From a virus: 64,000 nt of DNA. Below are positions 1-64,000 of the stretch, one piece after another. The stretch is from positions 23,401 to 87,400 of IMG/VR virus record IMGVR_UViG_3300030329_003230; one strand, written 5' to 3'. Position 1 is the first letter of the stretch; each line of letters starts with the position of its first letter. The translations under genes were made by a program, and so were the position numbers. Under the pieces are notes generated by a model that ran no database searches, was not told the DNA's origin, and saw only the letters and a list, made by a program, of their open reading frames with translations.

Positions 1-1
1 C

Positions 2-370
2 AAGATTAATTGGGGAAGTCCTGACAAGTTACTAGATGTTTCAGAAAAGCCGACTATTATGTACATTAATGGTAAAGTTGCTGATTGGAAATTAACAGAC
101 CGAGGATTAAAATCCCAAGGACAACAAAATGTTTCAACATACGTTTGGGTGGAGAAAGAAGGGATAGAAAAGGGAACTTGGAGTGGTCCTATTTGTGTGG
201 ATAACCTCGATAATAAATCCCCAACAGGCGACCAGTTCGTAACAAGAGCGCTGGGATTACTGAATGATGACTTGTTAATTCAAAGAGTATCAACCATCAA
301 AGGAAGATTAAATAGCGGCCATAAAGTGGGACAAACTGACCAAAGAATTTCGCTGTTCCAAAAGGAATAG
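2..370 (+). CDS. Hypothetical protein, 5' end outside window
   Basis: The frame is open from base 2, upstream of the first ATG at 59, so this is probably the C-terminal part of a longer gene cut by the window edge. The visible part is about 122 residues, hydrophilic, with no transmembrane segment and no recognised domain. Features such as PTIMYINGKVADWKL and VWVEKEG look like a beta-rich fold. The gene ends 34 bases before TFB and is co-directional with it. The C-terminus (QRISLFQKE) faintly recalls a sliding-clamp motif, but the spacing does not fit a PIP box. Function unknown. Confidence 0.55.
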   Translation, partial: KINWGSPDKLLDVSEKPTIMYINGKVADWKLTDRGLKSQGQQNVSTYVWVEKEGIEKGTWSGPICVDNLDNKSPTGDQFVTRALGLLNDDLLIQRVSTIKGRLNSGHKVGQTDQRISLFQKE

Positions 371-404
371 AGAAAAGAAACGGTCATCCTTCGGGGTGGC
401 AAAA

Positions 405-1259
405 ATGAAATGCGACGAATGTAAAGGCGATATTGTAGAGATAAATGGAGAATGGTCTTGTAATATCTGTGGGTTAATCACAGGTAGTATAATGGATTCC
501 TCCCTTTTCAAAAACCAAGAATTAGTTAAACATCGAGATGGGAACTCTACTAGATTAGGGAGTCACATTGGTAAAGAAAAGATAAAGGGAGCAGCCAGAC
601 TCAGGAGATTGGCAGTTATGCATAGTTTATCTAAAGAGCAGAGATTAATGAAAAAAGCTGAGTTTTACATGAATATGGTTCTCAGTGAATTTCAATTGTC
701 AGATTGTGCTAAAAAGGACATAATGATTTATGATTCCACTTTAAGAAGAAAAGGTGTGTTTACTTCTAAAATGACATTAGAAGAAAGAGCAGGTGCTTTA
801 GGGTATATAATTTTGAAAGAATATGGAAGAGAATATACTCTACAAGAAGTATCTCAAATATTAGAACTATCACCTAAAAGGTTGAGTAAATTAGCTAAAT
901 TGTATGCAAGGCATTTGAATAAATCATACGTGTTTTCTAACATTAACGTGCCTTCATTGTTGGAGAAATTTTGTCTGAAATTAAATAAAGATAGAGCTTT
1001 CATTAATGATTGCGTAAGTCTGTATTATTACTTAGATAAGATAGAACCTAAACAGCCTAATTCAGCACATCTATCTGGCATTGTTTATTTTGTAGAGACA
1101 ACTAATACTAAACTAACTATGAGTCAGAGTGAAATAGCAAAGGAATTCAAAATTGGTTTGACTTCATTAAAAAATAATTACAAAAGAATATTGTCAATAT
1201 TGAAGATTGATAACGCATTTAATTTAACAGTGAGTGATATAATAGAGGGAATAAGATGA
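405..1259 (+). CDS. tfb: Transcription initiation factor TFB (TFIIB homolog)
   Basis: TFB bridges TBP-bound promoter DNA and archaeal RNA polymerase. The N-terminus is a zinc ribbon with Cys3, Cys6, Cys19 and Cys22. A B-finger/linker segment follows (HRDGNSTRLGSHIG), then a helical core of about 200 residues that fits two cyclin folds, ending in helix-turn-helix-like segments (SQSEIAKEFKIGLTSLKNNY). At 284 residues it is close to the usual ~300. I chose the ATG at 405 because GGGGTG lies six bases upstream; an in-frame GTG at 396 is an alternative. The next gene starts inside its stop codon (ATGA). A virus-encoded TFB could redirect host polymerase to viral promoters; that role is inference, the family call is firm. 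Confidence 0.88.
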   Translation: MKCDECKGDIVEINGEWSCNICGLITGSIMDSSLFKNQELVKHRDGNSTRLGSHIGKEKIKGAARLRRLAVMHSLSKEQRLMKKAEFYMNMVLSEFQLSDCAKKDIMIYDSTLRRKGVFTSKMTLEERAGALGYIILKEYGREYTLQEVSQILELSPKRLSKLAKLYARHLNKSYVFSNINVPSLLEKFCLKLNKDRAFINDCVSLYYYLDKIEPKQPNSAHLSGIVYFVETTNTKLTMSQSEIAKEFKIGLTSLKNNYKRILSILKIDNAFNLTVSDIIEGIR

Positions 1260-1504
1260 GAGCAAAAACAGTGATACATGTAGAATATGAGATATTAAAA
1301 AATATATTACAATCGAAAGAAATAGGAATGGTAATTGAAAGAGTGAAAGCCAATATGGTTCCTCCTAATGACCCAGCCGCTGAGAAAAGATTCAATGCAG
1401 GAGTGACTTCTTCAGCCCAATTGATTCGCAATATAGTAGATAGAAGAACACACAGAATTCCTCAAAACCATCCCGACTTTAAGGTGAAGTCTAATGATGA
1501 CTGA
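1256..1504 (+). CDS. Small hypothetical protein
   Basis: An 82-residue basic protein whose ATG overlaps the TFB stop codon (ATGA), so the two are probably translationally coupled. It begins with a beta-strand-like segment (KTVIHVEYEIL), has a helix, then a Pro/Asn-rich loop (MVPPNDPAAEKRF) and a second helix. It contains no cysteine and no transmembrane segment. I do not recognise the family. Position suggests a role with TFB or with the E1-like/JAB cluster that follows; this is context only. Confidence 0.6.
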   Translation: MRAKTVIHVEYEILKNILQSKEIGMVIERVKANMVPPNDPAAEKRFNAGVTSSAQLIRNIVDRRTHRIPQNHPDFKVKSNDD

Positions 1505-1850
1505 TGAATTGAAAGAAGAAATAAATTCCTTGATAGAACAATTAGATGAAGAGAAACCCCCTTCATCAATTAAAGAAGCAGATAAGGCGATTAAAACTAA
1601 TCTGCTTGTTTATCTAAGAGGATATGTTGCTGATGATTTTTGGTATAACGGCTGGAAAGATGGGCCTAAGAATAAATTTGATTCTGCAAGAGTAAAACTC
1701 ATGGAAAGATTAGTGAGTGAAATAAAAGAAACACCATTTATACCTTTAATGGTGGAAGAAAGTGAATCTAATTCTGCATTTGAATTTGATGTAAAGGAAA
1801 TAAGAGAAGACGTATTAACGTTACAAGATTATTTGGAGATGAATGAATGA
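1494..1850 (+). CDS. Hypothetical acidic helical protein
   Basis: A 118-residue, acidic, mostly helical protein with no cysteine. AAGGTGA lies six bases before the ATG at 1494 (a second ATG is at 1497). It overlaps the previous gene by 11 bases and its stop overlaps the start of the E1-like gene (ATGA). The absence of cysteine argues against it being an E2-type carrier for the adjacent E1-like protein. Family not recognised. Confidence 0.6.
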   Translation: MMTDELKEEINSLIEQLDEEKPPSSIKEADKAIKTNLLVYLRGYVADDFWYNGWKDGPKNKFDSARVKLMERLVSEIKETPFIPLMVEESESNSAFEFDVKEIREDVLTLQDYLEMNE

Positions 1851-2410
1851 AAAGAAAGATATTGATTATAGGAACTGGAGGTATAGGAAGTTTTCTTATT
1901 CCTCTTTTAGATAAGACTGAGTTATACAATATTACAGCCCATGACCCTGATATTATAGAAAAGAAGAATATCTCTTATCAGAATTTTAATACTGGTGAAA
2001 TAGATAAGAAGAAAGTCATGGTTATGAAAAACAGATATAGTTCAATAAAGAAGGCAGAACCATTTCTTGTTCTTACAGAAAAACAGATTCAGGGATATGA
2101 TTTAGTCGTTTGTTGTGCAGATAATCTTGATGTTCGTAGACTCCTTTATAGGTCATCAACTCGATGGCTGGATTTGAGAGCACAAGGAAGGAATGGGGCA
2201 TTGATTAGTTATAAGACCCCTAAAGATATGTTTGATGTTGTCCTTGCAGGACCAGATGGTAGTTTCTCTTGTCAAGGAACAGATTGGGCGGGAGATAATT
2301 CTGGATTACATTTTACTCATGTAGCAATTGCAGGTATGGCAGCGGAATGGATTCAAAGGTGGTTTATCAGCGATAGTGATGTTTGTGATTATAAGGTTGT
2401 GAATATTTGA
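1847..2410 (+). CDS. ThiF/E1-like adenylating enzyme
   Basis: E1/ThiF/MoeB proteins adenylate the C-terminal glycine of a ubiquitin-like or sulfur-carrier partner. The Rossmann nucleotide-binding motif is at the N-terminus (IIGTGGIGS, residues 7-15), followed by the acidic strand end (HDPDIIEKKNISYQNF), which aligns with the family's D-x-D...N-x-x-x-Q region. The usual Arg of N-x-x-R-Q is Tyr here. CCADNLDVRRLLY matches the conserved D-N-x-x-x-R segment. A candidate catalytic Cys sits in SFSCQGTDW. At 187 residues it is short; typical members are 240 or more. It is followed by a protein ending in Gly-Gly-Ala and by a JAB protease. The fold call is solid; the substrate is unknown. Confidence 0.8.
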   Translation: MKRKILIIGTGGIGSFLIPLLDKTELYNITAHDPDIIEKKNISYQNFNTGEIDKKKVMVMKNRYSSIKKAEPFLVLTEKQIQGYDLVVCCADNLDVRRLLYRSSTRWLDLRAQGRNGALISYKTPKDMFDVVLAGPDGSFSCQGTDWAGDNSGLHFTHVAIAGMAAEWIQRWFISDSDVCDYKVVNI

Positions 2411-2637
2411 AAGAGAAAAAGGAATTTCGACGAGAAGTTGGCGACGTTGTAGATGTCTTAGAAACAGATAATGGAACGTATTTTGATTGTGAAATAGTAT
2501 CTGTTACTTGCCCTGCCTGTGGAGAATCCTTTACTGGAATTATTAGAGAAGCAGGTGGTTTTATTGCTGGGCATCAAACATATCACGAATTCACAAATGC
2601 TCAAGACGTTATGATAAATGCTATGGGTGGTGCTTGA
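2407..2637 (+). CDS. Zinc-finger protein ending in Gly-Gly-Ala
   Basis: A 76-residue protein starting at a TTG that overlaps the E1-like stop (TTGA). It has a zinc-finger pattern, Cys-Pro-Ala-Cys-Gly, followed by Gly-His-x3-His (AGHQTYHEF). The last residues are NAMGGA, so removal of one Ala would leave a C-terminal Gly-Gly. It lies between an E1-like enzyme and a JAMM protease with no intergenic space. It may be a substrate or carrier for that pair, but it does not show a clear beta-grasp pattern and could be an unrelated small zinc protein. Real gene likely; function open. Confidence 0.6.
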   Translation: MKEKKEFRREVGDVVDVLETDNGTYFDCEIVSVTCPACGESFTGIIREAGGFIAGHQTYHEFTNAQDVMINAMGGA

Positions 2638-3141
2638 ATGGAAGCTTGGATGAAAGATATACAGTCTAGTTTTAACGATGGAAATGGACTTAAGAGTATA
2701 TTCCATAATGAAAGAAATACATTTCTCCATGAAATCTGGAATCAAAGTATGAATGGATTTGATATCCCAAGGGAAATCCAAGTAGTTATAGATTCTAATA
2801 ATGAATTATTTATGAGTGTAGGAAGTCCTTCTTTTGTATCATTTAATGGACAAGATGAATCCCTTTATGGTAAGAATAATGAAAAGAAGATGAAACTACC
2901 AATCAAGTGTTGGATACATACTCACCCTTTTGGTAAAGCATATTTCAGCGGTACGGACATTTCAACAATCAATACTTGGAAACCACATATGATGTCAGCC
3001 ATAGTTTTAGGGGATAATGAACACCAAGTTTGGCAGAAGGTGAAACCGGATATTGCAAAACATGTTAGATATATTACTGAGACGATTATAGAATTAGGAA
3101 CTAAAAATAAGATAGATAAAATGGTAGAGGAATTGATATGA
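2638..3141 (+). CDS. JAB/JAMM metalloprotease
   Basis: JAMM proteins are zinc isopeptidases or peptidases that cleave after a ubiquitin-like Gly-Gly or process such precursors. The diagnostic motif His-x-His-x7-Ser-x2-Asp is complete in HTHPFGKAYFSGTD, around residues 94-107. A candidate catalytic Glu is Glu46 (PREIQVVID). At 167 residues the length fits a single JAB domain plus a helical tail. It starts directly after the stop of the preceding Gly-Gly-Ala protein and overlaps the GroES-like gene (ATGA). Together with the E1-like gene it suggests a peptide-conjugation or peptide-processing cassette. Phage JAB proteins also act in tail assembly, but this one sits in the early module. Confidence 0.85.
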   Translation: MEAWMKDIQSSFNDGNGLKSIFHNERNTFLHEIWNQSMNGFDIPREIQVVIDSNNELFMSVGSPSFVSFNGQDESLYGKNNEKKMKLPIKCWIHTHPFGKAYFSGTDISTINTWKPHMMSAIVLGDNEHQVWQKVKPDIAKHVRYITETIIELGTKNKIDKMVEELI

Positions 3142-3365
3142 AATTAGAAGCATATGGTGAAACGATAGTTTGTAGAGAAGCAAAGACGAAAACAGGTCAT
3201 TTCGTAATGACTGAGAATAATAAAGCAGAAGTCATTTCAGTTGGTGATAAAGTTGAGAATTTGAATGTAGGAGAATTCATCTTCTATGAACCAAATAAGA
3301 AAGAAATTATTGGTGAATTTTTTGTTATTCATTTTCAAAGTGTGTTATGTAAGGTGATGGAATGA
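3138..3365 (+). CDS. groES: GroES-like co-chaperonin
   Basis: Co-chaperonins cap the group I chaperonin chamber. The protein has 75 residues (GroES is usually ~95) and keeps the family's ends: an N-terminal strand ending in VCREAKTKTG, then GDKVENLNVGEFIFYEP and a C-terminal VIHFQSVLCKVME, which aligns with the GroES ending (xxExDILAxxE). The mobile-loop region is short. Identification rests on this pattern and on the GroEL-like gene 73 bases downstream. It overlaps the JAB gene and the next mini-gene. Confidence 0.7.
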   Translation: MKLEAYGETIVCREAKTKTGHFVMTENNKAEVISVGDKVENLNVGEFIFYEPNKKEIIGEFFVIHFQSVLCKVME

Positions 3366-3436
3366 GTGAAGAAGATTATGAAGTTAGTAAACAAAGACAA
3401 GAAGACAAAGCAGCGAGTTATAATAAGGGGGAATAA
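3362..3436 (+). CDS. Mini-ORF between groES-like and groEL-like
   Basis: A 24-residue, highly charged reading frame (start MSEEDYEV, end SYNKGE) whose ATG overlaps the GroES-like stop (ATGA). It fills the gap before the GroEL-like GTG, and the AAGGGGG near its 3' end serves as ribosome binding site for that gene. It may only couple translation between the two chaperonin genes. Confidence 0.35.
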   Translation: MSEEDYEVSKQRQEDKAASYNKGE

Positions 3437-3438
3437 GA

Positions 3439-5013
3439 GTGATAATAATAGGAAATGAAGCAAGAGAAAAAATGTTACAAGGAATAAATCTTACCGCCAA
3501 TGCGGTTAAGCCTACCCTTGGGCCTATGGCAAGAACAGTTGTTTTGAAAGAACGCTCTAAACCAATTATTGTTAATGATGGAGTAACTGTAGCAAAGGCA
3601 ATTCATCATGAAGATGAATTCGTAGATATGGGAGCTAAATTATTGATTGAAGTTGCAACTCAAGCCCAAAACTTAGCGGGTGATGGTACAACTACAGCCT
3701 GTGTTCTTGCCCAAGCCTTCTGTCAAGAAGGAATGAAATTAATAGAAGAAGGTAGTAATCCTGTAAAGATTGCAGAATCTTTGAAGGAAATAGTACATGA
3801 AATATCTGATTCTCTTTTAACGAAATCTCATCTTATTGAGAACTCTGATGAAATAAAACACGTAGCAACAATTGCTGCTAATAATGATAATTATATCGGA
3901 GGACTTATCGCTGAAGCAATAGAAACAGTTGGTAAAGATGGAGTAATTACTGTTAATGAATCTAAAGATATGAACACTACAATTGAGGTAGTTCAAGGAT
4001 TAGAAATAGATAGAGGTTATAGAACCCATCACTTAGCAACAGATAAAGAAAAGAATCAAACTGTTATGGAGAACCCTTTAATTCTGGTATCTAATTTTAA
4101 CATTATACGATTTCAAGAGATAATTCCAATCCTTGAGAAAGTTTCTGCAACTAAGCGCCCACTGTTACTTATTTCAAGAGGACTTGAGCAACACGCTATC
4201 AGTAATTTGATTGTCAACGTTATGGGTGGAGTAGTACAATGCTGTGCAATTGAATCGCCAGATTATGGTTTTGTATCTGATACACTTCTAGAGGATATCT
4301 CTATTGTTGTTGGGGCTAAATTCCTTGATTATCAGACCAATATCAAAATGGAAGAAGTACAAATCGAAGACTTAGGGGAAGCAGAAAAAGTGGTAGTAGG
4401 TGAACTAAGAACTACTATCATTAATGGTTCTGGAGATGAAGAGAAAGTAACAGAAAGAGCAACTATGATTACTAATCACATCAAAGACGCTGATAATGAA
4501 TTTATGGCTGATAAAATGAGAACAAGGGTAGCTAAACTGTTAGGCGGAGTAGCAGTCCTAAATGTAGGTGCAGCCTCTGAAGTAGAGATGAGGGATAAGA
4601 TGGAAAGAATAGATGATGCCCTTAATGCTACTAGAGCAGCAATAGAAATGGGAGTTATTTCTGGAGGAGGAACAGCTCTTGCGGAACTTTCTATGGCAAT
4701 GTCAGATAAGACTGAAGAAGTAGAAAAGGCAGTATTACTGGAGTGTCTATTAACTCCCTACGAACAAATATTGACTAATGCTGGTATTGATTACACTGAA
4801 AAGAAATATCAGAAAAAGAAAGTAAAATTACCACACATTAATGCTAAAAATGGAGAACTTGGAGATATGTATTCACTGGGAATTATAGACCCAGTTAAGG
4901 TTACTATTTCTTCTCTTAATAGTGCTGCTTCAGTAGCGGCTCTAGTATTAACATCAGAAGTATTAGTTGGAGAGGAAGAAAATGAGACTATGCAATCACA
5001 GGGCATGTTTTAA
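3439..5013 (+). CDS. groEL: Group I chaperonin, GroEL-like
   Basis: An ATP-driven folding chamber subunit. Clear family motifs: NAVKPTLGPMARTVVL near the N-terminus, NDGVTVAK at 46-53, the nucleotide-binding GDGTTTA at 81-87, and the C-terminal block VEMRDKMERIDDALNATRAA followed by SGGGTAL. These are group I (bacterial/organellar) signatures, not thermosome ones. The length is 524 residues against ~545. The Gly-Gly-Met tail is absent and it ends QSQGMF. The start is GTG, preceded by AAGGGGG. A group I chaperonin in a virus with archaeal replication proteins is notable; it implies acquisition from a bacterium or from a host that has group I chaperonins. Clients are unknown; capsid protein folding is the usual phage precedent. 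Confidence 0.92.
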   Translation: MIIIGNEAREKMLQGINLTANAVKPTLGPMARTVVLKERSKPIIVNDGVTVAKAIHHEDEFVDMGAKLLIEVATQAQNLAGDGTTTACVLAQAFCQEGMKLIEEGSNPVKIAESLKEIVHEISDSLLTKSHLIENSDEIKHVATIAANNDNYIGGLIAEAIETVGKDGVITVNESKDMNTTIEVVQGLEIDRGYRTHHLATDKEKNQTVMENPLILVSNFNIIRFQEIIPILEKVSATKRPLLLISRGLEQHAISNLIVNVMGGVVQCCAIESPDYGFVSDTLLEDISIVVGAKFLDYQTNIKMEEVQIEDLGEAEKVVVGELRTTIINGSGDEEKVTERATMITNHIKDADNEFMADKMRTRVAKLLGGVAVLNVGAASEVEMRDKMERIDDALNATRAAIEMGVISGGGTALAELSMAMSDKTEEVEKAVLLECLLTPYEQILTNAGIDYTEKKYQKKKVKLPHINAKNGELGDMYSLGIIDPVKVTISSLNSAASVAALVLTSEVLVGEEENETMQSQGMF

Positions 5014-5110
5014 TCTCGCTCACAGGGGGTTTAGAAAATGCTTATCCTGTTTGAAAGGAAACACACCAGAACAAAAAGAAAAGGATAGAAAAAGGTTGGA
5101 AGAAGAATGA
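4982..5110 (+). CDS. Mini zinc-finger protein
   Basis: A 42-residue frame starting inside the 3' end of the GroEL-like gene and ending at an ATGA overlap with the next gene. It has two cysteine pairs or knuckles (CNHRAC and CLSC, spaced by HRGFRK) and a charged helical tail (KEKDRKRLEEE). Its continuous coupling with both neighbours and the metal-binding pattern support a real gene. It is one of about ten such mini zinc proteins in this module. Function unknown. Confidence 0.5.
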   Translation: MRLCNHRACFNLAHRGFRKCLSCLKGNTPEQKEKDRKRLEEE

Positions 5111-5370
5111 GGAATGAATTAATAACAAGAGAAGATGGGCTATACATTAACGAAAAGAAAGTAATCAAAGGTTGGGAATCAATGTCGGGTTGGTATTGGT
5201 TTGCCACAGAAATAGAAATGGAAGACTATCATGGATACCCCATATGGTTTGGTTTAGTTCAAGGTATTGAAGAAGAATGGGGAAGTTTTACTCAAATAGA
5301 ATTAGAGAATCAATCTTCTATTTGGGAAATAAAAGAAGGCGATTTACCTCATGCTGGGAGGAGAAGATAA
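5107..5370 (+). CDS. Hypothetical protein, DUF2958-like pattern
   Basis: An 87-residue protein starting in an ATGA overlap. The segment WYWFATEIEMEDY...IWFGLVQGIEEEWGSFTQIEL resembles the pattern of DUF2958 (a Trp-x-x-Thr-Glu strand, a Phe-Gly strand, then Glu-x-Gly-x-Phe-x-x-x-Glu-Leu). This is by eye and tentative. No signal peptide or membrane segment. Its stop overlaps the next start (TAATG). Confidence 0.6.
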   Translation: MRNELITREDGLYINEKKVIKGWESMSGWYWFATEIEMEDYHGYPIWFGLVQGIEEEWGSFTQIELENQSSIWEIKEGDLPHAGRRR

Positions 5371-5516
5371 TGGATAGATGGGAAAGGTCAGCCAAGAAAA
5401 ATAGAAGAAAATTCTTGAGATTATGTTGTCATGGAAATTATAGTACATGTGAAAATTGCCCAACCGCTGCAAAGAGCGAACATTGGGTAGACTTACCGGA
5501 AGGTGGGACTAAATGA
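5370..5516 (+). CDS. Mini zinc-binding protein
   Basis: A 48-residue basic protein. The ATG at 5370 overlaps the previous stop (TAATG), which is a better start than the upstream in-frame ATG at 5277 inside the preceding gene. It has an Arg/Lys-rich N-terminus, then a metal-binding pattern LCCHGNYSTCENC. The end overlaps the next gene (ATGA). Function unknown. Confidence 0.55.
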   Translation: MDRWERSAKKNRRKFLRLCCHGNYSTCENCPTAAKSEHWVDLPEGGTK

Positions 5517-5731
5517 CTGAAGAATTGAAGTTCCCTACAGTAGCAATACAGCTAACTACAGATGCTGGGATTCCTATAGATATGCCAGATGATTGGTTAG
5601 ATGCTGTCATATATATTGCAAGTATGATTAACAAAAAATATTCATGCGGTGTAGATATAGTGTATGGTTTAGCAAGTAAAAAGGGATTTAATATTTTAGA
5701 TAAAGAAGTAAGGAGGAATGAATATGAGTAA
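5513..5731 (+). CDS. Small hypothetical protein
   Basis: A 72-residue acidic protein with an amphipathic helix (DDWLDAVIYIASMINKK) and no recognised motif. It overlaps its upstream neighbour by four bases. The AGGAGG that serves the next gene lies within its 3' end. Confidence 0.55.
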   Translation: MTEELKFPTVAIQLTTDAGIPIDMPDDWLDAVIYIASMINKKYSCGVDIVYGLASKKGFNILDKEVRRNEYE

Positions 5732-6230
5732 AGAAGAAAAAATAGGTGTTATTTTGAAGAAAGGAGAAGAGGATATGAGTAAGATGGAACAATGCGTTTC
5801 ATTTATTCTTTCAATGCGGGGTCAACTAATTATTGGACAAGCCCTTGCTAATTCAATTAAAGCAATGGAAAATAGATTGCCTGAAATGTGGAGAGAACCA
5901 AGTAATATTAAAGATATGAAATATATCTTGAAAAACTTCGGTATAGCAAAAGCAGTAACTGACTCTAAAAATAAAGACACAAGATATTTCGTCAAGAAGA
6001 ATGGAGAAATTATTGCAACTTATGATGATGCTGTTTACAATGGTGTTTTGGCTGTAGAAGTAGCAAAGAATATGCATTCTGTTGATACGTCCAATTATTA
6101 TGCAGCAAGTGTTGAGGTAACATTCAGTCCTGTGTTGATTGATGGTGGAGATAAAGAACCCACCGAGATTGCTATCTGGAGTTCTGATTCAGTAGCAACA
6201 GACGATGAGTTCGATTTTGATGGGGCCTGA
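5724..6230 (+). CDS. Hypothetical protein with acidic tail
   Basis: A 168-residue protein. The ATG at 5724 lies seven bases after AGGAGG (5711-5716), so it is preferred over the in-frame ATG at 5718. The N-terminal half is helical, the middle has a beta hairpin (RYFVKKNGEIIATYDDA), and the end is acidic (DDEFDFDGA). No catalytic motif seen. An acidic C-terminus is common in ssDNA-binding or partner-binding phage proteins, but nothing more specific is visible. Confidence 0.6.
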   Translation: MSKEEKIGVILKKGEEDMSKMEQCVSFILSMRGQLIIGQALANSIKAMENRLPEMWREPSNIKDMKYILKNFGIAKAVTDSKNKDTRYFVKKNGEIIATYDDAVYNGVLAVEVAKNMHSVDTSNYYAASVEVTFSPVLIDGGDKEPTEIAIWSSDSVATDDEFDFDGA

Positions 6231-6232
6231 AG

Positions 6233-6451
6233 ATGAATGATGATGATGAATTATTAGGTCGTATTCCTAGAGACGCAAAGAAAGAATGGAAAGTAGTTAG
6301 AGGTAAATATTGGAATACTGAATACGTTGATATTCGTCTTTATGAAAATAATAAACCTACTAAGAAAGGAGCAAGATTGAATTTAGAAGAGATAGTATAT
6401 CTTAAACAAATACTAACTAAAATAAATATATTTAACGAGGAGGAAGAATAA
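6233..6451 (+). CDS. PC4-like ssDNA-binding/transcription coactivator
   Basis: A 72-residue protein matching the PC4/p15 coactivator core: a beta strand with basic residues (EWKVVRGKYWNTEYVDIRLY), then NKPTKKGARLNLEEI, which aligns with the family's x-Pro-x-Lys-Lys-Gly-Ile-x-Leu turn, and a C-terminal helix (YLKQILTKI). PC4 proteins bind ssDNA or melted promoters as dimers. In archaea and phages (T5 and relatives) small PC4-like proteins act in transcription or replication. With TFB in the same module, a transcription role is plausible. Confidence 0.7.
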   Translation: MNDDDELLGRIPRDAKKEWKVVRGKYWNTEYVDIRLYENNKPTKKGARLNLEEIVYLKQILTKINIFNEEEE

Positions 6452-6844
6452 ATGGAAACTGGATTATTTTGGAAATATAGTGATGATGCTTATAATGACT
6501 GGGTAGAAGAACACATGAATTGGATGGCGAATAATGTTCCTTCCCAAGTATGTGAGGCCTTTGAAAATGAAATAGAATCTCTAATTAATGATACAGATAG
6601 ACACGCCTTTATGTTGTATCATCTTTTACACATGTCAACTCTAGAAAATGATGATATGTACAAATTTAAAGAAGATGCTTCTGACATATGGAATTTAACA
6701 ATACCACTAATGCAGGCCTTTAACACCCTAATGTTAGGATTAGCAGCATCTGCTGGTGATGAAGATACAGTAAATGCTATTGGTTTATCTAACGCATTAA
6801 TGTTGAGAATGTTCGTCCCTAAAATCGGTGATAATGATGAGTAA
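6452..6844 (+). CDS. Hypothetical acidic helical protein
   Basis: A 130-residue acidic protein, almost all helical, with a moderately hydrophobic stretch (LTIPLMQAFNTLMLGLAASAG) that is probably a buried helix rather than a membrane anchor. It begins directly after the PC4-like stop, with GAGGAGGAAG upstream as ribosome binding site. Family not recognised. Confidence 0.6.
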   Translation: METGLFWKYSDDAYNDWVEEHMNWMANNVPSQVCEAFENEIESLINDTDRHAFMLYHLLHMSTLENDDMYKFKEDASDIWNLTIPLMQAFNTLMLGLAASAGDEDTVNAIGLSNALMLRMFVPKIGDNDE

Positions 6845-7049
6845 TTTTAGTTACAATAGAGACTGGGAAGAGATAGAAATCATGCTAGATTTTGCAGAAA
6901 GAAAACAAAATAAACATTATTCTGAAATGCAAAATTGTAACAAAGGAGAACGAATGTACCATATGAGAAATTACAAAGCATTAGAAGGAGTAATTAAATC
7001 TCTTAGGTGGGTTTTAGGGGATAAAAATATAGAACACCCTTTAGAATAG
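6837..7049 (+). CDS. Small hypothetical basic protein
   Basis: A 70-residue basic, helical protein (MSNFSYNRDW...) overlapping the previous gene by eight bases; ATGs at 6834 and 6837 are both possible. No recognised domain. Confidence 0.5.
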   Translation: MSNFSYNRDWEEIEIMLDFAERKQNKHYSEMQNCNKGERMYHMRNYKALEGVIKSLRWVLGDKNIEHPLE

Positions 7050-7057
7050 GTGAATAG

Positions 7058-7165
7058 ATGAAAAGGTGTGCTCATAAATATAAGTGCCACTTGAGGGGGA
7101 TGTCTTGGTGTACCGTCTGTGGATTAACTTTGTTAGAGAGTGAAAAAGATGAAAAAAAAATATGA
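7058..7165 (+). CDS. Mini zinc-ribbon protein
   Basis: A 35-residue frame with a zinc pattern CAHKYKCHLRGMSWCTVCGL (four Cys plus His) and a charged tail. It lies in the gap after 7049 and overlaps the next gene's start. The pattern Cys-x-x-Cys-Gly after a Trp is typical of small zinc ribbons. Function unknown. Confidence 0.5.
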   Translation: MKRCAHKYKCHLRGMSWCTVCGLTLLESEKDEKKI

Positions 7166-7379
7166 AACTATACTAAATAGAGTCAAAGAATATATTTCTG
7201 AATATGGCCCAGTTACTTCTGCTCAAATTAGTGATTGGTATGCGGAAAAGTTCGGGGTAAAACAAGCACCTGCTCCCGGACTTATTTCTTCTATACTTAG
7301 AATATATGGGGAAACAATAGACATAATGGGTTTTAAGAAAAACGTTTCTGGAGTCTATTTATGGAGGGATAAATTATGA
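7149..7379 (+). CDS. Winged-helix-like small protein
   Basis: A 76-residue protein with the look of a winged helix: helix 1 (ILNRVKEYISEYG), then PVTSAQISDWYAEKFG as helix-turn-helix, PAPGLISSILR as recognition helix, and a C-terminal beta wing (FKKNVSGVYLWRDK). It is probably a DNA-binding regulator, by fold only. ATG 7149 is used; an in-frame GTG at 7140 is possible. Confidence 0.6.
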   Translation: MKKKYETILNRVKEYISEYGPVTSAQISDWYAEKFGVKQAPAPGLISSILRIYGETIDIMGFKKNVSGVYLWRDKL

Positions 7380-7462
7380 GTTGGTTAATTATGATAATTA
7401 TAATTTTAACTTACGGAACAACTTTAGCATGGTCTTTGATAAAACACAGGAGTTTTGATTAA
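7376..7462 (+). CDS. Single-pass membrane micropeptide
   Basis: A 28-residue peptide (MSWLIMIIIILTYGTTLAWS...) that is essentially one transmembrane helix with a short basic C-terminus. It starts in an ATGA overlap with the previous gene and ends one base before the next ATG, so it fills the gap exactly. Confidence 0.5.
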   Translation: MSWLIMIIIILTYGTTLAWSLIKHRSFD

Positions 7463-7744
7463 ATGTCTTTAATGTATCATTATGTAACTATTGCAATTGA
7501 ACATGTAGATAAAGCACTCGTTCTATGTGAAGAGTTAAGAAAAAGAGGAGTAACTTTTGACACTGGTTATAGCACAGAAGGAATGAATTGGGAATTAGAT
7601 TGGTCGATACAAGGTTATATGTCTGCCCAAGATATTCTTTTAGAGTTAGAGGAATTAAAGATTAATTATACCGTAAAAATGATTCCAGATAAAAAGAATT
7701 CTGCTTGGTTGAATAGGAGGAGTTTACATAAGAAAGAAAATTAA
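7463..7744 (+). CDS. Small hypothetical protein
   Basis: A 93-residue protein starting immediately after the previous stop. A beta-alpha-beta-beta pattern (YHYVTIAIEHVDKALVLCEEL...WELDWSIQGYM...DILLELEELKINYTVKMI) suggests a ferredoxin-like or ACT-like fold. No catalytic motif seen. Confidence 0.55.
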   Translation: MSLMYHYVTIAIEHVDKALVLCEELRKRGVTFDTGYSTEGMNWELDWSIQGYMSAQDILLELEELKINYTVKMIPDKKNSAWLNRRSLHKKEN

Positions 7745-7847
7745 AGGATGTTGGTGTCACGGTAATTCGGTTACTTGTTTTGAGTGTATGAAGAACTGTA
7801 CTTGTTATAAACCAACTGAAAGGGAAGATTACTATCAAAAGGGATAA
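7728..7847 (+). CDS. Cys-rich mini-protein, possible AUA start
   Basis: An open frame of 39 residues with six cysteines and one histidine (GCWCHG...CFECMKNCTC). There is no ATG, GTG or TTG start in frame after the upstream TGA. The best-placed codon is ATA at 7728, seven bases after a strong AGGAGG at 7715-7720, inside the end of the previous gene. The end is one base before the next ATG. The frame may be real with a non-standard start, or the true start may be hidden by a sequence error. Low confidence. Confidence 0.35.
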   Translation: MRKKIKGCWCHGNSVTCFECMKNCTCYKPTEREDYYQKG

Positions 7848-7848
7848 T

Positions 7849-8106
7849 ATGTTGGAAAAACAAAAAGAAAATAATATGAAACATACAGTAAGTCTTAGAT
7901 GTGAAATATGCAACGGTGTTAGAGGAAGTCAAAAAAAGAGCCGCAAAGTGAAGAATAAATGGTTTATGTGTTCAGAGTGTATGAACAGTACACCTCCAGA
8001 TGAACATAGATGTAATGGCCAGACTGTGAATAAGCAAAGATGTAAAAGATGGACTTTAGGAAGAAAATATACACGTTGCTCTATACATGAGGATAAGGAA
8101 TGTTAG
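7849..8106 (+). CDS. Small protein with two zinc-binding clusters
   Basis: An 85-residue basic protein with an N-terminal zinc ribbon (CEICNGVRGS...FMCSECMN) and a C-terminal cluster (CNGQTVNKQRCKRW...CSIHEDKEC). The second matches a common phage and plasmid pattern Cys-x-Gly-x-Thr-x5-Cys-Lys...Cys-x-x-His. It may bind nucleic acid. It overlaps the next gene by seven bases. Confidence 0.6.
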   Translation: MLEKQKENNMKHTVSLRCEICNGVRGSQKKSRKVKNKWFMCSECMNSTPPDEHRCNGQTVNKQRCKRWTLGRKYTRCSIHEDKEC

Positions 8107-8288
8107 GCGTTATTGTTTTTATGACGTGTTTTGGTTTTTCTTACTTCATCATACCACTATCTGTTTGGTGGGCTAAAAAAATAGAACAGAAGAATATTCA
8201 AGAATTATGGAGAGAAAAAAATGAAATGGGTAGAATTCAGCAGATTAAATCAAGCAATAGAAATGTTAACGCCGACAAAAACAATTAG
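8100..8288 (+). CDS. Small single-pass membrane protein
   Basis: A 62-residue protein with an N-terminal hydrophobic helix (GVIVFMTCFGFSYFIIPLSV) and a charged cytoplasmic-type tail. It overlaps the DNA ligase gene by 68 bases, more than is usual here, so the true end could be a remnant of a shifting overlap. Function unknown. Confidence 0.45.
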   Translation: MLGVIVFMTCFGFSYFIIPLSVWWAKKIEQKNIQELWREKNEMGRIQQIKSSNRNVNADKNN

Positions 8289-9738
8289 AATGTTATCAAA
8301 GGATTATCCAGAAGAGTATTTATCATTCATTAAAATATTATCTTTAGAACTACCCGCAAATAATTTAGCCAGCAAGAAGGCTATGAAATGGATAACTAAT
8401 GCTTTAGAAGTGTTTGATGATGAAATAGAATCTGCTATCTATATTCATGGAGATATAGGGGAAGCAATGTATCATTTTACTGAAGATGCACAAGACTCTA
8501 ATTTTAGCCTTGAAAGAGTTATAGATTTTTTATCTATGGATTGTAGCAAAGGTGATGGTGAGTCTTTTTCAACATTTAAGAATGTCTTTTCTTCTATGTC
8601 AGCATTAGAAAAGAAATGGTTTCTAAGGTACTGGTTAAGAACACCAAGGAATGGAATTAACTCTGGATTAGTGAAGAAGTTATTAGCCAAGGTGTATGGT
8701 AAGAAAGTAGGAGATATTACTAATCATCACCAACTACATTCTTTATCTGATATTGCTATGTATTACAATAAAGGACAAGAACCACCTAATGATTTGGAAA
8801 TTGGTAGATTTATTTCTCCAATGTTAGCTAAGGTAGTTCCTAAAGAAAAATGGCCTATGTTATTCATTATTGAATACAAGTACGATGGGGCAAGATATCA
8901 AATCCACAAAGGAGATGCAGTCATCATTTTCAATCGTAAAGGGAAAGTAGTTACAGAAAAATTCCCTGATATAGTAGAACAGGTTATTGGTTGGAATATA
9001 CCTGAGTCTTTCATTATTGATACTGAAATTTATCCGGTTGAGGATAATGGACGGCCAGCCCCTTTCAAGAAAATGGGAACTCGTATTCATTCTAAGAATG
9101 TGCAAGAGGCTATTGAAAAATGCCCAGTAAAATTAGCAGTGTTTGACTGTATGATGTTTAATGATGAAAATCTAATGGGTTTACCTTTAGAAAAGCGGCT
9201 TAAAATAATAGATAAATTTCCAGACTTAACGGAAAGAACTCCTCAAATGAAACATGATATATTCTATAATTTAGCAATTAATGATGGTTATGAAGGAATA
9301 ATGATTAAAGATTTGAATGCTCCATATGAAAGTGGTAAGCGTTCAATTGCTTGGGCTAAACATAAACCACCTAGATTCGAATTAGACGTGGTAGTTACTG
9401 GAGTTAGATACGGAGAAGGAAAAAGGGCAACAGTGTTTAGTTCATACGATATTGCTGTTAAAGATAAAAATGATTTCATTTCCATAGGAAGCATAGGTAC
9501 GGGTTTTTCAGAAATAGATTTAATCTATTTAACCAATGAAGCAAAGAAGATAATTCTATCAGTTGAGAATGGAACTTATACCCTCTCACCAAGAATAGTT
9601 TTAGAAGTAACTTGTGATTTAATAACTCAAGATAATGAAGGTAATTTAGGGTTAAGATTCCCTAGATTACTTAGAATAAGAAATGATAAACCTGTATCTG
9701 ATATTAATACAATTGAAGATATTGAAAATATGGTGTAG
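8221..9738 (+). CDS. lig: ATP-dependent DNA ligase (replication module)
   Basis: Seals nicks using ATP through an enzyme-AMP intermediate. The adenylation motif I is IEYKYDGAR with Lys220. Motif III (IIDTEIYP), motif IIIa (AVFDCMMF), motif IV (YEGIMIKD) and motif V (AWAKHKP) are all in order, followed by an OB-fold region. The N-terminal ~200 residues are the helical DNA-binding domain of archaeal/eukaryotic ligase I. At 505 residues it is slightly shorter than cellular archaeal ligases (~560-600). The ATG at 8221 has GGAGAG upstream. It probably joins Okazaki fragments with the viral PolB and PCNA. A second, larger ligase lies in the structural module. Confidence 0.93.
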   Translation: MKWVEFSRLNQAIEMLTPTKTIRMLSKDYPEEYLSFIKILSLELPANNLASKKAMKWITNALEVFDDEIESAIYIHGDIGEAMYHFTEDAQDSNFSLERVIDFLSMDCSKGDGESFSTFKNVFSSMSALEKKWFLRYWLRTPRNGINSGLVKKLLAKVYGKKVGDITNHHQLHSLSDIAMYYNKGQEPPNDLEIGRFISPMLAKVVPKEKWPMLFIIEYKYDGARYQIHKGDAVIIFNRKGKVVTEKFPDIVEQVIGWNIPESFIIDTEIYPVEDNGRPAPFKKMGTRIHSKNVQEAIEKCPVKLAVFDCMMFNDENLMGLPLEKRLKIIDKFPDLTERTPQMKHDIFYNLAINDGYEGIMIKDLNAPYESGKRSIAWAKHKPPRFELDVVVTGVRYGEGKRATVFSSYDIAVKDKNDFISIGSIGTGFSEIDLIYLTNEAKKIILSVENGTYTLSPRIVLEVTCDLITQDNEGNLGLRFPRLLRIRNDKPVSDINTIEDIENMV

Positions 9739-9740
9739 AA

Positions 9741-10238
9741 ATGAGATTTGCTGCAAACACAATATGTTATTATTCAGGAACTGTTAGGAACGGACATATC
9801 CTCTGTGATAAATTTCTAACAGATACTAGAATTACTCCTGATAAAGACATAGTTAATTGTCCAGATTGTTTACGTATATTAGGAACTAAAGTTAAACAGA
9901 AATATCATATTCATTTAAATTATAATTTTCTTAAAGAGGGCAAACTGAACCAAGATAATATTCTAGAATTTTCTGAGTATGAATCTAATCCTGATGATAA
10001 ACTAATATGTAATATACCTAAAAATAAAACTCATTATGTTACTAATGACCCAAGAGAAGCGACTTGTTCCCATTGTAGAAGTTATAAGTGGGGAAAGAAA
10101 GGTAATAGAATTTTCATTTTAACAGGGCTTCTGATAGAAAGTGGTTTAGAGTTAAGTAGACTCAATAAACTTTCTGAGTTTAGCACCAAAGAATTGGAGA
10201 AGATGCTAGATGTTTATCTTCACGGTGGCAAGGTATAA
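9741..10238 (+). CDS. Hypothetical zinc-binding protein
   Basis: A 165-residue protein. CYYSGTV...ILCDKFL, NCPDCLRIL and ATCSHCRSYKWG provide several Cys pairs, so one or two zinc ribbons are likely. The C-terminal part is helical (STKELEKMLDVYLHGG). It starts three bases after the ligase stop. Family not recognised. Confidence 0.6.
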   Translation: MRFAANTICYYSGTVRNGHILCDKFLTDTRITPDKDIVNCPDCLRILGTKVKQKYHIHLNYNFLKEGKLNQDNILEFSEYESNPDDKLICNIPKNKTHYVTNDPREATCSHCRSYKWGKKGNRIFILTGLLIESGLELSRLNKLSEFSTKELEKMLDVYLHGGKV

Positions 10239-10281
10239 GGGGTGAGATTATTACTACCATAAGACGGCGGTGACTAGTTGG

Positions 10282-10650
10282 ATGGTGGTGAATTTGGAGA
10301 TTCATGAGAGTAATAGGATAAAGCAAAGATGGACTGATATTTACGGAAAAATCACCGTCATTAATTACATGGTTTATGGTGATATAGGACAAAGAGATAT
10401 GTCCGTCATTAATTATGCTCTAAAAAAAACTTTTAATTTACATAAAACAGTTCAAATTGTGGAGCATATTGATTTCGAAATGGCAGAATTATTTGACATA
10501 TATCAAGGTACACATGTACAATGGATATTTCCAGATGAAATAAAAAATAAAGATAAAGTTATCCATCTAATAAAAGAAGGGTTAGAATTTCAAAGAATAA
10601 AAAGTGAATTTATGGGGGCTACAGTAGATGTTTACCAAAGAACAACTTGA
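10282..10650 (+). CDS. Hypothetical protein
   Basis: A 122-residue protein of mixed alpha/beta pattern. The ATG at 10282 sits eight bases after GGCGGTGA; an in-frame GTG at 10270 lies within that site and is less likely. No cysteine cluster and no catalytic motif. It overlaps the next gene by 23 bases. Confidence 0.55.
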   Translation: MVVNLEIHESNRIKQRWTDIYGKITVINYMVYGDIGQRDMSVINYALKKTFNLHKTVQIVEHIDFEMAELFDIYQGTHVQWIFPDEIKNKDKVIHLIKEGLEFQRIKSEFMGATVDVYQRTT

Positions 10651-11071
10651 AGGGATTATTGTTGCGTTAGCAAATCCTGAGATATCAATAGAGAAAGATG
10701 ACAAACAATCTATCGGTTATAGAATACGATTGAGAATTCATTTTAGGGCTATGAATGAAGATTTCATTTTAATACTAAAAGAAACATTAGAAGAACACGG
10801 TATAGATACTTATTATAGAAATAGAGAAAAAGAAACTAGACCTTACCCTTTACTTAGAATAACTAAGGTAGATAACATGTTTAATTTATTGAAGTTAATT
10901 CCTAAGAACTTAGAGTGGAATAGAAACTTTTCAAGTTTTTTAGAAGTATTAACCATAGTATCAAACAAGCACCATTTGGTGCAAAAAGGATTCGATAGAA
11001 TAGTAGAAATTAAAGAGGAGGCGAGCGGTTGGCGTTGGTGTCGATGGGAAATAAAGAAAGACCTATATTGA
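10628..11071 (+). CDS. LAGLIDADG-fold-like protein, catalytically degenerate
   Basis: A 147-residue protein whose N-terminus (LEGIIVALANPEISI...IGYRIRLRIHF) resembles the helix plus beta-sheet of LAGLIDADG homing nucleases, followed by ILILKETLEEHGIDTYYR and a long helical end. The acidic residue of the LAGLIDADG motif is missing, so it is probably not an active nuclease and may be a DNA-binding domain. The call is by pattern and tentative. It overlaps the putative clamp-loader gene by 43 bases. Confidence 0.4.
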   Translation: MFTKEQLEGIIVALANPEISIEKDDKQSIGYRIRLRIHFRAMNEDFILILKETLEEHGIDTYYRNREKETRPYPLLRITKVDNMFNLLKLIPKNLEWNRNFSSFLEVLTIVSNKHHLVQKGFDRIVEIKEEASGWRWCRWEIKKDLY

Positions 11072-11880
11072 TAACTGGAAAAACCGGCACAGGTAAAACC
11101 ACTATGGCTAAATCTTTAGTTAATGATAATCATATTATGTATTATGCTAATGAAATAGAAGATAGAGATTGGAAATCCATAGAGCAAGATATCGTTATTG
11201 AGGAAGTACATTACAAGCCTAAAAAAGATATTATCATGAACATAATACGTCACTGTAAAACTACTATTGTATTAACTTCTAATAATGAAAAGGACGTACC
11301 TGCTGACATTAAGAATTCATGTAAATTAAGAAGGGCAGGAACTGTCCCTCATTCTTTAGAAGAGATTAAGAAAATAGCACCAAGGAGTCAAAATCCTAAA
11401 AATAAAGATATGAGTGTATTTGAGTTAGTTCAAGATTATTTGAAGAACACTAATAGAGATGAAGTTGCTAGTAATCTGAAAGAAAACAAACCAGCAGATG
11501 TTCAGATAATGACTTGGTTAGGTATGAATCTTAATCCAAATAAATTAGCATTCGTTGATGGTAGAGTCAAAAGAAGATGGTCACAGAATTACTTCTATGA
11601 ATTATTATCTTACTGCCATGATGGTAGAATGCATTCTAAAATTAATTATCCGAAAAGAGGAGCATATTCCAAAGTACCAACTATATTGAGGAAATTGAAA
11701 ATAAAACCAAACCAAGGTTATTTGTTACCTCAGTTATTACAAGACGAAGATTTTGAGGGATGGGCAAAGAAGAGACTAAGAAGCGATGAAAGTAGAGTGA
11801 TAGGTATGAAAGATAGAAAGAAGAAAAGAAACGCACCAATTACACCAGATAGAACTTTGAAATTAGAAGGATGGTTTTAG
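11029..11880 (+). CDS. AAA+ ATPase, putative clamp-loader large subunit
   Basis: A 283-residue AAA+ protein with Walker A ITGKTGTGKTT near residue 15, a divergent Walker B (DIVIEEVH) and sensor I (IVLTSNNE). The C-terminal half (IMTWLGMNLNP..., then a basic region) recalls the lid and collar of archaeal RFC-L. The last residues (TLKLEGWF) look like a degenerate PIP box for PCNA. The start is TTG at 11029, eight bases after AGAGGAGG. It lies directly before the RFC small subunit, which supports a loader role. It is much shorter than cellular RFC-L (~400-500), so a dedicated viral variant or another AAA+ function is possible. Confidence 0.55.
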   Translation: MALVSMGNKERPILITGKTGTGKTTMAKSLVNDNHIMYYANEIEDRDWKSIEQDIVIEEVHYKPKKDIIMNIIRHCKTTIVLTSNNEKDVPADIKNSCKLRRAGTVPHSLEEIKKIAPRSQNPKNKDMSVFELVQDYLKNTNRDEVASNLKENKPADVQIMTWLGMNLNPNKLAFVDGRVKRRWSQNYFYELLSYCHDGRMHSKINYPKRGAYSKVPTILRKLKIKPNQGYLLPQLLQDEDFEGWAKKRLRSDESRVIGMKDRKKKRNAPITPDRTLKLEGWF

Positions 11881-11882
11881 AT

Positions 11883-12794
11883 ATGTTATGGACAGAGAAG
11901 TATAGACCCAAGAGTATTCATCAATTGATTGGACAAGAGGGTTTCAAGTTAGATGCTGAACATTGGATTGAGAACAAAGATATGCCAAATGTATTGTTAC
12001 ATGGCCCTGCTGGAGTAGGAAAAACTGCCGCAGCCGGTATTCTCGCATTAGAGATATTGAAACAAGAAATAGATTCTAATTTCTTTGAGATTAATGCAAG
12101 TGATGATAGGAGACTAGAAGTTGTAAGGACTACTATCAAAGATGTAGCACAACAACAAGCAATAGGTAATGTTCCTTTCAAGATTATTCATCTTGACGAA
12201 TTAGATGGTATGACTCCTGATGCTCAAAATGCATTAAAGAGAATTATGGAAAGGTATGCACATAACGTGAGATTCATCATAACTGCTAACGATAGAAGTA
12301 AGATAATTTATCCACTACAATCTCGTTGTGCTAACTATTATTTTTCAATATTAGATAACGATACAATTTCAACATTATTGATGACAATTATTCAAAATGA
12401 AGAATTATCACAACCATCAGAGACAGACTTAGCCACTTTTATAAGTCACTATAATGGTGATGTCCGTAGAACAATAACGGAGTTGCAAGCCGCATTTGCA
12501 AGTGGAATAAGCCTAAGAAAACAGACCGACAAAAGTTTGGAGCGTTACGACGAAATATTGAACTTATTAGTGGAGGAAAAATATAATCAAGCATTAATAA
12601 GATTACACGATGCTATTTATTCTGGAAAAACTGTGAAAGATATTTGTTATGGATTACACGAAGTTATTGTTAAAAGTGATATGACTGATAATCTAAAATT
12701 CAAATATCTAAGAGCGGTTGGTGAAGCAGAATGGAGAGGAAATTCAATGACCCCAAGAGTATTAATTTCTTGGGTAGTATCTCAATTGAGGTAA
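11883..12794 (+). CDS. rfcS: Replication factor C small subunit
   Basis: The clamp-loader motor that opens PCNA. It has the RFC boxes: MLWTEKYRPK at the N-terminus, Walker A GPAGVGKT (41-48), FEINASDDRR, Walker B HLDELDGM (103-110), sensor I ITAND (133-137) and the Ser-Arg-Cys motif at 147-149. The length is 303 residues against ~320 in cells. ATG 11883 gives the standard N-terminus; an in-frame ATG at 11871 overlaps the previous gene. Neighbours are the putative large subunit and, downstream, the ssDNA-binding protein and PCNA. Confidence 0.92.
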   Translation: MLWTEKYRPKSIHQLIGQEGFKLDAEHWIENKDMPNVLLHGPAGVGKTAAAGILALEILKQEIDSNFFEINASDDRRLEVVRTTIKDVAQQQAIGNVPFKIIHLDELDGMTPDAQNALKRIMERYAHNVRFIITANDRSKIIYPLQSRCANYYFSILDNDTISTLLMTIIQNEELSQPSETDLATFISHYNGDVRRTITELQAAFASGISLRKQTDKSLERYDEILNLLVEEKYNQALIRLHDAIYSGKTVKDICYGLHEVIVKSDMTDNLKFKYLRAVGEAEWRGNSMTPRVLISWVVSQLR

Positions 12795-12841
12795 GTAAAG
12801 AGTAAAAAAAAAAGAATAGAAAAAAAAAGGAGAATGATAAA

Positions 12842-14068
12842 ATGGAAGAACAAATGAAAGAAGAAATAGAAAAATATGCTGAAGTTATTGGCATTACGGT
12901 TGAGGATGCTTCAAGCATCTTTGATGGTATTGTCAAAGATAATAGTTTGGACGTAAGCACTGAAGAGGGACTCTTAGTAGCCCGAAGTGTCTTTAGGTCT
13001 AAATTTGCACAAACTAGAGCACGACTGAAGAAAGAAGAAGGTGGAGAAGAACAAACAACAACTGAATACACTGGCCCTACCTATACTCAAAAGGCAAAAG
13101 GATTCTTTTGGGCTGTAGAAAATGCTACTGATTGGGAAGAAAGAAACAGAAATAGTATTATGGCCGAATACCAAAGAGATGCTGATTCAGTTTTACAGAC
13201 TGGAAAAGCAGCGATAGCAGTTCAGCTATCTGATGGTAGGTATGAAGTTACTCTTGTATTAGATGGAGAAACCAATACTAAAGTTATGGAAAAACTACCA
13301 GAAGTAAGCCCAATGCAAGTTGATGATGACCGCTGGATTATACCAGTCGATAATCGTAAAGCTTGGGGAAGTGGTCAATCAAATCCATCTTATGGTAAAC
13401 CTCTACCCGCTAACCGATGGCAAAGAACTCTAATGTTTATTGGTAGTGTTGGTGATGGAGAACCTCAGAAATACCAGTTACGAGTTAATGGAGAACAAGC
13501 AATAGATTTCCATCCAAGGACTTTTGCTCTGTGTGAATTTGACTGTGTTCCTAATTCTAACAACCCTTCTAACCTTAGTGCAAGAAAGGATGGAAGTACA
13601 GTTAATTCCCTATCTTATTTAGATGAAGAAGTGGATATATTGAACATAGTTCAGGAACTATTAGGAGATAAGATTTCAGCATTAATTGCTCTAGACTCTT
13701 ATCATTCTGATAATTCACATAAGAATTATTCTGAGAGAATTGTAGTTACAGATGGTAATGTTGCTAATATGAATCTACAACCTTATGATAATGGGAACCG
13801 AGTTATCTATCTAAGTGACTTGAATGCAGACTTCGATTATGAAGGAGAAGGTTTCTCTTCAACTGCATGTTGGGTTCCTTCTACTATTGAAATCGATTTT
13901 GGAATCGGCAGCAACATTATTGTTGTTGGTCGTACCTCCCAAAGAGAAGTTGATGGCGAACTATCAAATGTTAGTATCAACGTTCTAGGGTTATATGTTG
14001 TGGATAGACATGGTAGTGCAGATGTTCCTGTACAACCAGAGGAGGACGACGATTACAGTTGGTTCTGA
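12842..14068 (+). CDS. Putative ssDNA-binding protein (RPA/SSB-like) with acidic tip
   Basis: A 408-residue acidic protein. The N-terminal ~60 residues are helical (EIEKYAEVIGITVEDASSIF). The central part is beta-rich, as expected for OB folds, with Trp-containing strands. It ends in an acidic tail EEDDDYSWF, which resembles the acidic Phe-ending tip of bacterial SSB and phage ssDNA-binding proteins. Its place between the clamp loader and the Sak4-like/PCNA genes fits an ssDNA-binding role, and the length fits a viral RPA. No single motif proves it. The 47 bases before the gene are A-rich with AAAAAGGAGA as ribosome binding site. Confidence 0.5.
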   Translation: MEEQMKEEIEKYAEVIGITVEDASSIFDGIVKDNSLDVSTEEGLLVARSVFRSKFAQTRARLKKEEGGEEQTTTEYTGPTYTQKAKGFFWAVENATDWEERNRNSIMAEYQRDADSVLQTGKAAIAVQLSDGRYEVTLVLDGETNTKVMEKLPEVSPMQVDDDRWIIPVDNRKAWGSGQSNPSYGKPLPANRWQRTLMFIGSVGDGEPQKYQLRVNGEQAIDFHPRTFALCEFDCVPNSNNPSNLSARKDGSTVNSLSYLDEEVDILNIVQELLGDKISALIALDSYHSDNSHKNYSERIVVTDGNVANMNLQPYDNGNRVIYLSDLNADFDYEGEGFSSTACWVPSTIEIDFGIGSNIIVVGRTSQREVDGELSNVSINVLGLYVVDRHGSADVPVQPEEDDDYSWF

Positions 14069-14190
14069 ATAAGATAATTTAGGGGGTTTTGCCCAGTAAT
14101 AAGTAGGGGCCATCATCACCATGTCAGGGCATTACGGTCACTTTATCGGTTTTTGTGACTGTATTCTACTTCCCCCCACTTATCTTAAGG
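14069..14190 (+). ncRNA. Structured intergenic RNA element before the Sak4-like gene
   Basis: No reading frame of note. TAAGATAA (about 14071-14078) can pair with TTATCTTA just before the AAGGAGAG ribosome binding site, and AAGTAGGGG can pair with CCCCACTT near the 3' side. An inner hairpin CGGTCAC...GTGACTG (one G-T pair) is also present. The 5' part shares TTAGGGGGTTTTGCC with the element before PCNA. It is probably a leader controlling translation of the downstream gene. Confidence 0.45.
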
Positions 14191-14200
14191 AGAGATAATT

Positions 14201-15085
14201 ATGGGATTAACATCAATGAGTAAACCAAAACAAAAACAAGCAGTCGATTCTGAACTACAAAAAGAACTACAATATCAGAATTGGAAAAAATTAACTGCGG
14301 AAGCAAGGAAAGAACAACTATCAAGGAAACATTCTTTCATGGTTCTATCAATAGAAGGACAAGCAAAGAAAGGAAAATCTGGATTAGGTCTTGATATTAG
14401 AACAGAAAAAGAAATAGAAGAAGGACATCTTATTCGTTTCTTAGATTTTGATGACGGAGCAGAAGCGACTTGGAAAACCTGTTGGGATTCCGATGAGAAT
14501 ATTTTCGTTTATTGCCCTAATCATTACAATAGCGACGGAACAGAGAACTATTCTTTAACAATGCAAAACGCCATGAATTTCATTAGAGAAACAGAAGAAA
14601 TGATTGCAGATGAAGAAACTAATGTTAGAGCAATTATTGTTGATGGAATGGATAAATGGAATGATTGCGTTACTAATAAATTACGATATGAAAGAGTAAA
14701 AGGTGATAGAAAGAAAATGCAAGAACCAATCCCTCCAACAGCATATGGAGCTAGGAATATTGACCATAATGAGTTGTTTATTAGTGTCTTGAAATTGAAT
14801 TGTGATAAAGTATTCATAACTCATTTGAAGCCTACATTTGGCGACCATATGAACCCTACACCAACAGGTTATGTTGCTTCTTGGAATAAAGACGTTCCAG
14901 ATAAGATGCTTCAAATGATTAGTATTAGAGATGACAGTGTAGGTAACAATATCAAGTATGTTGCTAGATTGAAGGCAAGTAAAACCAATCCACACATGAT
15001 TGGTAAAACTTGGACTATCTTTGAATCTAAAGGGAATAAAGCCACATGGAATGGTATCCCTGAAATGCAAACGAGGGAGATTTAA
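14201..15085 (+). CDS. RecA-fold ATPase, Sak4/RadA-like recombinase
   Basis: A 294-residue P-loop protein. Walker A is SIEGQAKKGKSG and Walker B-like AIIVDGMDKW; the downstream KVFITHLKP strand matches the RecA-core of phage Sak4-type ATPases (AAA_24-like). The N-terminal ~40 residues are a charged helix. Such proteins assist single-strand annealing or strand exchange, often with an SSB, and here it follows the putative ssDNA-binding protein. AAGGAGAG is six bases before the ATG. The catalytic assignment is inference from the fold; it is not a full RadA. Confidence 0.65.
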   Translation: MGLTSMSKPKQKQAVDSELQKELQYQNWKKLTAEARKEQLSRKHSFMVLSIEGQAKKGKSGLGLDIRTEKEIEEGHLIRFLDFDDGAEATWKTCWDSDENIFVYCPNHYNSDGTENYSLTMQNAMNFIRETEEMIADEETNVRAIIVDGMDKWNDCVTNKLRYERVKGDRKKMQEPIPPTAYGARNIDHNELFISVLKLNCDKVFITHLKPTFGDHMNPTPTGYVASWNKDVPDKMLQMISIRDDSVGNNIKYVARLKASKTNPHMIGKTWTIFESKGNKATWNGIPEMQTREI

Positions 15086-15220
15086 TTCACTAATTAGGGG
15101 TTTGCCAAATAAAAACAACAGAGTTCGTCTACCCGTCACGTCACTTAATAAGTGTAAGGGCTCGGCAAGGGAGGATGGCTTCTTCCTGTTGTTCCCCATT
15201 AGTGTAAACAAGGTGATAAT
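15086..15220 (+). ncRNA. Structured leader RNA before PCNA
   Basis: A 135-base intergenic stretch with strong pairing potential. CACTAAT (15088-15094) plus GGGG (15097-15100) pair with CCCC (15194-15197) plus ATTAGTG (15198-15204). AACAACAG (15114-15121) pairs with CTGTTGTT (15186-15193). Inside are a perfect hairpin CACTT-AAT-AAGTG (15142-15154) and GGAGGA/TCTTCC. This makes a multibranch fold ending just before the AAGGTGAT ribosome binding site of PCNA. It shares its 5' motif with the element at 14069. Confidence 0.55.
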
Positions 15221-16000
15221 ATGGAAATAGAAGTAAATAAAAAACAAATAGTTGAAGCATTGAAAAATGTAGAAATGAGAGGAAAGTGGGCATCGTCCAG
15301 TGGTTTATCTTCAAAGTCTTTAGGAAATTATATTTATTTTAAATTAGAAGATAATCATTTATTGTTGATTAATTCTGATGAATCTACAACTGTTATAGAA
15401 TCACTATCTGTTGATTCTGAAGATGAAGGTTCTTTCGTTTTAGATATTGAAACTTTAAAGAAGTATTTGACTAAAATGAATGATACGATTACATTTGAAA
15501 TTGGCGATACAATCGTAATGAAATCAGATGGTAAAAGAGCAACAATGCCTATTGTTATTGAACACCCGTATCACGGTAGAATTGGTAGATTTGTTTCACA
15601 GTGGCCAAACCTTTCCTTTGAAGAGGAGTTAGAAAATATACCTAATGTTGGTTCAATGAATCTAACTTGTGCTATACAGATGACAGGAGAACAACTGTTT
15701 GATGCACTTGACGCTTGTGAAATTGTTAACAATGGAGTCTACAAAATTGATTATGTAGAAGAAGATGAGTTAAGTGAATCTAAGTGTGTTATATCCTCTG
15801 AAGAAATCATCTCATCTTATCGGGAAGAGATTGAATATTTATCCTCAATTGGGGAATCTTCCACGGTTCTTTTCAGTGGACCATTACACCGATTCTTCAG
15901 TAAGAAAGACACTATCAATGTCTTCATTGGAGATGACCAACCAATAATTATGATTAGTAATAATAGCGCATTGATACGTGCTCCAAGATTGAATATTTAA
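15221..16000 (+). CDS. pcn: Sliding clamp PCNA
   Basis: A trimeric clamp that tethers polymerase, ligase and nucleases to DNA. At 259 residues it is close to the usual ~245-250. It shows the two-domain beta-alpha pattern, an IDCC-like acidic loop (YVEEDELSES) and the typical ending, with VFIGDDQPIIM and the final APRLNI (compare family ends LAPRI/APRV). Sequence identity to cellular clamps is visibly low, so it is a divergent viral form. Several proteins in this module end in PIP-box-like motifs that would bind it. It sits behind a structured leader. Confidence 0.8.
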   Translation: MEIEVNKKQIVEALKNVEMRGKWASSSGLSSKSLGNYIYFKLEDNHLLLINSDESTTVIESLSVDSEDEGSFVLDIETLKKYLTKMNDTITFEIGDTIVMKSDGKRATMPIVIEHPYHGRIGRFVSQWPNLSFEEELENIPNVGSMNLTCAIQMTGEQLFDALDACEIVNNGVYKIDYVEEDELSESKCVISSEEIISSYREEIEYLSSIGESSTVLFSGPLHRFFSKKDTINVFIGDDQPIIMISNNSALIRAPRLNI

Positions 16001-16009
16001 GGTGAAGGA

Positions 16010-17164
16010 ATGAGACAAACCTATCGTAATATGCCCTCTATGAGAGAGACACATCCTCATCTTGCTGAGGAATTTCATCCAACTAAGAATGGTGATTTAA
16101 CTCCTGATAATTTAATAGCAGGGACTAGTAAGAAAATCTGGTGGACATGTTCTACTTGTGAAAATGAATGGAAGACTAGGGGTGCTGACCGGACTTCAAG
16201 GGGACGAAAATGCCCACATTGTAGTCTTGGTAGATTACATTCAGATGGTAGAAACTCAATGGCTAACACCCACCCTGAATTAGCCAAAGAATATCAAGGA
16301 GATGCTACAAAAATAATAGCAGGAACGCATAAAAAGTTAGATTGGAAATGCTCTACTTGTGAACATAAATGGAAGACAAAAGGAAACAGTAGACAACAAG
16401 GAAGTGGTTGTGGTTATTGTGCCGGTCAATGTCTACATTCAGATGGAAGAAATTCTATGGCTAATACTCATCCTCATTTAGCACTTGAATACCAAGGAGA
16501 CGCTACAAAAATAATAGCAGGTACAATGAAGAAACTTCCTTGGAAGTGTTCCACTTGTGACCATGAATGGATAGCAGCAAGTTCTAGTAGAAGACATGCA
16601 AATCAGGGGTGTCCATGTTGTTCAGGAAGAGCGGTACATTCAGATGGTCGTAATTCAATGGCTAATACTCATCCACATTTGGCCAAAGAATATCAAGGAG
16701 ATGCTACAAAAATAACAGCAGGTACAGACAAACACCTTCTTTGGAAATGTTCCACTTGTGAATATAAGTGGTTAACTAAAGGTAAAGTTAGGGGTGGTAA
16801 ACAAGGCAGTGGATGTCCTTCTTGTGCAAAAAGGGCCTTCCGACCTAATGAAGCAGGTCATGTATATCTTATGAAATATGAAGGAGCAAATGAGAAAGTC
16901 ATTTACAAAATTGGAATATCTCATGATGTGGAGGAAAGGAGGAAAAAACTTCTTTCTAAGTATCTACAGAAAACACACTCTGAAATAAATATAGACATCA
17001 TTGACACAATGTACTTTGATACTGGTAAAGATGCAATGGAAATGGAAAAAACATTTCACGCAATGGAAGAACACCGTTTTACACCGAAAAAGAAATTCGA
17101 TGGTTGGACTGAGATGTTCAAAGCCTCGATTGTAGATGTATGGAATAGGATGGTAAAAACATGA
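16010..17164 (+). CDS. Zinc-ribbon repeat protein with GIY-YIG nuclease domain
   Basis: A 384-residue protein. Residues ~5-285 hold four copies of a zinc-ribbon repeat of the DUF4379 type: Thr-His-Pro-x-Leu-Ala-x-Glu, a Trp-x-Cys-x-x-Cys knuckle (KCSTCEHKWK) and a Cys-Pro-x-Cys knuckle, each ~66 residues. The C-terminal ~100 residues are a GIY-YIG-type nuclease (HVYLMKYEG...YKIGISHDVEERRKKL). The repeats probably target DNA and the last domain cuts it, as in free-standing homing-type nucleases. It lies between PCNA and PolB and may be a selfish insertion. It starts 10 bases after PCNA with GGTGAAGG upstream. Confidence 0.85.
   Translation: MRQTYRNMPSMRETHPHLAEEFHPTKNGDLTPDNLIAGTSKKIWWTCSTCENEWKTRGADRTSRGRKCPHCSLGRLHSDGRNSMANTHPELAKEYQGDATKIIAGTHKKLDWKCSTCEHKWKTKGNSRQQGSGCGYCAGQCLHSDGRNSMANTHPHLALEYQGDATKIIAGTMKKLPWKCSTCDHEWIAASSSRRHANQGCPCCSGRAVHSDGRNSMANTHPHLAKEYQGDATKITAGTDKHLLWKCSTCEYKWLTKGKVRGGKQGSGCPSCAKRAFRPNEAGHVYLMKYEGANEKVIYKIGISHDVEERRKKLLSKYLQKTHSEINIDIIDTMYFDTGKDAMEMEKTFHAMEEHRFTPKKKFDGWTEMFKASIVDVWNRMVKT
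16236..16730 (+). repeat. Three tandem ~198-bp DNA repeats inside the zinc-repeat gene
   Basis: Three near-identical copies of a stretch encoding HSDGRNSMANTHP...AKEYQGDATKI start near 16236, 16432 and 16634, in frame. They are conserved also at DNA level (CATTCAGATGG...AATGGCTAA), which suggests recent duplication or gene conversion. Confidence 0.8.
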
Positions 17165-17280
17165 GAAGAAAAACATTCGCACGTTGGTCATTGAAAAATC
17201 TACGTCAATTCTATCTTTCTAAATTGAAAGTAAAAGTTGTCACTGATGAATATGAATATGAGGAATGGGAATATCAATGA
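17161..17280 (+). CDS. Mini-protein upstream of PolB
   Basis: A 39-residue frame with a basic N-terminus and an acidic, Tyr-rich end (DEYEYEEWEYQ). It starts in an ATGA overlap with the GIY-YIG gene and ends in an ATGA overlap with PolB, so it is well supported by context. No known domain. Confidence 0.5.
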   Translation: MRRKTFARWSLKNLRQFYLSKLKVKVVTDEYEYEEWEYQ

Positions 17281-18932
17281 TTATATCTTGGATAGATAAA
17301 GACAAATCCATCAAAATAAGATGGAGAGATGAAGATAATAATCGTAAAGAGAAGAGTATAAACGATTTTGAACCATACTTTTTTATCCGTTCTATTGATA
17401 AAAGGCCAGAAACTTACAAGACTAAACATTACATTGGTCAAGGTAAATCAGTAAAACAGACGGGTTTTTTCAAATATAAAACTGGAAAGTATTACAATTT
17501 GAATAAAGAATCATTAACTAAAGTGTTCTACTCTCATCCTAAAGATGCAAAGAGTGCAAGAAATAACTTTTCTGCTACTTGGGAAGGAGATGTTCCTATT
17601 CTCCGTAGATATTGTGTTGACGAATTAAAGGCGGTTCCTGAATATGAATTGCGTAAATGGTATTGGGATATGGAATGGCTACCGGATGAACATGAACACG
17701 GTGGAGCAATTACTGCCATTAGTGTATATGATAACTATACTAATAAAATCAAATTATATTGGTGGAGCCATTGGCACGATAAGTCAAACACAATTATGAG
17801 AAGATTTAATTCAGAAAAAACAATGCTTGAGTCCTTCGTAAAAGATATGCAAAAGCAAGACCCTGATATGTTAATTGCTTGGTGGGGATTACAGTCTGAC
17901 GTTCCTAAATTAATTCAAAGATTATTTGATAATGGTATTGACCCAAGAGGACTTTCTCCCTATAAAGAAGTGAAGGGTGTAGGTTTTAACCATGTTAGTA
18001 AGTTAGATTACAGCGGAATTGAACAACCCATAAAAGGTAGATTATGTCTTAACTTAGATTTAGCATTTGAAAGACAATGGATGGATGCTCAAAGGGGAAC
18101 TCTACCTTCAACATCATTAGAATACTGTGCAAGTGTTTCTGTAGGTGAAGGTAAAAAGAAAGAGTCTAAATTTAAAGATAGAAATGAATTCTTTATGAAA
18201 GCGTGGGAAGAAGATACAACTAATTATCTTGAATACTGTATGCAAGATTCAGAATTACTTTATCGAATAGATGAGGAAATGGGATTAAGTGAAGGAGTAT
18301 TAGCAATTCAGAAACTAGTTAAAACACCCTTTGAAGATTGTTTCTTTGTTAGTCACATGGGAAGTACATATTTCATGAGAAACGCATGGTGGAAAGCCCC
18401 AACTGGGAAACATGCTGAAAAGAAAGAATATGATGGAGCATTAATCTATAATCCTCTTGACGAGGGAACTAATGGGTTACATACTAATGTAGCCGCTTTT
18501 GATTTCGCTTCTCTTTACCCATCGTGTATTCTTGCAAGGAATATATCTTGGGAAACTAAGAGTGAAACAGAAACAGAATTTGCTGTTAACATAAGAACAC
18601 CTAGAGACTTTTCAGATGTCACCCAAGAAGATTGGAAATACTATAAGACGGATGAGTTAGGTCTTTTACCAAATGCTATAGCTACTTTAAAGCCATTAAG
18701 GAAAGAATATAAAATTAAAATGTTAGAGGCTCTAAAATCAGATAATAAGAAAGACTACATTAAATGGAATTCAATGCAAATGGCAACAAAGCGACTATTA
18801 GCTTCTTTTTATGGAGTAGTTGCTTTACAGGGTTTTGGATGGTATGACGTGGATTTGGCTGCAAGTATAACAGCAAGTGCGAGAGAAGCAATTAGAGAAG
18901 CCGCATTTAAAGTGAGGGAGTTATCAGTATGA
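17277..18932 (+). CDS. polB: Family B DNA polymerase, N-terminal part (exonuclease, motifs A and B)
   Basis: The first half of a split replicative polymerase, 551 residues. The proofreading exonuclease is intact: ExoI WDMEW (Asp131, Glu133), ExoII around Asp208 (WWGLQSDVPKL) and ExoIII YCMQD (Tyr320, Asp324). Polymerase motif A is FDFASLYPS (Asp409). Motif B is KRLLASFYG (Lys505-Gly513), with Ala where Asn is usual. The gene stops just after the helix preceding motif C. The start at 17277 overlaps the previous stop. The rest of the palm and the thumb are encoded 386 bases downstream. No intein splicing residues are seen at the junction, so the halves presumably associate as separate chains. 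Confidence 0.92.
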   Translation: MIISWIDKDKSIKIRWRDEDNNRKEKSINDFEPYFFIRSIDKRPETYKTKHYIGQGKSVKQTGFFKYKTGKYYNLNKESLTKVFYSHPKDAKSARNNFSATWEGDVPILRRYCVDELKAVPEYELRKWYWDMEWLPDEHEHGGAITAISVYDNYTNKIKLYWWSHWHDKSNTIMRRFNSEKTMLESFVKDMQKQDPDMLIAWWGLQSDVPKLIQRLFDNGIDPRGLSPYKEVKGVGFNHVSKLDYSGIEQPIKGRLCLNLDLAFERQWMDAQRGTLPSTSLEYCASVSVGEGKKKESKFKDRNEFFMKAWEEDTTNYLEYCMQDSELLYRIDEEMGLSEGVLAIQKLVKTPFEDCFFVSHMGSTYFMRNAWWKAPTGKHAEKKEYDGALIYNPLDEGTNGLHTNVAAFDFASLYPSCILARNISWETKSETETEFAVNIRTPRDFSDVTQEDWKYYKTDELGLLPNAIATLKPLRKEYKIKMLEALKSDNKKDYIKWNSMQMATKRLLASFYGVVALQGFGWYDVDLAASITASAREAIREAAFKVRELSV

Positions 18933-19054
18933 AAAGAGGCGAAAGAAAAGACGGTAGCGTTGAAAAACACTGCGGAATTCGTATAGCGTCTAAGTGGAAT
19001 TACTGCCCGATGTGTGGTAAGAAAAAAGAAAAAGAGGTGATTAAATGGGTATAA
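18929..19054 (+). CDS. Mini zinc-ribbon protein inside the PolB split
   Basis: A 41-residue basic protein, start overlapping the PolB-N stop (ATGA). The zinc pattern is HCGIRIASKWNYCPMCGKK. It is the first of three mini-genes occupying the space between the two PolB halves. Function unknown; it could be a remnant of a mobile insertion or a polymerase accessory. Confidence 0.5.
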   Translation: MKRGERKDGSVEKHCGIRIASKWNYCPMCGKKKEKEVIKWV

Positions 19055-19085
19055 AATATAAAATAATTACAAAGGTGATAGCATA

Positions 19086-19175
19086 ATGAAATTTCATATT
19101 GTTAGTTTGTTAATTATAATAATTAGTGCTATATCTATTCTTTGGGCTTGGTGGAAAGGGAGAATGGGGGATTAA
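19086..19175 (+). CDS. Membrane micropeptide inside the PolB split
   Basis: A 29-residue peptide with one transmembrane helix (IVSLLIIIISAISILWAW) and a short basic tail, preceded by AAGGTGAT. It ends one base before the next mini-gene. Confidence 0.45.
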   Translation: MKFHIVSLLIIIISAISILWAWWKGRMGD

Positions 19176-19319
19176 ATGTTAGTTAAATGTCAAGAGTGTT
19201 CAACTCAATTTAGTATTAATATGTGGTCAACTATGAAACATCTATGTGGTAAGTGTTACCTTGAATATAAAAAGGAAATAAGAGAAGGCAAAAGGAATAG
19301 ATTAGGGAAGATGATATAA
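19176..19319 (+). CDS. Mini zinc-finger protein inside the PolB split
   Basis: A 47-residue protein with two Cys-x-x-Cys knuckles (KCQECST and LCGKCYLEY) and a basic C-terminal helix. Its stop overlaps the ATG of the second PolB half (TAATG), so that half is translationally coupled to it. Confidence 0.5.
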   Translation: MLVKCQECSTQFSINMWSTMKHLCGKCYLEYKKEIREGKRNRLGKMI

Positions 19320-20245
19320 TGGACGTAGTTTATGCACATACAGATTCCCTTTATGTCCCTATACCATCAATAGAAGTTGCTCAAGATGTTCAAAAAATAT
19401 TGAATAAACACATACAAGAAGTAGTGTTTCCTAATATTATGAATTTAGAATCTCATCCTATGGATTTAGAATTCGAAAAATACTATTCTGTATTAGGAGT
19501 AGGAGCAACAAGAAATAGAAATGCTGGTTACATTAATTGGAAAGATGGAGTATATCTTGCTGAACCTGAGTTCTTCGCTACAGGGTTCTCCGTTAAGAGA
19601 ATAGCTGAATCCAAATTAGCGAAAGAGGTACAGAAGAAAACCTTGGAGATGTGGATTAATCAAAAAACAGAACAAGAGATTGTTACCTTTGTTAAGAAAA
19701 AATATAATGATGTTCTTAAAGGTAGAATAGATAAATTAAACTTAGTTAAAAGAAGTAGAGTTAAAGAAAATAGAATGACTCTAAAATGCAGGTGTAGAAA
19801 GAAATACAATGTAGATTATGTTAGAAAATTGTTGAGTGTATTACCTGAATCCTTATGTGAAAAGGATAATTGTAATAGTAAATTAATCTCTTGTACCACT
19901 GTAGAAGATAAAAGACCCTCTTTCGGTGGAGGGTTTGCTGGTATGTTATATTATAATGAGCACATTAATCCTCAACAAAAATTAGATGATTCGTTTTACC
20001 ACATTAAGTGTAAATTTGGTATTAACCAAAAACAGACTTTTACTAATTGGAATGGTAAAGAGAATAAAGCTGGATATATAGCGGTTAGAAATTTAGAAGA
20101 ATTAGAACCATTTGAGCCAGATTGGCCATTCTTAGCAGAAGCAGAGGTTCTTAAAAAAGTGAAACCTATATTCGAAGCGATGGAATGGGATATATCTCAA
20201 ATAAAAATAGATGAGAGTCAAACAAGTTTAGGAGATTGGTTTTAA
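19319..20245 (+). CDS. polB: Family B DNA polymerase, C-terminal part (motif C, thumb, PIP box)
   Basis: The second half of the split polymerase, 308 residues. It begins MDVVYAHTDSLYV, which is motif C. The usual Tyr-Gly-Asp-Thr-Asp-Ser has His7 in place of the first Asp; the second, Asp9, is kept. A Cys-rich insert (KCRCRKK...CEKDNC) may bind zinc. The C-terminus QTSLGDWF is a textbook PCNA-interaction motif. Separate expression of a PolB C-terminal chain with motif C is known from Methanothermobacter, so the arrangement is plausible for an active enzyme. Confidence 0.9.
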   Translation: MDVVYAHTDSLYVPIPSIEVAQDVQKILNKHIQEVVFPNIMNLESHPMDLEFEKYYSVLGVGATRNRNAGYINWKDGVYLAEPEFFATGFSVKRIAESKLAKEVQKKTLEMWINQKTEQEIVTFVKKKYNDVLKGRIDKLNLVKRSRVKENRMTLKCRCRKKYNVDYVRKLLSVLPESLCEKDNCNSKLISCTTVEDKRPSFGGGFAGMLYYNEHINPQQKLDDSFYHIKCKFGINQKQTFTNWNGKENKAGYIAVRNLEELEPFEPDWPFLAEAEVLKKVKPIFEAMEWDISQIKIDESQTSLGDWF

Positions 20246-21090
20246 TGGAATTTACATATCAATGGAACCCTGAATGGGAAGAAGACCCATCAATGCCTCA
20301 ATTAAAGGTTACAAAATCATCTTTGAATACGTTTGAATTCTGTAGAAAACAATATCAATTTAGCTACATAGAACGTATGAAGAGTGAACCTAACGCTGCA
20401 ATGGCAAGAGGTTCAGCAGTTCACGATTCCTATGAAAACTTCTACAATGAGTTTGACCTTAGAAAAGCAGAAAACTTAGACCAAAATAGCCTTTTTCAAT
20501 ATTGTATAGGTCTATTTCCCATAGATGATTACGGTGAAGTTTACCAGACTATGGCAGCGTTTGAAACTGAGAGGTTCTTCTCTTCAAAGGTAGAGAAATC
20601 TTTAGACAATTATCTACCAGTTGGTAATGAGGTAGCGTGCAATGCTAAACTCTTAATTAAGAAAGACATAAATCCGAAATTCGAATTAAAAAGAGATTAT
20701 ACAGTTCATATTCAAGGAATAATAGATAGAATTTTTAGAGAAGGTGATGGATACATCCCTGTAGAATTAAAGACAGGAGTTTGGAAAGATAGAAAACAAA
20801 CTCATATGAGAAATGAAATGGCTTTTTACAAAGTTTTGATGGATGCAGACCCTGATTGTAATTTTGACCCAGTAACTCATTGGGCTTGGTATTATCCAGA
20901 TTCAAATTATTTTCAAGTAGAAGAAGTGAAGAAAAGAAACCAAACTAATATTCCTAAGAGAATTTCTAAGTTGATTTATGCTTATGAACAAGGAATATTT
21001 CCAGCTTCTTACTTCCCAAATAAGTGTCAATTTTGTTCCTTCATAGGAATATGCGACTCTGCTCAACAAGCGGAACTTTGGTCGTGGTAA
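20245..21090 (+). CDS. PD-(D/E)XK nuclease, Cas4/RecB-like
   Basis: A 281-residue nuclease. The N-terminal segment has LNTFEFCRKQYQF and ARGSAVHDSYENF, as in Cas4/AddB nucleases. The catalytic core is IQGIIDRI...YIPVELKTG (Asp and Glu-x-Lys). The C-terminus carries the Cys-x-x-Cys-x5-Cys cluster (KCQFCSFIGIC), which with the N-terminal Cys would hold a 4Fe-4S cluster. It probably processes DNA ends during viral replication or recombination. ATG 20245 overlaps the PolB-C stop (TAATG). Confidence 0.85.
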   Translation: MEFTYQWNPEWEEDPSMPQLKVTKSSLNTFEFCRKQYQFSYIERMKSEPNAAMARGSAVHDSYENFYNEFDLRKAENLDQNSLFQYCIGLFPIDDYGEVYQTMAAFETERFFSSKVEKSLDNYLPVGNEVACNAKLLIKKDINPKFELKRDYTVHIQGIIDRIFREGDGYIPVELKTGVWKDRKQTHMRNEMAFYKVLMDADPDCNFDPVTHWAWYYPDSNYFQVEEVKKRNQTNIPKRISKLIYAYEQGIFPASYFPNKCQFCSFIGICDSAQQAELWSW

Positions 21091-21091
21091 G

Positions 21092-21259
21092 ATGTCCTGC
21101 AAAAATTGTAGAAAACCACTCGAAGAAATTCTAATAGAAAGTAAAACTGACACATGTTTGATTTGTGGAAAAGAGATAGCTCACTATAATAGAGAGTTGA
21201 ATTTTTGGGATAAAATAAAAATTAAAATTAATACTTGGAGGAATAAAAATGAAAGATAA
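21092..21259 (+). CDS. Mini zinc-ribbon protein
   Basis: A 55-residue protein with two Cys-x-x-Cys knuckles (SCKNCRKP and CLICGKEI) and a Trp/Lys-rich basic tail. It starts two bases after the nuclease stop and overlaps the next gene by 11 bases. Family unknown. Confidence 0.55.
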   Translation: MSCKNCRKPLEEILIESKTDTCLICGKEIAHYNRELNFWDKIKIKINTWRNKNER

Positions 21260-21713
21260 AATATTAGAAAAAATAAATAGTAAAGATTGGAAATTCCATG
21301 AACTTCTTAAGTTAAGAGAAGCAGCGCAAGGAGTCGCTAAAGAATTGTATCATGAATTAGAAGTAACTTCCCTATTAGAGATGATGTGGGAGAAGAAAAT
21401 AGGTAGTGAAACATGGGGTTTTGTATTCAAAAAACACGCTATTGAAGAACTGGAAGAAGAAGTAATGAAAATTTTTCAAAAAAAGTTTGAATCAGCCACA
21501 GTTAATTTCGATGAAGGTAAAGTGGAACCAGTAGTAGAAATAACTGCTGAAAAACCAGCTTCATTAACAGAAAAATACACTAAAAGTGATGACCCGATGA
21601 AAGATTTAATCGAAGGTAAAGATGTTATTCCTGAGAAGAAAGAAATAAAGTTAGAAGAAAAAGATGGAATGGTTAAGACTAGAGCAGGCAATGTAAAGGT
21701 AAAGAGGGTATAG
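21249..21713 (+). CDS. Hypothetical protein, winged-helix-like N-terminus
   Basis: A 154-residue protein. The first ~85 residues (KDWKFHELLKLREAAQGVAKELYHELE...EEKKIGSETWGFVF-type pattern) look like a small helical or winged domain. The remainder is a low-complexity, Lys/Glu-rich tail. GGAGG precedes the ATG. No known catalytic motif. Confidence 0.5.
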   Translation: MKDKILEKINSKDWKFHELLKLREAAQGVAKELYHELEVTSLLEMMWEKKIGSETWGFVFKKHAIEELEEEVMKIFQKKFESATVNFDEGKVEPVVEITAEKPASLTEKYTKSDDPMKDLIEGKDVIPEKKEIKLEEKDGMVKTRAGNVKVKRV

Positions 21714-21714
21714 A

Positions 21715-21870
21715 ATGGTATTTGATGAACTATTAGACGGACAAAGAAAACTAACAGAAACAATGGAACAAATACATACCACTTTAAAATTCAGTAACCG
21801 AATAATCATGATGGTAAATGTAGTTAATATTGCAACTATTATTGTAGTGGGTTTGGTGTTATTGAAATGA
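21715..21870 (+). CDS. Tail-anchored membrane micropeptide
   Basis: A 51-residue protein with a soluble N-terminal half (MVFDELLDGQRKLTETMEQI) and a C-terminal transmembrane helix (MMVNVVNIATIIVVGLVLL). It starts two bases after the previous stop and overlaps the next gene (ATGA). Confidence 0.5.
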   Translation: MVFDELLDGQRKLTETMEQIHTTLKFSNRIIMMVNVVNIATIIVVGLVLLK

Positions 21871-22013
21871 CCCTTGCTAGATTAGCAATTAAATGTACTA
21901 TTTGTTCAAACATATTTCCTATAATGAAAGTTTACAGGGAAAAAGTAGGAATTGATGGACACTTCTGTTCAAAAGAATGCTGGGATGAAGGTGTTAAAAA
22001 TGAAATTCCCTAG
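21867..22013 (+). CDS. Mini zinc-finger protein
   Basis: A 48-residue protein with metal ligands IKCTICSNIF and FCSKECWDE, a pattern of small treble-clef fingers. It overlaps its upstream neighbour (ATGA) and the primase start by 14 bases. Confidence 0.5.
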   Translation: MTLARLAIKCTICSNIFPIMKVYREKVGIDGHFCSKECWDEGVKNEIP

Positions 22014-23082
22014 AGAGGTTTGGCCAAGCGCAAACAAACAAACTAATTCCTTTGCAAGTAAAAGAAAATTAGTTAAGAGCCAGAAAGAGTTCAATGATTT
22101 CGTTAAATTATATAATGGAAAAATGAACTGTTTTACATCAGTATATGATTACAAAACTTATACTGAAAAACAAGCTATAGTTAACACAGTTATTCTAGAT
22201 AGAGTATTTTTAGATTTTGATGCTCATCACGGAGAAGTAAACAAAGCAACTGGAGCCCAATTAATTAACCCTGAAGAAATAGGAAAATGTTTAGAAGATT
22301 TATTTTTAGTTTTAGATTATTTACATTCTAAGGATTATAAATACGATATGTCATTTTCAGGTAGAGGGTTTCACCTATATGTTTACGGAGAACCAATAAA
22401 GGATATTCGTAGATTAACAGCCTTTTTTAATCAAATAAAGAAATATACTGTTAATGGTACATTAGATAGTTCTGCTATTTCCAGTAGAAGATTAAGACGT
22501 ATTCGTAACACTATGAATATGAAAGCATCATATGGAAAGGGATGTTATTATTGCATACCTCTATCTTATTCTGATTTAGAAGAGAAAACATTCATTGATG
22601 ATTTATTGGATATGGCTAAAAAACCTAACTTTACTTCTATTAATTATAGAGGGAACAAGTTAGTATCTTGGCCAGAAGTACCACCTATTGAAGAATCTGA
22701 AATAGAAGCCGAAGTAATAAATGTAGGAAACTTACCTATGCCACCTTGTATGCATAGTGCTATAATGATTGAAAACCCAACGGACCAATCAAGAGCATAC
22801 TTAGTTAGTTGGTATAAGGATTTATTATTATGGACTGACCCAAATGTGGGATTTATGGATAGTAAAGCTACACCTAGTTTTGATTCCCGCAATAAAATTA
22901 CAAATAAAATAGTAGCAGAGATTAAACACTTACACGAAGAACATGATGTTTGGTTAGATTTTAAAGAAGAAGTCACTAAATACCGAGTTAAATATATTGT
23001 AGATGGGAACTATAGTTTCCCTAATTGTGATAAACTGATATCTAACGGATATTGTATAGGAAAATGTTGGAGGATGAAATAA
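22000..23082 (+). CDS. Archaeo-eukaryotic primase (PriS-type catalytic core)
   Basis: Makes primers for the viral polymerase. The catalytic Asp pair is in FLDFDAH (Asp72, Asp74), followed by the nucleotide-binding SFSGRGFHLYVYG (~118-130). A third conserved block (TLDSSAISSRRLRRI...) fits the AEP fold. The C-terminus has a Cys cluster (NCDKLISNGYCIGKC), similar in position to PriL/PriCT metal sites, so catalytic and accessory parts may be fused. The length is 360 residues from the ATG at 22000, chosen because GAAGGTG is six bases upstream; in-frame TTG/ATG codons from 21952 are less likely. Confidence 0.85.
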   Translation: MKFPREVWPSANKQTNSFASKRKLVKSQKEFNDFVKLYNGKMNCFTSVYDYKTYTEKQAIVNTVILDRVFLDFDAHHGEVNKATGAQLINPEEIGKCLEDLFLVLDYLHSKDYKYDMSFSGRGFHLYVYGEPIKDIRRLTAFFNQIKKYTVNGTLDSSAISSRRLRRIRNTMNMKASYGKGCYYCIPLSYSDLEEKTFIDDLLDMAKKPNFTSINYRGNKLVSWPEVPPIEESEIEAEVINVGNLPMPPCMHSAIMIENPTDQSRAYLVSWYKDLLLWTDPNVGFMDSKATPSFDSRNKITNKIVAEIKHLHEEHDVWLDFKEEVTKYRVKYIVDGNYSFPNCDKLISNGYCIGKCWRMK

Positions 23083-23184
23083 ATGAAAGAAGGAAGACAA
23101 ATGACGTTATATGAATTTGGATTAAAAATGAAAGGACAAACTAGCTTATTGGATTATGGATTAAAGTTGGATGAAGAAGAATGA
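23083..23184 (+). CDS. Micropeptide with two tandem PIP-box-like motifs
   Basis: A 33-residue peptide containing a 12-13-residue repeat: QMTLYEFGLKMK and QTSLLDYGLKLD. Each matches the core Gln-x-x-Leu-x-x-aromatic of archaeal PIP boxes; the second aromatic is Gly. The second copy starts QTSL, like the PIP box at the end of PolB (QTSLGDWF). It lies between the primase stop and the XPF-like nuclease start (ATGA overlap), so it is expressed with them. It probably binds PCNA; whether it tethers the nuclease in trans or regulates the clamp is unknown. Confidence 0.55.
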   Translation: MKEGRQMTLYEFGLKMKGQTSLLDYGLKLDEEE

Positions 23185-23876
23185 CTCTAATAATAGATAG
23201 TAGAGAATCCTCTGATTTATCTGAAGAAGTAGAAGATAAAGCCAGAAAGATGAATATTATCACCAAAAAACAATGGATAGAAGTAGGAGACTATGTTATT
23301 GGTAATGTCTGTTTTGAGGCAAAATCTACTCATGATTTCTTATCTTCTATAGTAAGTAAAAGATTGTGGACTCAATTAGATAACATGGATAGGTGTTATG
23401 AAAATAACATAGTAATAATTTATGGTAGTCTACAGCACGCACTTACTTACACCAAATATTCTGCTAAATACAATAACATGCCAAGAGAAAGAAAAATACA
23501 ACTACTAACAAACAATTTCTATGGTGGTATTAGTAGAATAATTTTAGATTCAGATATTAAACCAGTTTGGGTTAAAGACGCATATGCAGCAGCATCAATT
23601 ATTTGCAGCGTTGCTAAAATGCAACCTGTAGATAGACCACCAATTAAGCCTCATATTTTCAAGAGGCAAACCACTGATGACATCAGAATAAACATGTTAA
23701 CGAGCATAAAAAGTGTTAGTGAAAAGAAAGCAAAGACACTTTTAAAACACTACGGGTCACTTATGGAAATAGGTGATTGCGACAAAAGGGAACTATGTTC
23801 TTTAGAGGGCATAGGAGACACAACAGCAGATAGAATATTATCTGTTTTCAATTCCGAAAAGGAGGTTAAACAATGA
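23181..23876 (+). CDS. ERCC4/XPF-family structure-specific nuclease
   Basis: A 231-residue protein with an ERCC4 nuclease domain: IIDSRESSD (Asp6, Arg8, Glu9), GDYVIGNVCFEAKST (Glu46-x-Lys48, against the usual ERK), and a conserved core to ~130. Two helix-hairpin-helix motifs follow (SVSEKKAKTLLKHYG and SLEGIGDTTADRILS). It is the compact nuclease-HhH form, without a helicase. It probably cuts branched replication or recombination intermediates. No PIP box of its own is visible, but a tandem-PIP peptide is encoded immediately upstream. Confidence 0.88.
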   Translation: MTLIIDSRESSDLSEEVEDKARKMNIITKKQWIEVGDYVIGNVCFEAKSTHDFLSSIVSKRLWTQLDNMDRCYENNIVIIYGSLQHALTYTKYSAKYNNMPRERKIQLLTNNFYGGISRIILDSDIKPVWVKDAYAAASIICSVAKMQPVDRPPIKPHIFKRQTTDDIRINMLTSIKSVSEKKAKTLLKHYGSLMEIGDCDKRELCSLEGIGDTTADRILSVFNSEKEVKQ

Positions 23877-25432
23877 ATTATGATGAAGAATATGGCTACA
23901 ATGAAGAAGTATTAGATGAAGAACAAGAGTTAGTTAGGGAAATTGATTTACCAGCTATTGTAAGAAACTGGGAAAAGGTAGCTACTTCTTATTCTAGAAA
24001 TAATAACATACCCGCAATAATAGGTTTCTATTCTTTATTGGGTGATATGGTAAAGAATATGGTAGAGATACCTTTTAAGGATACAACAATAGATACAAGA
24101 ATACATTTTTGTTGGATTCAAACAGCAAGGACTGGTAAAACCACTCTACTATCTTATGTTCTTAGCCCTGTAGCTAAAGAAATATATGAAAAATTAGCAG
24201 ATGATAAATATGTTAATTCTAAAGTAGTTAATTTTGCAGACTATACTACCGCCGCATTAATTGGTAGTCATACTGAAAATAAGAAATTCAACGAAGATGC
24301 TGAGGAATTATGCCAACAGGAATTGGACGCAATAGATAATAATGAAATGTTAGATGTTGATGAAAGAACAAATAGAATTAATGCTGCCATTAAGAAAAGA
24401 GATAGAACCAAAGATAATTGGCATATACATTTAGGCCCCATTCACGGAGAAGGGATATGGATAGCTGATGAATTTGAAGGTAGTGGTATTTTCAAAGAGA
24501 AAAGTCACAAAGAGAATATGAATATTGTATTTCAAACTTTAATGAATAATTTCCATAGTGGTGGAAATGTATATGAAAAAATATTGACTGGAAAACCAAC
24601 TATTACTCTTGATTCTAGATATACTATTATTGCTAGTACTTTTACTCCCGAACATTTATTAAAAACAGTAGCACAAAAAGGAACTCTTCAAAGATTTTTA
24701 CCTTTTGTATGGGATGTTCCTGACGATATCATTACTACAATGAGAAAGAAAGTTATCAGTGGGTTTGGAATAATACCTGAAAGAAGAGGACCGCCTCTAC
24801 AATTAACTGAAGGTTTATTGAATATATACAAATTAATGAAAGAGAGGTTTATTTCTGTAGACAAAGATATGTTCCGAACTATAACCTACGATGAAACAGT
24901 TGGAGATAGTTTAGATTTAGAACATAGTAATTTACTTAGATATATTAAAGATGTTAATCCTAAAATAAGAAGTATAATTAGATTATTTGAGCAAAATCTA
25001 GTAGAATATATTGCTAAATTAGCTGTATTGAATTGTATAGCTATGGCAAGGGGAATCAGTAATGAAAATCAAAGATTTATTGTTATGCCACAAAATGTAA
25101 GACAAGGAGCATATATTGTAAGGAAATGCTACATGGCTTTAGTCGATTGGTTAGAGAATGCTATTAAAATCGATAGACGTAACTTAATTACAAAAAGTAA
25201 CTGGCCAGAATTTGAAAAGGCATATGGCATAGCTAAGAAAAATGCGAAATCTGCGGAAACTTTAGATGGAGGTTATGTCTCGAAAACATTAGTACTGTTT
25301 GAAGCAGGTAAAATAATCCAAAGAGCCCCCGCACAAGTGTATAGGAATTTTGATAAAGTAAGTGAAATGTTTGAGAGTAAAAAGACAGGAAGAATAGTGT
25401 ATATTAGGCCGAAAATGGAGGAAGAGAAATGA
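23873..25432 (+). CDS. P-loop ATPase, putative replicative helicase (DUF3987-like)
   Basis: A 519-residue protein. Walker A is TARTGKTT (84-91), which lacks the first Gly of the classic motif. Walker B is IWIADEFEG with Asp200-Glu201. An Arg-finger-like GTLQRFLPFVW follows sensor I (YTIIASTFTPEHLL). This layout fits DUF3987-like/helicase-type ATPases used by many viruses next to primases. No MCM or SF3 signature is complete. It is the best candidate for the viral fork helicase, since no other is seen. GGAGGT precedes the ATG, which overlaps the XPF stop. Confidence 0.65.
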   Translation: MNYDEEYGYNEEVLDEEQELVREIDLPAIVRNWEKVATSYSRNNNIPAIIGFYSLLGDMVKNMVEIPFKDTTIDTRIHFCWIQTARTGKTTLLSYVLSPVAKEIYEKLADDKYVNSKVVNFADYTTAALIGSHTENKKFNEDAEELCQQELDAIDNNEMLDVDERTNRINAAIKKRDRTKDNWHIHLGPIHGEGIWIADEFEGSGIFKEKSHKENMNIVFQTLMNNFHSGGNVYEKILTGKPTITLDSRYTIIASTFTPEHLLKTVAQKGTLQRFLPFVWDVPDDIITTMRKKVISGFGIIPERRGPPLQLTEGLLNIYKLMKERFISVDKDMFRTITYDETVGDSLDLEHSNLLRYIKDVNPKIRSIIRLFEQNLVEYIAKLAVLNCIAMARGISNENQRFIVMPQNVRQGAYIVRKCYMALVDWLENAIKIDRRNLITKSNWPEFEKAYGIAKKNAKSAETLDGGYVSKTLVLFEAGKIIQRAPAQVYRNFDKVSEMFESKKTGRIVYIRPKMEEEK

Positions 25433-25656
25433 ACGTGACTTGGGAAAATAAATATGTGGTATTCGATGTACAGGATGGCCCTAAAACTATGATAGAATCA
25501 TTAAACACTGAAGGTATTGACGGTTGGGAAGTAGCATCAATCGTTAGTGTAGCAGGGAATAAATTATGTGCTTTTCTAAAACGTGGAGAATACACTGTAG
25601 AACCTACTGCTGAAGAAGAAAAGAAAGAAGAGATTATGTCATTATGGGGTAAGTAA
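25429..25656 (+). CDS. DUF4177-like small protein
   Basis: A 75-residue protein with the pattern of DUF4177: strand NKYVVFDV, then SLNTEGIDGWEVASIVSV and LCAFLKRGE. Its acidic tail (EEEKKEE) ends just before the exonuclease start. The function of the family is unknown. It overlaps the ATPase stop (ATGA). Confidence 0.65.
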   Translation: MNVTWENKYVVFDVQDGPKTMIESLNTEGIDGWEVASIVSVAGNKLCAFLKRGEYTVEPTAEEEKKEEIMSLWGK

Positions 25657-26256
25657 ATGCCAAATGTTATGGCGATTGACTTAGAAACTAAGAATTTATC
25701 ATCAGATATTGGTGGTTGGGGTAATACCCATATGTTTCTAGTTTCTACAGTAACAACTTGGAACGGTAATACTGGTACTATTTATGTTGATGAACCAGTA
25801 TCTGATTCTTTTGTTAAGTCAGGGGTCCAGACTAAAACTCTTAACGAATTAAAATTTGATTTAGATGAACACTTCAAAAAAGGCGGATTACTATTAGGTC
25901 ATAACATTATATCTTTTGATTTACCAGTACTAAGAGATGCTATGGATATTTATTGTATTAGAAAATATATGACCCATAAACAATATATCGACACTAGCCA
26001 ATATTTACTAAAAGAAAGGGGAGAAAGATACGCACTAAACAATTTAGTTGACCATACTTTAGGAAGACAAAAGACTCTACACAGTATGGACGCACCCCGA
26101 TTATGGAAAGACGGAGACTATGATGCTGTAGTGGACTATTGTTTAAAAGACTCCCAATTAGTATATGATTTATGGAAATATGGTCAGCAAGAGGGAACAG
26201 TAAAGGCTTTTAATATAGACCAAGAGGAGGAAATAGAGATGGAGGTGAATTGGTGA
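25657..26256 (+). CDS. DEDDy 3'-5' exonuclease
   Basis: A 199-residue stand-alone exonuclease. ExoI is AIDLETKN (Asp8, Glu10), ExoII LLGHNIISFDLPVL, and ExoIII YCLKDSQL (Tyr-x3-Asp), so it is of the DEDDy class like DNA polymerase proofreading domains. It may process 3' ends or RNA, in addition to PolB's own exonuclease. It starts directly after the previous stop. Confidence 0.88.
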   Translation: MPNVMAIDLETKNLSSDIGGWGNTHMFLVSTVTTWNGNTGTIYVDEPVSDSFVKSGVQTKTLNELKFDLDEHFKKGGLLLGHNIISFDLPVLRDAMDIYCIRKYMTHKQYIDTSQYLLKERGERYALNNLVDHTLGRQKTLHSMDAPRLWKDGDYDAVVDYCLKDSQLVYDLWKYGQQEGTVKAFNIDQEEEIEMEVNW

Positions 26257-26411
26257 TGAGTACTGGAGAAGTTTTTGGCTGGATTATGTTCATCATTTTC
26301 ATTAGCATTTTGTTCTTTGCTGCCTTCGGTAGCACTTCCATAACGGAAGAAACTGTTGAAGAATACATCGGTAATCTCATGAGAGATGATGATACGGTTA
26401 TTAAGAGATAA
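26256..26411 (+). CDS. Small single-pass membrane protein
   Basis: A 51-residue protein with an N-terminal transmembrane helix (GWIMFIIFISILFFAAFG) and a charged C-terminus. It overlaps the exonuclease stop by one base (TGATG). Confidence 0.5.
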   Translation: MSTGEVFGWIMFIIFISILFFAAFGSTSITEETVEEYIGNLMRDDDTVIKR

Positions 26412-26413
26412 AT

Positions 26414-26545
26414 ATGGTTTTGAAAAAGAAATGTATAGCATGTGGAAAATATAGCATACCGAGAAGAATAAAAGGGGCCTACATAGGTTCAAATGATATT
26501 ATCAAAATTTGGGAATGCCGTTCTTGTCTTCATTTATGGAGATAG
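26414..26545 (+). CDS. Mini zinc-ribbon protein
   Basis: A 43-residue basic protein with two Cys-x-x-Cys knuckles (KCIACGKY and ECRSCLHLW), starting two bases after the previous stop. It is a typical zinc ribbon; function unknown. Confidence 0.5.
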   Translation: MVLKKKCIACGKYSIPRRIKGAYIGSNDIIKIWECRSCLHLWR

Positions 26546-26580
26546 GAAAAAGATTATACAATTAATCCCCCTGTAAATTC

Positions 26581-26748
26581 ATGATAACCTTGCTAGTCGA
26601 ATTGGCCCTTTTCATGATATTTTTATTTGGATTATATTTCACAATAATGGTACAAATAAACAAGGTATTCGATGAAGCATTAACTGAGTTATTCCAAGAA
26701 GGCGAACTACAAGAGTTAGCTTGGTCAGGACTCCACGATAAAAAGTAG
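26581..26748 (+). CDS. Small membrane protein, last gene of plus-strand module
   Basis: A 55-residue protein with an N-terminal transmembrane helix (LLVELALFMIFLFGLYFTIM) and an acidic helical tail (DEALTELFQEGELQELAW). It is directly followed by the terminator. No clear ribosome binding site is seen, apart from CCCCCTG upstream. Confidence 0.5.
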   Translation: MITLLVELALFMIFLFGLYFTIMVQINKVFDEALTELFQEGELQELAWSGLHDKK

Positions 26749-26782
26749 GGCGAGGGGCTTCGGCTCCTTGCTCTTTTTTTTT
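26748..26782 (+). terminator. UUCG hairpin with T9 tract, end of the early module
   Basis: An 11-bp stem GGGCGAGGGGC / GCTCCTTGCTC (three G-T pairs) is closed by a TTCG tetraloop and followed by nine T's (26774-26782). Archaeal termination needs mainly the T tract; the stable hairpin may protect mRNA 3' ends. On the other strand the hairpin is followed by TACTTTTTATC, so it could also help end the converging late transcripts. Confidence 0.8.
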
Positions 26783-27048
26783 AATTTTATTTTTATTGGG
26801 GTAGATTATTCTTCCCTATTTTATCTTTATTTAAAAGTAAACAGAAATGAAAGAAGACTTTTTTCAATAGAATTTCAACATTGTACTTTTTTTTCTTACG
26901 GCTTATAACGTATGCCGACTTTTTTCAATAAATACCCTATAAATTAAGGTATTTTATAGAGAATTTCTAGTAAATGGCGAAATGCGCTTCCTAATGTGTA
27001 ACCAATGAGTAAAGAAAATATTGAACCCATAACCAAAGACATATTTCC
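26783..27048. other. AT-rich convergent intergenic region
   Basis: No gene of note. It holds a 14-bp direct repeat GACTTTTTTCAATA at 26856-26869 and 26917-26930, further T tracts (T8 near 26887), an inverted repeat AATACC...GGTATT (26931-26953) and an imperfect palindrome CGGCTTATAACGTATGCCG just before the second repeat copy. It lies between the converging early and late modules, so extra terminators or a replication/packaging site are possible. Confidence 0.6.
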
Positions 27049-29427
27049 TCAAGCAGACGGTAAAGTTATCCAACCTTCAGTTCCGTTTAATCCGTGAGAA
27101 CCACTTGCAGCACCAAATTGCCCATCAGTATAAGCCATTAGAGTTATTGATTGCATAGTAGTTAATGTAATTACATTTGGAGCAGTAACTAATGGATGGG
27201 CAGTACTAGAACCTCCATCTAATACATCTGAACCAGAACCACCAGTACCACTATTATTAGGTATAATTGTAACAGTTCCATCACTAATATTTTTGAATAT
27301 GAAAAACATTTGTGCTACCCCACTTGCAGCAGGTAAACGATAATTATGAGCCGTAGAACTAGCGTGATTTAGACAAACTATTGTTTTACTTAAACTTAAA
27401 CTATCTACTCCACCAGCACCAGCACCTGAATTATTAACTTCTACTGGTTCTAAAGAAGTATAACCATTAGTGATTAATCCAGTAGTAGCAGTAACAGTAG
27501 TACCAGCAGTTATACCACCCGCAACAGATACATTATCTGAAGTATCCATCGTAATTGTGGCTCCTCCATCAGATGCTTGAATTACGTTTCCTGCAACTCT
27601 TAATTTACCATCAGAAGTTATTCTAATTGCTTCCGTTAATGTGCCATTTAAACTAGTTGAAAAAACCATAGCTGAATCTTGAGTACTTCCAGTAGCAGTA
27701 AATGATTGTTCTTTCAAAACTTGTATTTTACCAGAATCAACAGCGTTACCACCAGTATCTTCTAAATCAAACTGTATTGATACTTTACCAGCAGTACTTG
27801 CTGCGTCACTTTGATTGGTTAATTTTAGAGCAATTAATTCAGCATCTGTATCTTTACTTATTTCTAACATGCTGTCAGGGGCTCTTGTCCCAATACCAAC
27901 TAAACCTGTTTTAGTTATAGTAAAATCAGAATCAGTATAAGCACCGGCATCATCTGTAGCAGTGTTATAACCTATATGTAAAATATTATCTTGTGCAGTA
28001 GTTGCAGTACCTATAGCCCAATTATGATGAGTGGACCCATCTATATTTGTCATAATTATATTTGTACCATTATTACCAACATTGTTAGATACTAACTGCA
28101 TTCTTGCATCATCGTCTTCTATGATTAAATTTACATAATCATCAGGGTCATAATTTGATACTGCTGTTTCTTTAATATGTAATTGTGCTGATGGATTAGA
28201 TGCTCCAATACCTACTCTACCAGTTCTAATATGCATTGTGTCATTATCTGCACCAGCAACTTTAGTTCTAAATATAAAACCGCCATCTTCAGTACTATCA
28301 CTTTTATCGAATATTCTACAATAGATGTGAGCATAATCAATTTCTTCAGGCGTACCTGCATCATTCATTCCAGCAAAAATAATTTGACCTACATAATCAT
28401 CATCTGCTGGACTTGAACTTGTTCTTAGGAATTTAATATCGGGAGAACTGTTAGTACCAGCATCTGTGCTTTCTACTATTAACGCTGGTGTAGTGTCAGC
28501 ATTTAATGCATATTTAATGTGTAAAGGAGCATCAGGTGTGGTTTCTCCAATACCTACATGTCCACCATTAAATAGAGCAGCATAATTAGTATCACCACCT
28601 GAAACTGTAACATCAAGACCAGTAACGGTTTGAGTTCCACTACCTGCCCCTACAACATCAACATCCATACCTATTGCAGTTGAAGTTCCTTTACTCGATG
28701 AAGTAACATCTAAATCAATTCCTATATCGTTATGAGCAGCAGTTCCACTATCTTGGGTTGCTCTATCAAAATCAATTTTTAATGTGGTAATATCTTCAGC
28801 ACTAACAACAGTTGCTGCTCTATCTTTATCAATTATAACTCCACCAAGAGTTGGAGTAACTGTAATTCCAGAACCATCACCAGTAATATTACCCGATTCT
28901 GCATAATAACTACCAGCATCATACCCTATAGATACAGAATTCTTTTGTTTATCTAATGTGAATAATTGGAAATCATAATCAGCCTTATCATCATTTGTAC
29001 CTGCGGTAATTTTTACTAAAGCAATAGGAATATATCCTGCTGTGATGTCTGCCACTAAAGGTGTAGCAGCCGCAGTTCCTTGAACAATACTTAGGGATGG
29101 ATTTCCTCCAATATTGGGATTTAATAGAACCCAATCGTATCTAGTATGAGAAGCATGTTGAACGGTTGATGAATATGCCTCATCTAAATTGGTTCCATAA
29201 GTAGCATATTGTCCCTTTGAAGTAAAATGAATAGGTTGGGCTAAGTTATATTGTGTGTATGTTCCACCATCAGTAATTGTGAATCCTGCATGTCCTATAC
29301 ATATATCCCCTTCAGAATAAGCCTGTAATGCTTTAACTATTCCTGAATGAATATTATCTGTTCCGTCAATTAAACCCGCATTTGGTGTTGCTGCTAATTT
29401 AGTTATTTTTCCTTGATTTGCTACCAT
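27049..29427 (-). CDS. Tail fiber / receptor-binding-type protein
   Basis: A 792-residue, Gly/Thr/Ser-rich beta protein. It has at least three copies of a fiber repeat (HVGIGETTPDAPLHIK, RVGIGASNPSAQLHIK, LVGIGTRAPDSMLEISK), as in many phage and marine-virus fibers. The first ~150 residues likely attach it to the tail. The C-terminus (GSHGLNGTEGWITLPSA) is a compact Gly-rich tip; no S74 chaperone motif was seen. AGGTGAAATAAG precedes the ATG. It is the last gene of the late module and probably contacts the host surface. Confidence 0.75.
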   Translation of the reverse strand: MVANQGKITKLAATPNAGLIDGTDNIHSGIVKALQAYSEGDICIGHAGFTITDGGTYTQYNLAQPIHFTSKGQYATYGTNLDEAYSSTVQHASHTRYDWVLLNPNIGGNPSLSIVQGTAAATPLVADITAGYIPIALVKITAGTNDDKADYDFQLFTLDKQKNSVSIGYDAGSYYAESGNITGDGSGITVTPTLGGVIIDKDRAATVVSAEDITTLKIDFDRATQDSGTAAHNDIGIDLDVTSSSKGTSTAIGMDVDVVGAGSGTQTVTGLDVTVSGGDTNYAALFNGGHVGIGETTPDAPLHIKYALNADTTPALIVESTDAGTNSSPDIKFLRTSSSPADDDYVGQIIFAGMNDAGTPEEIDYAHIYCRIFDKSDSTEDGGFIFRTKVAGADNDTMHIRTGRVGIGASNPSAQLHIKETAVSNYDPDDYVNLIIEDDDARMQLVSNNVGNNGTNIIMTNIDGSTHHNWAIGTATTAQDNILHIGYNTATDDAGAYTDSDFTITKTGLVGIGTRAPDSMLEISKDTDAELIALKLTNQSDAASTAGKVSIQFDLEDTGGNAVDSGKIQVLKEQSFTATGSTQDSAMVFSTSLNGTLTEAIRITSDGKLRVAGNVIQASDGGATITMDTSDNVSVAGGITAGTTVTATTGLITNGYTSLEPVEVNNSGAGAGGVDSLSLSKTIVCLNHASSTAHNYRLPAASGVAQMFFIFKNISDGTVTIIPNNSGTGGSGSDVLDGGSSTAHPLVTAPNVITLTTMQSITLMAYTDGQFGAASGSHGLNGTEGWITLPSA

Positions 29428-29428
29428 C

Positions 29429-29791
29429 TTATTTCACCTGCACCACAATTGTAAATTCTAAAATATCAGTTGCCGTTATTGGCCCCACACCATCAAAATC
29501 AATTCTGTTTAACATATTACCACTACTATCAAAAATTCCTACTTCTGTTATTGTATATCCAGTTAACGCCGAAGCACTTCCTAAGAAACTCGCCTTGAAT
29601 TCCACTCCTGTATCATTTGCTAATGTTGATGAAATATTACTTGTTACCGTTGGTACTCCATTTGTTGTTCTTGGTGAATCTAATTCATTTGCGCTTGGAT
29701 TAGTACTATCTGTTCCTGTTCCTACATCCATACTGGCAAAATTAGTTTTAATTAACGTTGCTATCTGTTTCTTTCCTTCTTCTGTTATCAT
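29429..29791 (-). CDS. Small tail/fiber-associated protein
   Basis: A 120-residue beta-rich protein (EEGKKQIATLIKTNF, then Thr/Ser-rich strands, YTITEVGIFDSSGNML, ending LEFTIVVQVK). The segment ITEVGIFDSSG is typical of phage tail-collar and baseplate-wedge-like fiber adaptors. It overlaps the giant tail gene by four bases and ends just before the fiber gene. Confidence 0.65.
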   Translation of the reverse strand: MITEEGKKQIATLIKTNFASMDVGTGTDSTNPSANELDSPRTTNGVPTVTSNISSTLANDTGVEFKASFLGSASALTGYTITEVGIFDSSGNMLNRIDFDGVGPITATDILEFTIVVQVK

Positions 29792-32700
29792 TCAAACGCC
29801 TTCCCTTTAGTTAAATCTAAATCCAACATTAATGTCTTATTGGATAGTGTTGCTGTTCCTCCACTCAAAGTAAATCCTAATGTGGTACTGAATCCTAATA
29901 ATGCCCCCGAAGAGAAACCTAAATTTGTACTTGCGTCTGCTGGACAATACAATAAGTCTCCTTTAGTTAAAGTGACACTGAGAGGAGTAACAAGAGTAAT
30001 CTGAGTAGAACTTACTGATTCTATAACCCCTAAGTTAGTACCAGCGTTTGTGTAGAGGTTCGCTCCAGCAAGGAAAGTGCTACTAATATCAATAGTTGTT
30101 GAAATTTTATCACCACTAGATACAGTAGCAGCAACGCCGGTATAATTCATATCAGCACTAGTAGTTATTTTATGAACTTGTAATGTTACTTCTCCTATCT
30201 CTAATTCATCAAATAAATCGATATCTTGGTTAAGAGTTTCTGCTATATCTTCTTTGAAAGTTCTATCTAATCGTTTAATTTCAGTAATATTTTCAGCCAA
30301 CAATTGACCCAATCCCTTTGAATATTTACTCAAAGTTAATTTGACAACTCCATCTATAGAATAGTCAATTCCAGTTATCATATAATTCGAACGAGGAATA
30401 TTTTCAGATGGATAATGAACAACTACACTATCTGCAATTTTAACTAATTCAGTACCTCTTCGGTCAGTTTCTATTTTTAATTCTATATTTTCAGAAGAAT
30501 GTAATCTCAATAATTTTTGAGCCAATTGTTCTGCTTGAACTTTATCAGAAATTGTTCTATCTATTCTTTCTAATGTCCTTTTACCTTTTAATTTGATACT
30601 TTCTAAATCTCTTTTTCTGACTTTCAAATCTTTACCATATACCACTACGTCATTGTATAACTCAAAGGTGTTTTTATTTTTGGAAGCCAACATAATATTT
30701 TGAGTATCTTTATTCATTTCATCTATTTCGATAGATGTATTACGTTCAAAATCTTTAGAAGAAGATACTTCTATAGTGTTATTATCAACATATAATTCTA
30801 AGTCTTTGTTACCCAATATAGAACTACAGGCTGAAAATAAGTTAGATTCTCCACCAAGGAATTCAGGAGCCATAAAATAACTTTTAGGGGTTTCTGTCAC
30901 TGAAGTTATATCAGACCTTTTAGTATAATCTATTTCTTCTTTCTTTAAAATATTATTAACTATATCTTCTATCTCTGGAGCAACTGTTACTCCTACTCCT
31001 ATTGATGCGCTTTTTATATCACTCAGAGTAATTCTATCTTTAGTTGTAATTTCAAATATTTCCCCAATAGACAATATCCCTGCCGCCTCTTGCATATTAG
31101 TGAAAGATAATTCTGTACTGTTAGTGGACGCTTTAACTAACATAGTATCTTCCACTCTTATTTCACCATCTGTTTTTAACACATTATACTGAGTATTATT
31201 AGTAAATGGTTTACCAGAACCAAATAAGTTTCCTTTATCTCTACAAACAACATAATCGGAATTATCTGTATCTACATCTAAAGTAACATACATTGATAAT
31301 AACCCTTCATTGAATGGACTATCAATAGAATTATTTGTATTATTAGAATTAAACGAATTATTTATTTGTCCATACATCTCATTAGAGTATGGTTTTTTAC
31401 TCGTTTTTCTACTCATTACATATGTTTCAATATTATTAGGAGTAAAATTATATGTGCAAATTTCAGCGGGTTTCATTATTCTAAAGTGAGTATTTTTAGG
31501 AATATTAACATCATCAGTTAGACTAGAATCATATGCGCCATCAATATAAATTATATGTCGAATAATGTTATCTCTACCTTGAGTACCAGAACCAGTGGGT
31601 TCTTCAGCCTGACTTTTAACCTGAGTTTCGTGAGATACAACATAATATATTTTATCTGGAGTTATTCCTTCTACATTCCTAAAGAAATTACTACTAACAT
31701 CAGTTCCTATGTTCTGTGATATTGTTTCTTTAGTAGAAATTTTAGCAACTGTGGTATCATTCGCATTATTAGAAAAAGCAACATCTACAGTCAAAGCAGT
31801 ATCACTTGTTATACCTGTAATAATTCTAGTTTCTCCACTAACAGTTATTGAATCCCCTACAGATAATTCTGTTAAAAATTGTGTTCCTACTCCAGTTACT
31901 GAAGTAGAAGCAGCAGGGTCTATACTTCCAGTTAATGAATCTGAAGTAGTTCCGCTTAAATTTTTATCAAATAATGCTTCACTAGACTTACTTTCTCCAC
32001 TGTAAGAACCTGCTTCTGATACTAAATACATTCCAGTTAAATCTACAAAATTTAAGAAACCGTTACCTGCGGCTTGCGGTGGTTCACTAGTGTCAAAGGT
32101 ATCAATTTCTATTCTAACTAATTTCTTACCATCTGGAGAATTTTTCCATTCTACATCGGTAATATTTCCAGTAGAATAATTCTTAGAAATGTAATCATAT
32201 AAGAAATTAAATTTTATTTTATTTATGGCTGTGTAAGATTTTTGAGTAATAGTAGAATCATTAGCAGTAGTTGCGGAATAAGAATCATTGTATTTCCCTA
32301 ATGTTAAGGGAGTAGTTAACGTAGAAAATTCAGTGGAAAAGAATCCCATATCTAACATAGAAATATTACTCATTCTAAGTGGATAATATGGGAATTTATT
32401 ACTTGCGAATGTATTAAAATCAGTACCTTCTCTAAATCTATTACCTGATTTTGGATTATAATAATAAAAACTGTAACAAGGCATTACACTACCACTTAAC
32501 ATATTAGGGGTAGGATTAACAGCGGGCAAGTCATTATCAGTTACACTTGTATCTAAAGATAATACAAATACTGGACAGGCAACATATGTTAATGAACTAC
32601 CAGAGTAACCAGTACCTCCATCAGTGGCAAAATTACTAACGCCACTATAAATAGCATTATTAATTGGGTCTAATCTAGTAATGGCTCCACCGGATGCAGT

Positions 32701-35700
32701 AACTCTATACACAGCATTGAATTTAGCATTATTAGTTCTACCACCACTACCAGTAAAATCACTTTCTAAAATTAAAGCAACAACATCATTAGTAACATAA
32801 CCAGTACCACCCGCAGTTATACTAGTAATAGCACTACCCATAGCACTAGAAGTAGTAGTAATCCTTGCCATCTTACCGTATTGGGGGATAGTTCCACCAC
32901 TTGCGCTTCTTGTTGATTGAGTAGGAGTGGCATCACAAGTTTTTATTCCTGTAATAGAATGCCAAACTTGAGAATTATCAGTACCTGCACCAGTTGAAAT
33001 AGGATACAAGAAATTTATTTTCATTCCGTCGATTAAAGGAATATAATCGCTACCTGAATATCCGTTCTGTCTAGGTAAAAATATGAAATCATTACCAGTT
33101 ATTCTAATCATAGTATGAGTTAAATCCTGTGCGTTTGCAGATAAGTTAGGATAAGCCTGACCCTCTATGCCAGTTATGTAATCATTTTGTGCTCCGGTAA
33201 CTGTCGCTACAATTTTACTCATATTAGTTATAGGTAAAGTAGAACCTTGCATTAGTGTAAAGAAATTATTACTTAAATTTCTATAAATTGATTGGTTAGT
33301 TCCTAAATCTTCTAAAATTAATTGAATAGTTCCATCATAAGGTCTAGTGGGTATCATCGGTAAACCGTTAGTTGTACTTGCTCTAGTTGAGAAATCTGGA
33401 TGTTGAAAACTGTGAGAAATTAAACCCTTTCTAATTAAAGATGGTTCTTGTAATCTTCTTATTTCTTCATAAATACTGTAAGGCTTACTTAATGCCGCTA
33501 CTCCTATGTGATTATAATTTCTAAACCCAGTCTTTCCATGAAAGTAGTAATTATTGTAAGGAGAAGCAATCCATCTTTGGGTAGTAGTGCTACCAACGTG
33601 ACTATTACCACTTAATTCTACATATTGGTGTAATAATGGACTAAATTTATTAGATACTGCATCTAATTCTTTGTATTTATCATCTGAATTTAACCAACTG
33701 AAATCGTTTATTTTAGATGGGTCGCCGTTATCACCAAATAAAGAAAGGGCTAATGTAGCAGTATCAGTACTACTTGTAGCAGCATCTAAATCTGGATACA
33801 CTGGAGATTGTGGATTTTTAAGAGCGTTAGTATTTCTAGTGATTAATTTAGTACTAACCCTACTGCCGCCACTTGAGGCTAAAGATGCCATATATACTGG
33901 CCCAATGTAACTAGTAGCGTGGAAAGTTCCAGAAGCCCCACCCTCATGTAATTCTATAAAATGCCCCGAAGCACCAGAAATAGGGTGAGTAGTAACATAA
34001 TTATTCGCTTTACCAATTAATTCTCCAAATCTAGTAAATAAATAATGCCCATCAATACTACCACTCGCTTCAGGGTCTGCATCTAAAGTAAGATATCCCA
34101 TCCTTGTGCCTGAAACGCTATTTGTATAAGCAGTAATTTGGAAATTATTCAAATTAGTACCATCAATATTATCAGGTAAATCTATTGGTTGATTCAAATA
34201 ATAATGTTTGATATCGCTATTATAGAGGCTTTCCTTTACAGTTGGTGGGTTTTCACCATCAATTGGGTTAAATGTAAAATCATAAGTTGCTTCTATTAAT
34301 CTCATTAATCCGAATCTTTTTATTTGGTTTGGGGTTATAGATGCCGAATTAATATCTAGGGTTTGTTGAGAAGTATCCAAATATTCATCTCTTGGGATTG
34401 TTCCTAAATATTTATCTTGTTTTAATTCACCTACTTTTTCTGGACTATGTGATTTTAAAATCAAAGAGTAATCAGTAAATACACTATCAGATAAAAACCC
34501 GATGTGATTATCTCTTCTCATAGATTCAGGTAAAATATCAGAAATTGAAAATAAGAAATAAGTTGGTGATTTTGGGTCAGATACTTGTAGCATATCTCTT
34601 ATTTCTAATATAGAATTGTATCCGTGTCTTGGTAGATGGGGGCTTGCATCACCACTAGTTTCATCATAATGGAAAGAACCAACAGAAAAAGTATTGCTAC
34701 CGGGTATTCCCGCTTTAGGTATCATATAGATTGGAGCCATTAAATCATCATCTTGTAAAAGAGAATTAGAACCTGTAGTAGCAGTATTTGTTTCAGCATA
34801 GAATTTCTCATAATCTCCGAAATTACTACCTAAAATACCAAAAGTTCCTCTTTCGTAGGGGGCTGGATATAAATTTTTAATCATTAAAGAGTTATGAACG
34901 TAATTTTTTGTATAATCTGTTCTTAATTCTTTAGTTAAAGACTCTTCAATAGTAATTCCACCCCTATTTCCGGGGTAAAATTTTACTAATTGGGCTACAC
35001 CTTTAACTTTAGAAGAAGTATTTGAGTAATTTAAATTATGAGAACTTTCAATATAATTTATTTTTTTAATCGGATTTCTATTGAGCGTTCCAGATTTAAA
35101 TCTATTTAAATTAGTATATTTGAAATATAACCCACCATAGGGAAAAAAGGTAAGAGGTACTGGAATTTTATAAGCATTAGAAATATTAGAGCCTTTTATT
35201 GAATCAATAGGAGCGATTATACCCCCAACAGGTAAACCTTGAGTGTTAATTAAATATAAGTGGTCTGTATTATTTTCACCTAACACCTGAATACTAGTGA
35301 CTCCTGACATTGAATCTTGGATATTCCTATCCATTTCTATTACATAATAAACTACAGAAGTATCGGCTGTAGCATCTAAAATGTGAGTCTCAAAAAATCT
35401 TTTTCCTGTACCTAAATACACTCCAGAAGTATTGTAAATTGGACCTAATAACCTCTTTAAAGTGGCATCACTCATAGCAGAAGGTAAAAAACCAGTGATT
35501 CTATTACCTTTACAATAAGCATGAATTGTAGTTAAACTATCATCAGCAAAAACAGAATTACTAGTTTCATTAGGGTTTTGGTCTACTCTTCCTAAAATGA
35601 CGGGGAAAGTTGGGGCTACTCTAATTGTAGTGCTAGCATCAGAATTAGGATTAAATGATACTATAGTATATTCTGATAAACTATTAGGGGAATAAGAGTT

Positions 35701-38700
35701 TACACCATCAAAGGAAGCACCACTTTCATCTCCCAATTTACAATAATATTTGGTTTCATTTTTATGAATAGAAGAAACATCATTTATGTAAAATCCTCTA
35801 GTTTTAGTATCTAACGATTTAAGTGAAGTGGAATTATTATTATATGATGTTCCTACTAAATCTTCACCAATAGCAGTATTTGCTGAACTAGTTCCATGTA
35901 TTCCCATAGTTATACTATTACCAGAAGTAAATACTACTCCCTTACCCGATGCTCCTCTTAAATTACTAAATGTATTTTCAGCACCAACATCTGATGAAAG
36001 TGCTTTACCTAAAAACCAATTATTAGGATAACTTTCAGTACTAGTATTATCATAAGGTTTGATGTATAAAACAGGACCAGATTCAACATTGATTGTTATT
36101 TCAGCAGAAGCAGTTGCTGCTTGAGAAATAGTAATAGTATTAGCATCTGTTATACCTGTAATAGTAGTTCCTGAAGGTATTCCACTTCCACTAATATTCA
36201 TTCCTACTTTTAATTCAGTAGTCGCATTTATTGCGATGCTATCTATAGTAGTATTACTATTAGTATCCGCTATAAAGGAACCCATTACTGTTAATGCGCC
36301 GGTTTTTAATTCTAAATTAGCAAGATTTTGCTTCGCACATTCCCCAAGGAATTTATTATCTGAAGTGAATAACCACCCATAATGAGTAGCTGTTCCTCCT
36401 CCAGTTGCAAACTCAAATTGTTTATCTCCAATATTAATAACTACATTTGGTGCTAATTTTGAGCCGCACTCTACTAAATTCATTACAGGACCTTGATTTG
36501 AATAAATATAATCTTCAGAATGAAGATAATTCTTGTTGACAACTGGACCTAATAATTTAGCCATTTTATCCATTCCTAAGAAAGTTAAAATTGGCTGTCT
36601 GTCTTGTGTTTCCGTATGAATTTCCTCTACTTCTCCTTCATGAACCGCCCTCTGAATTTTACATTGTCCTGAGAAGAAATCAAGATAATTACCAGCACCA
36701 GTAAACTGAGAATAAAGAACTTTATTTTCGTTCTGGAAATACACTACCCCGTTAGCCCTATCACCATAATCAATTAATAGTCTATCACCGGAATATTCTG
36801 CATCTCGTAATACCATCTCTAAATTATATATCCTCGCTCTAGTTTTAGATGTAGTAGTGTCATTTACTTTGTAAGTTGTAACAGCATGACTGACATCTAA
36901 ATCTGTATATGTTAAATCTGTATCAATTTCAAAATCTACTATTAAATTCTGACAAACACTAGACCATCTTCTTCTATATGCTGTAGCGGCAGTATAATTT
37001 GCCTGTAAATTACCTGAAGCATAAGCACCTAAAGCGTTAACTGCTCTATAAGAACCAACAGTGATAGTTTGGGAACCGCCTGAAGGCGCAGTAATAGCAG
37101 ATGGAATGTAAAAATAATCACCTAATTTGAATGATTCAAAAGTAGAACCATTCCTCAAAAGTGCTCTTAAATCTTGACCGTCTTTTAATTTAGTAACAGT
37201 TAGAGTACTACCACCACTACTACCCGCAAAACTTCCAAAAATAGCCGTGTCTTTTTCTTTAGTTATTTCAAGTTCAAATAAATCTTGATACACTTTGAAA
37301 GTGTCCTGTTCCTGAATTTTACTTGCTAAAATTTTCTTATGGTCTAACGCTTGAACTTTACATAAATTACCTACAGAGCCATACCCCTTTGATACACTTA
37401 TATCTAAAACTGTATTTACTATGTTAGTCTTAGTTGGTGAAATTTCATAATGTAGATAACGAGTAGGCCCATTGAAATTACCACTAGCGGCGGCACCACC
37501 AGAAGCATATAACCCATTACTACTTCTTTCACCATTAACCATAAAGGAGTGAGAAGAAGTTAAAGAACTAGTGTAAGAAGTAACTTTACCTCTTCCTCCC
37601 CCATCCATAATATTATTATTATATCTATCACTATCATATAATACATCAATTAACTGTGCTTGAGTATTATAAGGTCCAGTATCAACAATCTCTCTTTCGA
37701 AATCACGCCTTGTTCTAAATAACAAAGAAGAATGAGTAGGAGTTCCCCCTATTTCTTTAGATTGATTTAATTGGTATTTAGTTCCAGCATTTAATACATT
37801 CTTTTCATCTAATCTACTATTATAGAAATAAGTTGTGGGTCTAGAAAATTCTGTATATTTTAAATGTCTATTCTCAGAAGTATCTTGTATTAAACCATAA
37901 GCAACTGCTACTGTTTTCGTATCAGTGGTTAATGGACCTTTAAAAATTCTAAATTTAGTGTTAACTTCAATCTCATTTTCCATCGCTGGCTCAAATTCAA
38001 AGGCATCTCCACTATCATCAAAAGATAATAATTTAGTTATTTTAGCAAGATGATGTTTCTTAGCGTCATCGGAATGGACTAAAACAAAATAATCATTAGT
38101 AGTAATATCCATATTGCCATTATGTTCGTAGCCTGTCTCTATTGTGGTACTACCAGACCCTAATTTTATACCAATGTTAGCGGCGTTTTCCTGCCTATAA
38201 CAATGTATTCTATTTTCTCTTGTGGTACTAAGATTAGAAAAATGTAAAGTTATTGTATCTCCAGCGGTTGCATCATAAGGAGCATATACGTTCAATTGTT
38301 CATCTTCATCTTTAGTATTACTTACACCATTAACAGAAGCATCAGAAAGGTCAGCATCAAAAGTAAAGGTTTGATTAGCATTTGTGGCCGTTGTATCAGC
38401 ACTTAAAGTAAAACAAGTAGCGTTGTTAATAGAAGCAATGGTTGCTCCTGCCGGTACTCCTGTCCCTGTTACACTCATACCTACAGCCAATCTTGAAGTT
38501 GAACCCATTGTAATGTGACGTACATTATTAGTAGAACCATCAGATAATCCAGAGGTATGATTAGTATTACAAGTATCATCTGTAAATGAATTATCTATAC
38601 TTATTTCGTAGGAAGCAATACCTCCATTTGAAGGAGTAATTCCATTATCATAGAATACAGGATTTTTACTACTATTTGTATTACAATTAACTGGTGAAGA

Positions 38701-38766
38701 AGAAGCAAAGGTGTTAACTAATGTATCAGTTATTCTTACGCCAGAATTAAGAATATATTGCGTCAT
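29788..38766 (-). CDS. Giant tail protein with central hub-like C-terminal region
   Basis: 2992 residues, 9 kb, the largest gene of the window. The N-terminal and middle parts are Ser/Thr/Asn-rich beta structure with recurring segments such as GTGVPAGATIASI and GSGIPSGTTITGI (phage tail motif Gly-x-Gly-[IV]-Pro-x-Gly-x-x-[IV]). Near residues ~2600-2850 is a hub-like block (LERIDRTISDKVQAEQLAQK, then IADSVVVHYP, YMITGIDYSIDGVVKLTLSK) like tail-associated lysin/hub proteins that cap the tail tube. The extreme C-terminus is again fiber-like. It probably forms the tail tip and side fibers. No peptidase motif was recognised. Confidence 0.75.
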   Translation of the reverse strand: MTQYILNSGVRITDTLVNTFASSSPVNCNTNSSKNPVFYDNGITPSNGGIASYEISIDNSFTDDTCNTNHTSGLSDGSTNNVRHITMGSTSRLAVGMSVTGTGVPAGATIASINNATCFTLSADTTATNANQTFTFDADLSDASVNGVSNTKDEDEQLNVYAPYDATAGDTITLHFSNLSTTRENRIHCYRQENAANIGIKLGSGSTTIETGYEHNGNMDITTNDYFVLVHSDDAKKHHLAKITKLLSFDDSGDAFEFEPAMENEIEVNTKFRIFKGPLTTDTKTVAVAYGLIQDTSENRHLKYTEFSRPTTYFYNSRLDEKNVLNAGTKYQLNQSKEIGGTPTHSSLLFRTRRDFEREIVDTGPYNTQAQLIDVLYDSDRYNNNIMDGGGRGKVTSYTSSLTSSHSFMVNGERSSNGLYASGGAAASGNFNGPTRYLHYEISPTKTNIVNTVLDISVSKGYGSVGNLCKVQALDHKKILASKIQEQDTFKVYQDLFELEITKEKDTAIFGSFAGSSGGSTLTVTKLKDGQDLRALLRNGSTFESFKLGDYFYIPSAITAPSGGSQTITVGSYRAVNALGAYASGNLQANYTAATAYRRRWSSVCQNLIVDFEIDTDLTYTDLDVSHAVTTYKVNDTTTSKTRARIYNLEMVLRDAEYSGDRLLIDYGDRANGVVYFQNENKVLYSQFTGAGNYLDFFSGQCKIQRAVHEGEVEEIHTETQDRQPILTFLGMDKMAKLLGPVVNKNYLHSEDYIYSNQGPVMNLVECGSKLAPNVVINIGDKQFEFATGGGTATHYGWLFTSDNKFLGECAKQNLANLELKTGALTVMGSFIADTNSNTTIDSIAINATTELKVGMNISGSGIPSGTTITGITDANTITISQAATASAEITINVESGPVLYIKPYDNTSTESYPNNWFLGKALSSDVGAENTFSNLRGASGKGVVFTSGNSITMGIHGTSSANTAIGEDLVGTSYNNNSTSLKSLDTKTRGFYINDVSSIHKNETKYYCKLGDESGASFDGVNSYSPNSLSEYTIVSFNPNSDASTTIRVAPTFPVILGRVDQNPNETSNSVFADDSLTTIHAYCKGNRITGFLPSAMSDATLKRLLGPIYNTSGVYLGTGKRFFETHILDATADTSVVYYVIEMDRNIQDSMSGVTSIQVLGENNTDHLYLINTQGLPVGGIIAPIDSIKGSNISNAYKIPVPLTFFPYGGLYFKYTNLNRFKSGTLNRNPIKKINYIESSHNLNYSNTSSKVKGVAQLVKFYPGNRGGITIEESLTKELRTDYTKNYVHNSLMIKNLYPAPYERGTFGILGSNFGDYEKFYAETNTATTGSNSLLQDDDLMAPIYMIPKAGIPGSNTFSVGSFHYDETSGDASPHLPRHGYNSILEIRDMLQVSDPKSPTYFLFSISDILPESMRRDNHIGFLSDSVFTDYSLILKSHSPEKVGELKQDKYLGTIPRDEYLDTSQQTLDINSASITPNQIKRFGLMRLIEATYDFTFNPIDGENPPTVKESLYNSDIKHYYLNQPIDLPDNIDGTNLNNFQITAYTNSVSGTRMGYLTLDADPEASGSIDGHYLFTRFGELIGKANNYVTTHPISGASGHFIELHEGGASGTFHATSYIGPVYMASLASSGGSRVSTKLITRNTNALKNPQSPVYPDLDAATSSTDTATLALSLFGDNGDPSKINDFSWLNSDDKYKELDAVSNKFSPLLHQYVELSGNSHVGSTTTQRWIASPYNNYYFHGKTGFRNYNHIGVAALSKPYSIYEEIRRLQEPSLIRKGLISHSFQHPDFSTRASTTNGLPMIPTRPYDGTIQLILEDLGTNQSIYRNLSNNFFTLMQGSTLPITNMSKIVATVTGAQNDYITGIEGQAYPNLSANAQDLTHTMIRITGNDFIFLPRQNGYSGSDYIPLIDGMKINFLYPISTGAGTDNSQVWHSITGIKTCDATPTQSTRSASGGTIPQYGKMARITTTSSAMGSAITSITAGGTGYVTNDVVALILESDFTGSGGRTNNAKFNAVYRVTASGGAITRLDPINNAIYSGVSNFATDGGTGYSGSSLTYVACPVFVLSLDTSVTDNDLPAVNPTPNMLSGSVMPCYSFYYYNPKSGNRFREGTDFNTFASNKFPYYPLRMSNISMLDMGFFSTEFSTLTTPLTLGKYNDSYSATTANDSTITQKSYTAINKIKFNFLYDYISKNYSTGNITDVEWKNSPDGKKLVRIEIDTFDTSEPPQAAGNGFLNFVDLTGMYLVSEAGSYSGESKSSEALFDKNLSGTTSDSLTGSIDPAASTSVTGVGTQFLTELSVGDSITVSGETRIITGITSDTALTVDVAFSNNANDTTVAKISTKETISQNIGTDVSSNFFRNVEGITPDKIYYVVSHETQVKSQAEEPTGSGTQGRDNIIRHIIYIDGAYDSSLTDDVNIPKNTHFRIMKPAEICTYNFTPNNIETYVMSRKTSKKPYSNEMYGQINNSFNSNNTNNSIDSPFNEGLLSMYVTLDVDTDNSDYVVCRDKGNLFGSGKPFTNNTQYNVLKTDGEIRVEDTMLVKASTNSTELSFTNMQEAAGILSIGEIFEITTKDRITLSDIKSASIGVGVTVAPEIEDIVNNILKKEEIDYTKRSDITSVTETPKSYFMAPEFLGGESNLFSACSSILGNKDLELYVDNNTIEVSSSKDFERNTSIEIDEMNKDTQNIMLASKNKNTFELYNDVVVYGKDLKVRKRDLESIKLKGKRTLERIDRTISDKVQAEQLAQKLLRLHSSENIELKIETDRRGTELVKIADSVVVHYPSENIPRSNYMITGIDYSIDGVVKLTLSKYSKGLGQLLAENITEIKRLDRTFKEDIAETLNQDIDLFDELEIGEVTLQVHKITTSADMNYTGVAATVSSGDKISTTIDISSTFLAGANLYTNAGTNLGVIESVSSTQITLVTPLSVTLTKGDLLYCPADASTNLGFSSGALLGFSTTLGFTLSGGTATLSNKTLMLDLDLTKGKAFE

Positions 38767-40613
38767 TGATTTTTCACCTCTTCAAACCTATAATACAGTA
38801 ACGTGTCTCTCTTTCTTGGGGTTAAAGTGTAAAGAGTATCAAAGGTTTTTCTGGCTCCCTTTGTTATAGAAAAATCATGTAACTGGCCCATAAATTGAGT
38901 GTTTCTCGCTGTTAATCTATATGCATTTTCCCAAGGATTATGAGTAGATGGAATGTTATATTTATTCGCTAATTCCCCTTGAATAGTGTTCGCTTGAGTG
39001 TCAGTAAAATTAGCAGATTCTTTAATAATTATTACCGGCATATTAATTGTGGCCCCTGCTTCTGCTGATGGGTCATTAGTTTGACATCCAATTTGGTCCA
39101 TATTTAGAGTGCCTAAACCAGTAACATCTAATGTTTCGATTAAATTTCCATTATTATACAAATAAGCATCATTACCAGTTTTCTTTATTCTAATAATAAC
39201 ATAGTTAGAATCATCAGCAATTATTTCATTTGTACTTATTTTATTAGAACTATGAGGATGAGCGTATTCTCTAAAACCTATTTTTTTACCAGAAAATAAG
39301 ATTACATCATTCGCTGAACCAGATATATCACCACCTAATATAATCATATCAGAAGCAGTATATTTTGTAATGAGTATAATATCAAAATTAGTCCCTAAAT
39401 TAAATTGGGGATTACTACCATTAAAAACTAATAATCCAGCATCATTAAAATCAATAGTTGGATTACCATTTATTAAATTATTAAAATCTAATAATGGTAT
39501 ATCTGAACCATCTGAGGTTGCTTGTATAAGTGTGCCACCAGCACTACCTGAATTATTTATTCCTGCGAAAGTACCGTGAGCCTGTGTAAGTGGGCTTTCC
39601 CCTGAAGAATTATAACCGTCAGTATCAACCCACCAATCTGCATCTGTTTTTGTTACTGTTTGAGCAAGAGAAGCGTCTTGTCCAATATACGAATCAACTT
39701 GACCCCAATCAAATGTATCAGGATTAGCGTGAGTGTCTATTTGTGCTCTAATTCCATTAATGTAAATAGCCATATCACCAGTTGATTTATCAAAAGTAGC
39801 AGCGATGTGAAATATAGATTCAGCATATATTGCTTGTTTAGGTGCTTCAGTATAGACATTGCCAGAAACCCCACTATCAGGGATGTCCGCTGAAAAATTA
39901 ATCGTAGTTGATGATAAACTAGAAACAGTTCCAATTAACACTCCAGCACTTGTGTATAATTTTTGATTAACAGCAACATATTCTTCCGCAATATCACCAA
40001 CTGTAATTGCGGCATCAGCCGTACCACTTATGGCTAATTTAGTACTACCATCGTTAGTCACAGGAATATATTTCAATTCATCATTTGTAGCCGTATATAC
40101 CCCATCTGTTATGTTATAATATCCAGTAGTTCTTGGTGAAATTAAGGCAGAACTTTCTATTGTTTTTGTGCTACCAGTTGTTATTACTTTGAATACTATT
40201 TTGTAATCTGCTGGTTGATTATGATTAGTAGCAGCAGTAGTATTTTGTAAATATAACTGTACTTTAGAATTGGAGAATAACATCATTTTATGAGTACGCC
40301 TATCACTATAAGTAATGTAATTATAATCTTGATAGTTAGCAGGAGTACCGCTATCTTTAGTATATTGGTCTAAAGAAGGCATAACTTTCTTAGAAGAAAC
40401 AGCAGCAGCATAATTAGTAGTTAATGTAGATTTATTTCTTTCTTCCCCATATCCATTCACATCATATGGTGTAATTACAGTTTCAATAGTAAAGGAATCA
40501 TCGTGGTCCCAAAACCCTCTTACTTGAGAATCAAATGGAATTTTAATATAACCATTAGACATAACTGGAAACACAAGACCGTGTTTCTTTCCAACATAGG
40601 CTGTTAATGTCAT
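38763..40613 (-). CDS. Tail protein with LamG/concanavalin-like domain
   Basis: A 616-residue protein. Parts such as IPFDSQVRGFWDHDDSFTIE, SIFHIAATFDKSTGDMAIYI and the C-terminal DTLLYYRFEEV match the jelly-roll pattern of LamG/concanavalin-like domains, probably two. These commonly bind carbohydrate in tail tips. It overlaps the next gene by four bases (ATGA) and the previous by one. Role by context: tail tip. Confidence 0.65.
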   Translation of the reverse strand: MTLTAYVGKKHGLVFPVMSNGYIKIPFDSQVRGFWDHDDSFTIETVITPYDVNGYGEERNKSTLTTNYAAAVSSKKVMPSLDQYTKDSGTPANYQDYNYITYSDRRTHKMMLFSNSKVQLYLQNTTAATNHNQPADYKIVFKVITTGSTKTIESSALISPRTTGYYNITDGVYTATNDELKYIPVTNDGSTKLAISGTADAAITVGDIAEEYVAVNQKLYTSAGVLIGTVSSLSSTTINFSADIPDSGVSGNVYTEAPKQAIYAESIFHIAATFDKSTGDMAIYINGIRAQIDTHANPDTFDWGQVDSYIGQDASLAQTVTKTDADWWVDTDGYNSSGESPLTQAHGTFAGINNSGSAGGTLIQATSDGSDIPLLDFNNLINGNPTIDFNDAGLLVFNGSNPQFNLGTNFDIILITKYTASDMIILGGDISGSANDVILFSGKKIGFREYAHPHSSNKISTNEIIADDSNYVIIRIKKTGNDAYLYNNGNLIETLDVTGLGTLNMDQIGCQTNDPSAEAGATINMPVIIIKESANFTDTQANTIQGELANKYNIPSTHNPWENAYRLTARNTQFMGQLHDFSITKGARKTFDTLYTLTPRKRDTLLYYRFEEVKNQ

Positions 40614-41251
40614 TAACCTACCACCGTTGCTATTTCAAATTCTAAACTAAATTCAACAAAAGGGCTACCCCCTACTATAGTTGTAGAAAATGATTTAACA
40701 ACTCCAGATAAACCACCACTGGTTGAATCTTCGGGAAATTGAGAACCCAGTGTTGCGTTTAACAAATTACCAGAATTATCTGCTTCTCTTGTTTTCCAAG
40801 TAAAAGGAATATCTACTTCATCAGGAGAACTTCTTTGCACATAAATAGCAGCAGCACCAGACGAGGTATCATTTTCAGAAACCTTTGAAGGATAAAGAAT
40901 AGTTAACTCATCTAAATTCTGGTCTTTTTGTAATGCTGAAGAATCAACAAAAGAATGAATTAATTGAGCAACTTCAATAGCACCCATAGTAACAGAAGCG
41001 GTATGGGTTTTATTGATTATCTGTTCTGTAATAACACCACTTAGAGAAACACTTTTTGTTGACATACCTAAATCAATTCCTATTACTTGAGATTCCCCAC
41101 TAATAAAACCTGAAGCGGGAATAGGAAATGTTGGGGCTACTTTATTCGTAGTTATTTGGATTTGTTCTGCCTGCAAAGCAATGGTATCTGTCATATTATT
41201 AGCGTTAGTTCTTCGACCAAGACTAAGAAAAACATCATGCGTTATTGCCAT
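40613..41251 (-). CDS. Tail protein (probable distal tail/tip component)
   Basis: A 212-residue beta-rich protein following the tape measure and preceding the tail-tip genes, where siphovirus Dit-like proteins are encoded. It has segments QVIGIDLGMSTKSVSLSGVI and SPFVEFSLEFEI, consistent with a tube-like or Dit beta sandwich. The assignment is positional; no motif is diagnostic. Confidence 0.55.
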   Translation of the reverse strand: MAITHDVFLSLGRRTNANNMTDTIALQAEQIQITTNKVAPTFPIPASGFISGESQVIGIDLGMSTKSVSLSGVITEQIINKTHTASVTMGAIEVAQLIHSFVDSSALQKDQNLDELTILYPSKVSENDTSSGAAAIYVQRSSPDEVDIPFTWKTREADNSGNLLNATLGSQFPEDSTSGGLSGVVKSFSTTIVGGSPFVEFSLEFEIATVVG

Positions 41252-41253
41252 AT

Positions 41254-42882
41254 TCAGAACCTCACTGGAGTAGATGTACTTCTGCTAATATTCTTTAATA
41301 CTTTATTTCCAATCTTCTTAGCAATTTCATCTAATTCTCTATCTGATGCACCAACCCTACCTTGAACATTAACTGTAATATTATTTCCACCCCTTGGCCC
41401 ATTAATATTAGGAGAAGATAATGGAGTAACTTGAACAAGTTCTTTTCCGCCGGGGTTATCTCCAACCAAAAGAGGAGTAGGACCACTGGTAATGAAATTA
41501 GCACCAGTTGCTGCTCTATTAGAGAAGAAACCAGAGACTGTTCCAATTAATCCCTTTCCAGTGATAATTTTTAATAGTCTATCTATAGCAATACCTATTG
41601 CAACAGAAGCAGCAACAAATGGACCAAATATTGGAGCAAGGGCTGTTGCTAATCCCACAACAGCAAAGCTAAGAAGGACCGATTTAATTACTCTACCTAA
41701 ACCTTTAGTTTGTTGAGTTAATAAATTGTCCATTCCTTTAATTATATTTTCAGGTAGTTCTTTAATAAGTGTACTAACAAAAGAACCTACATTTTCAGCA
41801 AGCATTGGTAAAAATACCTTTACTAATAAACTCATTAAACCCCCCACTATAGTACCTAATAATTGTAAAACTGCCCCTAATGAATAACCCACAATATTAA
41901 CTAAACCACTATAAATTCGCTCCGCTGCTCTTTCGGCTCTATCTGAATTACCTTGAAATAAACCAATAACTAAATCTACCATACTGAATAAAGTAGCAGC
42001 AGCCCAATACAGTGTTTTACCTAATGAAACTACAACTGAAAAGAGATTAGAACCTAACCATTTAACAGCGGAAAATATTGCATCTACAGTCTCCTTAAAC
42101 GCCCCTCCTGATTTGTATAATTGTCTTAAAGTAAAGACGGCTAAACCTAGGAGGGTTCCCCAAAATATTACTTTAGCAAATATTTCTAATCCTTTCTTTA
42201 AGTAACCCATCAATAATTTACCCATCGCTTGAGTATCTTGAAATTTACTTCTAAATCCTTCAATAGATTCATCTATTTTGTCCTTTTCTTCCTTATACAT
42301 TTCTAGTGCTTTAGCAACTCCATCCTTTCCTTGTAATAATACTAAAGACTCCGCTAAATCCATTCCAGCAACTGCTTCTTGAAGTTGTTTTTTACTCATG
42401 CCCTCTACATTAATACCCTTTAATTTTTTAGTTATTTCATCATATTCTTCCTGAGCACTCGCTAATTTACTCAAATTTTCTGCTTGCTCGATTAATCCTT
42501 TCTTATTTTTATCTTGAACCTTGTAAAAAACAGCAAACCCATCTGCGACTGCTCTAATTTTATTTTGAACTTTCCATAAAGGGCTACCAGAAATTAAACG
42601 ACTAACAGCCGTCCAAGCTTTACTTTCTGAAGATGCTTTTGCTAAACTTCTTCCCCAACCATCCATACTTTGGGAAGAAACATCAACTAAACTGGAGAAT
42701 TTAGAATATACTTTTATCTGTTTTTCCGCTTCTTTTACCTGCTCTTTTACTTCTTCAGTAACACTTTCTTGTGCTTTTTTCTGTACTGATAATGCTTCTG
42801 TTAATGCGGGGAATATGGTATATACTAAATGGTTCATATCTCGACCTAATTGTTCTATACTCCCCGCAGCCAGCCCAATCAC
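41254..42882 (-). CDS. Tail tape measure protein
   Basis: A 542-residue protein, N-terminally coiled-coil (SVQKKAQESVTEEVKEQVKE...), then a hydrophobic central part with several transmembrane-like helices (IFAKVIFWGTLLGLAVFTL; SLGAVLQLLGTIVGGLMSLL) and a Gly-rich C-terminus. This is the classic layout of a tape measure and it follows the G/GT chaperone gene. The start is GTG overlapping the gpT stop (GTGA). At ~1.5 A per residue it would set a tail of about 80 nm, so short to medium. Genome ejection through membranes would use the hydrophobic part. Confidence 0.8.
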   Translation of the reverse strand: MIGLAAGSIEQLGRDMNHLVYTIFPALTEALSVQKKAQESVTEEVKEQVKEAEKQIKVYSKFSSLVDVSSQSMDGWGRSLAKASSESKAWTAVSRLISGSPLWKVQNKIRAVADGFAVFYKVQDKNKKGLIEQAENLSKLASAQEEYDEITKKLKGINVEGMSKKQLQEAVAGMDLAESLVLLQGKDGVAKALEMYKEEKDKIDESIEGFRSKFQDTQAMGKLLMGYLKKGLEIFAKVIFWGTLLGLAVFTLRQLYKSGGAFKETVDAIFSAVKWLGSNLFSVVVSLGKTLYWAAATLFSMVDLVIGLFQGNSDRAERAAERIYSGLVNIVGYSLGAVLQLLGTIVGGLMSLLVKVFLPMLAENVGSFVSTLIKELPENIIKGMDNLLTQQTKGLGRVIKSVLLSFAVVGLATALAPIFGPFVAASVAIGIAIDRLLKIITGKGLIGTVSGFFSNRAATGANFITSGPTPLLVGDNPGGKELVQVTPLSSPNINGPRGGNNITVNVQGRVGASDRELDEIAKKIGNKVLKNISRSTSTPVRF

Positions 42883-43082
42883 CCCTTCATTTTCTTCTGT
42901 ATCTCCTCAGCTTCTAACTCTTTCATTGTAATATGTATAAATAATAACTCCTTAAACATTGAATATGGTAATTGATAAAGTTCTAATGGGCTCACTCCTA
43001 ATCCTTTTGATAGTGTATATAATGCAACTTTGGATGTAATACTAAAGTCTTTTTTTCTACCTCTAATTACATCCGTTATTCT
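42879..43082 (-). CDS. Tail chaperone frameshift extension (gpT-like)
   Basis: An open frame without its own good start, in -1 relation to the upstream gpG-like gene and ending at the GTGA overlap with the tape measure. It is joined through the slippery A8 tract at 43089-43082 (0-frame A AAA AAA heptamer 43088-43082). It encodes ~67 residues (RITDVIRGRKKDF...LYQLPYSMFKELLFIHI...), the compact helical composition expected of the T part. The predicted GT fusion is ~187 residues. Confidence 0.7.
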   Translation of the reverse strand, partial: RITDVIRGRKKDFSITSKVALYTLSKGLGVSPLELYQLPYSMFKELLFIHITMKELEAEEIQKKMKG

Positions 43083-43441
43083 TTTTTTTCTTCTTCTTCG
43101 TTTCCACCCATAACGTTTGGTAAGATTTCTTTAATTTGATTACCAACATATGGGGTTAATCTAAGTAAATCTACTGCACTAAGATTTGGTTCAGTCTTTT
43201 CAATAAAAGTTTCAAATAAATATCGAGTGGCTTCAGCCATATTAATATCTACTTCTTGAGTTCTTGGGTTAACTTTTACTAATTTCATTTGTGCTTTTTC
43301 TACTTCCAAAAAAGTGGGTTCTTTAACCCAAACTTTCAGGTATTCATCCGAATCAGGTTCTACCCTGATATAATGCACTTCTGTTTCTTGTTTTGCAAAC
43401 AAGTTCGCTTTATTACTAACAATTTTCTTTTCTTCTAACAT
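43076..43441 (-). CDS. Tail assembly chaperone (gpG-like)
   Basis: A 121-residue acidic protein. It has KVWVKEPTFLEVEKAQMKLV and VDLLRLTPYVGNQIKEIL, like tail assembly chaperones that precede tape measures, and ends in a Glu/Lys run (GGNEEEEKKE) over the slippery tract. The ATG at 43441 has GGTGGAG five bases upstream; an in-frame start nine codons earlier is less likely. The chaperone coats the tape measure before tube polymerization. Order tube, chaperone, tape measure is classical. Confidence 0.75.
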   Translation of the reverse strand: MLEEKKIVSNKANLFAKQETEVHYIRVEPDSDEYLKVWVKEPTFLEVEKAQMKLVKVNPRTQEVDINMAEATRYLFETFIEKTEPNLSAVDLLRLTPYVGNQIKEILPNVMGGNEEEEKKE

Positions 43442-43501
43442 TTTTTCTCCACCTTTTTTTACCAACAAACAAACAAACGGTGTTGGTGGAACGCAATATT
43501 A

Positions 43502-43660
43502 TCAAGCGGATTTGGAATTCTCTTCCTTAACCTCCGCTTTAGCCGCTTTCTTCTCTGCGGCTTTCTTAGCCCTTTCAGCCTTAGCCGCTGCTTTTGCGGC
43601 TTTAACATCATTTTCTATTTTTAATTTTAATTTATCAGTATAAGAATAACCTTGTCCCAT
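43502..43660 (-). CDS. Lys/Ala-rich small protein
   Basis: A 52-residue basic protein, MGQGYSYTDK followed by a long Lys-Ala helix (KAAKAAAKAERAKKAAEKK). It lies between tail tube and chaperone genes with a good GGTGAT ribosome binding site in ATTAATCACC (read on the minus strand). The composition recalls histone H1 tails. Role unknown; possibly DNA-binding or a linker peptide of the tail. Confidence 0.55.
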   Translation of the reverse strand: MGQGYSYTDKLKLKIENDVKAAKAAAKAERAKKAAEKKAAKAEVKEENSKSA

Positions 43661-43664
43661 TTAA

Positions 43665-45236
43665 TCACCCCATTAAAGCGGCATGAGTAATAATAGTGCA
43701 GCCATTCGTTTTTAATCCTCTTGGCATTACAGTTGCCTCAACAGTTACTGGCCCTTTATCCTCAGGGATAGTCCAATTAGCAGCATTTGTAAAATAATTT
43801 TCAAATTCTAATTTAATTTGCTCACCATTTGATTTATCAAATTGTAAAGTGATATCATATGTTGTTTCTTCATCTGAACGAATAAATTCTCTAAATAATT
43901 TATCGTCTGTCACTAATGCTGTAAATGATAATTCATATGTTCTTTGAGCAGGTATTCCTTGTTTAATCCCTCTATCTTGCATTCCTACAAATCTTTTATC
44001 TTGTATATTATTATTGATAGTTAAAGTAAGATTAGTTATTTTTAATAATTGTTGATTATAGATAGTAATTGTTCCATCAGTAAAGAAGAAAGGCTCAAGA
44101 TGTCCTGATTGAGCACCCTTTCTATTAGAAAAGTTTTCAACTTCTTGATTTCTACGTGCATACATCTCTTCATCAATATCTAATTCAGTAACTGCTGAAG
44201 TGTTTAAATCCATAGTCATTTTAACTTCTTCATTTTCATTAGCAGTTAATGTTAGAGTATTAATTCTATTACCCCTCGCTACCCTGACAAAAGTATGACT
44301 TTCTGTTGCCGCTGAATCAATATCAGTTTTGTAAGTATTAGTGCTCTCTAATTTAGAAATAGATTGTTCTAAAGCAAAAGAAGGGAGTTTAGCCGTATCT
44401 TGTTCATTGATAATATAGGTAATAAAATTACTTTCAAAATTACTTACGGATAATGCAGACAAAGAAATTAATTGACCTACTGTTGTATCCGTTGGCATTA
44501 AAGGAGGAACTATTTCTGTTCCTATTGTTCTGTAAAAGATTGGCCCATCTTCAATATGTGCAGTATCATTATGTAAGAAAGTTGCTTGGTCTGCTGACGC
44601 CACATCAAAGGGAGCAGAAAAACCACTTGAAGTAGCGGCTGAACGAATACCCGCAGGAACCGTTGTTGTGCTACATTTACCTAAAGCATAGTAAAGCCAA
44701 TGTCCTTGATTGGCAATTAAATTAATATTCCCACCAGAAGCAGTTTCAATCCCTTTGAACTGATGAGTAAAGTTTCTTGTGCCACCAAGAGCCAAATTTA
44801 ACTGCCTCATTTCTACATCTATATTAGGAAAAGTTGCACTCTCTACTAAACCTAAAGAATTATCAGCGTTTAAAGTCGCTATACTAGTATCTTGAGCAGG
44901 TGCAGGGCAAGGTGCTGCATATCCTCTAATAACATAATAGTCATTAGTAGCAGTTGATTTTGCTACAGGAGTAAAAGTTATTGTTGCAGCAGCAGTACTA
45001 TTACCTGAATTACCAGTGATAGTGTGAGTTGATTCTAATACATCAGAATTATTATATCTATCAATAGTGCAGCCAACATATAAATCCTTAATTAAACGGA
45101 AATGAGTTTGGTCGGCATGAAAGGTAATTGTTGATTCATTACCACTAACTGCTGTCTTTTGAACATAAAAATCAACTTCAGGAACAAAACTTAGTGTTGC
45201 TCCGCTTCCTAAAAATATTTCTTCGTTTTTTGCCAT
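43665..45236 (-). CDS. Major tail tube protein
   Basis: A 523-residue beta-rich protein encoded between the connector genes and the chaperone/tape measure, the usual place for the tube protein. It is long for a tube protein (~170-400), so it probably carries an extra Ig-like or decoration domain (residues ~60-180, Thr/Ser-rich). Segments RNFTHQFKGIETASGG and YELSFTALVTDDKLFREFI suit a tube-type beta sandwich. RBS GAAGGTGAAGAATAA is upstream. Confidence 0.65.
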   Translation of the reverse strand: MAKNEEIFLGSGATLSFVPEVDFYVQKTAVSGNESTITFHADQTHFRLIKDLYVGCTIDRYNNSDVLESTHTITGNSGNSTAAATITFTPVAKSTATNDYYVIRGYAAPCPAPAQDTSIATLNADNSLGLVESATFPNIDVEMRQLNLALGGTRNFTHQFKGIETASGGNINLIANQGHWLYYALGKCSTTTVPAGIRSAATSSGFSAPFDVASADQATFLHNDTAHIEDGPIFYRTIGTEIVPPLMPTDTTVGQLISLSALSVSNFESNFITYIINEQDTAKLPSFALEQSISKLESTNTYKTDIDSAATESHTFVRVARGNRINTLTLTANENEEVKMTMDLNTSAVTELDIDEEMYARRNQEVENFSNRKGAQSGHLEPFFFTDGTITIYNQQLLKITNLTLTINNNIQDKRFVGMQDRGIKQGIPAQRTYELSFTALVTDDKLFREFIRSDEETTYDITLQFDKSNGEQIKLEFENYFTNAANWTIPEDKGPVTVEATVMPRGLKTNGCTIITHAALMG

Positions 45237-45265
45237 TTATTCTTCACCTTCTTTTACTTACGTAC

Positions 45266-45853
45266 CTACACGGCTACGGCGAATTTTTTCATTGTAACAT
45301 TAACCTTGTAACCCAATAACCTTTTCGCCTTATTATTGGATTCCGTTCTTCCTCCTACTATTATGTGGTTCATTTTCAAGGAATCGCTACCAATTGTTAC
45401 TGTTTCTCCTTTCCTTTTTGATTCTAATGTGTATCTAAGAGATTTATACAAGCTTTCCAATCTATGATGTGCATACATGTTATCGGCTGCCCTTGTATCT
45501 CCTCCGCTAATTGTCCGTATATGACACGTTATATTATATGTTTCATTCCTAACATCCCAATGTATAGTAGGATATTCTATATTTTGTCCATCTTCAAACA
45601 CCACAATTAGGTCAGAAGAAGTAGCAGAACCTATTACTGGACTAGTCTGATTTAACAGACTATATTGCCTAGCTTGACCTCTACTTATTTTACCAGATGT
45701 TCCATCAGTAGAGCCACCAGAAGATAAATTCCTAATATCCAAAATTGTAGGTTTAACCCTATGAGCAGTAGCAATTCCTAATGTATTCTGCATAACGCTA
45801 GTACTAGGCCAATGAGTCCTTATGAGATTGACCGCATAAGTTACTTCATCCAT
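45266..45853 (-). CDS. Tail terminator / neck-type protein
   Basis: A 195-residue protein preceding the tube gene. The pattern (N-terminal helix with IRTHWPS, central beta strands IEYPTIHWDVRNETYNITCHI, C-terminal MKKFAVAV) is compatible with tail terminator (gpU-like) proteins that cap the tube. The assignment is positional. Confidence 0.5.
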   Translation of the reverse strand: MDEVTYAVNLIRTHWPSTSVMQNTLGIATAHRVKPTILDIRNLSSGGSTDGTSGKISRGQARQYSLLNQTSPVIGSATSSDLIVVFEDGQNIEYPTIHWDVRNETYNITCHIRTISGGDTRAADNMYAHHRLESLYKSLRYTLESKRKGETVTIGSDSLKMNHIIVGGRTESNNKAKRLLGYKVNVTMKKFAVAV

Positions 45854-46041
45854 TATATTCCACTTTCCTTCATTGATTTATCAATCATATTAACGAGTTC
45901 TTTTTCGATTCCCTCAACTATAAATGCCATTATTTCTTCATCAGAATAAGTAAATGCTCCTAAACCTGTATCTTGAAATAATCTATTTCTTTCTTCGTAC
46001 ATTTCCTGTATTCTTTTAGTGATACGTATAATATCACTCAA
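45853..46041 (-). CDS. Small neck-region protein
   Basis: A 62-residue helical acidic protein (ITKRIQEMYEERNRLFQDTG...) between connector and terminator genes, overlapping both (ATGA-type). It may be a head-closure or neck accessory. Not recognised. Confidence 0.55.
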   Translation of the reverse strand: MSDIIRITKRIQEMYEERNRLFQDTGLGAFTYSDEEIMAFIVEGIEKELVNMIDKSMKESGI

Positions 46042-47152
46042 TCAAGAACACCCCTTCTTGTTTACCGTTAATTATTTCCATAGCTTCTGTTCTTAAAATA
46101 TCATATTTTTCTTTAACAGATATTTGATTTCCAGACTCAGTAATAAGTACAGTTGCATCATCTGAGCGTAATATTTCACAAGCAACTAATTTAGTTGCAG
46201 CATCAGTAATTACTGCTGGGACTGTGCCACTACCAGCAAAATAAGTAGCCCTAACAGAATTAAGATGAATATATGGATATTTATCTCTAAAGAAAATCCT
46301 ACCTTCTCTACCTATTTTCCACCACTCCTCTTTTCTACCACTATCTTCTTTATCAGTAAATGCGCTAACTTCTATACCCTGAACAGAAGTAGTGGCTGCA
46401 TTCCCATTCATGTATATGGTACAGTTAGCACCATCATCACTTGGTAATAATGATGAAATTAGAACTTTATTGGAATTTTCTGAATCAAGACAAGCATAGA
46501 AAAAATCTGAAACTTGTTTAGCACCAGTAGAATCCGTCTGCCCTTTTGCCTGAGTCGCTCCTGTTAATGCAGCAGTTTGAGAAGGATACTTTTCATTAAT
46601 GAGTGAAACAAGTTCCCTAGCGGCAGTTTTATTTCCATAAGTAGTATCGAATCTTGAATTTGTAGTGCCGGCAAGTAAATTGAAAACTAAACCACTATTA
46701 GGTAAACGAAGATTAATTGTGGTTGTTCCACTAACCATTGAAGTATAATCATTCATTGTTACAGACGCTTCTGCACCACAAATATTAGTCCATTGGGTTC
46801 CTTCCCAAATGTCTAATCTAATCATTTTAGAAATACTATGTCTGTCTAATTGAACAAAACCAAGATAATCTCTCCATCTTCCAGCAGGGTAATGTCCTAT
46901 TCCCGTTGTGAAATTATGGTGTTCATCTTGATAAAGCAGCCTTCTCCAAGAAGTCTTAGTTTTACTATCAATGAAATCTTCAATCCTTTTTATGAATTCT
47001 CCAACTTCAGAATGCATAGGTGTTGTATTAGCAGTAAAGTTAGGAATCTGTAGAAGTTCTGCTACTTTAGAAGAAGTAGTATAATATCCATTACCTGTGG
47101 AATAATTAGCATTAATAACTGTTGTATCTGAAGGAGACTTATACTGTGCCAT
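46034..47152 (-). CDS. Head-tail connector/adaptor-type protein
   Basis: A 372-residue protein. The N-terminal half has VGEFIKRIEDFIDSKTKTSW and the C-terminal half AATKLVACEILRSDDA...KYDILRTEAMEII. These two helical arms flank a large beta insertion, as in gp6-type head-tail adaptors that sit below the portal. Position between head and tail genes supports this. The insertion (YTSMVSGTTTINLRLP etc.) is unusual. Confidence 0.6.
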   Translation of the reverse strand: MAQYKSPSDTTVINANYSTGNGYYTTSSKVAELLQIPNFTANTTPMHSEVGEFIKRIEDFIDSKTKTSWRRLLYQDEHHNFTTGIGHYPAGRWRDYLGFVQLDRHSISKMIRLDIWEGTQWTNICGAEASVTMNDYTSMVSGTTTINLRLPNSGLVFNLLAGTTNSRFDTTYGNKTAARELVSLINEKYPSQTAALTGATQAKGQTDSTGAKQVSDFFYACLDSENSNKVLISSLLPSDDGANCTIYMNGNAATTSVQGIEVSAFTDKEDSGRKEEWWKIGREGRIFFRDKYPYIHLNSVRATYFAGSGTVPAVITDAATKLVACEILRSDDATVLITESGNQISVKEKYDILRTEAMEIINGKQEGVFLIE

Positions 47153-47154
47153 AA

Positions 47155-48195
47155 CTAATTCTCCGAACCTTCTGGAATATTATTTACTGCTCTTTCTAGT
47201 TTGTTTAATTTACCTCTAATGAATTTGAAATAATTACTCAACTGAAGGTTAGCAGTTTCTTCTGGTTTAACTTCTAAAAGATTTTTAGGGTCAACTTCTT
47301 CCCCCTCAAGGAAAACTCTACCTTTAAATTCTGATAAATTTATAACTTTAATAGACACTTTATCTACAGTTTCTCTAAAAGTAACTATAAATTCTAATTT
47401 TATATCATATATATGACGTGGATTAATTGGGAATCTTATATCTTCTAATATTAGCTGTTTATTATCGAATATAAAATCCTTAATTATTTTAGGGGATTCT
47501 CCAACATAATCATACAATACTGATATTCCGCCTTTCTTTCGACCAGATAACATATTTTTTAGGTTCTTATCTTTAAATTCTAAATCATCAGTATCTATAC
47601 TTACATTGATTTTTTCATTTATATTAAGGCCTGAAGAAACAGTTTCTTCTATACCTTGTATTGTTTCCCCTTTCAAATTTTTAATTTTTAAATTTTTATC
47701 AGAAAACTCTAACTTTAGTGAAAAACTATTCTTATCAGACTTAGTTTCAGTGATGTATTTTTTAAAAATATTCTTAATAAAATCATCATCAGATAATGTT
47801 TCAAGTATTGAAATTTCAGAAGTTTCTGTTTCTTTCTTTGCTTTATCAGAAGAAACGTCCTCTATTTTGAAATTAACATCTAACTCTTCGATTTTTAACA
47901 TTTCTTTTGTTTTATTATCTATGTAAATGTCTGAGTCTTCAATCTCTTGTCTTAATTTTGAAGCTCTTAATTTATCTAATGTTTGTTCACTTAAGTTTTT
48001 TAGATAGTCTTCATGCTCTTTAGTATAATTAAGAGCCATTTCTTCATCCATTTCTTCTAAAAACTGAACCATCCATTCAAATTCTCTTGGTCCTCTTGGG
48101 TATTTTAATACATATTTTTTAAAACTGGGTAATAATACCTCTGTTAAATCTGTATTTTTTAATCTACCAGCATCGTTAAACCAAGGAAAATCCAT
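47155..48195 (-). CDS. Hypothetical virion-module protein
   Basis: A 346-residue acidic protein (MDFPWFNDAGRLKN...) with repeated charged helices and beta strands (NLKIKNLKGETIQGI) and no cysteine. ATG 48195 is used because upstream in-frame codons lie within the overlap with the previous gene; the ATG at 48213 is an alternative. A neck or tail-associated structural role is likely by position only. Confidence 0.5.
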   Translation of the reverse strand: MDFPWFNDAGRLKNTDLTEVLLPSFKKYVLKYPRGPREFEWMVQFLEEMDEEMALNYTKEHEDYLKNLSEQTLDKLRASKLRQEIEDSDIYIDNKTKEMLKIEELDVNFKIEDVSSDKAKKETETSEISILETLSDDDFIKNIFKKYITETKSDKNSFSLKLEFSDKNLKIKNLKGETIQGIEETVSSGLNINEKINVSIDTDDLEFKDKNLKNMLSGRKKGGISVLYDYVGESPKIIKDFIFDNKQLILEDIRFPINPRHIYDIKLEFIVTFRETVDKVSIKVINLSEFKGRVFLEGEEVDPKNLLEVKPEETANLQLSNYFKFIRGKLNKLERAVNNIPEGSEN

Positions 48196-48200
48196 ACTAA

Positions 48201-48944
48201 TCAAGCCAACCATTTAGCCCAAGCAGCGCCCTTGGAAATCATTTTACTTAATCCTAATCCGCTATTTGGTGGGCTATAGGTCGCTTGACCAGTAGCAGGG
48301 TCAATCCAATATGGATTATTGTAATTATCATAACCCGCTGGAGGAACAGGATATCCTGATTGATTATTAAATGCCTGTTGTTGATTCATCATTTGTTGAT
48401 TCATTCCACCTTGAGGGGGAGCACCTTGAATGGGCATACCATTTGGACCAACTCCTGCGCCCTGCATTCCCATTGCTGCTCCACCAACCATAGCTCCACC
48501 AGCCGCCGCAGCCGCTCCTGCCATTTGTGGATTAGCACCATCACCAAAACCTTGAGCCTCTAAATATTGACTCTTAGCCATCTGTCTTTGATAGACAACT
48601 TCAGAGTTAACAGAAGCAGTCAAAATTTTCTGTATATCTAATTCTATATTTTCTTCTGTAATTTGTTGGTATTTGGTTAAACAAGTCTTTTCTAAAGTTA
48701 TATCTCCTTGAGTTGGTTCTAATTTAAAATGTAAATCAGCAAGCATTGCACTCACTACTCTTTGTACTACATCTTCTAATAATTTCTCAAATGTAGTCAA
48801 AAAAGCTTCACCATGATAAAGTAAAAATTCTTCAACATGATTATCTTGTAAAGTCAAAAGATTATTCATTGCTTTGAAATTACTCTGATTATTATTCTGC
48901 ATCTGTGTCGCTAATGCGCCATTACTTGTTCCGAAAAGTCCCAT
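48201..48944 (-). CDS. Hypothetical Gly/Met-rich protein
   Basis: A 247-residue protein. The N-terminal ~130 residues are helical (NHVEEFLLYHGEAFLTTFEKLL). A Gly/Ala/Met-rich spacer follows (AAAAAGGAMVGGAAMGMQGAG), then a Gln/Asn/Pro-rich stretch and a short C-terminal helix (GLSKMISKGAAWAKWLA). This modular layout suggests a flexible virion linker. No enzyme motif. Confidence 0.55.
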   Translation of the reverse strand: MGLFGTSNGALATQMQNNNQSNFKAMNNLLTLQDNHVEEFLLYHGEAFLTTFEKLLEDVVQRVVSAMLADLHFKLEPTQGDITLEKTCLTKYQQITEENIELDIQKILTASVNSEVVYQRQMAKSQYLEAQGFGDGANPQMAGAAAAAGGAMVGGAAMGMQGAGVGPNGMPIQGAPPQGGMNQQMMNQQQAFNNQSGYPVPPAGYDNYNNPYWIDPATGQATYSPPNSGLGLSKMISKGAAWAKWLA

Positions 48945-48946
48945 AT

Positions 48947-49585
48947 TTATTCACCTACTAATTCATCTATTTGTCCTATTTTACCCTTGAGCTCTGTTAA
49001 TAATATGAATAGTTTTTCCTCGGCAGTCGTAGTATCAGCGCTTGGGGGCGTTATCTCCCAACCTTTAGAGGTTAATGAAATTATATCTTTTTCACTCAAT
49101 GTTACTAAAGGTCCACTTCTCATCATACTAGGAACTCTTGGTTTAGGTATGTATTTTTTAAATTCTAAACCATGTTTTTCAGCAATAACTTGTTGCTCTA
49201 ACATTTCCATTTGTTTGAATAAAGAAGAGTGCCTTGGGCAATAAGTCCCTCTCAGCGGCCTACCTTTATTAACGTGAGATAAAGGAATAGGGGGCCTTAG
49301 ATTATCGCCGGGTTCCCAAACATGATGAACTCCACAAACAACGCATCTATCTCTAATGTTAAATCTAAATCCATATTTCTTGAATAAGAACTTCTTTTTC
49401 TCAGGAAGTAACACTTTCTTGAGTTCTTTCATTTGTTTTTTAACATCAAGCGATTTGAACTCATAAACAAAAATAGGGCCAGCGAGCCGAGCGTTATGGC
49501 TTACTCTAGCAGAATTAATCATTTTATCCATAGAACTATCGTTCATACCTATAATATTAGGTGTAAATACCATTTGTTGCGTCAT
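48947..49585 (-). CDS. Zinc-ribbon protein near the GTPase
   Basis: A 212-residue basic protein. A zinc-binding segment (DRCVVCGVHHVW...GTYCPRHSSLF) lies in the middle, flanked by coiled-coil-like helices. It directly follows the GTPase gene in transcription order and starts two bases from it. Function unknown; could be a partner of the GTPase. Confidence 0.55.
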   Translation of the reverse strand: MTQQMVFTPNIIGMNDSSMDKMINSARVSHNARLAGPIFVYEFKSLDVKKQMKELKKVLLPEKKKFLFKKYGFRFNIRDRCVVCGVHHVWEPGDNLRPPIPLSHVNKGRPLRGTYCPRHSSLFKQMEMLEQQVIAEKHGLEFKKYIPKPRVPSMMRSGPLVTLSEKDIISLTSKGWEITPPSADTTTAEEKLFILLTELKGKIGQIDELVGE

Positions 49586-49586
49586 A

Positions 49587-50264
49587 TTAATACTCCTTAA
49601 CCATTGTCATTATTCCTCTGTAGACCATTTCGGGGTCCGACTTGGCAGATACGATGTATTTGAAACAAGGTATCCCTTTATCCTGTAAACGTTGCATACC
49701 GAGCCTGAATGGTTCAAAGATGGGGTGTTTATCGATGGACCCGTCGAATTCATAATTATCTTTCCATAAATCGTACTTATTAGCCCATATGCCTACGGCT
49801 ATTGGGAAGTCCTTTTCCTTCTTCTTTTTAGATTTATTCTTATTTAATCTCCAATACTCATCACAAATTGTATCGACCATAAATTGCCACCCTAATTGAT
49901 TCTCCAAATTATATGCTTCTCTTAAGTGCCTATCATCAATCATGAATATGATATATTTGACATGTCTATTACGCATATCTTTTTGCCAAGCATCCCAATA
50001 GTAAGACTGCCCCCCTACATCTGCGGTTTTTATTGTTCTAGAATCTTTATCTATTTTCACTACTTTTCTAGTGGTTCTGTTTAGCCCAACTGTTCTTTCA
50101 GCAATATTAGGTACTTCCCCTCTTGTTCTTAGTTGATGATGTAATGTTGTTTTTCCAACTTTAGAAGCACCATATACTCCAAAATTTAATGCGTGTAATC
50201 TTTGATATAATTTAGCGGCGGCTTCTGCTAAAAGAATAGAAAAGCCTGTTAATAAAGTAGCCAT
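49587..50264 (-). CDS. Arf/G-alpha-like small GTPase
   Basis: A 225-residue GTPase. G1 is GASKVGKTT (32-40), G2 is the Thr in ERTVGLN (58), G3 is DVGGQ (82-86), as in Arf and G-alpha proteins, G4 is NKYD (162-165) and G5 is SAK (206-208). The N-terminus (LLTGFSILLAEAAAKLY) is a hydrophobic amphipathic helix, like the membrane helix of Arf. The catalytic Gln (86) is kept. Two small membrane proteins are encoded directly before it. GTPases of this type are rare in viruses and not expected in a virion module. GTP-binding is predicted with confidence; the target is unknown. Confidence 0.85.
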   Translation of the reverse strand: MATLLTGFSILLAEAAAKLYQRLHALNFGVYGASKVGKTTLHHQLRTRGEVPNIAERTVGLNRTTRKVVKIDKDSRTIKTADVGGQSYYWDAWQKDMRNRHVKYIIFMIDDRHLREAYNLENQLGWQFMVDTICDEYWRLNKNKSKKKKEKDFPIAVGIWANKYDLWKDNYEFDGSIDKHPIFEPFRLGMQRLQDKGIPCFKYIVSAKSDPEMVYRGIMTMVKEY

Positions 50265-50483
50265 TTAACCCCATCCGAATAGCCCCTTAACCCTATCAAC
50301 AAACATACCTAAGAAATCAATTCCATTAGCACCCATTATATTTCCTATAATGAAAAAAGCAGTAGAAGCAAGAACACCCCAAAGTAATGCTCTTATTTTA
50401 ATGAAAAAAACATCAGCAGAGTGGGCTCTTGATAAGTCGTAAGCTAGAGATTGCTCATCTACGCCTAATAATCGGTCTAACAT
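50265..50483 (-). CDS. Small membrane protein next to the GTPase
   Basis: A 72-residue protein with one transmembrane helix (LLWGVLASTAFFIIGNIMGA) and a short charged N-terminus. ATG 50483 is preceded by GGTGAT; the in-frame GTG at 50495 overlaps that site. It ends one base before the GTPase gene. Probably acts with the GTPase. Confidence 0.6.
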   Translation of the reverse strand: MLDRLLGVDEQSLAYDLSRAHSADVFFIKIRALLWGVLASTAFFIIGNIMGANGIDFLGMFVDRVKGLFGWG

Positions 50484-50505
50484 TTTTATCACCAATCATG
50501 AATTA

Positions 50506-50892
50506 TCATTCCATTGCCTTTAGAAATTGTTCAGAGACTTCATCATAAGGTCCACCATCCCCTGAAGCCCTATAATAATTTAAATTTCTAGAATTCATCG
50601 TTTCACGAATCTTTTGCCTCTGAGAATCATCTCTATTTCTTTTCTGCCAATATAATTCTATTTTTCTATTCAATAACCACGTCTCTAATCTTTCGTTTAC
50701 CGCTAAATCGAATAGAGCTTTTTGTAGCATAATTACACCTACCGTAACTAACGCAAATAGTATAGCGTGAGATATCGGTGGGAAAGGTAACGCTGCTCCA
50801 TATACCGAGTAGAAGTAAACATTCAGTCCAGAAACTGCTCCTACATACATTATCGTCATTATCAGTCTTGTGTCTTTATCTATTGCTGCCAT
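50506..50892 (-). CDS. Membrane protein with cytoplasmic helical tail
   Basis: A 128-residue protein with two transmembrane helices (LIMTIMYVGAVSGLNVYFYS and AILFALVTVGVIMLQKALF) followed by a basic/acidic helical tail (NRKIELYWQKRNRDDSQRQK). No signal or enzyme motif. It is first of the membrane-protein/GTPase trio. Confidence 0.6.
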   Translation of the reverse strand: MAAIDKDTRLIMTIMYVGAVSGLNVYFYSVYGAALPFPPISHAILFALVTVGVIMLQKALFDLAVNERLETWLLNRKIELYWQKRNRDDSQRQKIRETMNSRNLNYYRASGDGGPYDEVSEQFLKAME

Positions 50893-50915
50893 TCATATTC
50901 CTCATATTTTATCCC

Positions 50916-51233
50916 TTAATTAAATTCAACAGTAAAGGTTGTTCCTGTTCCGCTAACATCTGTTACGTCTGCGAATAATCCAGTAGTGAATCTTACTCCA
51001 TGCATATCTGCTTCGTTATACGAGTCTCCTTCAGAAGCTAAACCAACATATAACATACCTAACATGTTAGCATCACTACATGCTCCTTGAGTTAAACAAT
51101 CATGAATAGTTACATATCCGGTGTCCGTTCCAGTTGCATAACCGTGAATACTGATTAATTTCCCACCACCAGTATAAATGAGAGTATCAGCACTAATTGC
51201 ACCACTACTTCTACATCCACCTATACCCGACAT
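50916..51233 (-). CDS. Small beta protein, paralog of the next gene (probable decoration)
   Basis: A 105-residue protein (MSGIGGCRSSGAISADTLIY...) paralogous to the 51254-51586 product: shared GIGGCRSxGAxSxDxL, GKLISIxG, HDCLTxGA and EADMHGVxF. ATG 51233 is preceded by GGAGGAGAGAATATG-type bases, so the upstream start is not used. Placed after the capsid gene, so possibly a decoration or spike protein. Tandem duplication. Confidence 0.6.
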   Translation of the reverse strand: MSGIGGCRSSGAISADTLIYTGGGKLISIHGYATGTDTGYVTIHDCLTQGACSDANMLGMLYVGLASEGDSYNEADMHGVRFTTGLFADVTDVSGTGTTFTVEFN

Positions 51234-51253
51234 ATTCTCTCCTCCTTTCAATA

Positions 51254-51586
51254 TTAATTAAATGTCACTAAAAATTTAGTTGCAGTGCCTGCCACATGGG
51301 TAACTTCCGCAAATATACCATTTTTGAACGTGACACCATGCATATCTGCTTCAACAAAATTACCAGCCGTCGCTGTGGTTCCAACATATAATACTCCAAT
51401 AGTATTAGCAGCATTTGCAGCACCAGCAGTTAAACAGTCATGTAAAACAACATATGCTGAATTATCAACTGGTCCACCAGTAACAAAAGACATACCAGTA
51501 ATACTGATTAATTTGCCAGAACCAGTGAATAGTAATGAATCACCCGAAAAGGCTCCAGTACTTCTACAGCCTCCTATACCAGTCAT
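51254..51586 (-). CDS. Small beta protein, paralog pair (probable decoration)
   Basis: A 110-residue protein similar to the following gene over its whole length, with an N-terminal SITGIGG-type motif (MTGIGGCRSTGAFSGDSLL) and the conserved HDCLTAGAAN and EADMHGVTF blocks. A beta sandwich or jelly-roll is likely. It is probably a capsid decoration or fiber subunit, by position. Confidence 0.6.
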   Translation of the reverse strand: MTGIGGCRSTGAFSGDSLLFTGSGKLISITGMSFVTGGPVDNSAYVVLHDCLTAGAANAANTIGVLYVGTTATAGNFVEADMHGVTFKNGIFAEVTHVAGTATKFLVTFN

Positions 51587-51632
51587 TTACAATACCTCAC
51601 TGTGGAAACCTAAAGAACGATATCGTATAAGT

Positions 51633-52028
51633 CTACTTATCGCTCTTTTCTTCTTCAGAAGCAGTTTCTTTTTCTTCTTTAGCAGGCTTTTCTTGCTTTT
51701 TAGGTGCTGGTTTTTTGGCCTTACCTGAGCCTGTTAATGTTGCTTTTGCTTTTGAAGCTACAGTTTTTTTCTTTGGTGGGAATAAATGGTCCACAACTTT
51801 ATCCGCTGATACGTTTAATTTAATTCCAATGTTTTCTAAAACACTTTCAGAAACATCCTTGAAATCAGATTTCAGAAACTCAACAGTAATGTTGTGGGAA
51901 TCCATATACAACATTCCTGATTTAACAGAAATATCAGTTTTAACATCAACTTCTAGAAGAACCCCACAAAGGGTGATGAAACCACCACCACTTTGTTGAG
52001 TTGCTTCAGTTAAAGTAGCCTTAGCCAC
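51633..52028 (-). CDS. Hypothetical protein with charged low-complexity tail
   Basis: A 131-residue protein. A beta-rich N-terminal ~90 residues (FITLCGVLLEVDVKTDISVKSG) is followed by a Lys/Ala/Pro then Glu-rich tail (KKPAPKKQEKPAKEEKETA). GTG 52028 is chosen because GAGGTGAT is four bases upstream. Probably a virion surface or linker protein. Not recognised. Confidence 0.55.
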   Translation of the reverse strand: MAKATLTEATQQSGGGFITLCGVLLEVDVKTDISVKSGMLYMDSHNITVEFLKSDFKDVSESVLENIGIKLNVSADKVVDHLFPPKKKTVASKAKATLTGSGKAKKPAPKKQEKPAKEEKETASEEEKSDK

Positions 52029-52038
52029 TTTAATCACC

Positions 52039-52620
52039 TCAAATTAATCCAGTTACTTTTAGCGTAACAACGCCAATATCACCGGATTGTAGAGATGCAG
52101 CCAAAAGAGCGGCTGAACCAGTTGTATATGCATAGATGTAAAAAGACGTTTTATCAGCACTGATATCTCCAATTACGAAATTACAGTCGTGATTTTCCTG
52201 TCCAACTACTTCTACACTACTAACACTGCTAAGTCCAAAGCTTGAAGCCAATACTTTTTCTCCAGCGTGAACGATTTGTTCATCTCCTCCACCACTGTTA
52301 TCTGCTACTGCTTGGGGAGTTGTTAGTACTGTAGCGGTTAAAACTGAAACTTTAATCACGTCATCATTGTTGTTAGAATGTGAACCAGATATAACTACAT
52401 GGTCGCCCACAACGAAACCGTCATTAATATAACTTCCAGCAGTCCTTGTATATGTTTTACCAGAAGACGCTGCGTTAATTGTTTGACTAGCATCAGTTGT
52501 AGTTGTTCCAGTTCTATAACTGGTGATATTACATTCACCGACAACCGAGTATTCATCTCCAATAACTGATGGCCTAGAATTTCCTTTATGGTCGCTTTTT
52601 AGTGTAACTGTATTTGTCAT
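52039..52620 (-). CDS. Probable capsid decoration / minor head protein
   Basis: A 193-residue Thr/Ser/Gly-rich beta protein encoded directly after the major capsid protein, the usual place for head decoration or stabilisation proteins. Strands such as SVVGECNITSYRTGTTTT and GVVTLKVTGLI and no helix-rich parts. AAAGGAGGA precedes the ATG. Function by position. Confidence 0.55.
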   Translation of the reverse strand: MTNTVTLKSDHKGNSRPSVIGDEYSVVGECNITSYRTGTTTTDASQTINAASSGKTYTRTAGSYINDGFVVGDHVVISGSHSNNNDDVIKVSVLTATVLTTPQAVADNSGGGDEQIVHAGEKVLASSFGLSSVSSVEVVGQENHDCNFVIGDISADKTSFYIYAYTTGSAALLAASLQSGDIGVVTLKVTGLI

Positions 52621-52656
52621 ATTTTTTCCTCCTTTAATGTCTCCTAAAGATAAGGC

Positions 52657-54024
52657 TCAGAAAAGGTTAGTAATCTTGCCTTGTCCCTTGAAGAAGGTAC
52701 ATCCAGTCTCACCCATTGTTCGGTAAAGTCCTCGGTTTCCGAGTACTCCAACACCGAATGGATTTCCGTGGCTGATACCGTCCTCGAAATACTGAGTTGG
52801 TTTTAGCGTAGCGAACCAAAGGTGGTCAGTGTCAAGCAGAAGAATGTCAGAAATCTTCGTACCTGTGTAAGCACCAGTTGTTGGCATATCTTTAGCTGGA
52901 ATTAGAGGGATATCGTAGTATGTTGCAACACGGAATCCAACTTCTGCACCTTTTACACCTTTTACACCGTTATGGCTAGGCATTACTTCTTTAGAGTCCA
53001 TGAATCTCTCTTGGCTCTGAAGTAGGTCAGAAATTGCCTGAATTGTGTCGTATCCTGTAAGCATAACTTTAGGAGCTCCACCGTTCAATCGCACATTCTG
53101 AATGACTGTGTTCATGATGCTTAGGGTGAATTGTCGGCCAGCAGTTGCATAGCTTCCACCAAAGTTTACTTCAGCATCCAAGTAAGATGCAGCACTTCGG
53201 GTTGCGCCGTAAATGATTTTTGCATCATCGTCAGTGGTTGCGTAGTTGGTTGTTCCACCAATGTTGGAAAGGTTGTGAATACCAACAGTGTCTGCCAATT
53301 CTCCGAAAGAGCTGCAAATCTTCATCAAAGATGTGTATTGTTCACGGATTCTTCCATTTGTTACGGAAACATCAGCACCGAAGTCATCGTACATTTCTAA
53401 TGGCATGACGAGCATCTTCGATTGAGATTCAGCGTGGAATTTACCCATATCTTCACGGATAAGTTTCCTAAGGTCGCCTACTCCATCGTCAATCTTTGCC
53501 ATTTCAGCAGCTAATTCGCTGTAATCGAACATATGTGCAACGATTTTCGGATTCATGTATAGGTTAGCATATTCTGGAGCCATTGCAAGAAGAGATGATG
53601 AACCGAGAGCCTCGTTTTCACCAACTCCACCAATGATATCTGCATCAGGTGCAGCAGTTCCTTGAGCGGCAGTTCCAGCAGTTGTGGAAATTCCGAATGC
53701 AGCAGCGCTTCCACCCTGCGGCCTGTTCGTCATTACTCTCCATCCACTTGCTGTGTATGGCCTCTTTGGTAGAATTGAAAGTGGGTTGATTTCTTGGTTA
53801 ATCATTGACCAAACTTTCTGTCCGTAAATAACGTTGTAAAGGTTTGCAGCACCAGTTGTTGCTGTACCGTTAAGGTTAATTGCGTCACCAGAGGAACCGG
53901 GGAAACCGCTTCCAATAGAACCGACAACTCCAGCAGCCTTCAATAGATTGTTTCCTGCCAATCCACCAAAGCTACCGTAAGTTGCGGCTTCCAAATCTTT
54001 CATTGTGTTAATGTACTTTGTCAT
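52657..54024 (-). CDS. Major capsid protein (HK97-type)
   Basis: A 455-residue protein in the expected position after the prohead protease. It has a Gly/Ser-rich N-terminal arm, an E-loop-like stretch (KRPYTASGWRVMTNRPQGG), a long spine-like helix (ELAAEMAKIDDGVGDLRKLI) and a C-terminal A-domain with RFTLSIMNTVIQNVRLNGG and GYDTIQAISDLLQSQERF, ending FFKGQGKITNLF. ATG 54024 is nine bases after AAGGAG, better than the ATG right next to it. The coding DNA is clearly richer in G+C (near 45% in sampled stretches) than its neighbours (near 30%), with more C-ending codons, as in highly expressed or recently exchanged genes. Confidence 0.75.
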   Translation of the reverse strand: MTKYINTMKDLEAATYGSFGGLAGNNLLKAAGVVGSIGSGFPGSSGDAINLNGTATTGAANLYNVIYGQKVWSMINQEINPLSILPKRPYTASGWRVMTNRPQGGSAAAFGISTTAGTAAQGTAAPDADIIGGVGENEALGSSSLLAMAPEYANLYMNPKIVAHMFDYSELAAEMAKIDDGVGDLRKLIREDMGKFHAESQSKMLVMPLEMYDDFGADVSVTNGRIREQYTSLMKICSSFGELADTVGIHNLSNIGGTTNYATTDDDAKIIYGATRSAASYLDAEVNFGGSYATAGRQFTLSIMNTVIQNVRLNGGAPKVMLTGYDTIQAISDLLQSQERFMDSKEVMPSHNGVKGVKGAEVGFRVATYYDIPLIPAKDMPTTGAYTGTKISDILLLDTDHLWFATLKPTQYFEDGISHGNPFGVGVLGNRGLYRTMGETGCTFFKGQGKITNLF

Positions 54025-54063
54025 CTTTTTCATCTCCTTATTTTTATTTTTGTTTTATCTAGC

Positions 54064-55356
54064 TTAGAGTTGAGCCTCCAATCTCTCAACTAGAGCGTTA
54101 ATGTCATTCCAATCCATTTTTGCTATTTCATCGCTGTCTGGAAGGTTAAGTTCTGATACCGCTTCTTCTTGTTTGCGGATAACTTCTTCTTTGTTCTCAT
54201 TAAGAGTAGATAGAAGGTCAGTGAATTGTTTCCTTAATTCTGCTACTTCTGCTTTAGCATCGTAGTTTGCTTTCTCGATTTCATCTTGCTTAGCAACCAT
54301 TTCAGAATCGAATCGGGCTTGGAAATTATCTTTAATTGCATCATAAGCAGCCTTTTCTAGTTGTTCTGCTTTAAACTCTGCATAAGCTTTCTCAAGGTTT
54401 TCTGGAGAAAGGTCCAGAGTAGATTGGTTATCGAACTTAGCCATAAAGTCGCTATCCAATTGGTCGTGCTCAGAGCTTGGGGTTTCCCCTGCTCCTCCAC
54501 CTTCAATTTCTCCAGCATCTAAACTAGGTTTGGCTTTAACCTCAGCATCTTGATACTCCATCATTTTCTCTTCTTCTGATGGAACCTCTTCTTCAGTTGC
54601 GGTATCCATCAGTTCTTCTTCTTCTTTTACTACTTCCTCGGTCATATTATTTGCCTCGTTGGATGATTCTTGGTTTTTATTCAAGTTCTTATTAAAGCTT
54701 TCCTCTAATTCTATTGAATTTGAAGAAATATCTTCTTCTTTATTAAGTTCCGAATCATTATTCTTCTCTAATAGTTCGTTTAATGCGTTTAATGCCTTTT
54801 CTATTTCAGTCATGTCTTTTTCTCCTTTTTCCATTTTTAATATGTCAAACTTCGCTTCAGGATTAATTCCTTTTTCACAAATTGTAACTTCATGGAGTTC
54901 TAGTTTGGAGATTTCATTATAATCTCCGTATTCTTTATGAGATTTCTTTTTCTTTTCTAACGCTTGGCCACCAATACTAAAAGAACGAAGAGTACCATCT
55001 CTTATTTCTCGACCAACTTCTTTTGCTTTCTCAATGTCTTCTCTCATTTTAATAACAACGAAAAACCCAACATCATCTACTTCGGTTTTCCAAAGTTTAC
55101 CGGATTTATCTCTATATTGAGGAATAACTTCCCCAACCTGAACATTAGAATGATTAGTCATAACATTTCTAAATTTGGTAATTTCCATATATTTACCAAC
55201 GGCTTCATCTAAAGCATCTAAAGTAATCAAATCGTTTTGTTTATCTACCATTTCAATAGAAGCATAACCACCTATTACCAAATCATCAGATTTTAGAATA
55301 CTAAAAGGGTCATGTCTAACTGGGTTAATTGACCTCATAATAGCAGCAGAACTCAT
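54064..55356 (-). CDS. Prohead protease fused to scaffold-like C-terminal region
   Basis: A 430-residue protein. The N-terminal ~165 residues fit an S78-like prohead serine protease (LVIGGYASIEMVDKQNDLIT, TNHSNVQVGEVI, DGTLRSFSIGG with catalytic-type Ser). A long acidic coiled-coil region follows (to ~400), as in scaffolding proteins. The last residues (LPDSDEIAKMDWNDINALVE) carry a motif shared with other genes of this module. Protease-scaffold fusions are known in HK97-type phages. The protease would cleave scaffold and capsid N-termini during maturation. Confidence 0.7.
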   Translation of the reverse strand: MSSAAIMRSINPVRHDPFSILKSDDLVIGGYASIEMVDKQNDLITLDALDEAVGKYMEITKFRNVMTNHSNVQVGEVIPQYRDKSGKLWKTEVDDVGFFVVIKMREDIEKAKEVGREIRDGTLRSFSIGGQALEKKKKSHKEYGDYNEISKLELHEVTICEKGINPEAKFDILKMEKGEKDMTEIEKALNALNELLEKNNDSELNKEEDISSNSIELEESFNKNLNKNQESSNEANNMTEEVVKEEEELMDTATEEEVPSEEEKMMEYQDAEVKAKPSLDAGEIEGGGAGETPSSEHDQLDSDFMAKFDNQSTLDLSPENLEKAYAEFKAEQLEKAAYDAIKDNFQARFDSEMVAKQDEIEKANYDAKAEVAELRKQFTDLLSTLNENKEEVIRKQEEAVSELNLPDSDEIAKMDWNDINALVERLEAQL

Positions 55357-55383
55357 GAATGAGGTTTTCTAGCGTTTACTATA

Positions 55384-57867
55384 TTAATTGTTCCTGAATT
55401 TTAATTTAGAAAACTTATCTTTACTAATATCCCAAACCCCTTCATCAGTATCAGAGTCAACAGGTTCAGTTTCTAAACCAGTCCAAGCTAACCAAATATC
55501 TTCACCGTCAACGGGAATAACCCTAACATGAAATTTAGTATCAAATTTATTTCCTTCTAACATATATTCATGATAACCGTCTCTTTGAACTCCTAATTCT
55601 ACTTTACCGGAATCAACTAATTTGCCCTTTCCATATTTGTCTTCCACTTGAGCAGGGAATTTACCTGATTTACCAAAAAGAGAAAATATATCTTCATCAT
55701 CTTCTATATCTATTTCCCATCCAAATAATTTATCACTCACTTTGAAAAAGATACATAGGTTATCATTATCCTTTCTATAAATTTTAAATTCTCCTTTTCT
55801 ATATTCATCAGGAGTTTTGTAATCTTTCTCTATCATATCATCAGCAGCAGAAAACACTCCTTCTTGTTCATCATAAGTTATATCTTCTAGTTGTTTCATC
55901 CAATCTTTTAATTTTTTACTATCAGACTCAAAAAGATTACTAAAATAATTCATATGTTTTTCTCTTACAAAATCTTCTATTTTATCAAAAGAAACTCTAC
56001 CAGTTTCCATTAAGAAATTTTTAACAGCCAGTCTGAACTTTGCTTTTTGTGTTTTCAACATATCTTCTATCTGAGTTTTCCAAACATCAATATCTAGTAT
56101 AGCATTTTTAGACATCAAATTATTTTCTTCAAACCCATAAAACGTAAACCCATCTAAATCTGATTTAATTATGGCAGTGGCTTCACCGTGTATAATATCT
56201 GAAATTTTATATCCTTTCTCTAAAGCTTCTACATTATAGTTAAGAGATTTCTTAGTATCTTGAGATAATAATTCAAGAGTGATGAGTTTTTCAGGTAATT
56301 CAACTTCAGGTATCTCAATAGGTTTAGCAGAGAATAACTTGTAGCCTCCGTTTTTATCTTTCTTTACTTCATCTATTTTAACTCGGATAATAGTACCTAC
56401 ATCAACATCTATTTTTGTATTCAGGGCTTTACCTACTTCCAAATATTTCCTATCATTAATCATTTTAGTATTTTTAAAATCATCATTATCCGATAATGGC
56501 CCAGCACCTAAAGTATAAGTGAACATATTAGATTTAGTAGTCTTTTTATCTAATACCATCATATCTAAATCAACGAATTTCTTCCACTTAATCCATTTAG
56601 GGTTCTTCTTAGTTCCAACAAAATAAGTAGATGTTAGGTCTTTTATTACTACCCCCTCAGCAGTTGGTATTTGCATAATTTCTTCTGAATATTCTTCTAC
56701 TTCCTTAATAGAATCAGCATAACGTGTATCTTTTTTAGAAGGGAAAGCTAGTTTCTCATCTGAATGAGTAGAATAATTATTGAAAAGTATAGTTAACCTT
56801 TCAGATAATTCTTCTTCATGTAACTCTCTATCTTCATGCCTCATAATATCGAATACATGTACTCTTAATTCTGAATCTTCCGCTTCCTTTCCTTTGAATA
56901 TTCTGGCCACAACTTCTGCTCTATGTAATGGTTCTTCCTTTTGGAAAAGCATTAATTCTGCATCAAGGATACAATCCCCAAAGTGTTTAGCAGCCATTAT
57001 TTTCTTTTGTTCTGGACATTTATCGGTGATGTCTTTACCATTGAATGAATAAATCTTAATTTGTTCATCTATCTTATGAATCTGAATTCTCATTCCATCA
57101 TATTTTTCTTGAACAACCCATTTTCCTGTAAATCCCTTTAATTCTTTCAAATCATCTATCTCAAAAATCCTATACATTGGTTTGTTAGGTATTAAAAAAT
57201 GAATATCAGATTTCTGAGCTTTTTCTAAACTAACCGTTTTATTCCATTTAGATTTCCCATGATGAGACACAAATATATCTTCTAATAATTTAGCAGCAGC
57301 CTTGTATTTACCTTTAATTCTCTTAGTATCTTTACCATCCCCATAGTGTTCTACAATAAAATCAATGACATCTTTTTTAGATAAATTAAGACCTTTATAT
57401 CCTTCAGTAATATTATCTGGTTCTAAATCATTTTTTTCCCAAGCGCCGTCACTTAACGATTTATCATGATTTCTTATAGCCCAATGAATAAATTTAGCAA
57501 ATAAAGAGGGATTAGACATTAATTGGTCTAATACTTCTTCTCCGTATTTAATACTGAAAGGGTCTTTAACAATTCCAGAGGAGTACCTTAATTCTTTAAC
57601 TTGAGAATAAATATCCCTTGCAATGTCTGTTTCTACATTTTCAGCTTCGTCAGAAAATAAATTATCTTCATTAATTACTTTTTTAATTTCTTTACTGAAA
57701 TCATCTATGTCATCCCACTGTTCACGTAATATTTTAATCTCACTTATCCATTTCTTGCCATATTGTTTAGGGTCTGATAAAGCAGAAAGATATGACATTC
57801 GCATTTTTTCAAAAAATTGAATGACCCTTAGAGTTATTGGGGTATCTTTCGTAATAGAAACAGGCAC
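55384..57867 (-). CDS. Second ATP-dependent DNA ligase, 827 residues, with LigD phosphoesterase-like domain
   Basis: Adenylation motif I is VQEKYDGMR (Lys255), motif III CILDAELMLF, IIIa VHVFDIM, IV AEGVVIKDL and V WIKWKK, so an active nucleotidyltransferase is predicted. An OB-fold follows. The N-terminal ~240 residues are a divergent helical DNA-binding part. The C-terminal ~130 residues (SGKFPAQVEDKYGKGKLVDS..., WLAWTGLE) resemble the 3'-phosphoesterase domain of bacterial LigD, by eye. Its place among head-assembly genes is odd: it may be packaged in the virion or join genome ends after infection. Start ATG with CGTGTGCCT upstream, no strong site. Confidence 0.85.
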   Translation of the reverse strand: MPVSITKDTPITLRVIQFFEKMRMSYLSALSDPKQYGKKWISEIKILREQWDDIDDFSKEIKKVINEDNLFSDEAENVETDIARDIYSQVKELRYSSGIVKDPFSIKYGEEVLDQLMSNPSLFAKFIHWAIRNHDKSLSDGAWEKNDLEPDNITEGYKGLNLSKKDVIDFIVEHYGDGKDTKRIKGKYKAAAKLLEDIFVSHHGKSKWNKTVSLEKAQKSDIHFLIPNKPMYRIFEIDDLKELKGFTGKWVVQEKYDGMRIQIHKIDEQIKIYSFNGKDITDKCPEQKKIMAAKHFGDCILDAELMLFQKEEPLHRAEVVARIFKGKEAEDSELRVHVFDIMRHEDRELHEEELSERLTILFNNYSTHSDEKLAFPSKKDTRYADSIKEVEEYSEEIMQIPTAEGVVIKDLTSTYFVGTKKNPKWIKWKKFVDLDMMVLDKKTTKSNMFTYTLGAGPLSDNDDFKNTKMINDRKYLEVGKALNTKIDVDVGTIIRVKIDEVKKDKNGGYKLFSAKPIEIPEVELPEKLITLELLSQDTKKSLNYNVEALEKGYKISDIIHGEATAIIKSDLDGFTFYGFEENNLMSKNAILDIDVWKTQIEDMLKTQKAKFRLAVKNFLMETGRVSFDKIEDFVREKHMNYFSNLFESDSKKLKDWMKQLEDITYDEQEGVFSAADDMIEKDYKTPDEYRKGEFKIYRKDNDNLCIFFKVSDKLFGWEIDIEDDEDIFSLFGKSGKFPAQVEDKYGKGKLVDSGKVELGVQRDGYHEYMLEGNKFDTKFHVRVIPVDGEDIWLAWTGLETEPVDSDTDEGVWDISKDKFSKLKFRNN

Positions 57868-57877
57868 ACGAAATCAC

Positions 57878-58294
57878 CTAATCTTCTTGAATTCTTTTAG
57901 CGTCTGGTATAGATGCCTGTCTTCTTTGTCTCTCTTCATCAGATTCTGACCATCGCTCCCACCGAGCAGTAGCGGGGTGGGGGTAATGGGGAGTTGCTTT
58001 CATTCTATCCATTAATTTATTATATTCTCTTAAAAAATCAGGGTCAAATTTGTCTTTATATTTCTCCATTAAAGCGTCTAATTTATCTAAATCTCGTTTA
58101 ACTGATTTAGAAATATTACCACTTGCGTATTCTCTCTTTCCTTCCTTAACGGTAGTACCTTTACCATCAGCAAGATGTCCAGTTCCTAATACGGGAGTTG
58201 TGTCTTTCTGACCTTTTGTTCTTTCAGCCTTTACTTCTTCACCAATTACGAATTGCATCAATTTTTCTACATACTCTGTTCTTTCATTTGTCAT
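57878..58294 (-). CDS. Head-module hypothetical protein
   Basis: A 138-residue basic protein, mostly helical (KRDLDKLDALMEKYKDKF) with a Pro/His-rich segment (TPHYPHPATARWERW). Encoded between the ligase and the motif-bearing small proteins. No known domain. RBS GGAGGAGATTGAA upstream. Confidence 0.55.
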   Translation of the reverse strand: MTNERTEYVEKLMQFVIGEEVKAERTKGQKDTTPVLGTGHLADGKGTTVKEGKREYASGNISKSVKRDLDKLDALMEKYKDKFDPDFLREYNKLMDRMKATPHYPHPATARWERWSESDEERQRRQASIPDAKRIQED

Positions 58295-58295
58295 T

Positions 58296-58532
58296 TCAAT
58301 CTCCTCCTAATCTACTAACTAAATCGTTAATCTCATCCCAACTCATTTTAGCAATAGTATCTGAATCTGGAACATCGGACTTCTGACCCATTGCAGGAAC
58401 AGGAGAATCAATAGTAACAATACCTGATTTCATCAAGATATTATCATTATCAAATACAGTCTTCTCTATTTTCTTTATCCTTCCTACTAACTCTTTTAGT
58501 AGGTCTATCATTTCATTATTTTCTTCTGTCAT
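58296..58532 (-). CDS. Small head protein with C-terminal IAKMSW motif
   Basis: A 78-residue protein: a coiled-coil-like N-terminus (MIDLLKELVGRIKKIEKTVF) and a C-terminus DSDTIAKMSWDEINDLVSRL, nearly the same as the end of the prohead protease/scaffold. ATG 58532 is preceded by AGGTGAAT. It may be a small scaffold or carry a capsid-binding peptide. Confidence 0.6.
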   Translation of the reverse strand: MTEENNEMIDLLKELVGRIKKIEKTVFDNDNILMKSGIVTIDSPVPAMGQKSDVPDSDTIAKMSWDEINDLVSRLGGD

Positions 58533-58533
58533 A

Positions 58534-58839
58534 TTATTCACCTAATCCATTAGAGAGTGTTAGTAAATTAAGTTCGATTTCACCTAGAAGATTTATCTTA
58601 CTTATGATATCATTGGGTATGCTTCCGTCAGCTACATCCCTGCCCTCGTATTTATCTAAATCCTTGAGTAGTGCAGAAACTTTTTTCTCAATCTTAGTAA
58701 TATATTCCTCGATGTTTTGTCCTTGCTTCTCTTTATTGAGGAATACTGTTGCCCGACCAACTTTGTTCTTTGATGAGGTGTACTCATCATATTCACCATC
58801 TTTTTGTTCTTTCTTTTTTATCTCATCTTTCCAGCTCAT
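58534..58839 (-). CDS. Small head protein with N-terminal MSW motif
   Basis: A 101-residue protein starting MSWKDEIKKKE, then two charged helices (IEEYITKIEKKVSALLKDLD). The N-terminal motif is shared with two other genes nearby. It overlaps the next gene by four bases. Function unknown; probably packaged or head-associated. Confidence 0.55.
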   Translation of the reverse strand: MSWKDEIKKKEQKDGEYDEYTSSKNKVGRATVFLNKEKQGQNIEEYITKIEKKVSALLKDLDKYEGRDVADGSIPNDIISKINLLGEIELNLLTLSNGLGE

Positions 58840-59177
58840 TTTTCTTCCTCTCCTAAACTACCTGAACTCTTTGGATATACTACTTTCCTAACCTGCCTAT
58901 ACAACTGCTCATACTGCTTTCGTAATTTGCTCGCCGTGGCAACCATATCAACGTTCTGTTCACTGATAGATTTCATCTTCTTATTTAATTTAGAATCATC
59001 TTTAACTAAATCAAGACCTTCCATCATCTCAATAAGTTCCCCTAATTTAGTAAAATCTTGACCGAAATATTCTGAAGGTTCAGCAGCTTGCAGTGTTTTC
59101 TTTAGTTTCTTTTTCTCTTTAGAGTCAAGAGCATTTAAAATATCACTCTTAGCTTTTAGAACATTTTCCCAAGTCAT
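58836..59177 (-). CDS. Small head protein with N-terminal MTW motif
   Basis: A 113-residue helical protein starting MTWENVLKAKSDILNAL, with a Lys-rich first half and an acidic end (SSGSLGEEEK). It starts directly before the preceding gene's stop. Third member of the MSW-type set in this region. Confidence 0.55.
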   Translation of the reverse strand: MTWENVLKAKSDILNALDSKEKKKLKKTLQAAEPSEYFGQDFTKLGELIEMMEGLDLVKDDSKLNKKMKSISEQNVDMVATASKLRKQYEQLYRQVRKVVYPKSSGSLGEEEK

Positions 59178-60407
59178 TTAATTCACTTCCCAAGTAACAT
59201 TTTCTCCTTCTTCTAACCGTTGCATTATATCAGAAACAGTAAGGTCAGCCCTCATACGATTTTTTATATCAGGGTTATTTAGTAAATTTGGTATCGTATA
59301 TAGAGTACCACCTTTAATATATTCTTTGTAAAGGTCTTTGAGTCTATCATTAATATTTCTATGTTCAGCAATATCCTTTACAATTTTAACAGTATTACTA
59401 TATTGATAAACATTAGAAATTATTTCATGTAGGGGCTCCTTAACCTTAACAAGTTTAGAATCTTCAAAAGTTTCATATTCTATTTCTTGATTTAATTTAT
59501 CATTTATTTTCTCTAAAAGACCCAACCTTTCTCTGAAATACCTTTGTTCTTCTTTACTTAATTGTAAAGTCTCTATAACTTCAATGTGTTTTTCATCTCT
59601 TACATTTTTAATTGATTCTAAATCATCATTACTAAGGTTATACATTTCTTTTATTTTTTCAACTTCTTTATTCTCAACGTGTTTCATTAAATTAATGTAA
59701 CTTTTAGGGTTCTTCATTAAACTATTAACTGCCTTTTCTATTTTAGGACCATAAATTGTTTCTCCTTCTAAATCAACAATATCATCTTCAGTTATTTCTA
59801 TGGCAAATGTTTCTATATTTTCTAAAAGTTTTAATCCGTCTTCTAATAATTGTTTATGGGTCTTGCCTTTAATTTTACCAGTATCAATATCCTTTACAGG
59901 AACTTTTTGTTTAGGTACAGTTTGTTTTTCTAATAACATAGCTCTTAGATTATCAATTATAGGTTTCAAAACAGTAGCCTCTTTTTCATAAGCTGGAGAT
60001 TTTTCTAAAGCTGAAATAAGAGTCCTAATATTCTGTTCCATAACTTCTGGATGCATGGGGTCATTACCAGTTACTGTTTTAGTTCGTAACTTTCCATCTG
60101 AATCTTCAAATTTTTCATATTTTCTTCCAGATAATTTAGGTGGTTTTATACCTTCAGTTGTATCTGTTTTTTCACGAAAATTCCCAACTGGATACTTCTC
60201 AAGTATGTCTTTTAAAATTTCTACTGTTTTAGGAGATATAGGTAATCGACTGTATAATGCTTTACTTTTTTTACTTTCTCTCTCAATAGCATCAATTAGG
60301 TTCTCCCAAGTAATACCTTGTTCTTTTAGAATTTCTTCTAAATAACACTTCAACATAATGAACGGATTATCCGTTTTTAGAAGGTGGGCTTTTAGAAGAG
60401 TTGACAT
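59178..60407 (-). CDS. Head-module hypothetical protein, 409 residues
   Basis: A 409-residue, mostly helical, charged protein. An internal GITWENLIDAIER (residues ~31-43) and the C-terminal NVTWEVN resemble the MSW/MTW motif of its neighbours. No enzyme motif seen. It is between the portal-side genes and the small motif proteins, so it may be an internal head protein. Confidence 0.55.
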   Translation of the reverse strand: MSTLLKAHLLKTDNPFIMLKCYLEEILKEQGITWENLIDAIERESKKSKALYSRLPISPKTVEILKDILEKYPVGNFREKTDTTEGIKPPKLSGRKYEKFEDSDGKLRTKTVTGNDPMHPEVMEQNIRTLISALEKSPAYEKEATVLKPIIDNLRAMLLEKQTVPKQKVPVKDIDTGKIKGKTHKQLLEDGLKLLENIETFAIEITEDDIVDLEGETIYGPKIEKAVNSLMKNPKSYINLMKHVENKEVEKIKEMYNLSNDDLESIKNVRDEKHIEVIETLQLSKEEQRYFRERLGLLEKINDKLNQEIEYETFEDSKLVKVKEPLHEIISNVYQYSNTVKIVKDIAEHRNINDRLKDLYKEYIKGGTLYTIPNLLNNPDIKNRMRADLTVSDIMQRLEEGENVTWEVN

Positions 60408-60416
60408 TTATTTCCC

Positions 60417-60641
60417 TCAATAATATGGTTTGTTTTCATGATTTTGTTTTCTTTTCTTAGGTATGTGAATATAGTTAGGCATATCTGAATTAGATTGGGG
60501 CTCAGGTCTAACTTTATTATTACCTAAAGACATAGGAGTTAAATCTTTATTTTTAGTTACTATTTTTTCTTTTTGTGCTAATATTCTTTCAGCCGTCATT
60601 AATTCTTTTCTCATTTTAGCTGCTTCTTCTCTTGTTGTCAT
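60417..60641 (-). CDS. Small basic hypothetical protein
   Basis: A 74-residue basic protein: a helical N-terminus (REEAAKMRKELMTAERILAQ) and an Asn/Lys-rich end. It may bind DNA. No motif. The preceding gene ends two bases upstream. Confidence 0.5.
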   Translation of the reverse strand: MTTREEAAKMRKELMTAERILAQKEKIVTKNKDLTPMSLGNNKVRPEPQSNSDMPNYIHIPKKRKQNHENKPYY

Positions 60642-60643
60642 TT

Positions 60644-61051
60644 TTAATCTCCCCTCATATTTTGGATAATATCATTAGCCATATCTTTATTTTCCTTAGT
60701 GGGTTTTACCCGTTCTGAACGACTAACTTTTGCATGGGGGTCATCCATTGTAAAACCATCTTCATGTATCATATTCTTAAAACAAACATCACATTCTTGG
60801 TAAATGTTTATTTTGTCTTCAATGGGTTCTCCACTATCCCAATGTTCTAATAGAAACCTTTTCATTTTAGGACTTCCAAAATGGTCTTGAATTACACCAC
60901 AGTAATCACAAGTATTTACTTTGTTTATGTATTTATCTAAGTTTTTCAGATAATATTCTTTCATTTCTTTTTGAAAGGGACTAAGGGTTCTTTTCTTAGG
61001 GGTTGTAGGTTTTCTTTCTTCTTTGGTCTTCAATATATCTTCCCAACTCAT
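60644..61051 (-). CDS. Head-module zinc-binding protein with MSWEDIL motif
   Basis: A 135-residue protein starting MSWEDILKTKEER, with a basic helical part and a zinc ribbon (NTCDYCGVIQDHFG...ECDVCFKNM). Start at ATG 61051 gives exactly the shared N-terminal motif; an in-frame codon at 61060 adds three residues. It overlaps nothing and ends near the 74-residue gene. Possibly a DNA-binding internal head protein. Confidence 0.6.
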   Translation of the reverse strand: MSWEDILKTKEERKPTTPKKRTLSPFQKEMKEYYLKNLDKYINKVNTCDYCGVIQDHFGSPKMKRFLLEHWDSGEPIEDKINIYQECDVCFKNMIHEDGFTMDDPHAKVSRSERVKPTKENKDMANDIIQNMRGD

Positions 61052-61052
61052 A

Positions 61053-62711
61053 TTAACCAACCCTCCTTTCTGTTCTTCTATCTACATTATTATTAGCTGC
61101 TTCCTCTGGTAAACCTGAATTCCGCTTAGGTGGTCCTACACTCATCTTTGGTTTAGGACTTTCTCCCTTTACTTCCGCAGGCTTACCTGCTTCAGCCAAT
61201 GTTGGTTTATTTCCTTCAGCCACCATTTGACCAATGTATCTCTGGTCTACATCAGTTCCAGCATAAGGGTCTGATTCAAATGCTTCTTCTTCCTTAGATT
61301 CTCCACTTCCACCTTCGGGTTGAGGTTTTGGTTTAGAATAGATGAATTTACCATCTTCATCCATATCCACTTCAAATCCAAGATTCTTAATTTGCCCTGC
61401 AATATTAACTTCAATTTCTCTTTTTCTCATTTTAGCAATTTCATCTTCCTCTTCAGATGGTGGTAAAACTAATTCCCAATCAGTTATACCAAACTGCTTA
61501 ACCATGAATGGGAATACATATTTATTCCAAACATTTTGTGCCATTTCTACTGCTCGGTTAGTGACAAGAATCTGCATACCTTCGTTATTTAACCCTCCAC
61601 TGGTAGAGTTATCAGCCATGAAAATTTTACTTACACCATAAAAGGCAGAGACTCTATCCCTCAAATCTTCTTTAACAGAAATATAATCCATTTCTTTAAG
61701 TGAATCCATGAATTTAACCCACTCTACAGAACCTCTACCATTCTCGGCCTCTATACCCATAACAGGAATAAAGTGAGCGTCTTGTTCCATCTTTTCTTTA
61801 ACTCCCCTCCAAAAAGTCCTCATAGATTCAATGTTTCTTGTTTGAACAGCAAGAAGACCTTTTGGCATTCTACTCTTAGTATAAGCTTGATTGATGTAAT
61901 TCTCCATAGCAAGTAAAGTGGTTAAATGATTCCACATAGTTACTACAGGGCTCGTTCCATAAAGTCTACTTGGGGAATATTTACTGAAATGAAGAACTTC
62001 CCCTTTAATGAAATTCTGCTCATAACCGTGTGCTCTATTAACATAATGAACTGGATAAACATCACCATTACATTCTCCACATTTCTCATACATATTATCA
62101 ACAGAAAGATGCCTATGGTGAATACAAGTAAAAGAATTCCCACCTTTATTGCCATCTTCATCACAAACAATTGCCATAGATACTGGGTCAGCACGATACA
62201 TCTGTTTAATTCGATGAGCTCTAATGTTTCCATTACCATCAACAAAGTATTCTTTTACAAGAACCAAATAAGCATCATCCATAATATTGAGGTCATCTTC
62301 TAATTCCTTTAGAACATCAATAAGCATCTGTTCTGCATCATTGACATAACCTGAACCCATAAATTTCTCAGCATATGTTTTTTGATTTTTATCTGGTTTT
62401 TTCAGATTAGTAGATTCACATTCAGCACACTCTAATACTGTTTCTTCATGTTCCTTACCACAATCTTCACATTTAACAGAAAATCTTGGACTCCATTGGT
62501 ATCCTCTCCTGAAAATTTCATTCTTCAATTGAGTAATACAAGTTCTTAAGATAACTGAACTTTCAGCAATATGATAGACTAAAGGCCCTGTCATCGTTAA
62601 AGGATGATGACGTTCCTGTATCCCCATCTGGTAAACTTCTCTATCAGCAGGAACAGGAGTAGATTTCCTGAAAAAATTAGTTAAGGAAAATCTTCTTTTT
62701 TCTTCAGTCAT
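61053..62711 (-). CDS. Portal protein with zinc-ribbon insertions
   Basis: A 552-residue portal, the dodecameric ring for DNA packaging. Supporting segments: ILRTCITQLKNEIFRRGYQW, LHFSKYSPSRLYGTSPVV and WNHLTTLLAMENYI, then SAFYGVSKIFMADNSTSGGLNNEG, typical of the phage portal core. Two Cys clusters are embedded: Cys81/84/95/98 and about residues 195-218 (CIHHRHLSVD...KCGECNG). Such zinc ribbons in a portal are unusual. The C-terminal ~90 residues are Pro/Gly/Glu-rich. It overlaps the upstream LAGLIDADG gene (ATGA). Confidence 0.85.
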   Translation of the reverse strand: MTEEKRRFSLTNFFRKSTPVPADREVYQMGIQERHHPLTMTGPLVYHIAESSVILRTCITQLKNEIFRRGYQWSPRFSVKCEDCGKEHEETVLECAECESTNLKKPDKNQKTYAEKFMGSGYVNDAEQMLIDVLKELEDDLNIMDDAYLVLVKEYFVDGNGNIRAHRIKQMYRADPVSMAIVCDEDGNKGGNSFTCIHHRHLSVDNMYEKCGECNGDVYPVHYVNRAHGYEQNFIKGEVLHFSKYSPSRLYGTSPVVTMWNHLTTLLAMENYINQAYTKSRMPKGLLAVQTRNIESMRTFWRGVKEKMEQDAHFIPVMGIEAENGRGSVEWVKFMDSLKEMDYISVKEDLRDRVSAFYGVSKIFMADNSTSGGLNNEGMQILVTNRAVEMAQNVWNKYVFPFMVKQFGITDWELVLPPSEEEDEIAKMRKREIEVNIAGQIKNLGFEVDMDEDGKFIYSKPKPQPEGGSGESKEEEAFESDPYAGTDVDQRYIGQMVAEGNKPTLAEAGKPAEVKGESPKPKMSVGPPKRNSGLPEEAANNNVDRRTERRVG

Positions 62712-64000
62712 TCTTCCTCAGCCCCCTGTGGACCTACGTGTTCAAATAAGTAATCAGAAGCGTCATCAATACTTGACCACTCATCTTCTGAAAACTCATA
62801 GTCTTCAATAATTCCTTCTAAGTCATCGATAGCATCATCAACATCTTCTTTGACAATGTTACCTACTTTTTCTAATTCGTCCATAACCCTCATTTTATTA
62901 TTCTCCTTATATTTACTGATGTTCTCTACATCTATATCGTCTTTCAAAAAATTATAATTAACGTGGTCTGCATGATTAGCCCACTTCATTAATTTGAATA
63001 GTTCTTTCATTCTTTCTTTAGCCCACGGTTGTTTTTTATGGAACTTTTTAATCCTAATTAATTCTGAAAGAATATCAGCATTATCACCTTTCATTCTGAA
63101 ATATGGTCTAGTTTTCTCTAACAACTTAATGATATCATCTTGCGAATAAAAGTTTAATCTTTGGACGGCTCTCGTTGCTTGAGGGGATTTCTGGTCTAGG
63201 TGTAATTTACCAATACCTAACTCCTTGTGTAATTCAGTCACGAATGCTTTACCTCTATTACCTGTTGCTATAATACCTATTCTTGGATTATGGTTTCTAT
63301 CCATTGTGATATACCCATCAGAATCAATAAAGGCAGCAGTATAAGCATACAAGTCCTTTTTTATTTCCATTGGTAATTTATAATATTCACCTTCAACATT
63401 ACTGATATTCAATTTATCAGCGACTTTACAAATTATCTGTGGAGAAGCACGTCTATGTAATTTAGCAGGTAATCGGTCATATATCTGACGAGCAGATATT
63501 CCTTGATTCTCACATACACTCTTCAATACAAAATCATCTAATTGTTTAGAAATATTATTTTTTATCACTTGATTAGAGATACCAGTTATTATCTTTCTAA
63601 ATTCTCTTTTAGAATTAGTCATAGTCTTTGTCAATGATGAATAATCAGAATTATAATTATCCCCTCGATGTAATTCAGCCTCCCAAAATTTACACAAAGC
63701 GTCTATTACTTGTCTTCTAGTTTCTCCATCTTTAATAGAATGTAATTTCTTCAAATCAGATTCTGTATATCTCATCTGACGAAGAGGGGTTTCATAAGGA
63801 GCAAGCCAATAAATGGATTTGATACAATCACCGAGATGATTAGAATAAGCAGAAATCAAATTCTCTATTGCTTTCGTAAAGATTAATTTCTCTTCTCCTT
63901 TCAAGGTCCGTCTATGTTTCTTCAAATCTTTAATAATAGCAGGGATTGTTTTGTCATTAATACGATATTCTTTAGGGAAAATATCTAACTGTGATTTTGC
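62708..64000 (-). CDS. LAGLIDADG-domain protein, 5' end beyond the window
   Basis: The frame stays open from 62708 to the window edge without a stop (an in-frame TTG at 63925 is not needed), so the N-terminus lies outside. The visible part is ~430 residues: a helical N-terminal region, a winged-helix-like segment (SVCENQGISARQIYDRL), a LAGLIDADG-type domain with AAFIDSDGYITMDRN and LHKELGIGKLHLDQKS, and an acidic C-terminus. It could be a homing nuclease beside, or an intein-like part of, the terminase gene. The catalytic Asp is kept. It ends in an ATGA overlap with the portal gene. Confidence 0.6.
   Translation of the reverse strand, partial: AKSQLDIFPKEYRINDKTIPAIIKDLKKHRRTLKGEEKLIFTKAIENLISAYSNHLGDCIKSIYWLAPYETPLRQMRYTESDLKKLHSIKDGETRRQVIDALCKFWEAELHRGDNYNSDYSSLTKTMTNSKREFRKIITGISNQVIKNNISKQLDDFVLKSVCENQGISARQIYDRLPAKLHRRASPQIICKVADKLNISNVEGEYYKLPMEIKKDLYAYTAAFIDSDGYITMDRNHNPRIGIIATGNRGKAFVTELHKELGIGKLHLDQKSPQATRAVQRLNFYSQDDIIKLLEKTRPYFRMKGDNADILSELIRIKKFHKKQPWAKERMKELFKLMKWANHADHVNYNFLKDDIDVENISKYKENNKMRVMDELEKVGNIVKEDVDDAIDDLEGIIEDYEFSEDEWSSIDDASDYLFEHVGPQGAEEE

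What the first reader, a model, noticed from the sequence alone, without database searches (positions are those of the whole stretch)
49587..50892. Arf/G-alpha-like GTPase with two membrane proteins inside the virion module
The gene at 49587-50264 has all five G motifs (GASKVGKTT, Thr58, DVGGQ, NKYD, SAK) and an N-terminal amphipathic helix as in Arf proteins. Two small membrane proteins precede it with almost no space, and a zinc-ribbon protein follows. This set sits between capsid/decoration and connector genes, so it is expressed late. Established: DVGGQ is the Arf/G-alpha G3 form. Inference: the virus may use a membrane-bound GTP switch for entry, egress or remodelling of host membranes.
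Basis: partly seen in the sequence, partly recalled or inferred. Interest (0 to 1): 0.85.

Follow-up and report, generated by a model that had tools for sequence, protein, structure and literature searches.

The report
Membrane-GTPase cassette in marine archaeal viruses
A whole lineage of abundant ocean viruses that infect archaea carries, in the middle of its virus-particle genes, an inseparable set of five genes built around a small GTP-switch protein with a membrane helix, a kind of protein that among the viral structures searched turned up only in giant viruses of eukaryotes; it is the best candidate so far for how these viruses handle their host's membrane, although no function has been tested.

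Summary
Minus-strand gene 49587-50264 encodes a small GTPase of the extended Ras/Arf kind. All five G motifs are invariant in 187 copies, except that catalytic residue 86 is Gln or Glu. The fold matches Rab/Arl/Ras (Foldseek probability 1.00); dN/dS is 0.08-0.12. The virus fits Magrovirales (viruses of Poseidoniales archaea).

The GTPase belongs to an obligate five-gene cassette: a two-helix membrane protein, a one-helix membrane protein, the GTPase, a CxxC...CxxH protein and a conserved soluble protein. It was found in every magrovirus locus with room, and is absent as a unit from Druskaviridae and other tailed viruses with related capsids. The nearest sisters show an empty site between the decoration gene and the next gene.

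'Arf' fits the motifs, but the subfamily is unresolved, and the N-terminal helix reads as a hydrophobic anchor rather than a demonstrated Arf-type amphipathic helix. The closest working analogue is the archaeal vesicle-budding GTPase ArvA (also with a zinc-protein neighbour), but the ArvB and ArvC families are absent, so it is not that operon.

Best guess, inferred: a membrane-anchored GTP switch acting late on the host membrane for egress. Main rival: membrane-docked head/neck assembly. Interest 0.8; new variant of a known kind.

The parts
50506..50892 (-). Cassette gene 1: 128-aa membrane protein, two hydrophobic helices (about residues 10-28 and 43-61) and a charged C-terminal tail
   Evidence: hydropathy 1.47 and 2.17; present in 89 of 89 loci with room; 183 copies with invariant D7-T8-R9, G18, G22, N24; no Pfam or convincing PHROG family
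50265..50483 (-). Cassette gene 2: 72-aa membrane protein, one strong hydrophobic helix, invariant RAHSAD motif before it (ORF is open from TTG 50495; homologues start at the ATG at 50483)
   Evidence: hydropathy 1.86; 90 of 90 loci with room; R23-A24-H25-S26-A27-D28 at least 97% conserved in 171 copies
49587..50264 (-). Cassette gene 3: small GTPase, 225 aa
   Evidence: Pfam Ras 1.6e-5, Roc, MMR_HSR1, Arf; AF2 model pLDDT 81.5; Foldseek; 187 copies
50196..50261 (-). GTPase N-terminal hydrophobic helix (residues 2-23), invariant G7-F8, nearly invariant Glu14
50145..50171 (-). G1 / P-loop GASKVGKTT (residues 32-40)
   Evidence: G32, G37, K38, T39, T40 invariant in 187 copies
50091..50093 (-). 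G2 Thr58
   Evidence: invariant in 187 copies
50007..50021 (-). G3 DVGGQ (residues 82-86); Gln86 is Glu in two thirds of homologues
   Evidence: at least three changes on the tree
49770..49781 (-). G4 NKYD (residues 162-165)
   Evidence: N162, K163, D165 invariant in 187 copies
49641..49649 (-). G5 SAK (residues 206-208)
   Evidence: invariant in 187 copies
48947..49585 (-). Cassette gene 4: 212-aa protein with a putative zinc site C81-x2-C84 ... C116-x2-H119
   Evidence: four ligands invariant in 38 diverse members; 86 of 87 loci with room; no Pfam family, no DUF2072/OapC match
48201..48944 (-). Cassette gene 5: 247-aa conserved soluble protein, helical N-terminal half, G/Q-rich middle, conserved GYPxPPxG...PYWxDP...AxWAKWL C-terminus
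   Evidence: 83 of 83 loci with room; 171 copies
50916..51586 (-). Context: two tandem similar small proteins (50916-51251, 51254-51586), putative decoration/virion proteins, just upstream of the cassette
   Evidence: same position in relatives; function assumed, no family match for the second
47155..48213 (-). Context: gene just downstream of the cassette; a relative directly follows the decoration gene in sister viruses that lack the cassette
   Evidence: profile match E 1.5e-7 to L325:4529-6325 and 3.4e-5 to L328:9366-11165
46034..47152 (-). Context: connector-type gene, homologue of HVTV-1 gp125
   Evidence: phrog_17057 7e-18; tblastn 8e-4; profile 4.4e-20
52657..54033 (-). Context: HK97-fold major capsid protein
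   Evidence: phrog_24667 1.1e-25; SU10_MCP 3e-7

Best explanation
A five-gene viral cassette (two small integral membrane proteins, a small GTPase with its own hydrophobic N-terminal helix, a zinc-site protein, and a conserved soluble protein) was gained, or kept, as one unit in the virion module of Poseidoniales tailed viruses. SHOWN by sequence: the genes, motifs, fold, obligate co-occurrence, purifying selection and clean insertion between the decoration gene and the pre-connector gene. INFERRED: it is expressed late with capsid and tail genes; the GTPase sits on the inner face of the host membrane with the two membrane proteins; GTP loading and hydrolysis (Gln/Glu86), perhaps tuned by the zinc-site protein acting as GAP or effector, switch assembly of a membrane complex that remodels or opens the cytoplasmic membrane for virion release, i.e. 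a GTP-timed egress device in viruses whose hosts have no peptidoglycan for a holin-endolysin system to attack.
For: Genuine GTPase. All-or-none cassette: 90/90, 89/89, 86/87, 83/83 neighbours; 47/47 capsid-anchored loci; absent as a whole from Druskaviridae and intermediates. Sisters with the same head genes lack only the cassette, which argues for a host-interface role rather than a basic head-building role. On the late strand of the window the only clear predicted membrane segments outside the tape measure are the two partners and the GTPase helix. Related viruses carry other small membrane proteins in the same stretch: a 73-aa XhlA-like protein (Pfam 1.2e-4, below cut-off) in L312 and gp124 in HVTV-1. 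Precedent in Euryarchaeota: ArvA drives vesicle budding and has a zinc-protein neighbour (PMC10927574). Egress of most archaeal viruses is unexplained (PMC4456609).
Against: No functional data of any kind. The membrane partners match no holin or ArvB/ArvC family. The cassette lies between head and connector genes, where structural genes are expected, and its GTPase is more conserved than the capsid protein (64% vs 59% at far loci), unusual for a lysis gene. The amphipathic character of the N-helix is not shown. Druskaviridae leave their hosts without the cassette.
Confidence: 0.42

Rival explanations
1. Membrane-docked morphogenesis: the two membrane proteins and the anchored GTPase form a platform on which the head or neck is nucleated or completed; GTP hydrolysis is a checkpoint before the connector and tail join; proteins 4 and 5 bridge the platform to the capsid.
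For: Fixed position between decoration and connector genes in all loci; 1-2 nt spacing to the downstream structural genes; conservation above that of the capsid protein; single copy in every near-genome-length contig.
Against: Sister viruses with homologous capsid, decoration-position, pre-connector and connector genes do without all five genes. I know of no tailed virus whose head assembly needs a GTPase (own knowledge).
Confidence: 0.28
2. Entry device: the GTPase and membrane proteins are carried in or delivered by the virion and act on the membrane at infection.
For: Encoded among virion genes; membrane helices.
Against: No packaging evidence; a cytoplasmic GTP switch would have to be delivered before acting; the MSWxxILK N-terminal tag seen on other late proteins is not on these proteins.
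Confidence: 0.11
3. Host takeover or superinfection exclusion: a late membrane complex that alters the host surface, vesiculation or signalling rather than releasing virions.
For: Resemblance in plan to ArvA, which controls vesicle output (PMC10927574).
Against: Universal and strictly single-copy in the lineage, whereas accessory host-interaction genes are usually patchy (own knowledge).
Confidence: 0.1
4. Captured host ArvABC vesiculation operon (true homologue of ArvA with ArvB and ArvC).
For: Same superfamily and an N-terminal helix; a zinc-site protein next to the GTPase.
Against: ArvB (PF09846) in 0 of 30 genomes and ArvC (PF09845) above cut-off in 0 of 30, with weak sub-threshold matches elsewhere in five genomes, while both searches ring in Haloferax volcanii. 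Gene order and the membrane proteins differ.
Confidence: 0.05
5. SR-beta-like receptor: an anchored GTPase that helps insert viral membrane proteins.
For: Hydrophobic N-helix followed by a G domain is the SR-beta layout; the SRPRB profile matches 35 of 71 members (best 3.2e-5).
Against: SRPRB never reaches its cut-off; no SR-alpha partner seen; only two small client proteins; does not explain genes 4 and 5.
Confidence: 0.04

Closest known systems
ArvA-ArvB-ArvC (OapABC) archaeal vesiculating GTPase system of Haloferax volcanii (PMC10927574)
   Same: Small Arf/Ras-type GTPase with an N-terminal hydrophobic helix, in an operon with a zinc-site protein, in (viruses of) Euryarchaeota; plausibly acts on the membrane
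   Different: No ArvB (DUF2073) or ArvC (DUF2072) family member; two membrane proteins and a fifth conserved protein instead; viral, late, inside the virion module. ArvA itself could not be compared directly
Arf/Arl GTPases (Arl8, Arf1) of eukaryotes
   Same: G2 T-[IV]-G and G3 DVGGQ form; N-terminal helix; Arl8 has the highest target TM-score in the structure search (0.73)
   Different: About 20% identity; lysine-rich loop before G4; helix more hydrophobic than amphipathic; Arf profile just below cut-off for the window protein; Gln replaced by Glu in most homologues
SR-beta (SRPRB)
   Same: Membrane-anchored layout with a hydrophobic N-terminal helix
   Different: Below the family cut-off in every genome tested; no SR-alpha partner seen
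Ras/Rab GTPases of eukaryotic giant viruses
   Same: Virus-encoded small GTPases; the only kind of viral structural match in the top 50
   Different: Those belong to giant viruses of eukaryotes; this one is a syntenic lineage-wide core gene inside the virion module of a tailed virus of archaea
Druskaviridae (HVTV-1, HCTV-1) virion module
   Same: Protease, capsid, small genes, connector order; homologues of the flanking genes
   Different: None of the five cassette genes; a single small membrane protein (gp124) lies next to connector gp125

Membership tests
Ras-superfamily (extended) small GTPase | G1 GxxxxGK[ST], G2 Thr, G3 DxxG, G4 NKxD, G5 SAK | tested here: met
   all invariant in 187 copies
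Ras-superfamily (extended) small GTPase | Fold | tested here: met
   model pLDDT 81.5; Foldseek top 50 all small GTPases, probability 1.00
Ras-superfamily (extended) small GTPase | GTP binding and hydrolysis | not testable with these tools
   needs purified protein
Arf family | DVGGQ G3 and T-[IV]-G after switch I | tested here: met
   window has both; Gln86 is Glu in 124 of 187 homologues
Arf family | Profile match above the Pfam cut-off | tested here: not met
   20.8 bits vs 22.3 for the window protein; 33 of 71 members match at E 0.01
Arf family | N-terminal amphipathic helix | tested here: inconclusive
   helix predicted, moment not above shuffles
Arf family | Phylogenetic placement among Arf/Arl rather than other archaeal GTPases | not tested
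   no archaeal comparison set reachable
SR-beta (SRPRB) | Profile match above cut-off | tested here: not met
   best 21.4 bits, cut-off 25
ArvABC system | ArvB (PF09846) near the GTPase | tested here: not met
   0 of 30 genomes; control rings in H. volcanii
ArvABC system | ArvC (PF09845, DUF2072 zinc ribbon) near the GTPase | tested here: not met
   none over cut-off in 30 genomes, none at the cassette
ArvABC system | GTPase orthologous to ArvA | not tested
Holin-type lysis protein (membrane pair) | Match to a holin family | tested here: not met
   no Pfam match; PHROG only insignificant (0.46) for one homologue
Holin-type lysis protein (membrane pair) | Membrane lesion causing lysis | not testable with these tools
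   needs expression
Magrovirales (host virus) | 85-110 kb genome, opposed replication and virion clusters, B-family polymerase, RFC, ATP-dependent ligase, chaperonin, Druskaviridae-like capsid | tested here: met
   against PMC10768690 and PMC12999244; ligase identity read from sequence only; reference genomes not available

The most novel reading that the evidence does not exclude
The first virus-encoded GTP-switch membrane machine known in viruses of prokaryotes: a dedicated five-part egress (or membrane-remodelling) device of archaeal tailed viruses, standing in for holin-endolysin in hosts without a peptidoglycan wall, working like eukaryotic Arf and archaeal ArvA but assembled from otherwise unknown protein families.
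Probability: 0.38. Interest if true: 0.93.

Novelty: new variant of a known kind. Interest (0 to 1): 0.8.

Why it matters
Magroviruses are abundant, uncultured viruses of Marine Group II archaea, and how archaeal tailed viruses leave cells without a peptidoglycan wall is an open question (PMC4456609). The window shows a lineage-wide core cassette whose GTPase is more conserved than the capsid protein, with no PHROG family of its own and no mention as a GTPase in the magrovirus papers that could be searched. It gives five named genes to test. It also places a small GTPase of the kind eukaryotes use for membrane traffic in viruses of Euryarchaeota, beside the recent discovery of vesiculating GTPases in their relatives.

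Tried and rejected
(1) Chance or pseudogene: rejected (invariant motifs, dN/dS 0.08-0.12). (2) Host gene caught once as an auxiliary gene: rejected, since it is universal and single-copy in the lineage. (4) The first structure prediction with 21 sequences was poor (pLDDT 54.7) and was replaced by one with 71. (5) Homologues in isolated phages or plasmids: none by tblastn. (6) Named magrovirus reference genomes ON649702 and OR863078 and two key papers were not held. (7) Sigma-70 promoter scan: fewer matches than in shuffles, and not relevant to archaea. (9) PHROG hits of a few members (Sak4-like and others) are P-loop cross-matches in 1-2 of 71 members. (10) The A1 profile (21 sequences) found nothing in the PDB at E 0.01; the single sequence and the broader profile did, weakly.

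Full report
WHAT WAS CHECKED. The gene lies on the minus strand at 49587-50264 (225 aa). Pfam gives Ras 1.6e-5 (above its cut-off), Roc 3.8e-5 (below), MMR_HSR1 1.5e-4 (just above) and Arf 2.9e-4 (just below). Single-sequence search of the PDB finds Arl8/Arf first (6e-4). With an alignment of 71 homologues, AlphaFold2 gives a good model (pLDDT 81.5, pTM 0.81). Foldseek against the PDB returns only Rab, Arl, Arf and Ras type GTPases in the top 50 (E 4.6e-9 to 3.3e-7, probability 1.00; highest TM-score on target length 0.73, Arl8). The same search in a library of viral proteins returns in its top 50 only proteins whose named sources are giant viruses of eukaryotes or related environmental sequences.

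CONSERVATION. Degenerate-pattern scans of IMG/VR found 322 and 341 stretches encoding a relative. In 187 copies the nucleotide-binding residues are invariant, and the catalytic position 86 is only Gln (63) or Glu (124), with three changes as the fewest on the tree. dN/dS against five close relatives is 0.08-0.12. At far loci the GTPase is more conserved than the major capsid protein (64% vs 59% identity to the window). No PHROG family represents it, and tblastn finds nothing in 50,697 phage records or 72,556 plasmids.

THE UNIT IS FIVE GENES. Upstream lie a 128-aa protein with two hydrophobic helices and a 72-aa protein with one. Downstream lie a 212-aa protein with invariant C81, C84, C116, H119 and a 247-aa soluble protein. 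Gaps are 10, 0, 1 and 2 nt. Wherever the contig is long enough the neighbours are there: 90/90, 89/89, 86/87 and 83/83. The single miss is a contig that ends where an extra gene intervenes in close relatives. Starting instead from the capsid gene, 47 of 47 magrovirus loci with room carry the GTPase. Of 29 long magrovirus contigs, 28 (68-103 kb) carry exactly one copy, as does the window's own record; the 184 kb record carries two copies and two chaperonins.

BOUNDARY. A scan from the HVTV-1 capsid reached Druskaviridae, intermediate tailed viruses and magroviruses in one list. All magrovirus loci with room have the cassette. Loci L299-L332 with enough downstream sequence have none of the five genes, although they keep the capsid gene and often the connector gene homologous to 46034-47152. 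In the nearest sisters (L325, L328) the order is capsid, two small genes, decoration-position gene, a relative of 47155-48213 (profile E 1.5e-7 and 3.4e-5), connector, with nothing between the last three. So the cassette is a clean insertion, or, since Druskaviridae may descend from among marine viruses (PMC8651126), possibly a loss elsewhere. The sisters' whole contigs also lack the GTPase, although several of these are fragments.

WHICH VIRUS. The window is 23401-87400 of an 87.4 kb record with opposed gene clusters, chaperonin, RFC, B-family polymerase, portal, S78 protease, HK97 capsid and tail tube. This matches the published description of Magrovirales, viruses of Poseidoniales (PMC10768690, PMC12999244). 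The host link is inferred from this match; the two reference genomes were not available for direct comparison.

WHICH GTPASE. The double-glycine G3 and the T-V-G after switch I are Arf-like, but Pfam votes are split (MMR_HSR1 60, Roc 54, SRPRB 35, Arf 33, Ras 17 of 71) and SRPRB never reaches its cut-off. I file it as an extended Ras-like small GTPase of unresolved subfamily. The N-terminal helix is conserved (invariant G7-F8, nearly invariant Glu14) and very hydrophobic (19-residue hydropathy up to 1.97), but not more amphipathic than shuffles. A membrane anchor in the manner of SR-beta is at least as likely as an Arf-type helix.

HOW IT MAY WORK. On the late strand of the window the two small proteins and the GTPase helix carry, apart from the tape-measure protein and a weak stretch in a large tail protein, the only predicted membrane segments. 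The remaining 23.4 kb shows a few other hydrophobic ORFs, mostly short ones of doubtful coding status. The nearest functional analogue is ArvA of Haloferax volcanii: an Arf/Ras-type GTPase with a releasable N-terminal helix, whose deletion strongly reduces and whose over-expression boosts vesicle budding, with a zinc protein ArvC proposed as GAP (PMC10927574). The viral set resembles it in plan but not in parts: ArvB and ArvC families are absent. Some related viruses carry other small membrane proteins in the same stretch, one XhlA-like (below cut-off), and HVTV-1 has gp124 beside its connector. Because most archaea lack a peptidoglycan-like wall and egress of most archaeal viruses is unexplained (PMC4456609), GTP-timed opening or remodelling of the host membrane at release is my best guess (0.42). 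A membrane-docked assembly platform comes next (0.28). The fact that sisters with the same head genes do without the cassette argues mildly for a host-interface role over a head-building role.

NOVELTY. Of the magrovirus papers in the open library only one contains a word beginning with 'GTP', and it is an unrelated GTP cyclohydrolase. A search for phage-encoded small GTPases in Caudoviricetes gave no paper. Subscription papers could not be checked. The protein belongs to a known superfamily; the viral cassette as a system has no counterpart that I found.

Noticed in passing
window 58836-59177 and 60644-61060 minus; L297:4884-7064, 7352-7552, 7826-8083, 8080-8349, 9008-9319 minus: A recurrent N-terminal peptide MSW(K/E)xILK on otherwise unlike late-strand proteins: 7 of 255 ORFs in the own genome and 146 of 10,113 ORFs over all loci within residues 1-14, against 2 and 1 at the next two positions. 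It may be a capsid-targeting or packaging tag, comparable to that of T4 internal proteins; these genomes carry an S78 prohead protease. It deserves its own study.
   Followed up: partly
L016:8666-9208, L072:8660-9073: Some relatives carry one extra gene (180 aa and 137 aa, unlike each other) between the GTPase and the zinc-site gene, both starting with MW..[IV]LK-type tags.
   Followed up: partly
L312:8380-8601; L299:9544-9876: Small membrane proteins in the same stretch of related viruses without the cassette: a 73-aa XhlA-like protein (Pfam 1.2e-4, below cut-off) and HVTV-1 gp124 (110 aa) next to connector gp125.
   Followed up: partly
window 55384-57867 minus: An 827-aa protein that looks like an ATP-dependent DNA ligase with a long C-terminal extension sits in the late virion cluster between portal-side genes and the prohead protease, and stays there in relatives.
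   Followed up: no
window 50916-51251 and 51254-51586 minus: Tandem pair of similar small proteins (MSGIGGCRSSGA.../MTGIGGCRSTGA...) upstream of the cassette; many relatives have only one matching gene.
   Followed up: no
window 17265-18932 and 19319-20245 plus: B-family DNA polymerase appears split into two ORFs, as described for Aoguangviridae.
   Followed up: no
window 3138-3365 and 3439-5013 plus: Chaperonin (Cpn60_TCP1 4.8e-48) preceded by a short GroES-like ORF with no Pfam match; 20 of 30 related records have a chaperonin, the rest of the cassette-bearing ones do not.
   Followed up: partly
window 21715-21870 plus: A 51-aa ORF with a strong membrane helix (hydropathy 2.58) on the early strand; no Pfam match.
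   Followed up: no
L093 (NZMJ01000101.1): A magrovirus-like contig carrying the cassette is binned in a bacterial MAG titled Maricaulis sp.: probable misbinning.
   Followed up: no
L204 / G026 (IMGVR_UViG_3300021958_000021, 184,733 bases): Record of double size with two copies each of GTPase and chaperonin: two related genomes joined, or an assembly artefact.
   Followed up: no
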